Source of the DNA: a virus
Strand: one strand, 5' to 3'
DNA: 32,048 nucleotides
Virus record (IMG/VR): IMGVR_UViG_3300027779_002112
Coordinates: 1-32,048 of that record
This document shows, one piece after another, positions 1 through 32,048 of this stretch (position 1 is the first letter of the stretch; every line of letters starts with the position of its first letter). Position numbers and translations under genes: made by a program. A model generated the notes under the pieces. It ran no database searches. It was not told the DNA's origin and saw only the letters and a list, made by a program, of their open reading frames with translations.

Positions 1-1
1 C

Positions 2-49
2 GTACGCCGGAAGGCCGACATTTTAATTGAAAAAGGTAGAAGAAAATGA
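2..49 (+). CDS. 3' end of an upstream gene (partial)
   Basis: Only the last 15 codons lie in the window. The frame starting at base 2 is open to a TGA at 47-49, which overlaps the ATG at 46 as ATGA. The same stop/start overlap is used repeatedly further along, which is why I prefer this frame. The tail is basic (ends KGRRK). The other two forward frames also stay open until bases 26 and 30, so the frame choice is an inference. No function can be given. Confidence 0.5.
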   Translation, partial: VRRKADILIEKGRRK

Positions 50-465
50 GTGACGATATAGTAAAAGTGCTGCTAGAGTCTCTTACCTCCGATCAAAAAG
101 ATCAACTTGTTAAGGGTCTACTAAACAGCAACGTTAAGGATGTAGAAACATTTGAGACAAAAGAGGAAACGGTTTCCTCTGAACCTCGTATTACTACTGT
201 AAATGAGGATTTTTCTGTTAATAGAAAAGAAGCTAAAGGTAACAAAAAAGTGGTTAAGGCAAGAAAGAACAATTGGGTAGACGACGGAGAACATAGAGAG
301 GGCAAGGTTGACTACGAAAAGTTTGAAAAGACTCGCACTCCTAGAAGAAGAGATAAGCCCAACAAAGTGCAAGTTGAGTGTCACGTTTGTGGAAAATCAT
401 TCGCTATGAACGAGAGTTTAGTTCATGGTGAATATATTAGATGTAACCGTTGTACAGGAAGATAA
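46..465 (+). CDS. Small zinc-ribbon protein of unknown function
   Basis: This 139-residue protein has a charged, Lys/Glu-rich, probably disordered middle and a C-terminal zinc ribbon at about residues 112-136. The ribbon has a CHVC pair and an RCNRC pair, so four Cys could hold one Zn. There is no signal peptide or membrane segment. It sits directly before the replicative helicase, with its stop only 5 nt before the helicase ATG, so it is probably co-translated with replication genes. A DNA-binding or replisome accessory role is a guess from the ribbon and position. I do not recognise a named family. Start: ATG with an AGG-type ribosome site about 9 nt upstream. Confidence 0.7.
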   Translation: MSDDIVKVLLESLTSDQKDQLVKGLLNSNVKDVETFETKEETVSSEPRITTVNEDFSVNRKEAKGNKKVVKARKNNWVDDGEHREGKVDYEKFEKTRTPRRRDKPNKVQVECHVCGKSFAMNESLVHGEYIRCNRCTGR

Positions 466-470
466 GTAAC

Positions 471-1916
471 ATGGAATCAAATCTTTCCGACGTAGGTTCG
501 GAACGTGCTGTATTAGCAGGACTGTTTGCATATGGTCTAGAAGCATACGTAGAGATATCAGATTTTCTAACTCATAGCAGTTTCTCACACAGAAACAATC
601 AAGTAATTTATAAGTGTGTAGAGAAAGTTTTACAGAATGAGGCAGAGATAGATCTGCCAGCTATCTTGTCAGCCTCAGAACAACTAAACCTTTCTGAAGT
701 AGTTCAAACGGAACAAGAGCTTGACTACATTCGCGACTTGATGGAGTACCCCGTCAAGAAGGAGAATGTTCCACACTTCGCGGCCCAGATAAAAAAGTTT
801 GAACTTGCAAGGCAGGCTAAACGCATAGCCCATAAAATTGGCAAAGACATAGATAATATCAATGGTGACGAGACAATTGACGAGATTGTCAATCTCATTG
901 AATCCCCAATAACTGAATTCCTTAGACAGGATGACGTTGGTCAAAAGCCAGAAAAGCTTGGGGACGACATCGACGAATACCTACAATTCTTAATAGAGAA
1001 CAAGTGTGATCAAATTGGAATATCTAGTGGCTTTCCTAGATTTGACGCTGTTGTTGGCGGTGGCCTCCGCCGCAAGTGTGTTGATCTGGTTTCTGCAAGG
1101 CCCGGAGTTGGTAAATCAGTATTTGCCGACAATGTAGCACTCCACAATGCTAGGAAAGGCATCCCTGTTCTCATGCTAGACACCGAGATGTCAAAAGAAG
1201 ATCACCTAAATAGAATTATTTCTAACATAAGTGGAGTCCCTATTGGAGAAGTTTCGACAGGTCAGTTTGCTGAAGATGATGAAAAAACAATCAGAGTTCA
1301 AGAGGCAATAGAAGAAATTAGAGATATCCCGTATACGTACGTAAGCGTTGCGGGTGCTCCCTTTGAAACTATTATGAACACAATTAAACGCTGGATTATT
1401 CAGGATGTTGGGCAAGATGAGTACGGAAGAACCAATGACTGCTTGGTTGTCTACGATTACCTGAAGCTTATGTCGTCTACCTCTATAAACAATAACATGC
1501 AAGAGTATCAAGCACTTGGGTTTCAAATTACCAATCTACACAACTTGGCTGTTAAGTTTGATTTTCCATGTCTCTCGTTTGTGCAGTTAAATAGAGATGG
1601 TATTACCAAAGAGTCCACCGATGTCGTGAGTGGATCTGATAGACTCATCTGGCTGTGTACATCATTCTCGATATTTAAATTAAAGTCAGCAGAAGAGCTG
1701 GCTGAGGACGGCCCAAACGCAGGTAATAGAAAACTTGTGACACTAAAGGCCAGACACGGAGCTGGATTGCTCGATGGTAACTATATTAATATGAATATGA
1801 TTGGTTCTCACTCGCAGTTAAATGAGCTTAGAACCAGAGATGAAATAAGATCGTCTCCGGATGACGGAGTTATAGAAGGTGCAGACTTACCATTTGAGGT
1901 ACAAGATGAAGATTGA
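471..1916 (+). CDS. dnaB: Replicative DNA helicase, DnaB-like
   Basis: This 481-residue protein is a hexameric 5'-3' replicative helicase that would unwind the phage fork and work with the primase two genes downstream. The N-terminal all-helical DnaB domain spans about 8-100. The RecA-like motor begins near 185. Walker A is ARPGVGKS at 209-216 and Walker B is a hydrophobic strand ending in YDY at about 324-330. A late KARHG at about 426-430 matches the arginine-finger region of DnaB (family knowledge). I start at ATG 471, preceded by AGGAAG, rather than the upstream TTG at 450, because the protein then begins like DnaB and the gene no longer overlaps its neighbour. The tail is acidic. Length fits DnaB (about 450-480). 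Confidence 0.93.
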   Translation: MESNLSDVGSERAVLAGLFAYGLEAYVEISDFLTHSSFSHRNNQVIYKCVEKVLQNEAEIDLPAILSASEQLNLSEVVQTEQELDYIRDLMEYPVKKENVPHFAAQIKKFELARQAKRIAHKIGKDIDNINGDETIDEIVNLIESPITEFLRQDDVGQKPEKLGDDIDEYLQFLIENKCDQIGISSGFPRFDAVVGGGLRRKCVDLVSARPGVGKSVFADNVALHNARKGIPVLMLDTEMSKEDHLNRIISNISGVPIGEVSTGQFAEDDEKTIRVQEAIEEIRDIPYTYVSVAGAPFETIMNTIKRWIIQDVGQDEYGRTNDCLVVYDYLKLMSSTSINNNMQEYQALGFQITNLHNLAVKFDFPCLSFVQLNRDGITKESTDVVSGSDRLIWLCTSFSIFKLKSAEELAEDGPNAGNRKLVTLKARHGAGLLDGNYINMNMIGSHSQLNELRTRDEIRSSPDDGVIEGADLPFEVQDED

Positions 1917-2970
1917 TAACGATGTAAAACTAGACTTTGATGATGTCTTACTTGTTCCACAAAGATCAGCGGCTGCAAGTAGAAGGGAAGTAGACCTCAA
2001 GAGAAATTTTAAGTTCTACCACTCTCCTAAAGAATGGCATGGAGTTCCTTTGATGGCGGCAAACATGGACACCACAGGAACATTTAAGATGGGTGCAGCA
2101 TTAAGTAACTATGAGGCTATAACCTGCCTTAGTAAGTACTATGAAGCAGAAGATATAGAAAGCTATTTTAAGTACTATAACGTAGAACCTAATGTTTGGG
2201 TTAGCGTGGGTATGGACTGGAAAAGAGAGCTAGACAAACTGCTTGATATTTCTGAGAACATGAATTCTTCACCAAACATCTGCATTGATATAGCCAATGG
2301 ATACACCGAGAAATTTGTAGACTGGTGCGGTAAAATTAGACTGGAGTTTCCTGATTCAATTATAATGGCTGGAAACGTAGCTACACCAGAGATGGTTTCT
2401 GAACTAATCTTACATGGAGAAGTTGATATTGTTAAGGTTGGCATTGGCCCCGGATCTGCATGTACAACCAGATTAAAGGCTGGCGTTGGTTATCCACAGC
2501 TCTCGGCTATAGCGGAGTGCTCACACGTTGCTCATGGGTTACGATCAGACTCTGGTCGTCTTGGTTTGATATGTGCCGATGGAGGTTGTCGCTACCCAGC
2601 AGACGTAGCCAAGGCTTATGGAGCGGGTGCTGATTTTGTTATGCTAGGAGGAATGTTAGCTGGAACCGCAGAGTGCGAAGGTGAGTGGGTAGAAAAGGCG
2701 GGAACAAAATACCTAACATTCTATGGCATGTCATCTAAAAAGGCTCAGGAAAAACATGGAGAAGGTCTCCTAGACTATCGTTCTAGCGAAGGTAGGGTTC
2801 AAAAAGTTGCCTATAAAGGAAAAGCAGAGGTTGTTATCAATGATATTCTTGGGGGTGTACGTAGTGCTTGTGCTTATACTGGTGCTACTTCGTTAAAAGA
2901 TTTTAGCAAAACAGCACGTTTTGTACGTGTAAATAGAACTCACAACGATTCATCAGTAGAAAAATTATAA
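1906..2970 (+). CDS. guaC: GMP reductase
   Basis: This 354-residue TIM-barrel enzyme of the IMPDH/GMPR superfamily should catalyse NADPH-dependent GMP to IMP plus ammonia. The active-site loop GPGSACTTR places Cys at residue 186, the same number as the catalytic Cys of E. coli GuaC as I recall it. The following KAGVGYPQLSA stretch, DGGCRYPADVAKA, the YGMSS motif and the C-terminal RFVRV are GuaC-like rather than IMPDH-like. There is no CBS-domain insertion, which also argues against IMPDH. The ATG at 1906 has GAGG 6 nt upstream and overlaps the helicase stop by 11 nt. It lies between helicase and primase, so it belongs to the replication/nucleotide operon. Confidence 0.9.
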   Translation: MKIDNDVKLDFDDVLLVPQRSAAASRREVDLKRNFKFYHSPKEWHGVPLMAANMDTTGTFKMGAALSNYEAITCLSKYYEAEDIESYFKYYNVEPNVWVSVGMDWKRELDKLLDISENMNSSPNICIDIANGYTEKFVDWCGKIRLEFPDSIIMAGNVATPEMVSELILHGEVDIVKVGIGPGSACTTRLKAGVGYPQLSAIAECSHVAHGLRSDSGRLGLICADGGCRYPADVAKAYGAGADFVMLGGMLAGTAECEGEWVEKAGTKYLTFYGMSSKKAQEKHGEGLLDYRSSEGRVQKVAYKGKAEVVINDILGGVRSACAYTGATSLKDFSKTARFVRVNRTHNDSSVEKL

Positions 2971-4010
2971 TGCATAGCAAGAGTGTACGAGAAAAAACCT
3001 TAGACCTTAAAAAAGTAAAAGATATAATATTTGATGATATAGATTTGCTTTTGGAAGATTTAGAGTTGGAATATGAGCGTCAGGACGATAATATATTTAT
3101 GTGCTGTCCTATCCATGCGGGCAGCGACAACCCGCAAGGCTTATCTATCTCTTTGTATAGAAAGGCTTGGAGATGTTGGACTCGCGGATGTCACGAAGAT
3201 TCAAGTACAGATATATTCGGTTTCATTGGAGGTTGTTTAAAAACAGACAACTTCTCAGAGATTTTAAGATACGTATGCAATCTATACAGCGTGGATGGAG
3301 CGAAGACGAATAAAAAACAAAAGAGCAATCTAGATAAAGACAGTGAACTATTTAAGAAACTAGTAAAGCAGTTTAAGAAAGAAAGACAAAAGATAGCAAA
3401 CCCTACAGAAACGTTTATTGGACCATTCCCCAAAAAGATGCTAGGAGGGTCGCCCTATTTTGAGAGCAGAGGATTCAATAGAGAAACTCTAAAGCACTTC
3501 GGTGTTCGTGACAGCGACTCGTTCGTAATGAGAAACAGGTCAATAATACCTGTAGTCTATAAACAAGGCAAGATTGGTTTCATAGCTAGAGCAACACAAG
3601 AATGGGTGCAACCCAAGTATCTGTTCTCGGAAGGTTTTAAAAAAACAGATTACCTATACAACTACGACAACGCCATAAAAAGAGCACAAGAGATTGGATG
3701 TATATTTTTAGTAGAAGGGCAAGGCGACGTTTGGAAACTATACGAGGCTGGAGTCTATAACGCGGTAGGTCTTTTTGGTAAGGATATATCAAGAAGTCAA
3801 AGATCTCTATTGCTTAACAGTGGAGTGACAAAGCTTGTTATACTAACAGATAACGACCAAGCAGGAAGAGAAGCTAAGATCAAGATAAAAAGAGACATGT
3901 CTAGAATGTTCAAGCTGATCTTCCCGAAGATGAAAACTAAAGACTTGGGCAACATGTTTACAGATAAAATTAAACAGGACATATTAGATAACTTACAAGG
4001 ACATTTTTAA
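2970..4010 (+). CDS. DNA primase, CHC2 zinc finger plus TOPRIM
   Basis: This 346-residue DnaG-type primase would make RNA primers at the fork. The N-terminal zinc-binding domain carries CCPIH at 45-49 and CWTRGCH at 69-75 (a CHC2-type Cys/His set). The catalytic TOPRIM domain begins at about 243, with the conserved Glu in LVEGQGD (E249) and the acidic DxD in LTDNDQAGR (D294, D296). The region between includes GFIARA, typical of the primase core. It is shorter than cellular DnaG (about 580) and lacks an obvious C-terminal helicase-binding domain, which is common in phages. Its ATG overlaps the guaC stop as TAATG. Confidence 0.9.
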   Translation: MHSKSVREKTLDLKKVKDIIFDDIDLLLEDLELEYERQDDNIFMCCPIHAGSDNPQGLSISLYRKAWRCWTRGCHEDSSTDIFGFIGGCLKTDNFSEILRYVCNLYSVDGAKTNKKQKSNLDKDSELFKKLVKQFKKERQKIANPTETFIGPFPKKMLGGSPYFESRGFNRETLKHFGVRDSDSFVMRNRSIIPVVYKQGKIGFIARATQEWVQPKYLFSEGFKKTDYLYNYDNAIKRAQEIGCIFLVEGQGDVWKLYEAGVYNAVGLFGKDISRSQRSLLLNSGVTKLVILTDNDQAGREAKIKIKRDMSRMFKLIFPKMKTKDLGNMFTDKIKQDILDNLQGHF

Positions 4011-4798
4011 TGAAGATATTGGGCATTTCTGGAAAGAAGCAAGCAGGTAAAAACACTGTGGCGAATATTATACATGGGACTGTTCTAAAAGAGAACGGAC
4101 TCATTAAAGATTGGAACGTTGACGGCTCAGGTCAGTTGATGATCCTGACAGAAAACGGTGAAGGTCAAGAGGGTTGGGGTCAATTTAACATAACAAGAAA
4201 AGACGAAGCATTTTCACAGTACGCAGAACATAACATGTGGCCTTATGTTAAACTCTACAGTTTTGCGGACCATCTTAAATGGATATGCGTAAAGCTATTT
4301 AACATCCCAGAAGAATGTGTATTTGGAACAGACGAACAGAAGAATCAACTTCAAGACCACTTGCTGTGGGAGAATATGCCAAAAGCAATAAACTCCACAA
4401 TTATGAAAAAAATGATCAAAGCCCCTGACGCAATAAGATCTTTTGATTGGAAAGAAGGCTCGATGACCGCTCGTGAGTTTATGCAGTTCTTTGGTACAGA
4501 TGTATGTCGTAAAATGTACGAGCCTGTCTGGGTAGACAGTTGCCTACAAGAAATAAAAAAAGAACAACCAGAGCTAGCCATAATAGCGGATGTAAGATTT
4601 CCAAATGAAGCTAAAGCTATTGAAAAAGCAGGAGGAACGCTTCTCCGCCTAACAAGACATGTATTTAAGGATGAACACTCTAGCGAAAAAGCTCTAGACG
4701 AATATCCTTTTGAGCACACAATTAAAAACAACAACGACAGCCTAGATAACCTCATGGTTATGGTTAATAATCTTTATCAAAACCTTAAGGGGAAATAA
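4010..4798 (+). CDS. Deoxynucleoside monophosphate kinase (T4 gp1-like)
   Basis: This 262-residue P-loop kinase would phosphorylate dNMPs to dNDPs, recycling nucleotides for DNA synthesis. The P-loop is GISGKKQAGKNT at 5-16. The later segments FADHLK, TAREFMQFFGTDVCR and ADVRFPNEAKAI are hallmarks of the phage dNMP kinase family. The last is the conserved DxRFxNE region. It follows the primase with a TAATG overlap and sits with guaC, suggesting a shared role in nucleotide supply. Length is close to T4 gp1 (241). Which bases it accepts cannot be read from sequence. Confidence 0.85.
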   Translation: MKILGISGKKQAGKNTVANIIHGTVLKENGLIKDWNVDGSGQLMILTENGEGQEGWGQFNITRKDEAFSQYAEHNMWPYVKLYSFADHLKWICVKLFNIPEECVFGTDEQKNQLQDHLLWENMPKAINSTIMKKMIKAPDAIRSFDWKEGSMTAREFMQFFGTDVCRKMYEPVWVDSCLQEIKKEQPELAIIADVRFPNEAKAIEKAGGTLLRLTRHVFKDEHSSEKALDEYPFEHTIKNNNDSLDNLMVMVNNLYQNLKGK

Positions 4799-5835
4799 TG
4801 ATAGTCACTTATGTTAGAAGTTCAAGCTATAATAATTATTCATACTGTGAGATGCAGTATTTTATAACCTATGTTTTAGGACACCAGTCAGACAGTGGTA
4901 AAAAGGCTGACATGGGAACCATGGCACATAAGGTTATGGAGATACTAGCGGGACTTAAAAAGTTCCAACAGGATAACTCAAGAAAAAAATACCTTGTCGT
5001 AGATGATGATGCCGCTGGCAAGATAAGAATTCATAAAGATAGACTTTACACAGACGAGTTTGTAGATGAGCTATGTGAAATTGCCATAGATTGCTACGCC
5101 AAAAACTCTAAGCATAAGTTTGGCCCAAAAGACAGAAGAGATATAGCCGAGACTGTCTATACATTTCTTACACATAGCGATGGACAGTTTGACCCTAGAC
5201 TCAGAAATATCCATCATCCAGAACCACATTTTGACATACCTATTGAAGAAGATTGGGCCAAGTTTGAATATGAAATAAATGGAGAAAAGATTGAAGGACA
5301 ACTTGCTATTAAGGGGACTATCGACCTAGTTACAAAGATCAATGATGACACAATTGAGGTAGTTGACTGGAAAACAGGTAGACGTATGGACTGGGCTACT
5401 GGAGAGGTTAAAGACTACGAAAAGCTGGAAAAAGATGCACAACTATTGCTATATTTCTATGCTATATCTAAACTTTATCCTGATTTCCCCAATAGGATCA
5501 TGAGCATATTCTTTTATAAGGATATAGACGGGAATCCAGACCCTAAACCCTTTAGTCTATGCTTTGGAAAAGAAGATGAAGTTAGATTTTTAGAGATGCT
5601 AAAGAATAGAGTTGAAGAAATTAGACAGAATAACAGCCCTAAATTACTAGATCGTACGAGAAAACACTGGAAATGCAAGTACCTCTGTCACTTTGCCAAG
5701 AATAATTGGCCGGGAACAGACAAAAAAATGTGTATACATATAGAGGAGAGCCTTAAAGAACAGGGCATGGAAAAAACGATGGAAGATTGTACCAGAGAAG
5801 GCTTTAATATAGGATTTTATGAGGCACCGGGGTAA
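4798..5835 (+). CDS. PD-(D/E)XK nuclease, RecB/Cas4-like, possible Fe-S cluster
   Basis: This 345-residue nuclease of the RecB/AddB/Cas4 group probably acts as an exonuclease in recombination, repair or host DNA breakdown. Visible motifs are MGTMAHKV (His44), GTIDLV (Asp176), VVDWKTG (Asp190, Lys192) and the downstream QLLLYFYA (Gln215, Tyr219), in the usual order. Cys17 near the N terminus plus Cys293, Cys297 and Cys312 near the C terminus resemble the iron-staple arrangement of AddB and Cas4, so a 4Fe-4S cluster is likely but inferred. The C-terminal spacing (x3, x14) differs from the classic x2, x5. It overlaps the kinase gene as TAATG and ends the first replication block. Confidence 0.85.
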   Translation: MIVTYVRSSSYNNYSYCEMQYFITYVLGHQSDSGKKADMGTMAHKVMEILAGLKKFQQDNSRKKYLVVDDDAAGKIRIHKDRLYTDEFVDELCEIAIDCYAKNSKHKFGPKDRRDIAETVYTFLTHSDGQFDPRLRNIHHPEPHFDIPIEEDWAKFEYEINGEKIEGQLAIKGTIDLVTKINDDTIEVVDWKTGRRMDWATGEVKDYEKLEKDAQLLLYFYAISKLYPDFPNRIMSIFFYKDIDGNPDPKPFSLCFGKEDEVRFLEMLKNRVEEIRQNNSPKLLDRTRKHWKCKYLCHFAKNNWPGTDKKMCIHIEESLKEQGMEKTMEDCTREGFNIGFYEAPG

Positions 5836-5866
5836 AACAAACTACATTTTAAAACAAGGGTAAAAA

Positions 5867-6484
5867 ATGACAGACTATATTAAGGAAGCAGATGAGAAGT
5901 TTTACTTCGACACTTATGGTTCAGAAGAAGAGCTTACAGAAGATAACTTTTATGTACCAGCAGAGGCTGAATACGAAGATTGGGGCGAAGAAGCTGAGGA
6001 GTGGGATGTCTCTGAAGCGAAACCCGGATTGTGGGAAAATATTCGCAAAAAGAAAGAGCGAGAAGGCAAAAAGTATAAGCCAGCTAAAAGAGGGGATAAG
6101 GATCGTCCAGATCCAGAATCTTGGAAAAAAGCACAGAACGGCCATAAATATAAAGACCCTAAGACTGGAGAGATTTACGAGTACGAGAGAAAAGGTATCT
6201 ACAAAAAAGATGGTAGAACTTTAATTCCAACTCAGGCGGCAGAGTATCAAGGGAGAAAAGTTCAGCTAGGTAAACCCTTTAGAACTCCAGATGGGCCAAA
6301 GAAGTTTGCGGTCTATACTAAAAACGGATCGGGAAAAGTTGTTATCGTAAGGTTTGGCGATCCAAATATGGAAATTAAAAAAGATAATCCAAAAAACAGA
6401 AAAAGCTTTAGAGCTAGACACAAGTGCGACACTGCTCCCGGCCCGAAGTGGAAGGCGAGATACTGGTCGTGCAGAAATTGGTAA
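5867..6484 (+). CDS. Conserved phage-type protein, unknown function
   Basis: This 205-residue soluble protein has an acidic N-terminal 45 residues, then KPGLWENIRKKKEREGK (about 52-68) and a Pro/Asp/Lys-rich RPDPESWKKAQ stretch. A compact C-terminal part follows, with FGDPNMEIKKD, KSFRARHKCD and a terminal YWSCRNW. From memory, LWxNIxxK segments and the FGDPxMEI...RARHxCD...WSC ending recur in phage proteins of unknown role, some from head-assembly or prohead-protease genes. I cannot name a family. No signal peptide or membrane segment. The ATG has AAGGG 6-7 nt upstream. It separates the replication genes from the cargo block. Confidence 0.6.
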   Translation: MTDYIKEADEKFYFDTYGSEEELTEDNFYVPAEAEYEDWGEEAEEWDVSEAKPGLWENIRKKKEREGKKYKPAKRGDKDRPDPESWKKAQNGHKYKDPKTGEIYEYERKGIYKKDGRTLIPTQAAEYQGRKVQLGKPFRTPDGPKKFAVYTKNGSGKVVIVRFGDPNMEIKKDNPKNRKSFRARHKCDTAPGPKWKARYWSCRNW

Positions 6485-6547
6485 GTTGAACCCTTACGAC
6501 TCGCCAGAGTCCGATACAAAAAAACATGCAGAACAGAAAGATAACAA

Positions 6548-6889
6548 ATGTACAAACAAGTAGTAAAATGGGTGATGTGGTCTTGCATCATCCTTGGTAT
6601 GAGTGTATTTACAGTAAAGAAATGCTCCGCACAGGATAATTTTGCACACCACCACGGCGGGCGGTGGCATTCGCACCCACACAACCAGTTCCACTATCAC
6701 AACGGGGTTTCATACTACCCCATAGTTCAGTGGTTTCCACATGGAACAAACCTGAACGTTGGTCCAGTCCTTGTGTCTCCAGATAGAAGATACATAAGAA
6801 TGGGGATCAATATGAATTTCTCGTCTATCACTGGATTTCATACATTTAATTACCGAACCGGTCAATCGGGATGGCATCCCAACAAATAG
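6548..6889 (+). CDS. Secreted His-rich protein, Planctomycetota-like
   Basis: This 113-residue protein starts with a signal peptide: two early Lys, a hydrophobic run at about 8-22, and possible cleavage after CSA at 27-29. A His-rich stretch follows at about 33-53 with 8 His in roughly 22 residues, suggesting metal binding. The C-terminal half has PIVQWFPHG, then VSPDRRYIRMGI and FSSITGFHTFN. Segments of the type S(P/A)DRRYVR...F(F/S)S(I)...TFN are, from memory, common in secreted Planctomycetota proteins of unknown function. Function unknown. It opens the 6548-9574 cargo block, which carries two other planctomycete-like genes. No lipobox is seen. Confidence 0.65.
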   Translation: MYKQVVKWVMWSCIILGMSVFTVKKCSAQDNFAHHHGGRWHSHPHNQFHYHNGVSYYPIVQWFPHGTNLNVGPVLVSPDRRYIRMGINMNFSSITGFHTFNYRTGQSGWHPNK

Positions 6890-6924
6890 GTAAGTTATTT
6901 ACAATTTTATTGGAGCTTGGATAA

Positions 6925-6978
6925 ATGAAAAGAAGACAGTTTTTATCATCGCTAGCTGGACTTGCTGCTTTAACGCAA
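6925..6978 (+). repeat. Leader repeat, copy 1 (pseudopilin)
   Basis: The first 18 codons of the pseudopilin match the first 18 codons of the DUF1501 gene at 50 of 54 bases. All four differences are synonymous third-position changes (codons 9, 12, 14 and 17). Similarity begins at the ATG and ends at codon 18; upstream and downstream sequences are unrelated. The protein sequence is therefore exactly conserved, which suggests it is under selection. Confidence 0.9.
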
Positions 6979-7623
6979 ATCCGTGCATCGCGTCATCACT
7001 TAAGTCAACGTGGTTTGACGCTCCTCGAACTATTAGTCGTATTAGTGATTTTAATTGCGACCTCCCTGATCATATTCACCACCTTTAACAACATTGATAT
7101 CGCCTCGCCGTCTGGTAAGTCCAACAGCCCTGTCGAAATTGCTACGCAAGCTACGCTGAACACCGTTCGTGAAGCAATGGCGGGAGAAGACGGCGTCATT
7201 GAGTCACTGTCACACAAGACAAATGCTCTTCCAAGAGAAATCAACGACCTTCTTAAAGAAGATGCACCAGCACATATGGAAGAAGCCGCCCCCGAACTTA
7301 AAAACTACGATCCGGTCAACAAAATTGGCTGGCATGGACCCTATATACATGCGACGGGGCGAAACGAAACTGGTGAACCAACAATCGTGGATGGTTGGGG
7401 AAATGAACTTGAGTTACAGGTCGATTTTGACCAAGACGGAATCATCAATCAAACAGAATCCAAATTCATTCGCGTGGTTTCAGCAGGACCAAATGGGCAA
7501 ATCGAGACGCCAGATGACATTACGAACATGAAACCGGGAGAGAATGAGGTCAACGAACTTACTCTCTCAGAATGCGGTGACGATTTAGTCATGTTTCTTC
7601 GCTACCCTGATAATCGCAAGTAA
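6925..7623 (+). CDS. Pseudopilin (GspG-like) with a grafted twin-arginine leader
   Basis: This 232-residue protein has a type IV prepilin/T2SS pseudopilin signature: G30 then LTLLELLVVLVILI, with the conserved Glu at +5 (E35), followed by one transmembrane helix. The C-terminal part has VDGWGNELEL, a DQDG turn and VSAGPNGQ...PDDI, as in GspG-type pseudopilins, many of them planctomycete. Unusually, residues 1-18 are a twin-arginine-like leader (RRQFL then a hydrophobic Ala/Leu run), identical to that of the DUF1501 protein downstream. No in-frame start lies between it and G30, so the leader is genuinely translated. Seven of nine arginine codons after the leader are CGN, unlike the AGA-rich neighbours, suggesting recent acquisition. 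RBS is GGAG about 9 nt upstream. Confidence 0.8.
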   Translation: MKRRQFLSSLAGLAALTQIRASRHHLSQRGLTLLELLVVLVILIATSLIIFTTFNNIDIASPSGKSNSPVEIATQATLNTVREAMAGEDGVIESLSHKTNALPREINDLLKEDAPAHMEEAAPELKNYDPVNKIGWHGPYIHATGRNETGEPTIVDGWGNELELQVDFDQDGIINQTESKFIRVVSAGPNGQIETPDDITNMKPGENEVNELTLSECGDDLVMFLRYPDNRK

Positions 7624-7676
7624 CACGGTAAAAGTAAAACAACAACAAAAATATTCAGGCTAAGGATACAAGAAAA

Positions 7677-7730
7677 ATGAAAAGAAGACAGTTTTTATCA
7701 TCACTAGCTGGGCTTGCCGCTTTAACACAA
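7677..7730 (+). repeat. Leader repeat, copy 2 (DUF1501 gene)
   Basis: This is the second copy of the 54-base twin-arginine leader. DUF1501 proteins normally carry a Tat-type N terminus (family knowledge), so this copy is more likely the source and the pseudopilin copy the recipient. The direction of copying is inference. Confidence 0.88.
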
Positions 7731-8891
7731 ACGCTCAAGGCTAACGAGAAGGAATTAAAGAAAAAGGGTAAATCGGCCATTCTACTATGGATGGGAGGTG
7801 GCCCTTCTACTATGGACATCTGGGATCTCAAACCAGACGCCCCAACCGGAGGTCCATTTAAACCAATTTCTACAACCGGCGACGTTGAGATCTGTGAACA
7901 CATGCCACTAATGGCGAAACAGATGCACAACATGGCGATCATTCGCAGTATGAGTACTCGTGAAGCTGACCACATGCGTGGCCGTTACTATATGCACACA
8001 GGCTATGTCCCTAATCCAAACATGGTTCATCCAAGTTATGGGTCTATACTTTCTAAAGAGCTAGAAAGGGAAGACCTAATGATACCCCAGTTTGTATCTA
8101 TTAACGGTCCAAGTGCTGGAGCAGGTTTTCTTGGTGCGGAGTATTCACCGTTTGTTGTAAATAGCGACGGTAGAATTAGAAATCTAGACTTAAAAATAGA
8201 TGACAGATTCCATCAAAGAGCACAAGCTCTACATTTAATGGAAAACAACTTCATAAAAAACAATAGAGGATCTCTCGCTAAAGAGCATCAAAAGATACTG
8301 CGAAAAACATTTGATGTTTTGACCAGCAGTGAGATGGACGCAATGAAAGTAGAAGGCGAGCCAGAATCTGTTAAGGAGCGTTACGGAGATAATAGCTTTG
8401 GCAAGGGATGTCTAATGGCCAGAAGGCTTGTTGAAGTTGGCGTTCCATTTATCGAGGTCGGGCTAAACGGTTGGGATAACCACCAGAATATTTTTCCAAC
8501 ATTAAAAGACACAAAGCTACCCATGCTAGATCAAGGCATGAGTGCGTTAGTAGAAGACCTAGAGCAACGAGGATTGCTTGACGACACAGCTATCATATGG
8601 ATGGGAGAGTTCAGTAGAACCCCAAGCATTAACCAGAACGCCGGACGAGACCACTGGGCGAGAAGCTGGAGTGTGGCTGTGGGTGGAGCTGGCATGAATG
8701 GCGGTATAGCTGTAGGATCAACAAACGAAGACGGAACTAAAGTGGAAACAGAAACGCACTCCTCCGAAGATGTGATGGCTTCAGTTTGTAAGGCTCTTGG
8801 CATTTCACTACAAACCACTTACACGAGTAATGCTGGACGACCAATGAAGATAGCTAACTCCGGAAAAGTAATCTCTGAATTATTTTCTTAA
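7677..8891 (+). CDS. DUF1501 family protein, Tat-exported
   Basis: This 404-residue protein belongs to DUF1501, a family with an alkaline-phosphatase/sulfatase-like fold that is very common in Planctomycetota and has no settled function. Evidence: Tat leader MKRRQFLSSLAGLAAL, then AILLWMGGGPSTMDIWDLKP (about 33-52), SMSTREADHMRGRYYMHTG, GLNGWDNHQNIF, WMGEFSRTPSINQ and NAGRDHWARSWSV, all in family order. The His/Asp residues in the last blocks are likely metal ligands. Arginine codons at about 7940-7985 are all CGC/CGT, whereas from about 8060 on they are mostly AGA/AGG/CGA, so the gene may be a mosaic. It should be exported folded. It is followed 14 nt later by a PAP2 phosphatase gene. Confidence 0.87.
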   Translation: MKRRQFLSSLAGLAALTQTLKANEKELKKKGKSAILLWMGGGPSTMDIWDLKPDAPTGGPFKPISTTGDVEICEHMPLMAKQMHNMAIIRSMSTREADHMRGRYYMHTGYVPNPNMVHPSYGSILSKELEREDLMIPQFVSINGPSAGAGFLGAEYSPFVVNSDGRIRNLDLKIDDRFHQRAQALHLMENNFIKNNRGSLAKEHQKILRKTFDVLTSSEMDAMKVEGEPESVKERYGDNSFGKGCLMARRLVEVGVPFIEVGLNGWDNHQNIFPTLKDTKLPMLDQGMSALVEDLEQRGLLDDTAIIWMGEFSRTPSINQNAGRDHWARSWSVAVGGAGMNGGIAVGSTNEDGTKVETETHSSEDVMASVCKALGISLQTTYTSNAGRPMKIANSGKVISELFS

Positions 8892-8905
8892 AAGTCAGGT
8901 GAACA

Positions 8906-9574
8906 ATGAACAAATATATACGAGGGATGGACGAATCTATACTTAACAAAATAACAAAGTTAAGATACGATAATGTAAAGAAGTCTTTCAAAGTCCCAGA
9001 AGTTGTTACAATTGGTTGGGACAACATACTAGCAGATCCACCCTTTAACGACAGCGACACAACCAAAAAAGAGCTTTTGCATGTGTCAGAGCTGACCAAG
9101 AATCTGAGTAGCTCTGAGATAGACCTAGTTAAAATGGTGGACGCAGATCCAAATCTACTATACCAAAAAACTTTGAAAAAGCATAACCTAGAGTTCCCAG
9201 AAGAGATTTTTAAAAAGTCTTGGGCTATAATGTATCCGGTTATTGAAAACTTAAAATACAAATTTAATAGACCTAGACCCTACCAGTTGGCACCTTTGTA
9301 TAACATTAATATAAATATCATTGAAACAAATAGTCACAAAAGGCCAGCATACCCTTCTGGTCACACTGCCTACGCAGCACTTGGTGCTTATATTCTTTCC
9401 GCTAAGTATCCTCAGTATTCTTCTGAGTTTTTCTCTCAAGTATCAACCGCTGGCATGGCTAGGATGCTACAGGGAGTTCACTATCCATCAGACAACGAGG
9501 CTTCTATGGTGATCTCAGCAGCAATCTGGGAAAATATTAGATACGATCTTTTTCCAGAACTACAAAATTTCTAA
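8906..9574 (+). CDS. PAP2 / vanadium haloperoxidase-type phosphatase
   Basis: This 222-residue protein carries the three-part PAP2 signature: K117-x-K-x-NRPRP (about 117-125), PSGHT with His153, and ARMLQGVHYPSD with Arg186, His192 and Asp196. The family includes acid phosphatases, lipid phosphatases and vanadate haloperoxidases. No signal peptide or transmembrane helices are visible, so this resembles the soluble acid-phosphatase/haloperoxidase type. The third motif has Ala where Ser is usual before the Arg. Codon use is AGA-rich like the phage genes. RBS AGGTGA lies just upstream. Substrate cannot be told; phosphate release from a small phosphoester is the simplest guess. Confidence 0.85.
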   Translation: MNKYIRGMDESILNKITKLRYDNVKKSFKVPEVVTIGWDNILADPPFNDSDTTKKELLHVSELTKNLSSSEIDLVKMVDADPNLLYQKTLKKHNLEFPEEIFKKSWAIMYPVIENLKYKFNRPRPYQLAPLYNININIIETNSHKRPAYPSGHTAYAALGAYILSAKYPQYSSEFFSQVSTAGMARMLQGVHYPSDNEASMVISAAIWENIRYDLFPELQNF

Positions 9575-9582
9575 GTTTACTA

Positions 9583-9611
9583 TTGACTTTTTTGATATCT
9601 TAGACTATAAT
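9583..9611 (+). promoter_or_regulatory. Strong sigma70-type promoter for the polymerase genes
   Basis: TTGACT (9583-9588; 5 of 6 to consensus) and TATAAT (9606-9611; perfect) are separated by exactly 17 bp in an AT-rich intergenic region. Expected transcription start is near 9618. It reads into the split DNA polymerase genes. It is the only clearly consensus promoter I saw in the window, and suggests use of the host housekeeping sigma factor. Confidence 0.85.
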
Positions 9612-9620
9612 ATAGTATTG

Positions 9621-9665
9621 ATGGAAAACTTAGCTTTGGGGTTGCTCTATAAACCCCTATATTGA
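9621..9665 (+). other. Possible 14-codon leader ORF
   Basis: An ATG at 9621, only a few bases past the predicted transcription start, opens a 14-codon frame ending in TGA at 9663-9665. It has no ribosome binding site, so it would have to be translated almost leaderless. It overlaps the hairpin at 9638-9657. It could be chance; an attenuator-like role is speculation. Confidence 0.15.
9638..9657 (+). promoter_or_regulatory. Hairpin in the polymerase 5' leader
   Basis: GGGGTT (9638-9643) pairs perfectly with AACCCC (9652-9657) across an 8-nt loop. It lies about 20 nt into the predicted transcript and 34 nt before the polymerase ATG. No U-run follows, so it is not a standard terminator. It may stabilise the message or tune translation. 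Confidence 0.4.
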
Positions 9666-9691
9666 ATTTTAATATTGAACAAGGATAGAAC

Positions 9692-11314
9692 ATGGATTGG
9701 TTTCCACTATGCAACTATACTCACTATTCACTTCAACGCGGCTTTTCAAAGCCCAACGAACTTGCCAAAAAATGCTCAGAAAATTTTTATCCAGCCTGTG
9801 GAATAGCTGATTATAAATCTATATCTGGTGCTATTTCTTTTTATCAATCATGTCTTGCAAACAACATCAAGCCAATTATTGGTTGTTCTTTTGATGAGTT
9901 CTCTCTATTCGCAAAGAATAAAGATGGATGGTTTAACCTTATTGAATTGATCTCCTCTATAAACGAAGGTGGAGACGTAGACCCAACCTTGCTATTGAAC
10001 ATAACCAGCTTGGGCAATCTTATATCCGTCGCATCTGACGAATCCGCGTCTCCAATAAAGGGCGAAGACTTTTACAAAAAGTCAGAATCTTTTACAGATG
10101 TATACTATACCAACAAAGACGACGCGGGGCTACATAGAATTATCCTCTGCTCCAGCATGAAAACCACATTGCCAAAAGTTAGCAAGGCGATTAGAAGTGG
10201 AGAAGGAGTTAAAAACCACATCTTCTTCGAGTCAAATGATTTTTACCTTAAAAACAAGACAGAGATTGGCGAAATCATAATCAACGATAATAGACTTAAA
10301 GATTTCAAAGAGATATATAATAAATGCGAGAACTATAACATTCTTAATCAGCCAAATCTTCCAAAGTTTAAAACACCTGACGGTCAAACACAGAAGGATC
10401 ACCTCAGATCTTTAGCTCGCAAGGGCTGGACAGAACTACTGTCTAACAAAATTACAGCCCCAGAAGATAAAAAGATTTACGGAGATAGGTTTAGGAAAGA
10501 GTTTGAAGTTATTGAAGGGGCAAAACTTTTTGGTTACTTCTTAATTGTTAGAGACATTATAGAATATGTTACCAGCCAAGGCTGGATGGTAGGTCCGGGA
10601 AGAGGATCTGCGGCTGGATGTCTTATATCTTACCTAGTTGGAATAACTCAAATTGATCCCATTGAATATGATTTGATCTTTGAAAGATTCTACAACGCAG
10701 GTAGAAATACTGAAGACCACATCTCCCTACCTGATATCGACATCGACGTACCCGGAGGTAAACGTGACGAGATTATATCATATCTAAAACACAGATACGG
10801 CAACGACAATGTTAGCCAGATGATTACGTTTGGCAGGCTACAAGGCAGGAGTGCTTTAAAAGAAGTGCTACGTGTAAACGCCGCTTGTGGATTTAGCGAG
10901 ATGAATGAAATCACAAAAGCAATTCCAGATGAAGCATCCATCTCCGATCAACTCGCAGAGATGGACGAAGAAGACAGATCAATAATACGTTGGTCTCTAA
11001 TTAATAATGCTGATGAGCTTAGAGACTACTGCTTTGTAAACGATGACAATCAACTAGATGGAGATTACGCTGAGTATTTTCGCCAAGCCATTAATATAGA
11101 AGGAACATTTAAGACGCAAGGTAAACACGCTGCTGGCGTTGTTATATCAGCAGAGGAGTTGTATAAAGTTTGCCCCATGGTTAACCCTAAAAGCGGAACA
11201 GAAAAAATCGCTGGCCTTGAAATGGCCGACCTAGAGGCTCTCGGACACGTTAAGTTTGATGTTTTAGGCATTAATCTTTTGGATAAACTAATGATGATTA
11301 AGGAGCTAGTATGA
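9692..11314 (+). CDS. dnaE: DNA polymerase III alpha, N-terminal half (PHP and palm)
   Basis: This 540-residue protein is the first piece of a C-family replicase. PHP-like domain is at about 5-230, then the palm: GPGRGSAAG (301-309), PDIDIDV with the paired catalytic Asp (D348/D350/D352 region), and KFDVLG with the third Asp (D523), matching E. coli D401, D403 and D555. It ends about 17 residues later. The PHP is degenerate: the HxH before YS reads CNYTHYS, and TDH is ADY, so metal-dependent proofreading is probably lost. Fingers, beta-binding and OB regions are in the gene at 11978. RBS AAGGA lies 6 nt before the ATG, downstream of the promoter at 9583. Its stop overlaps the exonuclease ATG as ATGA. 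Confidence 0.92.
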   Translation: MDWFPLCNYTHYSLQRGFSKPNELAKKCSENFYPACGIADYKSISGAISFYQSCLANNIKPIIGCSFDEFSLFAKNKDGWFNLIELISSINEGGDVDPTLLLNITSLGNLISVASDESASPIKGEDFYKKSESFTDVYYTNKDDAGLHRIILCSSMKTTLPKVSKAIRSGEGVKNHIFFESNDFYLKNKTEIGEIIINDNRLKDFKEIYNKCENYNILNQPNLPKFKTPDGQTQKDHLRSLARKGWTELLSNKITAPEDKKIYGDRFRKEFEVIEGAKLFGYFLIVRDIIEYVTSQGWMVGPGRGSAAGCLISYLVGITQIDPIEYDLIFERFYNAGRNTEDHISLPDIDIDVPGGKRDEIISYLKHRYGNDNVSQMITFGRLQGRSALKEVLRVNAACGFSEMNEITKAIPDEASISDQLAEMDEEDRSIIRWSLINNADELRDYCFVNDDNQLDGDYAEYFRQAINIEGTFKTQGKHAAGVVISAEELYKVCPMVNPKSGTEKIAGLEMADLEALGHVKFDVLGINLLDKLMMIKELV

Positions 11315-11985
11315 ATCGTGATATTATAATGTTTGACTTTGAGACCGGTGGTAGAAACCCTCTTAAATGCCAACCCACTCAGATTGCAGCAATCGCCTTG
11401 GACGGTAGAAACTTTAGACTCAAGGGAGAGTTTAACAGCATGATGCGTCCAATCATAGACGATGACAAAGCAATCGCGGCAGGCGTTGACCCAATTGAAG
11501 AAGGTGCTTTAAAAGTAACTGGTCAAACAAGAGAGCAGCTTGCTAAAGCCCCTCTACCAAGAGGTGTATGGAAAAAGTTCTGCACATTTGTAAACAAGTA
11601 CAACTGGAAGGGCACACCTTATTTTGCACCAATTCCAGCAGGATTTAATATCTTGGGTTACGATATGAAAATCGTAGACCGACTCTGTAAAGAGTACGGC
11701 CCGTTTGACGACAAGCGGCAGTGCCAAAAACTATTCCATCAGATTTATAAGATTGACGTTATGGATGACGTATGGCTTTGGACGGAGGGTGATCCAGCCG
11801 TCAAGTCAATCAGCATGGATAGCCTGCGAGAACGCATGGGTCTGTCTTCTGAAAATGCTCACGACGCACTTCAAGACGTTAAGGATACGGCAAACATTTT
11901 CATTAAACTGCAAAAATCTCGTAGAGCAGTTTATCGTAACATGAAATTCGAAAAGGCGTTCGCAGACGGAAAGTTTTATGTCTAA
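11311..11985 (+). CDS. DnaQ-like 3'-5' proofreading exonuclease (DEDDh)
   Basis: This 224-residue exonuclease probably proofreads for the split polymerase that surrounds it. ExoI is FDFETGG (D9, E11), ExoII is GFNILGYDM (D118), and ExoIII is NAHDALQDV (H184, D189), giving a full DEDDh active site. The gene sits exactly between the two halves of Pol III alpha: its ATG overlaps the upstream stop as ATGA, and its end overlaps the next gene by 8 nt. All three should therefore be made from one message by translational coupling. In PolC the exonuclease is inserted in the polymerase chain; here it is a separate protein. Confidence 0.9.
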   Translation: MNRDIIMFDFETGGRNPLKCQPTQIAAIALDGRNFRLKGEFNSMMRPIIDDDKAIAAGVDPIEEGALKVTGQTREQLAKAPLPRGVWKKFCTFVNKYNWKGTPYFAPIPAGFNILGYDMKIVDRLCKEYGPFDDKRQCQKLFHQIYKIDVMDDVWLWTEGDPAVKSISMDSLRERMGLSSENAHDALQDVKDTANIFIKLQKSRRAVYRNMKFEKAFADGKFYV

Positions 11986-13543
11986 TATTGATTATAAAGA
12001 TGAGAAAACTTGGCAGCTTTTTAGTGACGGTAAAACTAAAGGTATCTTCCAGCTAGAAAGTAACTTGGGAAGAAGCTGGTCTAAAAAGTTAGCTCCAGAA
12101 AACATAGAAGAATTAGCAGCACTCATAGCTATTATTAGGCCGGGATGTCTAAAGGCTATTATTGATGGTAAATCTATGACTCAAAGATTTGTAGATAGAA
12201 AACACAAGAACGAGGAAGTTACCTATCTACACGAGTCTTTGGAGGAAGTCCTCAAGCCTACCTATGGAGTGCTTGTTTATCAAGAGCAGTCTATGCGTAT
12301 AGCACAGAAGCTAGCTGGTTTTGACCTTAAGAAAGCTGACGATCTTCGTAAGGCTATTGGTAAGAAGAAAGCTAGTCTCATGGCTGAGATTCGTGTAGAC
12401 TTTGTTGAGGGGTGCAAAAAGGTCGGGTTAGTTGACGAAGATACAGCTTCTGAGATCTTTGGCTGGATTGAAAAGTCTTCTAGATACTCGTTCAACAAGT
12501 CACACGCTGTTGCATACGCCGTAGACTCATTTTGGTCAGCTTGGTACAAAGCAAATCACGCCAAGGAGTTTTTTCTGTCGTACCTATACTATGCGAATGA
12601 AAAGCAAGACCCCCACCAAGAAGTTTACGAATTAGTTAATGAGGCCAAGTTATTTGATATAGATGTCAAAATTCCTAAGTTATCTTCTCATAGTGAAAAG
12701 TTTAGAATTACTGAAGATGGAATTTACTTTGGAGTTAAAGATGTTAAGAGTTTAACTGGAGTAACTGGAGACAAAGCTATGAAAGCGATTAGCGATGCCT
12801 CTGAAGAACTTGGTAAACACCCCTCTGAATTTACTTGGCTAGACGTGTTAACGAGTGTGGCCAACAAGATTAATTCAACTGGGTTTAAAGCACTGGCTTC
12901 CATAGGCTTCTTTTCAACTAAAGCAACTGGCGTGACTAGAAACAGAGCTTTGTATGAGTATTTAATTTTTAGAGAACTAACAAAGGTGGAGCTGAGTTGG
13001 GTTCAAAAGAATTATCCACAAAAGAAATGGTCTAGCTTACAAGAATGTTTCTCTGACCTCGCACCAACAAAGAAGTTTGGCGGTGGAACAAGCAACATCA
13101 ACAGAAGCCAAATTGTAACTAACGAGATAGAGATGTTAAAGTTTCCACCTTACGATCTTTCTGACGATCCAGCTTGGATTATCGAGCAAGAAAACAAGTT
13201 CTTGGGTTGCCCAATATCATTATCTAAAGTAGAGTCTTCGGACACTTCGTCAGCAAATACGTCGTGTAAAGATGTTCTAAACGGAAAAACAGGCAAAGAC
13301 ATCTGTATAGCGGCAAACTTGAATAGAGTAAACAACTATAAAGTTAAAAAGGGTAAGACCAAAGGTAAGACTATGTCATTTCTGACCATAGAAGATACCA
13401 CCTGTTCGCTAGACAGTGTTGTAATTTTTCCAGAAGCAAGAGAGAAATATCAATATGTTCTATATGAAGGCAACAACCTACTACTTTGTGGAGAAGTAGA
13501 GAAGGACAGCTCGTTTATAGTAAACAAGGTTCATGAAATATAG
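11978..13543 (+). CDS. dnaE: DNA polymerase III alpha, C-terminal half (fingers, tail, OB fold)
   Basis: This 521-residue protein continues C-family polymerase from where the 9692 gene stops. FQLES (24-28), AALIAIIRPG, KPTYGVLVYQEQ (about 93-104), LRKAIGKKK and FNKSHAVAYA (about 172-181) follow the DnaE fingers order. Helix-hairpin-helix-like and tail regions come next, and an OB fold at about 430-521 (MSFLTIEDTTCSLDSVVIFPE). It has no palm Asp of its own, so it must pair with the N-terminal half. No intein-like sequence is visible at either broken end, so the pieces probably associate non-covalently. An ATG in the exonuclease 3' end starts it. Combined length of the halves (about 1060) is close to normal DnaE (about 1160). 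Confidence 0.92.
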   Translation: MSNIDYKDEKTWQLFSDGKTKGIFQLESNLGRSWSKKLAPENIEELAALIAIIRPGCLKAIIDGKSMTQRFVDRKHKNEEVTYLHESLEEVLKPTYGVLVYQEQSMRIAQKLAGFDLKKADDLRKAIGKKKASLMAEIRVDFVEGCKKVGLVDEDTASEIFGWIEKSSRYSFNKSHAVAYAVDSFWSAWYKANHAKEFFLSYLYYANEKQDPHQEVYELVNEAKLFDIDVKIPKLSSHSEKFRITEDGIYFGVKDVKSLTGVTGDKAMKAISDASEELGKHPSEFTWLDVLTSVANKINSTGFKALASIGFFSTKATGVTRNRALYEYLIFRELTKVELSWVQKNYPQKKWSSLQECFSDLAPTKKFGGGTSNINRSQIVTNEIEMLKFPPYDLSDDPAWIIEQENKFLGCPISLSKVESSDTSSANTSCKDVLNGKTGKDICIAANLNRVNNYKVKKGKTKGKTMSFLTIEDTTCSLDSVVIFPEAREKYQYVLYEGNNLLLCGEVEKDSSFIVNKVHEI

Positions 13544-13593
13544 CTTTTATGCTCAAAAACTGAGAAATTCCTTGGATTTTTGTGGTTTAGCTG

Positions 13594-13610
13594 CTTATAT
13601 GTAATATAAG
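13594..13610. repeat. Perfect short palindrome upstream of ssb
   Basis: CTTATAT (13594-13600) and ATATAAG (13604-13610) are exact inverted repeats around 3 bases, 15 nt before the ssb ATG at 13625. It could be an operator or a weak -10 region. Upstream -35 matches are poor, so I do not call a promoter. It lies in the only non-coding gap between the polymerase and glycan genes. Confidence 0.4.
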
Positions 13611-13624
13611 TTATTGGAGACAAG

Positions 13625-13948
13625 ATGAATAATTGTGTTTTTACTGGGTATATATACGATGACCCTGAAATAAAAAGAGATGATTACAACGACAGTAATG
13701 CAGAATACTGTGAGTTTACCCTGATTACCTACGAGTATGTCAGGAATAAAAGAGGTGAAAAGAAAAGATATCCCACTTATCTCAGGCTCAAGGCTTGGGA
13801 CAGCGGCGGAAAGACAATTGCCAAACTCGGAAAACAAGGAATGAAGATAACGGTAAATGCTTCTGCCAAAAATGTGTACTCAGAAAGTGACACAGAAATT
13901 ATCTTTAGAGTAAATCAATTCGACTTCGGATGCTTGGACAAGGAATAA
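13625..13948 (+). CDS. ssb: Single-stranded DNA-binding protein, OB fold
   Basis: This 107-residue protein resembles bacterial SSB: MNNCVFTGYIYDDPEIK at the start, EFTLITYEYVRNKRGE, then YPTYLRLKAWDSGGKTIAKLGKQG, which matches the SSB strand/loop order. It would coat single strands at the fork. It is shorter than E. coli SSB (178) and has no flexible tail or terminal DDxPF peptide, so it probably does not recruit host repair proteins in the usual way. RBS is GGAG about 8 nt upstream. It follows the polymerase block, and its stop is 1 nt before the first glycosyltransferase, so ssb and the glycan operon may share a transcript. Confidence 0.82.
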   Translation: MNNCVFTGYIYDDPEIKRDDYNDSNAEYCEFTLITYEYVRNKRGEKKRYPTYLRLKAWDSGGKTIAKLGKQGMKITVNASAKNVYSESDTEIIFRVNQFDFGCLDKE

Positions 13949-13949
13949 A

Positions 13950-15632
13950 ATGAGAAAAAAACGCATACTATTTTGTAGCGAGGCTACATTCTTAAATACT
14001 GGTTATGCTACCTATACTAGAGAAATATTAAACTATCTTCACAGTACAGGTAAATACGAGATAGCGGAGATGGCCTCTTATGGAGAAAGGAATGACCCAA
14101 GAGCCGCCAACATACCTTGGAGGTACTATGGTGTTGTGCCAAACCAGACGTGTGAGCCAAAAGCTTCTGAAGAAGAGATGCAATCCTATCAATCCAATGG
14201 AGCCTCTCAGTTCGGTGAATGGATATTTGAACACGTTTGTTTAGATTTTATGCCAGACGTAGTATGTGATATCCGTGATTTTTGGATGCTTGAGTTTGCA
14301 GAAAGGTCTCCATTCAGACCTTACTTTAAATGGTGTGTCATGCCAACTGTAGACGCAAGACCGCAAGCTAGACAGTGGGTTGCTACATACAAGTCAGCAG
14401 ACGCTTGCTTGACCTACTCTGACTGGGCAGGAGAGGTGTTGAAAGATCAATCGGGAGATACAATCAATTATCTTGGTTCAGCACCACCCTCAGCTCATCC
14501 AGCGTACCAGCAAGTAGAAGACAAGGTTGCTCACAAAAAATCCCTAGGAATAGATCCAGAGTATAAAATCATCGGGACGGTTATGCGTAATCAAAGACGC
14601 AAGCTTTACCCAGATCTTTTTGAAGCGTTTAAAAAGTTCTTAGATCAATCAGAAGACAAAAAGTTTTACTTATATTGCCATACATCTTATCCTGACTTGG
14701 GTTGGGACATACCAGAGCTTATACAAGAGCATGGATTGTCTTCACATGTTTTGTTCACCTATATATGTCCAGAAACAAAGAACACGTTTCCGTCTCTCTT
14801 TCATGGTGCCGTAGCTCAATCTCCGTTCACTGGAAAGTGGGGTTCTACACTTTCTAATGTAAAAAATGGTGCATCTTATGAACAACTGTCTTCAATCATT
14901 AGCCTGTTTGATCTGTACGTTCAGTATGCTAACTGTGAAGGTTTTGGCCTTCCAATTGTAGAAGCTGCTGCCTGTGGCGTTCCAGTTATGGCGACGGACT
15001 ATTCAGCCATGGAAAGCGAAGTGAGGAAACTAGAAGGTTTCCCAATTAAACCAGCGGCACTTTATAAAGAACTTGAAACTGGATGTTTACGTGCTGTACC
15101 CGACAACGATTTAGCGTGTAAAATGTTTGGCGATTTCTTTAAACTTTCACCTGAAGAAAGAGAGTCGATAGGAAAGCGAACAAGAGCTAATTTCGACAAG
15201 CACTTCCAGTGGCACCTGAGCGGTAAAAAGTGGGAAGATTATTTTGATAGTGTAGAACTACAACCAGTAGAAGCTACTTGGGCATCTCCCCCAAGAATCC
15301 ACAACCCTCAACCAAAGCCCGATCAGCCTCCACAAGGGGTAAGCACTAATGAGTTAGCTAGATGGCTAATAACTAATGTGCTAGGAGACCAATCCAAGTG
15401 TAATAGCTTCTTTGAAGCCAGACTAACAAGAGACCTCTTATATCGCTCTGCGACTTCGTCTACGGGCGGCATGTATTTCAATGAGTCATCAGCAGCATTT
15501 GACGGAGTTAACCACAGAGTTGAATTTAATTTCGACATTGCTTACGACCAAATGGTAAATATGTGTAATAGAACAAACAGTTGGGAACAAAAAAGAGCTG
15601 AAGTGATGAAACAAAGGGGGTTGATCAAATGA
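13950..15632 (+). CDS. Glycosyltransferase family 4-like, with extra C-terminal domain
   Basis: This 560-residue GT-B glycosyltransferase starts with a Rossmann strand (KRILFCSEATFLNTGYATY) and has the donor-binding EGFGLPIVEAAACGVPVMAT at about 329-348, typical of GT4 (retaining, nucleotide-sugar donor). The catalytic part ends near residue 440. A Pro-rich linker (PPRIHNPQPKPDQPPQ, about 450-466) follows, then about 95 residues not belonging to GT4 and not recognised. That tail could bind the acceptor or a virion protein. It is the first of the cluster and overlaps the next gene as ATGA. Confidence 0.85.
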   Translation: MRKKRILFCSEATFLNTGYATYTREILNYLHSTGKYEIAEMASYGERNDPRAANIPWRYYGVVPNQTCEPKASEEEMQSYQSNGASQFGEWIFEHVCLDFMPDVVCDIRDFWMLEFAERSPFRPYFKWCVMPTVDARPQARQWVATYKSADACLTYSDWAGEVLKDQSGDTINYLGSAPPSAHPAYQQVEDKVAHKKSLGIDPEYKIIGTVMRNQRRKLYPDLFEAFKKFLDQSEDKKFYLYCHTSYPDLGWDIPELIQEHGLSSHVLFTYICPETKNTFPSLFHGAVAQSPFTGKWGSTLSNVKNGASYEQLSSIISLFDLYVQYANCEGFGLPIVEAAACGVPVMATDYSAMESEVRKLEGFPIKPAALYKELETGCLRAVPDNDLACKMFGDFFKLSPEERESIGKRTRANFDKHFQWHLSGKKWEDYFDSVELQPVEATWASPPRIHNPQPKPDQPPQGVSTNELARWLITNVLGDQSKCNSFFEARLTRDLLYRSATSSTGGMYFNESSAAFDGVNHRVEFNFDIAYDQMVNMCNRTNSWEQKRAEVMKQRGLIK

Positions 15633-16771
15633 GAGTATTATATATAGGACATTACAAAGAGTTTGGAGGTTGGTCTCAAGCTGCTACAGATCAAATACTA
15701 GCACTTGACGCCGTGGGTGTTGACGTTGTTTGTAGAAACGTTACGTTAACTTCAGACAAGACCAACGTTCACCCAAGAATTTTAGAGCTTGAGAAAAAAG
15801 ACTCATCAAATTGCGACTTTTGCATACAGCATATCTTGCCGCACCATCTCGTAGGCACCGGTGGATATAAGAAGAATATAGCATTTTTAGAAGCTGAATC
15901 TTTTAGTATTAAACCTCTAGGCTGGTTTGAGCACCTACAGCAAATGGACGAGATCTGGGTTCCAAACAAGACGCTTCTTGAGTCTCTAGAAAGAGATGAA
16001 ATTGGTATTCCCGTAAAGCTAGTGCATCATGCAACAGACGTAAAAAAATATAAGAAGAAATATCAAGATGTTTCTATTCCAGCGGCTAACGACACGTTTA
16101 AATTTTATTATGTGGGTGATCTAAACGACAGAAAGAACATTAGCTGTATCTCTTCTTGTTTTCACAGCGAGTTTGATAAGTCCGAAGACGTGTCCTTGAT
16201 GTTGAAGGTTAAGAAGTTTGGACTTACGCCTCAGCAAACGCAGACACAGTTAGACCAAATGCTAGCCATGAATAAACAACTGTTAAGAATATATCCTTCT
16301 GCTCAGGATTATAAAAAAGAAGTTGTTATATCTTCGGAAGTTTCAGAAGAAGAATTGTACTCTATACATAACTATGGCGATTGCTTTGTGTTACCGTCTC
16401 ACGGGGAGGCTTGGTCAATCCCATCGCTAGACGCTATTGGTTTTGGAAACACTCCAATCTGTAGCGATTTTGGTGGTCCTTCAGAGTTCATAGATCCAGA
16501 AGATAAGAACACTGGAACTCTAGTTAACGGAGTCTTTGCGTGTTGCAGGTGTTCCGACGCCGCATTTCCAGACATCTTTACTGGAAGAGAGTATTGGTTC
16601 CAGCCGTGTGAAAAAACAATCAGAGAAAGTATGAGAGCCTACTACGAAGCATACAAACAAAACCCCATTGCGTATAAGCAAAGAGCTAAGGCTGCTGGGC
16701 TAAGTGTGGTAGAAAAGTTCTCTTACAAAAACATAGGAGAAAGAATGTTGGAGGTACTAAATGAGTCATAA
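15629..16771 (+). CDS. GT-B glycosyltransferase
   Basis: This 380-residue glycosyltransferase has N-terminal MRVLYIGHYKEFGGWSQAA and a C-terminal donor domain. FYYVGDLNDRKN starts the second Rossmann lobe at about 154, and PSHGEAWSIPSLDAIGFGNTP (about 254-274) is a variant of the GT4 E-x7-E motif. A Cys-rich insert (FACCRCSD) lies near 307-314. Sugar and acceptor are unknown. Coupled to both neighbours (ATGA before, 11-nt overlap after). Confidence 0.78.
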   Translation: MRVLYIGHYKEFGGWSQAATDQILALDAVGVDVVCRNVTLTSDKTNVHPRILELEKKDSSNCDFCIQHILPHHLVGTGGYKKNIAFLEAESFSIKPLGWFEHLQQMDEIWVPNKTLLESLERDEIGIPVKLVHHATDVKKYKKKYQDVSIPAANDTFKFYYVGDLNDRKNISCISSCFHSEFDKSEDVSLMLKVKKFGLTPQQTQTQLDQMLAMNKQLLRIYPSAQDYKKEVVISSEVSEEELYSIHNYGDCFVLPSHGEAWSIPSLDAIGFGNTPICSDFGGPSEFIDPEDKNTGTLVNGVFACCRCSDAAFPDIFTGREYWFQPCEKTIRESMRAYYEAYKQNPIAYKQRAKAAGLSVVEKFSYKNIGERMLEVLNES

Positions 16772-17753
16772 AACATTGGGTATTATAAATAGATCCCTAA
16801 ATCCAACTAAGGAAAAGTATAAGATCCTTACGTTTGATACACATGAAAGATACCAAACCCAGTTGTGTAAAACTGGTCATGATTTCTATTCGTTTAGATA
16901 TGAAAATTGTAAAGAATGGGATGAAAATTACGCCAAGAAACCAGAAAACTATTACACATTGCCTAAAAACTCTGTAATTTCTGGGCTAGACTTTGATTTG
17001 ATTTTAAGTCAGAGTAAATTTGGCCAATTTCAAGTAGCCAGTCAATTGAACAGCACCTTTAACTTGCCTATGATATCTTTGGAGCATACTCTACCTATAC
17101 CTAGTTGGCCTCAAGATCAGCTTAACTCTTTCAAGAGCATGGTGGGCGACGTTAATGTGTTTATATCTGAGTACTCGATAGATAAATGGGGCATAAAATG
17201 TGACCCAAAAGTTATTCATCACTCAGTTGATACCGACATGTTTAAGCCCACGTCTAAGACAGCTACTACAGAAGTACTTAGCGTAGTTAACGACTTTAAG
17301 AATCGCGACTACTGCTGTAACTACAGTGGCTGGGAAAGAGTCAGCGAAGGTTTTGACGCCAAGCTGGTTGGAAGCTCGCCTGACGGCTCCTCAAAGCCTG
17401 CTGAGTCTATAGAGGCTCTTGTGGACGAGTATAACTCAGCTAAGGTATTCCTTAACACATCGACAATTAGCCCTGTTCCAACATCACTTTTAGAAGCTAT
17501 GGCTTGTGGGTGTGCGGTAGTGACAACGGCTACATGTATGATTCCTGAAATTATAAAAAATGGAGTCAACGGATTCATGTCAAACGACGAGAACGAGCTA
17601 AAAGGTTACATTAAAAAACTTTTAGACGACAAAGAGTTGGCTATCCACCTAGGAAATAACGCCAGAGAAACAATCAAAGATAAATTCTCAGAACAGAAGT
17701 TTATTGAAAACTGGAACAAAACTTTCGACCTAGCATACGGAGCTAAAAAATGA
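16761..17753 (+). CDS. GT-B glycosyltransferase
   Basis: This 330-residue glycosyltransferase has a GT4-type C-terminal half: LNTSTISPVPTSLLEAMACG at about 232-251, then AVVTTATCMIPEIIKNGVNG and a helical tail with LLDDKELAIHLGNNAR. The usual first Glu of E-x7-E is replaced (SPVPTSLLEA), leaving one Glu. The N-terminal lobe is divergent but includes an LEHTLPIPSW segment at about 110. It may use a different donor from its two upstream relatives. Its start is inside the preceding gene; its end overlaps the next as ATGA. Confidence 0.78.
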   Translation: MSHKTLGIINRSLNPTKEKYKILTFDTHERYQTQLCKTGHDFYSFRYENCKEWDENYAKKPENYYTLPKNSVISGLDFDLILSQSKFGQFQVASQLNSTFNLPMISLEHTLPIPSWPQDQLNSFKSMVGDVNVFISEYSIDKWGIKCDPKVIHHSVDTDMFKPTSKTATTEVLSVVNDFKNRDYCCNYSGWERVSEGFDAKLVGSSPDGSSKPAESIEALVDEYNSAKVFLNTSTISPVPTSLLEAMACGCAVVTTATCMIPEIIKNGVNGFMSNDENELKGYIKKLLDDKELAIHLGNNARETIKDKFSEQKFIENWNKTFDLAYGAKK

Positions 17754-18166
17754 AAATTCAAGTCGCCAAAATGAGCGGAGACATAATCGAAGGGTACAAC
17801 CACATAGTTGTGTCAGACAATCACATAAACTATATGAACATCTCAGATAATGAATGTATAGAAATACTAGCAAACGATGTGCTAGACTCTTTTACTGATG
17901 ATAAAATTCAAGATTGCATAGTGTCACTAGTCTCTAAGCTGAGACTGGGAGGTAAACTTGTGATCGGAGGAAAGGACTTGAGATTATTTTGCAAGTCAGT
18001 TTTAAACGGGCTAGTAAGTAGGGGTGAAGCATCGAGTGTTTTACAAAACACAAACTCTATGCCGTCATTAAAAGAAATAACTCCCATCATAGAGCGTACG
18101 GGCTTGAAGATTTTAAGCACGCAGCTTTCTGGTATACACTTTGAAGTAGTCGCACAGAGAGGTTAA
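17750..18166 (+). CDS. Reduced methyltransferase-like protein
   Basis: This 138-residue protein matches the second half of class I SAM methyltransferases: ILANDVLDSFTDD, a helix, then KLRLGGKLVIGG (type 11-like motif after the SAM site), and a final Ile/Leu strand with FEVVAQRG. The usual N-terminal SAM-binding GxGxG is missing, and there is little upstream room for it, so it may be non-catalytic or act with a partner. Similar short proteins occur in phage glycan clusters (family memory, not checked). Confidence 0.5.
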   Translation: MKIQVAKMSGDIIEGYNHIVVSDNHINYMNISDNECIEILANDVLDSFTDDKIQDCIVSLVSKLRLGGKLVIGGKDLRLFCKSVLNGLVSRGEASSVLQNTNSMPSLKEITPIIERTGLKILSTQLSGIHFEVVAQRG

Positions 18167-18167
18167 T

Positions 18168-18953
18168 ATGGATTGCTCAACATGTATTTTTGCTGACACT
18201 AGACCTCCGATTGAGTTTCCGTTTGGTTTGTTGCAATGTGGATGTAAAGTAAAAAGGTTAGACACTTTGGTAAAGAGGGGTGAAGCGAGTTTAGCCCAAT
18301 CCACGCTAGAGGGAGAACAAGCCAACTACTACAAGTTGGATAGATTCTGCAACATGTACAGAACATCTAAGTGGAAAAGAGACTCCAAAATTCAAAACCC
18401 AGAAGAGTCAGCAAGAAAAGAATCTAAGTGTAGCTTTGGAATAGTAGTAGAGGTATCAGACCAAGAAGAAGAAGACGTAAGAAAGACCACAGAATCGTTA
18501 AAAAACATCTGTTACGAAAAAGAAAACATAGCCATTGTTTTTTCTAGTCTTACCAAAACGCTTCCTACACAAGTGCTAATTAACCAAATTCATAATTTTA
18601 TGGATCTGAATATAGACTGCCAACTAGTGGTGCATAGCGGTTGGTCACAAAAAGAAGAAAAAGATAAAGACGCCTTTACGCCTCTAATGACAAAATCCAG
18701 AAACTATTTGATAAAAATAGAAGCAGGACAGACAATAGACGGTGATTTCTTTAATTTCATAGACACGGATGTAAACAAAGTTTTAAATATGACAACTTAT
18801 TTTCAAGATGTTGATCGCGATGTTTCCGCAATCGCTTTTGGAGTTGTTAACTCTCAGTACCCGAATTACCTAGACTATGACTTGATGCTAAAAGAAATGA
18901 GGAAACTTTCCATAGATCAGAAAAGTTATAGGGAATATGAGAAGAAGAACTAG
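18168..18953 (+). CDS. Cys-rich N-terminus plus GT-A-like domain, function uncertain
   Basis: This 261-residue protein begins with closely spaced Cys: CSTC at 3-6, CGC at 24-26 and C near 62, which could bind Zn or an Fe-S cluster. From about 90 a divergent nucleotide-sugar transferase-like fold appears: CSFGIVVEVSDQEEEDVRKT, a middle region with LVVHSGW, then NYLIKIEAGQTIDGDFFNFID, where GT2 enzymes have their acceptor-side DD. No clear DxD is present, so activity is uncertain. One base separates it from the upstream gene, and the next gene starts 17 nt inside its 3' end. Confidence 0.5.
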   Translation: MDCSTCIFADTRPPIEFPFGLLQCGCKVKRLDTLVKRGEASLAQSTLEGEQANYYKLDRFCNMYRTSKWKRDSKIQNPEESARKESKCSFGIVVEVSDQEEEDVRKTTESLKNICYEKENIAIVFSSLTKTLPTQVLINQIHNFMDLNIDCQLVVHSGWSQKEEKDKDAFTPLMTKSRNYLIKIEAGQTIDGDFFNFIDTDVNKVLNMTTYFQDVDRDVSAIAFGVVNSQYPNYLDYDLMLKEMRKLSIDQKSYREYEKKN

Positions 18954-19683
18954 ATTTATAACCAGCCCAGTTGGTCAAAAAAACGAAAGCAGCCTAGAGT
19001 CTTTTGTTTCGATAGTGCTATTCAGTGAAAATCACGGATACCGAATGAAGTCCTATGGGCCAATTTCGTTGATGAAAATTGAAGGTAAAGCACTAATACA
19101 AAGACAAATAGAGGCGATAAAAGCGACGTTTAAAAACTTTGAAATTATCTTGTGTTCAGGATTTGAAACACATAAAACAGTAGAGTTTGTAAAAAACAAC
19201 TTTTCTGAAATCAATATACGTGTCGTAGAAAATCAAATTCACTTTAATTCAAACGACTGTGAAAGTGCCAGACTTTGCCTTCATAACATAAACAATACTA
19301 GGGTCTTGTTGTGCAACGGTGCTTTATTAATCACGCCAGAGATGTTAAGAAGCATAGACTACAGCAAGTCTACAGTGTTGTGTCAAGAGAAAGACGATTA
19401 CAAAAACTTTGACGTTGGAGTAATTCAAAATGGTGGCTTTCTTGAATCAATGGCTGTTGGAATAAAAACAAAAGTCTGGAACGAGGTTATCTATCTAGGA
19501 AACAAAAAAATAATAAATAATCTCTATAATACTATATCTAATCCAGAATATAAAAACAGGTTTCTTTTTGAAGCTATAAACGTAGTTTTAAAAGACAATA
19601 GAATGATGGCTGTAGAAACTTTAGACGCACCTACTATAAAAATACAAAACATAAAAACACTAAAGAGGATTACAAAGATATGA
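18937..19683 (+). CDS. Sugar nucleotidyltransferase-like protein
   Basis: This 248-residue protein looks like a divergent NTP_transferase (GlmU/RfbA N-terminal fold) that would charge a sugar phosphate to an NDP-sugar. SIVLFSENHGYRMKSYGPISL (about 25-45) sits where LAAGxGxRLxPxTxxxPK does, followed by KIEGKALIQRQIEAI and an FEIILCSGF strand. The glycine-rich loop is degenerate (SENHGYRM) and the usual Lys is lost, so it could be inactive or use another donor. A strand LLCNGALLI near 128 corresponds to the metal-binding strand, but no Asp is visible there. Sugar pathway placement fits the epimerase nearby. Confidence 0.55.
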   Translation: MRRRTRFITSPVGQKNESSLESFVSIVLFSENHGYRMKSYGPISLMKIEGKALIQRQIEAIKATFKNFEIILCSGFETHKTVEFVKNNFSEINIRVVENQIHFNSNDCESARLCLHNINNTRVLLCNGALLITPEMLRSIDYSKSTVLCQEKDDYKNFDVGVIQNGGFLESMAVGIKTKVWNEVIYLGNKKIINNLYNTISNPEYKNRFLFEAINVVLKDNRMMAVETLDAPTIKIQNIKTLKRITKI

Positions 19684-20555
19684 GAATTCTAGTACAAAAT
19701 TACACTTCCTCGCTTTCTACAGAGGCGATGTACATGCAGCGTTGTCTTTCGGAGGTTGGCGAGGAGTCTTTTCTATGGAATGACCCAAACGCCAGTGCCT
19801 TTGACACTTTTGATTTCACAAAGCCAGATCTTTTTATTACACATTTTAAGTATCTTACAAATGACATGGTTAAGTACTTGTCTGCAAATAAAAATATAAG
19901 TATGGCGTTGAATATATCTGGTGCCCAACAACAAGAACTTGATATGATTGAAAGCATGGCCAGTGACAGCAAGATTGACATACCACTATTATTTACAAAC
20001 GAATACGGTAAACGACTCTCTGCAAAGAGTTTAAAATTAGAAAGCGTATATCCCGCCGCTGACCTATTCATACCAAGGATGCCAACACCAAACTATGAGA
20101 TAGATTCATGTATATTCTCTGTATCAAACAACGATCTTGTAAAAGAAGCTGCTAATAAAGAAGACAACTACCATATTGCCTCACTAAACCCGCAAGACCA
20201 AAGTGGTTATTCAGACATGTACATGGATGTCACCTCGGCTGTGTCGTTTTACGAGAAGTATAAAAAGATAATACTAGCGGATGATGTGAACGTGGTCACA
20301 TCGCAATTACTCTTTGATTCATTATTAAGATGTAAGAGTATAAACATAAAGGTTGACAAAAGCCAACAATCTCAGCTAGATAAAATATTAGCAACACTTT
20401 TTGTCGAAACTTCAGAGGGTGGAGACTTAGGGCAAATACTAAAGAACCAAGTTAAATCTCGACACAACTGCTTCAAACGTGTTTCTAGACTATTAAGACT
20501 CTTGAAGGCCCAAGAAATTTCGGAGAAACTAGAAAGGTTTGGTGATAAAATATGA
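19680..20555 (+). CDS. Probable GT-B-like protein, unrecognised family
   Basis: This 291-residue soluble protein has an N terminus (MRILVQNYTSSLSTEAMYMQ) and a DLFITHFKYL segment that resemble the N-terminal lobe of GT-B enzymes. The C-terminal half shows no donor motif. The last 50 residues are helical and basic. The first bases (ATGARAATTCTAGTACA) match the start of the gene at 21445, probably from shared N-terminal strand MxILVQ rather than recent duplication. Function unknown beyond its place in the glycan cluster. ATGA overlaps link it on both sides. Confidence 0.45.
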   Translation: MRILVQNYTSSLSTEAMYMQRCLSEVGEESFLWNDPNASAFDTFDFTKPDLFITHFKYLTNDMVKYLSANKNISMALNISGAQQQELDMIESMASDSKIDIPLLFTNEYGKRLSAKSLKLESVYPAADLFIPRMPTPNYEIDSCIFSVSNNDLVKEAANKEDNYHIASLNPQDQSGYSDMYMDVTSAVSFYEKYKKIILADDVNVVTSQLLFDSLLRCKSINIKVDKSQQSQLDKILATLFVETSEGGDLGQILKNQVKSRHNCFKRVSRLLRLLKAQEISEKLERFGDKI

Positions 20556-21448
20556 ACGTTATAGTTACCGGAGGTGCAGGATTTATTGGTTCTCATTTGG
20601 TGGACCGGCTAGTCGATGAAGGCCACAAAGTTTTAGTTATTGATGACCTATCAGCAGATAGTCACGAACAATTTTATTTTAATGATGGTGCAGAGTATTC
20701 TTACTATTCAGTATCCGATTATTATAACATAAAACATCACTTTGAAGGTGTAGACTTGGTTTTCCACTTGGCCGCTGAGTCTAGAATACAGCCATGTATC
20801 CAAAATCCCGTAATGGCAACCCTAACAAACACGGTCGGAACTTGTAGTGTTCTGCAAGCAGCCAAGGAAGCTGGTGTTAAAAGAGTAATGTATTCGTCAA
20901 CCTCGGCGGTGTACGGTGTTGCCCACCCCATTCCTTTAAACGAAAACATGGAGAATGACTGTCTAAACGCATATTCTGTGACCAAGGTTGCAGGAGAAGA
21001 GCTTTGCAAAATGTTTTACAAACTATACGGTCTAGAGACTGTCATTTTTAGATATTTTAATGTATACGGAGACAGACAACCAACTAGTGGACAATATGCA
21101 CCAGTGGTTGGATTATTCCAAAGACAACTTAAAGAAGAGACCCCGCTTACAGTGGTTGGGGATGGACTCCAGTCGAGAGATTTTACACACGTCTCAGATG
21201 TGGTAGAAGCCAACCTCAAGGCGGCGTTTACAGAGAACAAGCGTGCTTTTGGTCAGACCTTTAATATTGGTGCTGGTAAAAATTACACGGTGATGGATCT
21301 GGTGAAAATGGTGGGCGGAGAAGACGCGTTCTATGTCAATCTGCCAGAAAGATTAGGCGAGGCCAGACATAGCAAGTCAGACACCAGCAAGGCTAAAGAA
21401 ATATTAGAATGGGAAGCAAAGGTTGACCTAGGAGAATGGTTAAAATGA
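20552..21448 (+). CDS. NAD-dependent sugar epimerase (extended SDR)
   Basis: This 298-residue extended SDR would convert an NDP-sugar by C4 epimerisation. The NAD-binding TGGAGFIG is at 6-13, VFHLAAESR at about 70-78, SSTSAVYG at 115-122 and YSVTK at 141-145 (Tyr141/Lys145 catalytic). FRYFNVYGDRQ and SRDFTHVSDVV are typical of GalE/WbpP-type enzymes. SSTS instead of the TDE triad argues for an epimerase over a 4,6-dehydratase. Sugar unknown; UDP-GlcNAc or UDP-Glc are likely. Starts by ATGA overlap; its 3' end holds the next start. Confidence 0.87.
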   Translation: MNVIVTGGAGFIGSHLVDRLVDEGHKVLVIDDLSADSHEQFYFNDGAEYSYYSVSDYYNIKHHFEGVDLVFHLAAESRIQPCIQNPVMATLTNTVGTCSVLQAAKEAGVKRVMYSSTSAVYGVAHPIPLNENMENDCLNAYSVTKVAGEELCKMFYKLYGLETVIFRYFNVYGDRQPTSGQYAPVVGLFQRQLKEETPLTVVGDGLQSRDFTHVSDVVEANLKAAFTENKRAFGQTFNIGAGKNYTVMDLVKMVGGEDAFYVNLPERLGEARHSKSDTSKAKEILEWEAKVDLGEWLK

Positions 21449-22155
21449 AAATTCTAGTACAGCTACCAACATTCGCAAGAGCTGAAAAATTCCTTCGGGT
21501 TTTAGATCTATACGTAGAAACTGCCAGTAGCCACAACGACATACTATTTAATATAAATTGTGATGTCGAAGACCATAGTATGACAGATGAATATGTAAAG
21601 GAAAGGATGAAGTATATCTTTTCTAAAAAACAAAACGTAAAAGGAAACGTGTGGTACGATAACGACACAGAGAAAATTAGTGCGATAAACGATCATATTA
21701 ACGGTGTTGATTTTGATATTTTGGTTTGTGCGTCTGACGACATGGTTCCTAAAGTACACTCTTGGGATCAAGAAATTGTAATAGCAATGAATAAGCACTT
21801 CCCCGACCTAGATGGATGTGTCCACTTTGACGATGGAAACACTCATGGTAAACTAATAACGTTCTCTATACTTGGACGAAAGCTTTACGACTATTTTGGA
21901 TATATATACCATCCAGACTACAAGAGTCTTTACTGCGACGACGAGTTTACTCAGGTTGTGCAAGCAATCGGTAAAGAACAGTATGTAGATAAAGTCATCA
22001 TAACACATGAGCACTATAGTGTAGAAGGAACGCAAAACGAAGGAGACTTTGATTTAGCCGCCCAAAAAACACTGCACTATTCAGGTAGAGACCATCAAGT
22101 CTTTAACAAACGAAAAGAACTTGGATTCCCGGTAGGAAGAATAACAAACGACTAA
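21445..22155 (+). CDS. GT2-like (GT-A) glycosyltransferase
   Basis: This 236-residue protein shows a GT-A-like layout: KILVQLPTFAR at the start, DILFNINCDVED, then ILVCASDDMVP (about 91-101; likely DxD site), VHFDDGN and a YCDDEFTQV block that resembles the catalytic-base region. No membrane segment. I use ATG 21445 (ATGA overlap with the epimerase stop) instead of 21436, since the protein then begins at the first beta strand. Donor and acceptor unknown. Confidence 0.62.
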   Translation: MKILVQLPTFARAEKFLRVLDLYVETASSHNDILFNINCDVEDHSMTDEYVKERMKYIFSKKQNVKGNVWYDNDTEKISAINDHINGVDFDILVCASDDMVPKVHSWDQEIVIAMNKHFPDLDGCVHFDDGNTHGKLITFSILGRKLYDYFGYIYHPDYKSLYCDDEFTQVVQAIGKEQYVDKVIITHEHYSVEGTQNEGDFDLAAQKTLHYSGRDHQVFNKRKELGFPVGRITND

Positions 22156-22164
22156 GGAAACAAA

Positions 22165-22782
22165 ATGGATCACGATCTAAAGAATTTTAATTTAATTAGA
22201 CAAGAATCACTAATAGAGCTTGGGGATGTAGCTGTAGATGTCGGTGCGTGTCACGGTGCGTATACTTCTTTTTTCTCTAGCTTGCTAGGAAACACCGGCA
22301 AGATTTACTGCGTAGAACTTTTCCCACCTACATTTCAAATGCTTGAGATGCGTTTTGGACACTCTAAAAATATAGAGTTTGTAAACGCTGCCGTGTCTGA
22401 CACCGTAGGTAAAGAGGATATGTATGCGGGAGACACGAATGAAGAGCACAACATAGTAGGCCACAACATGTCGCATCAGCCAGTAGCAAAAGTTGGGGAA
22501 ATTAATTCTATTACACTAGACGAACTATTAAAAGACGAGAAAGAGATCTCGCTAATCAAGATAGATGTCGAGGGTGCCGAGCTAAAGGTTCTCCACGGAA
22601 TGAAAGAAATTATGAAGAGAACCAAGTCTATTCTTATAGAAAATCATTTAGATGAAATTTGGCCTGAAATTAGAAAGATTCTTATTGAAGATAATGGCTT
22701 CAAGTGCTATAATATAGAGACAGAAGAAAGTGTGGACATGAACAGCAAAAGACCGTACCAGTGCCTGTGTAGGAGAGTTTAA
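22165..22782 (+). CDS. FkbM family SAM-dependent methyltransferase
   Basis: This 205-residue methyltransferase carries the SAM-binding VAVDVGACHGAYTSFFSSLLG (about 22-42) and YCVELFPPTF (acidic post-strand 2 residue). It also has the FkbM hallmark LIKIDVEGAELKVLHGM at about 133-149 and a final ILIENH. FkbM enzymes O-methylate sugars and polyketides, so this probably caps or decorates a glycan residue. Gap of 9 nt from the preceding gene; its stop overlaps the next start as TAATG. Confidence 0.85.
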   Translation: MDHDLKNFNLIRQESLIELGDVAVDVGACHGAYTSFFSSLLGNTGKIYCVELFPPTFQMLEMRFGHSKNIEFVNAAVSDTVGKEDMYAGDTNEEHNIVGHNMSHQPVAKVGEINSITLDELLKDEKEISLIKIDVEGAELKVLHGMKEIMKRTKSILIENHLDEIWPEIRKILIEDNGFKCYNIETEESVDMNSKRPYQCLCRRV

Positions 22783-23414
22783 TGAAAGTTATAGCTTTTA
22801 GTCTTTGGGGCGACAATCCAAAGTATACTATGGGTGCTGTCAAAAATGTGGAGATAGCCAGAGAATTATTTCCAGATTGGGTTTGTAGATTTTACATAGC
22901 ACCAGATGTTCCTAAATACATAATAAAAACCCTTTGCGATCTAGACGCTGAATGCTCTATGATGCTAGATTCTGGGTGGAACGGTATGTTTTGGAGGTTC
23001 TTTGCAGCGGACTCTCACGACGTTGTTCTTTCTAGGGACACCGATTCAAGATTGAGCAAAAGAGAACAAATAGCAGTGGACGATTGGTTAAAAAGCGACA
23101 AAGACTTTCATATAATGCGTGATCATCCGTACCACGCTACCGAAATATTGGGTGGCATGTGGGGTTCTAGGAACGGAGTCCTCAAGGGTGTAAAAGAAAT
23201 GATAAAAAATCACGATAATGGATCGTACGACGACAAGTATCAGGTAGATCAAAACTTCTTACGAGATGTAGTATATCCGATTGTTAAAGACAACTCTACT
23301 ATTCACGACGAGTTCTTTGACAAGAAGCCGTTTCCCTCTAACGCTCCCGCAAGAACTAACTCTTATTTTGTTGGACAGGTATACAACCACCTAGATCAGC
23401 CGGAGTTTAGATAA
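22782..23414 (+). CDS. GT-A type glycosyltransferase (phage glycan cluster)
   Basis: This 210-residue protein has MKVIAFSLWGDNPKY, a strand leading to VVLSRDTDSRLSKREQIAV (about 84-102) where DTDSR looks like a DxD metal/sugar site, then MRDHPYHATEILGGMWGSR. The combination of RDTDSR and an RDHP...GGMWG segment recurs in glycosyltransferase-like proteins in phage and bacterial glycan clusters (memory). It is short for a GT and lacks a hydrophobic anchor. Function inferred from motif and neighbours. Confidence 0.62.
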   Translation: MKVIAFSLWGDNPKYTMGAVKNVEIARELFPDWVCRFYIAPDVPKYIIKTLCDLDAECSMMLDSGWNGMFWRFFAADSHDVVLSRDTDSRLSKREQIAVDDWLKSDKDFHIMRDHPYHATEILGGMWGSRNGVLKGVKEMIKNHDNGSYDDKYQVDQNFLRDVVYPIVKDNSTIHDEFFDKKPFPSNAPARTNSYFVGQVYNHLDQPEFR

Positions 23415-24124
23415 TGGAAAGACTTTATATTCATCACCATCTAGGTCTAGGAGATCACCTAGATTGCAATGGAATGGTAAGGTATATCTTGGAGCATAGC
23501 GATCACGACAAGGTCAGTGTATTCTCGAAGTCAAACTATTTTGATATGATAGAGTACATGTATCGAGATACTGACGCGATAGAAGTAATTAAGATAAGCA
23601 AAGATGACGAGTACGGCGACGTACAAAGAGCTGTTGAAAAGACGGATGGACGACTACTTGTAATAGGACACCAATTTTACCCCGGAAAGCAAGCCGAGCT
23701 ATCGCAAGACAAGAACTGTTGGGAATTCTTTTACGAACAAATACAAGTACCCTATGATGTAAGGTATAACTACTTTAAAGTAGAAAGAGACCCTAAAGAA
23801 GAAGAAAGAGTTTTTAATAAACTAAATCCAAATAATGAGCCGTATATCTTTATCCACGAAGACGCTGCTCGTGGCTTTTTGCTTGAGAGAGACCATTTCC
23901 TTGACAGAGGGTTAAAAGTAATTGAGAACGATGTCACTGAAAACATCTTTCACTTTACCAAAATTCTAGAAGACGCACAAGAGATTCATTGCATGGAAAG
24001 CTCATTTAAAACACTGATTGACTTCTATTGCGAACAAGATAATATATTCTATCACGATATAAGAGAAAGTCAACCTCTAGGTCAAAACAGCTCCCCCAAA
24101 TGGTCAGTAATAACATATGATTGA
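23414..24124 (+). CDS. GT-B-like protein, heptosyltransferase-like start
   Basis: This 236-residue protein starts with IHHHLGLGDHLDCNGMVRYI (about 5-24). This resembles the Gly-rich start of GT9/heptosyltransferase-type enzymes, where G-x-G-D contacts the acceptor. A later FIHEDAARGF and a Met/Ser block near IHCMESSFKTLIDF resemble the donor lobe (CMESSF...). Short for the family. Probably a glycosyltransferase; sugar unknown. TAATG link to the previous gene; next start overlaps by 8 nt. Confidence 0.5.
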   Translation: MERLYIHHHLGLGDHLDCNGMVRYILEHSDHDKVSVFSKSNYFDMIEYMYRDTDAIEVIKISKDDEYGDVQRAVEKTDGRLLVIGHQFYPGKQAELSQDKNCWEFFYEQIQVPYDVRYNYFKVERDPKEEERVFNKLNPNNEPYIFIHEDAARGFLLERDHFLDRGLKVIENDVTENIFHFTKILEDAQEIHCMESSFKTLIDFYCEQDNIFYHDIRESQPLGQNSSPKWSVITYD

Positions 24125-24974
24125 ACTTATAAACTATAACTGGATGCCTACCGTAGCAAACCACTGCTGGGATGCAAGTCCAAACTTTTATGCCACCGCT
24201 AGTGTAACCAGACTGCACAATCACCCTAAAGCAACGCCAGAGAATATCAGAGATAATGACGTTCTTTTTGTAAAGACAGATTACCTGTACGATGAGACTT
24301 TCCAAAGAGAATTTTTACCTAGAATAAAAAACAAGTTTACACTGGTTACTGGGATATCTTCGTACAACATTCAAGGCAAAGAGGCCGACATACTCAATAA
24401 TGAAAACGTTAAGCACTGGTTCTGCACAAATCCTCCAGACGTAAACAATAAGAAAATCATACCGCTACCAATAGGTTTTGAAGAGAAGGAACGTGCGGGT
24501 GGTAACCAAGGTGTTTTAAACAACGTTATGCTGAACTCACCAAAGTGGGGCGACAAGTCAGATAAATTGTACCTACCATACCACGACACGGGAACCAACC
24601 CCAAGAGAGACGCACAAGTCAAGTTCTTGTCATCTTTAGACTATGTAGAAGTAGAGACTGAAAGACTAGAGTTTTCAAGCTACTTAAATAAAATGTCTAA
24701 ATATAAATACATTTTGTGCTTATCTGGAGCTGGTCACGACACCCACAGAAACTACGAAGTGCTGCTTGTTGGCTCGACACCAGTGATGCTAACCACTCCG
24801 CTAAAAAGGGTGTTTGATTTCTATAACTTACCATCCGTATTCTTAAATGAGTGGACGGGCCTAGATCAAATATACCAAAGTTGGATGTTAAAAAATAAAT
24901 ACTATTGGGACGTAAAAGATTTTTTAAATGTGAATACTCACAAGGAAAGGATATTAAGCTATGCCAAAAATTGA
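24117..24974 (+). CDS. Exostosin-like (GT47-type) glycosyltransferase
   Basis: This 285-residue protein has a C-terminal block KYKYILCLSGAGHDTHRNYEVL (about 195-216) followed by GSTPVMLTTPLKR. That resembles exostosin/GT47-like proteins, where a strand, a DxxxxR segment and an E...G.xPV segment bind the nucleotide. Middle region has KHWFCTNPP and IIPLPIGFE. No signal peptide. Family assignment is from motif memory. Confidence 0.55.
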   Translation: MIELINYNWMPTVANHCWDASPNFYATASVTRLHNHPKATPENIRDNDVLFVKTDYLYDETFQREFLPRIKNKFTLVTGISSYNIQGKEADILNNENVKHWFCTNPPDVNNKKIIPLPIGFEEKERAGGNQGVLNNVMLNSPKWGDKSDKLYLPYHDTGTNPKRDAQVKFLSSLDYVEVETERLEFSSYLNKMSKYKYILCLSGAGHDTHRNYEVLLVGSTPVMLTTPLKRVFDFYNLPSVFLNEWTGLDQIYQSWMLKNKYYWDVKDFLNVNTHKERILSYAKN

Positions 24975-25350
24975 AGTATCAGTAGGCGAACTTATAGACA
25001 AAATAACTATTTTGGAAATAAAGCAGGATCGGATTACGGATGAGACAAAGCTTTCTCATATCAACGCCGAACTGGGTATATTGAGAGCGACGGCTGAAGA
25101 AGATAAAATCTTAGTCCCAGAAGAATTGGTTCAAGAACTAAAGAGCATCAATACAGAGCTTTGGGATGCAGAAGATGTAATTAGAGCTTGTGAAAAAGAT
25201 GGAGACTTTGCTGAAGCATTTGTTGAGTGTGCTAGGCTAGACGCAATCTTAAACGACAAGAGATTTCTTGCTAAGAATAAAATAAACGAATGTACAGAAT
25301 CTTTAGTAAAGGAGCAAAAGTCTTATGAGGGACTTTATACCGCAGATTGA
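24961..25350 (+). CDS. DUF6165-like protein
   Basis: This 129-residue, mostly helical acidic protein begins with VSVGELIDKITILEIKQDRI, which matches my memory of the DUF6165 family. It has no visible catalytic motif and is probably a helical bundle. Members are, from memory, encoded near glycosyltransferases. The role is unknown; a scaffolding or regulatory job in the cluster is a guess. Starts inside the preceding gene, and the next gene starts inside its 3' end (26-nt overlap). Confidence 0.6.
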   Translation: MPKIEVSVGELIDKITILEIKQDRITDETKLSHINAELGILRATAEEDKILVPEELVQELKSINTELWDAEDVIRACEKDGDFAEAFVECARLDAILNDKRFLAKNKINECTESLVKEQKSYEGLYTAD

Positions 25351-26422
25351 GCCTTGGATTGATCAACTTGAGCTTAAACATTTAAAAGAGGTCATAGACA
25401 GCACTTATGTTACAGAGCATAAGATGACTGAAAGGTTTGAGAGTCTTATTACCGGCTTAACTAACTCTGACTACGCCGTGTCCATAACTAACGGGACTGC
25501 CGCCTTGTTTTGCTGCCTTAAGGCTCTAGACATAGGTCCGGGCGACGAGGTGATAGTTCCCAATATAACCTTTGTGGCCTCATCTAACGCCGTAATAATG
25601 GCTGGTGCGACACCTGTATTCTGCGAGATCAATGACAAAAACTTCTGTATAGATGTTGATAAAATAGAAGATGTCATAACAGATAAAACTAAAGCAATTA
25701 TGCCAGTACACTTGTATGGACAAAGCTGCGATATGGATTCTATCTTAGATATAGCACTAAAAAATAATCTTTTTATTGTAGAGGATGCAGCACAAGGAGT
25801 TGGAGTTAGATATAAACGAAAGCACACGGGAACGTTTGGACATTTAGGCGTTCTTTCCTTCTATGGAAACAAGACCATTACTTGTGGCGAAGGCGGCGTA
25901 GTTCTTACGAACTCCAAAGAGTTGAGAGACAAGGTTTATCAACTTAAAAATCACGGTAGAATGAAAAAGGGTCAGTTTGTACACGAAGCGATAGGCTACA
26001 ACTTTGCGTTTACAGAAATGCAAGCCGCTGTAGGCGTGTCGCAACTTAAGAAGCTAGCAGCAATAAAAGATAAGAAGGAAAGAATATATAAAAAGTATAT
26101 GGAGCTACTTAAGCCTGTATTTAATAAATTAGCCCCAGTCTGGGTTGATCCTGATTCTAGCCCCGTTTGGTGGTTTACATCTTTTCTGACGGAGGAAAGA
26201 GAGTCTTTAGAAAAATACCTACTTTCTTTTGGAATACAGACCAGAAAGTTTTTTTGCCCTTTACATATGCAACCTTGTTACGACCACATGGACTTTGATA
26301 GGTCTAAGTTTGAAATAAGCGAAAGAGTTTATAGTCAAGGAATTTCTCTACCGTCTGCCTATAACCTCACGTTAGAGGAACAACAATACATAATAAAAAA
26401 GATACTGGAATTTTATAAATGA
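25325..26422 (+). CDS. DegT/DnrJ/EryC1/StrS sugar aminotransferase (PLP)
   Basis: This 365-residue fold-type I PLP enzyme should aminate a keto-sugar nucleotide. SITNGTAALFCCLKAL (about 53-68), VIVPNITFVASSNAV, IVEDAAQGVG (Asp154) and SFYGNKTITCGEGG (Lys183 as Schiff-base Lys) follow the family order. Length is typical. It starts at 25325 inside the DUF6165 gene; AAAGGAG lies about 9 nt upstream, and MRDFIPQIEPWI fits the usual start. With the next PLP protein it suggests an amino- or deoxy-sugar pathway. Confidence 0.9.
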   Translation: MRDFIPQIEPWIDQLELKHLKEVIDSTYVTEHKMTERFESLITGLTNSDYAVSITNGTAALFCCLKALDIGPGDEVIVPNITFVASSNAVIMAGATPVFCEINDKNFCIDVDKIEDVITDKTKAIMPVHLYGQSCDMDSILDIALKNNLFIVEDAAQGVGVRYKRKHTGTFGHLGVLSFYGNKTITCGEGGVVLTNSKELRDKVYQLKNHGRMKKGQFVHEAIGYNFAFTEMQAAVGVSQLKKLAAIKDKKERIYKKYMELLKPVFNKLAPVWVDPDSSPVWWFTSFLTEERESLEKYLLSFGIQTRKFFCPLHMQPCYDHMDFDRSKFEISERVYSQGISLPSAYNLTLEEQQYIIKKILEFYK

Positions 26423-27573
26423 TACCACTAGTTAAAAATACTATCTCAGATGAAGAAGTAGACCGTCTTGCAGATTGGCTTCGTGGACACCCAAGATTAA
26501 CCAAGGGAGATCTAACGCTAGAATTTGAAGACAAGTGGTCAGAGCTTATTGGGTGTAAGCACTCCGTGTTTGTCAACTCAGGATCTTCAGCTAACCTGCT
26601 GATGTTGTATTCTCTAGTTGAATCTGGAAAGATAAAGATAGGAGACAGGGTCGTAGTTCCTGCGGTTTCTTGGGCAACTGATTTAGCCCCTGTATGTCAG
26701 CTAGGCTTAACTCCTGTCTTGTGCGACTGCAACCTGCATGACCTCTCTGTTGATTTAAATTACCTACAAGACCTAATAGTCAGGTTAAGACCCAAAGCTT
26801 TAATGCTAGTATCTGTTCTTGGACTTGTGCCAGAAATGGATAAGATTGTAGAGCTTTGCGATCAATATGACGTTATTTTATTGGAAGATACCTGCGAGTC
26901 TATAGGCTCAAGCTATAACAAAAAAAACTTGGGCACGTTTGGATTGATGTCTTCTTTCTCTACTTACTTCGGTCATCACTTTTCTACAATTGAGGGTGGC
27001 GTTGTCTGTACGGACGACGACGACACATACAACATGCTTAAGTCTCTAAGAAGTCACGGTTGGGATAGAGATACAGATGAGTACTACAAGAACAAGCTTA
27101 GAAAAGACTACTTTGTTTCAGACGACTTTGATTCTTTGTACAAGTTTTATATGATGGGTTTTAATTTAAGATCGACAGACTTGAACGCTTTTATAGGTAT
27201 TAATCAGCTAGACAACTTTGACAGCGTAATTAAGACAAGAAATGACAATTACAACCTATACCACGAGCTAATAACGTGTGCAGATTGGAAGCCTCATGAA
27301 TCGTCAGAGGAAAGATTTGTATCAAACTTTGCATACCCAATGATATCTAGAAATAGACACAAGATAGTAGATAAGCTGACATCCAACGACGTGGTAACGA
27401 GACCGTTAATATGCGGCTCTTTAGGTAAACAACCATTTTGGACAAAAAGATACGGAGTTCAAAATCTGCCGAATGCTGACATAGTTAACGACTGCGGGTT
27501 TTACCTGCCCAACAACACAGATATTACAGAAGAAGAAATTAGATTTGTTTGCTCATTAGTGGAGGACGCATAA
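26419..27573 (+). CDS. DegT-fold PLP enzyme with His in place of Lys (ColD/E1-like 3-dehydratase)
   Basis: This 384-residue PLP-fold enzyme has SSANLLMLYSL, VPAVSWATDLAP and LLEDTCESIGSS (Asp157 region). At the Schiff-base position it reads YFGHHFSTIEGG, so H186 lies 6 residues before the Glu of EGG, exactly where Lys183 sits in its neighbour. Lys to His at this site is the mark of ColD (GDP-4-keto-6-deoxymannose 3-dehydratase) and CDP-sugar E1, which remove a C3 hydroxyl using PMP (family knowledge). ColD is 388 residues. So a 3-deoxy (3,6-dideoxy) sugar is predicted. Its partner reductase is not in the window. Starts by ATGA overlap. Confidence 0.82.
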   Translation: MIPLVKNTISDEEVDRLADWLRGHPRLTKGDLTLEFEDKWSELIGCKHSVFVNSGSSANLLMLYSLVESGKIKIGDRVVVPAVSWATDLAPVCQLGLTPVLCDCNLHDLSVDLNYLQDLIVRLRPKALMLVSVLGLVPEMDKIVELCDQYDVILLEDTCESIGSSYNKKNLGTFGLMSSFSTYFGHHFSTIEGGVVCTDDDDTYNMLKSLRSHGWDRDTDEYYKNKLRKDYFVSDDFDSLYKFYMMGFNLRSTDLNAFIGINQLDNFDSVIKTRNDNYNLYHELITCADWKPHESSEERFVSNFAYPMISRNRHKIVDKLTSNDVVTRPLICGSLGKQPFWTKRYGVQNLPNADIVNDCGFYLPNNTDITEEEIRFVCSLVEDA

Positions 27574-28151
27574 TGGAGACACAAAGGCCGACATTGGAAG
27601 AAGTGACTGAAAGCACAAAGAAAGGCAACACGACGTGGCCAGACGTTAGGGTTAACATGGACACCAAAAGAAAACTTGCGGCCATGGAAAAAAACCAGAA
27701 GTTAACAAACTGGAGGTTGGGTGATCACGCGATTGAATTTATTGTAAATAACCTACCTATAGGCAGCAAAATATTAGAGTTTGGGAGCGGGCTGGGTAGC
27801 ATGATGTTGTACGCGAGGGGCTTTGAGCTTTTATCTATTGAAGAAGATCCGTACTACATTAATTTCTGCCACACTAATTATTGCCTAGCTAAAATAAAAG
27901 ATGAATGGTATGACATAGAAGCGGTAAAAAACAGCATAAAAGAAAAAACGTTCGATGCATTTATAATTGATGGTCCAGCAAAAGGCAAGAGAAGTAAAAT
28001 ACTCAGTCATGATTTTATTGATTTTGACATGCCCAAATTTATAATTGTTGACGATATAAACAGAGAGAAAGACTCGACACTTTTTAATACACTAAAACAA
28101 AACAAGGTACATATTAACCACAAAAATTACGGAGTCATTTTTAATGATTAG
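27573..28151 (+). CDS. Class I SAM methyltransferase-like
   Basis: This 192-residue protein carries a SAM-site KILEFGSGLGSMMLYARG (about 65-82) and ELLSIEEDPYYI, followed by FDAFIIDGPAKGKRS, where a methyltransferase would have its post-strand 4 segment. The downstream IIVDDINRE is conserved in methyltransferase-like proteins of polysaccharide loci. Start at ATG 27573, with GGAGGA 7 nt upstream and a TAATG overlap; an upstream TTG in the same frame is less likely. Acceptor unknown. Confidence 0.7.
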   Translation: METQRPTLEEVTESTKKGNTTWPDVRVNMDTKRKLAAMEKNQKLTNWRLGDHAIEFIVNNLPIGSKILEFGSGLGSMMLYARGFELLSIEEDPYYINFCHTNYCLAKIKDEWYDIEAVKNSIKEKTFDAFIIDGPAKGKRSKILSHDFIDFDMPKFIIVDDINREKDSTLFNTLKQNKVHINHKNYGVIFND

Positions 28152-29058
28152 CATTTCATACAAAGAACATCCAGATCTCTACTTTGACTACCGTCTAGGT
28201 CTAAATTTACTAAGAGGCATCAGGGATGAGGACTACTCTTATCCAGAAGAGCCTGTAAATTTTCATATCTACACAGAAGTCAAAACTGATAAAGAGCTTG
28301 AATGTGTAAAGTCTTTCCTCGCCACACAAAATCTAGATCATACAAAGCTAATTATTTGGTCAGATTACAGTATTGAAGACAATGAGCTTATTCAACCCTA
28401 CAAAGACTATATAGACCTTAAGGTTTATAACGCCAGAGAAGAAGCTGTAGGCACACCTATGGAGCATGAACACACAATGTTAGACGCTTCAGATAGCAAG
28501 TACTACTTAAAGTCTGACCTTTTTAGGCTAATGATGCTGCACAAATATGGTGGCGTATGGGCTGATATGGATATCATATTTTTAAGAGACTTGAAACCAA
28601 TCTTAGATCAGGAATACATGTACCAATGGGGTGGAGACACAGACTTTGCCAATCTAGGTGCTTGTGCAACAGTTATAGCGATGAAGAAAGAAAGTGAATT
28701 TTCTCATAAAATGCTAGATGTTGTTAAAACTATGCCAGCATTGGGGGACACTACAGTGTGGGGCAAAGATACCTTCGCCAAACTATGGAGGTTATGGCCT
28801 AACTTTACGATCTTCCCGTCTACATTTTTTAATACTGAATGGTTAATCAGTAAGGTGGATAGACAGCTTAGTGAAGACGTAGAGAACGACTGGTTCTACA
28901 ACAAAAAGGACACGGCGGCAGACAATCTTTTCTTAGAAGCTTTTACGTGGCACTGGCACAACTCGTCAAAGAAAACGTTTCCAATAGAGAAAGGGTCAAA
29001 GTTTGATCTATTGAGAAAAAGAACTGACGACCTCCTGAAAAAGAAGGGTATACTATGA
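28144..29058 (+). CDS. Glycosyltransferase with DXD motif (GT32-like)
   Basis: This 304-residue GT-A enzyme has SDLFRLMMLHKYGGVWADMDIIFLRDL around residues 118-150. KYGGVWADMD holds the DxD sugar/Mn site typical of GT32 and capsular glycosyltransferases. Late FTWHWHNSSKK provides the His/Trp region seen near the end of these enzymes. The N-terminal part has NFHIYTEV and LIIWSDYS. Likely transfers a hexose to a glycan. The next gene carries a related motif, so the two may act in sequence. Confidence 0.82.
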   Translation: MISISYKEHPDLYFDYRLGLNLLRGIRDEDYSYPEEPVNFHIYTEVKTDKELECVKSFLATQNLDHTKLIIWSDYSIEDNELIQPYKDYIDLKVYNAREEAVGTPMEHEHTMLDASDSKYYLKSDLFRLMMLHKYGGVWADMDIIFLRDLKPILDQEYMYQWGGDTDFANLGACATVIAMKKESEFSHKMLDVVKTMPALGDTTVWGKDTFAKLWRLWPNFTIFPSTFFNTEWLISKVDRQLSEDVENDWFYNKKDTAADNLFLEAFTWHWHNSSKKTFPIEKGSKFDLLRKRTDDLLKKKGIL

Positions 29059-29810
29059 CAGACCACATATTAAATAAAACAATATGGATGTTTTGGACTG
29101 GCGATAATGAGATGTCTGGAACTCGAAAGGGTGCCTTTGACTCATTCTGCGAGACCAACAGTGGATGTGACGTAAGATTAGTAACCAACAAAGAAATAGA
29201 TTTACTTCACGACATTCATGAGGGATATCAATATCTGTCGCCTATACAAAAGGGTGACTATTTAAAAGCATATTTCATGCACAACTTTGGTGGTGGTTAT
29301 TCTGACGTAAAAGCCACACCAGTGTCTTGGGAGCCGTATCTTCAGAGAATGGCAGACAACAAAGATCTTCTTGGAATAGGTTACGGCGAAGCATCTGTTG
29401 GAGGCGTGGCATTTATCGAGGGGTGCAGATTAGACCCAAACGACTCTGTGTTTTGCAGAGATTTTACACTTGATGAAAGCGGTAACTGGTCTTCCATGCA
29501 CGTTAGAGCAAACTGGGATAAACTAATAGGCAACGGCGGGTTTATATTCAGAGCAAAAAGCGAACTGACCCAACAATGGCTGGACGGACTGCACGAGAAA
29601 ATGGATCAATATCTTCCAGAACTAAAAGAGCATCCTTCACAGTGGGCTAGAGATGCACACAGCTACGTTATACCGGAGACTGGAGAAAAGTCAAAGTATC
29701 CTATTCCTTGGGCTGTAATTTGTGGCAACATTCTCCACCCACTAACTCTTAAACATCACAATAAAATAGACCAAGACTTACCCTATCCAGATTGTGTGAA
29801 TTATCAATGA
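29055..29810 (+). CDS. Glycosyltransferase with GT32-like site
   Basis: This 251-residue protein has NKTIWMFWTGDNE at the start, VRLVTNKEIDLL, and QKGDYLKAYFMHNFGGGYSDVKATP (about 68-92). Here GGGYSDVKAT takes the place of GGVYxDxD, leaving one clear Asp. This form is typical of capsular polysaccharide synthesis proteins related to GT32. VGGVAFIEGC and NGGFIFRAKSELTQQW follow. It resembles the upstream gene in plan but not in detail. Overlaps by ATGA. Confidence 0.75.
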   Translation: MTDHILNKTIWMFWTGDNEMSGTRKGAFDSFCETNSGCDVRLVTNKEIDLLHDIHEGYQYLSPIQKGDYLKAYFMHNFGGGYSDVKATPVSWEPYLQRMADNKDLLGIGYGEASVGGVAFIEGCRLDPNDSVFCRDFTLDESGNWSSMHVRANWDKLIGNGGFIFRAKSELTQQWLDGLHEKMDQYLPELKEHPSQWARDAHSYVIPETGEKSKYPIPWAVICGNILHPLTLKHHNKIDQDLPYPDCVNYQ

Positions 29811-30550
29811 AAAAATCAGTAGTAATTCCATCAACAGATAAACACTTTAAATATCTAGACAAGGTATTTTTAAGCTATGTAGACCAAACGATGAAGCCAG
29901 AAGAGATTGTAGTATCTATCGCTAATGGACATTTGGTAAATAAGGAAGAGATACGTACGCTAAAGAGTAAGTACTCTCAGTATTTTGAGAACATAGAGAT
30001 AATTCTTCACAATAGAGTAGTTCCAGAAGGGCCAAATAGAGGCGAGGGAACAAAAGTCGCTAGTAATGAACTTATCATATATAACGATTCTGACGACCTA
30101 GCACACCCACAGAGGGTTGAAATAGTAAGCAATGCATTTGATCAATATGAAATAAACCATTTAAATCATTCGTACTCTTTTGATGAGAGTTTTTACCCAA
30201 TCACGCAAATAAAGGGTATAGAGTCACAAGCTATGTTTAACATGTATTTCCCAGACTTTGTGTCTTGGGATCAAAAAGATCGTATTAGAAAAAACAGACC
30301 AAGAAAAGTTTATGGTCCGAAAGGAAATTCTCTACCTTATGGAAGCGGTTTTGACGTAGACATAACAGGTGGGTCTCTTTGTATACTAAAAAGCGTCACA
30401 GATGTGATAAACTGGGAGTGGGGAATGGATGTTTCCTACGATTATGATTTTTGTATGGACACCCTGTTCTACTTCAATAAATCATTATTAATCGACTCTA
30501 AACTTATATGGTATAATAAAACAGGAAATATGGAGTGGTATAATGTCTAA
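29807..30550 (+). CDS. Family 2 glycosyltransferase (GT-A)
   Basis: This 247-residue protein begins KKSVVIPSTDKHFKYLDK, VDQTMKPEEIVVSIANG, and has LIIYNDSDDLAHPQRVEIV (about 89-107), the DD of GT2 enzymes. The downstream GSGFDVDITGGSLCI segment is in the usual acceptor position. Start at ATG 29807 (ATGA overlap); an upstream extension with MCELS is not needed. Donor unknown. Confidence 0.83.
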   Translation: MKKSVVIPSTDKHFKYLDKVFLSYVDQTMKPEEIVVSIANGHLVNKEEIRTLKSKYSQYFENIEIILHNRVVPEGPNRGEGTKVASNELIIYNDSDDLAHPQRVEIVSNAFDQYEINHLNHSYSFDESFYPITQIKGIESQAMFNMYFPDFVSWDQKDRIRKNRPRKVYGPKGNSLPYGSGFDVDITGGSLCILKSVTDVINWEWGMDVSYDYDFCMDTLFYFNKSLLIDSKLIWYNKTGNMEWYNV

Positions 30551-31094
30551 ACAATGGTGGGAGACAATAACAGATAGGATTTTTCTTAAAGAAGTCTATA
30601 AAGATGTTGGTAAGCACCTAGACTTTGGTAAAGTTTTAGATGTTGGCGTAGAAGATTACAACTCAGTTTGTAAAGAGCTTATAGACAACAACAACGTAGA
30701 GTATTGGCAGCTAGATCCAAATAAAACATCGGACACAAATGACGGATTCTTGTATTCGACTATGCAGGAAGCTTTATCTAAATATCCTGAGCAAAAACAA
30801 TCCTTCGATGTAATTTTTGATATTGGTGTTATGTGTTGGAACGGAACAAGATTCTCACAGGTAAGCCAACAGGAATACGTTAATAATGTTCTGGGATTGC
30901 TAAAAGATGGCGGGATGTGGATACTACACGGAGATAGTATAGAAGACGATCCCGAATACATTGTTAACTTTGAAAAAACAGTATATCCACACTTTGAACT
31001 TGTTGATTTTATGGGTTATAAGCAGATAGAGACCATTGAGTGTCCAACTCATGGCACTGTTTGGGAAGTTAGATTCTTAAGGAAAAAACAATGA
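30543..31094 (+). CDS. SAM methyltransferase-like protein
   Basis: This 183-residue protein has a SAM-type strand GKVLDVGVEDYNSV (about 29-42), YWQLDPNK with an acidic residue after strand 2, SFDVIFDIGVMCW and LLKDGGMWILHGD, which follows the class I methyltransferase order. The usual glycine loop is reduced (DVGVED), so catalysis is likely but not certain. Starts 8 nt inside the previous gene. Confidence 0.65.
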   Translation: MSKQWWETITDRIFLKEVYKDVGKHLDFGKVLDVGVEDYNSVCKELIDNNNVEYWQLDPNKTSDTNDGFLYSTMQEALSKYPEQKQSFDVIFDIGVMCWNGTRFSQVSQQEYVNNVLGLLKDGGMWILHGDSIEDDPEYIVNFEKTVYPHFELVDFMGYKQIETIECPTHGTVWEVRFLRKKQ

Positions 31095-31675
31095 AGTTAA
31101 TGATTACCGCACACGCCGATGACGAAGTAATATTTGCTGGAGAAAAGTTACTGCAAGAAAAAGGGCAGTGGTCAATTATGTGCATGGTAACTCCAGATAG
31201 CCAAAGCAAGTTTAGAACACCTATGCTTTTAGAAAGCGTATCCTCATATCTGGATGTTAAGGTCGAACTCATGCCATTTGACGACACTGGATTTAACTTG
31301 CCTATACTTGGTGATATATTTACACCCATTTTAAATAAAATAAAAAGCGAGGATTGGGACGAGATATTAACTCATGGAGCAAAGGGTGAGTACGGCCATC
31401 CACACCATGTCCAAGTTCACAATAACGTGCTTGCAGCGTGTAGGCAAACCGGAAACATGGATAAGCTTTATGTGTTTGACCCCATAAGACGAGCGTATAT
31501 AGAAAGGTTAAGCGAGGAGAAACGGAAACTGTTTGAGGCTACTTATGACGATGAAACGAATTTACCGGAAGGCCATCCTAGAAAATGGATTCACGGATGG
31601 AATACTACTGAACCTCAATACGAAGGGGACGGCCCCGGTCAGGGCTGGGAAGAAAGGATAACTAAATTTATATGA
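31091..31675 (+). CDS. PIG-L/LmbE-type deacetylase
   Basis: This 194-residue zinc enzyme probably removes an N-acetyl group from a sugar. The AHADDEVIFAG motif at 7-17 matches AHPDDE (Pro is Ala), and HGAKGEYGHPHHVQVHN (about 96-112) is the second His-rich metal motif (HxxH...H). PIG-L members act on GlcNAc or similar. It would fit a pathway that makes a free amino sugar. Overlaps the previous gene by ATGA; its stop overlaps the next start. Confidence 0.85.
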   Translation: MKLMITAHADDEVIFAGEKLLQEKGQWSIMCMVTPDSQSKFRTPMLLESVSSYLDVKVELMPFDDTGFNLPILGDIFTPILNKIKSEDWDEILTHGAKGEYGHPHHVQVHNNVLAACRQTGNMDKLYVFDPIRRAYIERLSEEKRKLFEATYDDETNLPEGHPRKWIHGWNTTEPQYEGDGPGQGWEERITKFI

Positions 31676-32048
31676 AAGTTTTAATTATACAAGAAAACGG
31701 CAGACATGAAGGCAACCGTAATTTTAGAGAGTGTTTCTGTGCTCAACGTGCCTTTGTGTATCACGGCCAAGAGGCTGACATTTGGGGTTTAGGTCATGAC
31801 AACTACAACTATGAACCAGACTATGAAGCATATGACTTTATCATCAATCTAGAGAATTACGATGAAACTGGCTGGGTTCCAAGTCTAGCAAAGGTGCAAA
31901 CAAAGAAGTTGTTGTGGTCTATAGACGCACATGTAAAAGGGTTGGACTCATACCTGAAAACAGCAAACGAAGGAAACTACGACCTTATACTGCAAGCTAC
32001 ACCTGAGTTTGTAGTTGAGAACTCTCTGTGGTTTCCAAATTGTTATGA
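31672..32048 (+). CDS. Probable GT-B glycosyltransferase, truncated at window end
   Basis: An open frame begins at ATG 31672 (ATGA overlap) and runs without stop to the window edge, giving 125 codons. It starts MKVLIIQENGRHEGNRNF, with FIINLENYDETGWVP and a KKLLWSIDAHVKG segment, resembling the N-terminal lobe of CgeB/YkvP-like glycosyltransferases. The donor domain lies outside the window. Codon use matches the cluster. Confidence 0.6.
   Translation, partial: MKVLIIQENGRHEGNRNFRECFCAQRAFVYHGQEADIWGLGHDNYNYEPDYEAYDFIINLENYDETGWVPSLAKVQTKKLLWSIDAHVKGLDSYLKTANEGNYDLILQATPEFVVENSLWFPNCY

Follow-up and report, generated by a model that had tools for sequence, protein, structure and literature searches.

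A predicted two-piece DNA polymerase III alpha with an exonuclease gene between its halves in a large family of environmental viruses

Three overlapping genes in the window (the whole 32,048-nucleotide stretch of viral DNA analysed here, IMG/VR record IMGVR_UViG_3300027779_002112) encode two fragments related to DNA polymerase III (Pol III) alpha, named alpha-N and alpha-C, with a DEDDh exonuclease (exo) between them. The open reading frames (ORFs) lie exactly where a first-pass annotation of this DNA had placed a split alpha with an exonuclease gene in the gap, and the ATGA and 8-nt overlaps it had described are both present in the sequence, alpha-N and exo sharing 4 nt (ATGA) and exo and alpha-C sharing 8 nt. 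The features of the locus are the following:

9583-9611, plus strand: sigma-70-like promoter preceding the module, TTGACT-17-TATAAT, which matches the consensus at 11 of 12 positions
9692-11314, plus strand: alpha-N, 540 aa, with the degenerate PHP, palm and thumb of a DnaE-type Pol III alpha
11300-11305, plus strand: AAGGAG, a Shine-Dalgarno-like site within the end of alpha-N, 5 nt 5' of the exo ATG
11311-11985, plus strand: exo, 224 aa, DEDDh exonuclease, whose ATGA start overlaps the alpha-N stop
11978-13543, plus strand: alpha-C, 521 aa, with fingers, then a helical region and an OB fold
13625-13948, plus strand: SSB-like protein (Pfam SSB, E 1.1e-8)

The SSB-like gene, which stands outside the polymerase, is a conserved neighbour found 3' of alpha-C in most relatives. 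A helicase and a primase are also encoded within the window.

Judged from sequence, alpha-N and alpha-C amount to a single Pol III alpha of the DnaE type, with exo as an additional exonuclease. Pfam recognised PHP and DNA_pol3_alpha domains in alpha-N and DNA_pol3_finger in alpha-C (E 3.5e-49), and on phrog_405, a family of whole phage polymerases, the two proteins cover positions 243-612 and 624-1055, respectively. Sequence profiles aligned alpha-N to residues 9-572 and alpha-C to residues 590-1057 of Escherichia coli alpha. Each half could be modelled alone with good confidence: the alpha-N model (pLDDT 88.9) matched residues 4-572 of 2hnh (Z 27.8, rmsd 3.5, 497 residues aligned), while that of alpha-C (pLDDT 91.8) matched residues 586-1073 of 5fku chain A (Z 23.0, rmsd 8.5, 450 aligned) and residues 614-1099 of 7pu7 (Z 21.0, rmsd 3.8, 447 aligned). 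The halves are thus complementary: between them, a single loop of E. coli alpha lacks about 13 residues and no more. PHP, palm with its three catalytic aspartates, fingers and OB fold are all present, across two polypeptides.

The break falls between residues 572 and 586-590 of E. coli alpha. The first-pass annotation had put it between palm and fingers, which is nearby but not exact; by the general domain limits, the site falls a little way into the beginning of the fingers. Its assignment of all catalytic aspartates to the first piece is borne out, since D348, D350 and D523 (with D352) lie on alpha-N and are invariant in 141 complete sets. Of the parts it gave to the second piece, the fingers and OB fold were found and the tail only in part: alpha-C stops within the OB fold (E. 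coli alpha 1057-1073), and nothing corresponds to the tau-binding domain at the C terminus of the E. coli protein. This domain is not universal among phage alphas.

The arrangement is not peculiar to one fragment, as a large family of environmental bacteriophages carries the module. All 146 contigs that hold the three genes have them in the order N-exo-C on one strand, as do 26 of 26 more divergent contigs; none of these 172 non-identical contigs, which come from many samples, is fused or has an ORF spanning N and C. Wherever a contig is long enough to reveal the gene order, that order is the same, which excludes chance. A survey of relatives had been proposed in the first-pass annotation, with uninterrupted dnaE genes in relatives together with sequencing errors here named as counter-evidence; the order proved identical in 172 of 172 contigs, which speaks against a frameshift or sequencing error, and no uninterrupted dnaE within the clade was found among the matches listed in searches of viral contigs, at most 80 loci per search. 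All three genes are under strong purifying selection (dN/dS 0.025-0.095), and the evolutionary distances of N and C correlate at 0.92, against 0.65-0.69 for either half with a neighbouring glycosyltransferase gene. Matches in genomes were restricted to a 152-kb contig in a SAR202 metagenome-assembled genome (MAG) and a fragment in a Flavobacteriales MAG; both may be misbinned virus, and no host is therefore claimed.

Of 174 relatives, 53 have a promoter-like sequence 5' of N with at least 10 of 12 consensus matches, a measure of consensus match only, where 6.2 would be expected; for exo the count is 3 of 174 and for C 2 of 171, against 7 expected for each. Together with the overlaps, this confinement of promoter-like sites to the region ahead of N supports a single unit of transcription and also of translation, the latter as in the earlier view of the proofreading gene. 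The AAGGAG site within the end of alpha-N and the adjoining overlap may provide translational coupling.

Extra genes, endonuclease VII and HNH genes included, separate N from exo in 52 of 151 contigs and exo from C in 53 of 146, and both junctions are insertion hot spots. Because about one third of contigs carry extra genes at each junction, tight coupling of all three genes is not required. That the inserts are often endonuclease genes hints at a mobile-gene origin of the split, although they may have entered a gene already in two parts. In the route we infer, the split would have arisen once, in the ancestor of the clade, plausibly by a mobile gene entering dnaE, and exo would have arrived in that event or taken the place of the invader.

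The protein encoded in the gap has a Pfam RNase_T domain (E 6.4e-10) and matches phrog_192, named 'DNA polymerase exonuclease subunit' (E 2.5e-27). Its DEDDh residues D9, E11, D118, H184 and D189 are invariant in 141 complete sets, and the C-terminal tail past the nuclease core is conserved and could be a binding segment. In cultured phages exo as a marker gave only weak matches, below 30% identity, and the copy of contig L338 gave none. Gene order and the phrog_192 annotation point to exo as the probable proofreading partner of the split alpha. Alternatively, the split alpha works and exo is a passenger with another task, e.g. DNA breakdown. By sequence, the closest solved structure is exonuclease I (1fxx, E 3.9e-5), with the PolC exonuclease 2p1j coming next; exo has been swapped between some lineages apart from the halves (distance 0.06 between contigs L035 and L077, against 0.31-0.34 for N and C); and the junctions accept many passengers. 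Unlike these, however, exo is missing from the gap between N and C in no complete contig, and it is the sole RNase_T over the cut-off in each of 11 large records, which together with the phrog_192 name and the conserved tail makes a mere passenger improbable. A bolder version of the proofreading reading would have exo bind nascent alpha-N first and take a place at, or close to, the seam to which the fingers dock. Gene order would then be a selected order of assembly, and proofreading an integral part of the joint in a genuine three-piece polymerase core; this is a speculative proposal that we consider unlikely.

The eleven records of 126-174 kb each gave a single match to the alpha palm and a single match to the fingers, and no family A or B polymerase was found in them. 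Pfam searches of the large records detected no sliding clamp or clamp-loader families; given also the missing tau-binding domain, the host, or proteins missed by Pfam, would have to supply processivity. These two absences would fit an explanation in which the halves are no polymerase at all and perform other tasks, phage DNA being copied by host Pol III. Nevertheless, the two halves between them retain every catalytic and fingers motif of alpha, the window encodes a helicase and a primase, and N and C co-diverge, which makes this explanation unlikely.

Joining of the halves by protein or RNA trans-splicing, through a split intein or split intron at the break, was also considered. Split inteins are well known in phages, and relatives do have them in alpha at other sites, namely at N residues 305/306 (contigs L033, L227 and L242) and after C residue 174 (L033 and L101). 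At the break itself, among 181 contigs alpha-N never runs more than 26 residues (median 3) beyond window residue 540, too few for an IntN of about 90; the upper bound for alpha-C heads is 53 residues. None of the three proteins of the window has a Pfam Hint domain, and Rfam found no introns in the window or in contigs L028, L033, L338, L433, L426, L038, L039, L027, L029 and L227. Trans-splicing at this site is therefore very unlikely, and the earlier statements that the break holds no intein and differs from the cyanobacterial split-intein site in DnaE are both upheld. Ribosomal bypass or frameshifting into a full-length alpha would agree with the single reading frame shared by alpha-N and alpha-C in the window (starts 9692 and 11978), but the gap of about 660 nt, reaching several kb with unrelated genes in relatives, far exceeds known bypassing, and this route is scarcely conceivable. 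Sequencing error, assembly artefact or a decaying gene, which a 32-kb metagenomic fragment might raise, is rejected given 172 non-identical contigs with the same structure, purifying selection and invariant active sites.

With no apparent splicing, the halves probably work as a multi-part machine, and it is likely that a two-piece Pol III alpha, assembled without a peptide bond and with its own proofreader, replicates the phage DNA. Alpha-N would supply PHP, palm, thumb and all catalytic aspartates, and alpha-C the fingers and OB fold, so that the polymerase active site would form only once the two meet. Since it is a variable loop close to where the fingers begin that is broken, the native palm-fingers interface could hold the pieces together. 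Exo would act as the proofreader; because start-stop overlaps on a single mRNA would have it translated after one half and before the other, the three proteins would be kept in step. As the best reading of these data, we infer a 'three-subunit polymerase' with exo as a physical subunit.

An essential gene present as two ORFs without splicing elements recalls the genes in pieces of other phage enzymes. In Aeromonas phages 25 and 44RR the family B polymerase is split into gp43A and gp43B (Petrov et al. 2010, as cited in PMC2988022), and those of phage 25 are described there as co-purifying with polymerase activity (PMC2988022). This is likewise a replicative phage polymerase of two unspliced polypeptides with an insertion between their genes, once a homing endonuclease gene; it differs in being family B rather than C, in being confined to few phages without fixation in a large clade, and in having no exonuclease gene in the gap. 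The NrdA of phage Aeh1 is cited as fully functional in pieces (Friedrich et al. 2007, via PMC2988022); it too is an essential enzyme in pieces without splicing, split by a mobile gene, although it is a different enzyme, and the gene that interrupts it is that of the mobile nuclease itself, not one for a probable helper enzyme in the same pathway. By analogy with such systems and from sequence, the halves described here are predicted to bind each other and to have polymerase activity.

Split alphas have other precedents. Jumbo phages of group 2.2 have a minimal Pol III alpha in N-terminal and C-terminal proteins (Iyer et al. 2021, PMC7824862), whose genes are far apart and accompany a family B polymerase (PMC7824862); compared by description, the present genes are adjacent around exo, encode a near-full set of domains and specify the sole polymerase found. 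In phiT1, an unrelated cultured phage of Rossellomorea, alpha is broken at the same loop into gp20 and gp18 (about 580 and 588-596 in PS1 numbering), also unspliced and with adjacent genes, but the gap holds a 49-aa ORF instead of an exonuclease. Phylogenetically the phiT1 alpha falls among fused alphas (AU p 0.02 against a single clade), and on this tree its split is an independent event. Bacillus phage Jayan has an insert of about 280 nt relative to PS1, to which the search for introns assigned no family. Cellulophaga phage phi13:1 and Tenacibaculum phage Larrie (Cbastvirus) have two adjacent alpha genes as well, yet these are broken just 5' of the catalytic DxD motif and have extra extensions, and the exonuclease lies a few kb away rather than in the gap. 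Phage genes in two parts are also known as 'fractured genes' with split inteins (Dassa et al. 2009, as cited in PMC3653736), and cyanobacteria encode DnaE as two genes; both differ from the module, which has no intein halves, in break site and in trans-splicing. No published report of this fixed N-exo-C arrangement was found in literature searches that covered few subscription papers. Broken phage enzymes being already known, what is new is the fixed three-gene layout.

The finding bears on annotation, since alpha-N and alpha-C may be labelled as two broken genes. A natural split Pol III would be usable in biochemistry for studies of assembly, control and reconstitution, and breaks mended by inteins and an unmended break within one gene offer a clean comparison. 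An active site shared by two polypeptides throughout a wide phage clade, with no other polymerase found there, would mean that an essential enzyme can persist in pieces through long evolutionary time and that such a state need not be a rare accident.

The window is a viral fragment from IMG/VR, 32,048 bases long. Its polymerase module consists of two genes for the halves of a DnaE-type Pol III alpha subunit (alpha-N and alpha-C), an exonuclease gene (exo) between them and flanking elements, as follows.

9583-9611, + strand, sigma-70-like promoter site (consensus match), 5' of the module
9692-11314, + strand, alpha-N (Pfam PHP and DNA_pol3_alpha)
11311-11985, + strand, exo (Pfam RNase_T)
11978-13543, + strand, alpha-C (Pfam DNA_pol3_finger)
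starting at 13625, SSB-like gene, 3' of alpha-C

As described in the first-pass annotation, the genes are joined by short overlaps: the exo start and the alpha-N stop overlap in ATGA, and exo and alpha-C share 8 bases. An AAGGAG sequence is found 5 bases 5' of the exo ATG. Strong promoter-like sites are enriched 5' of alpha-N (53 of 174 contigs vs 6.2 expected), but not 5' of exo (3 of 174 vs 7) or alpha-C (2 of 171 vs 7). Together these features make a single transcript with coupled translation most likely. Coupling is not obligatory, since over 150 nt of additional sequence separate alpha-N from exo in 52 of 151 contigs and exo from alpha-C in 53 of 146.

Elsewhere in the window, an IMP dehydrogenase/GMP reductase-like gene (1879-2970; phrog_9582, dehydrogenase) lies within the replication gene cluster, and an extended series of glycosyltransferase, sugar aminotransferase, epimerase and methyltransferase-like genes, mostly named by eye (13950-31675), adjoins the replication module. 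Two adjacent genes start with the identical signal-like peptide MKRRQFLSSLAGLAALTQ, which is followed by a prepilin-like N_methyl motif in the first (6925-7623) and begins a DUF1501 protein in the second (7677-8891); several relatives have at least two DUF1501 copies near the corresponding place.

Alpha-N corresponds to positions 243-612 of the phage polymerase family phrog_405 and alpha-C to 624-1055; therefore, the break loses almost nothing. In profile searches against solved structures, the alignment of alpha-N to E. coli alpha extends to residue 572 and that of alpha-C covers residues 590-1057; the tau-binding domain at the C terminus of the E. coli protein has no counterpart. AlphaFold models of the separate halves (pLDDT 88.9 for alpha-N and 91.8 for alpha-C) match E. 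coli alpha at 4-572 (2hnh, Z 27.8, 497 residues at rmsd 3.5) and 586-1073 (5fku, Z 23.0, 450 residues at rmsd 8.5), and PolC (3f2c) at 340-1115 and 1119-1444. The halves are complementary, and all that is missing is one loop of some 13 residues. Residues 301-340 of the alpha-N model, which surround the invariant GPGRGS motif, are predicted at a lower confidence of 52-69, and the order of this region may depend on the fingers, which are absent from that model. The catalytic Asp residues had been placed in the first piece and the fingers in the second, and both assignments hold, so that neither half alone should be a polymerase.

Scans of viral contigs and bacterial genomes gave at least 156 non-identical contigs, followed by at least 26 more divergent ones. 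The annotation had proposed a survey of gene order in related phages and had considered relatives with an uninterrupted dnaE. Among the contigs listed, the order alpha-N, exo, alpha-C on one strand was found in all 146 first-set contigs with all three genes and in 26 of 26 more divergent ones, and no ORF in either set holds both halves. Identity to the window falls to about 38% in alpha-N and 45% in alpha-C; dN/dS, computed for three pairs of relatives, ranges from 0.025 to 0.095 for alpha-N, exo and alpha-C. Across 141 complete sets, the palm Asp and five DEDDh residues are unvarying, and distances correlate at 0.92 between alpha-N and alpha-C and 0.89 between alpha-N and exo, but only at 0.64-0.69 with a nearby glycosyltransferase gene. 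In three contig pairs (L035/L077, L003/L080 and L107/L196) exo is nearly identical while the alpha halves differ by 25-37%, an apparent sign of local exchange of exo alone. The module also occurs on a 152-kb contig (L343) binned in a SAR202 bacterium MAG; either this is phage DNA placed in the wrong bin, or it gives a clue to the host.

In each of 11 virus records of 126-174 kb, the palm is matched once and the fingers once, in both cases within this module, and the module exo is the sole RNase_T above the cut-off. No family A or B polymerase was found in these records, and no beta clamp or delta-prime family in the large virus records; these absences are provisional, as the records may be incomplete.

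In a tree of joined halves and fused phage alphas, all sampled clade members group together (100/100) with the fused ones outside; within this sample, the split has a single origin. In the cultured Rossellomorea phage phiT1 (L426, 4968-8250), alpha is likewise encoded by two genes; the break falls in the loop where the window's alpha is split, and a 49-aa ORF occupies the gap; phiT1 groups with fused alphas, and forcing it into the window's clade was rejected (p 0.02). Bacillus phage Jayan is 97-99% identical to PS1, whose alpha is intact, and its own alpha (L433, 4986-8393) has a fresh interruption at the catalytic motif, about 280 nt relative to PS1 and with no intron match in Rfam; in Cbastvirus phages alpha is broken near this site. 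These breaks indicate that phage alpha has been broken repeatedly at a few loops. Junction passengers include endonuclease VII-like (26 contigs), HNH, methyltransferase-like and glycosyltransferase-like proteins and further ORFs, one member per class having been tested and several classes named by eye only. They fit a past invasion by mobile nucleases, or may instead postdate the split. In two relatives (L027, 4274-6264; L029, 7950-9963) alpha-N is broken again at about residues 343-353, just before the catalytic motif, and the second piece is extended at its N terminus by about 78 residues that are homologous in the two relatives and not an obvious intein.

At the alpha-N/alpha-C break, the earlier observation that no intein is visible was extended to 181 contigs, in which alpha-N continues at most 26 residues past its last residue in the window. 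Rfam revealed no introns in the window or in the ten relatives compared. Split-intein-like breaks do occur elsewhere in alpha in some relatives, between alpha-N residues 305 and 306 and after alpha-C residue 174.

L033, 748-3638 and 4985-7826, split-intein-like interruptions, nuclease-like ORFs between pieces
L227, 2581-5345, split-intein-like interruption, further ORFs between pieces
L242, 3350-5315, split-intein-like interruption, further ORFs between pieces
L101, 8241-11130, split-intein-like interruption, further ORFs between pieces

In L033, the first alpha-N piece terminates in roughly 90 residues that give an Intein_splicing match (E 2.6e-7, short of the curated cut-off), the following piece opens with about 35 residues ending HN|S, a separate ORF lies between the two, and alpha-C is broken in like manner after residue 174. 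Mended and unmended breaks therefore coexist in one gene of this phage group, the unmended one being universal. A 782-aa alpha-C in another relative (L061, 8331-10679) contains an insert in frame that looks like an unsplit intein.

The best-supported model, by analogy, is that the native palm-fingers interface would hold alpha-N and alpha-C together without splicing, and that the polymerase active site would exist only in their complex. Exo would likely act as the proofreader, and its C-terminal tail, strongly conserved past the nuclease core, might bind alpha. Such assembly would resemble that of Aeh1 NrdA and of the phage 25 proteins gp43A and gp43B, which purify together and are active (PMC2988022). 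Split phage enzymes are already known, and jumbo phages even have a split Pol III alpha (PMC7824862). Judged by the searchable literature, three features are new: the universal alpha-N, exo, alpha-C layout; the fact that this layout is fixed throughout a large clade, where it is the sole polymerase detected; and the independent recurrence of the break.
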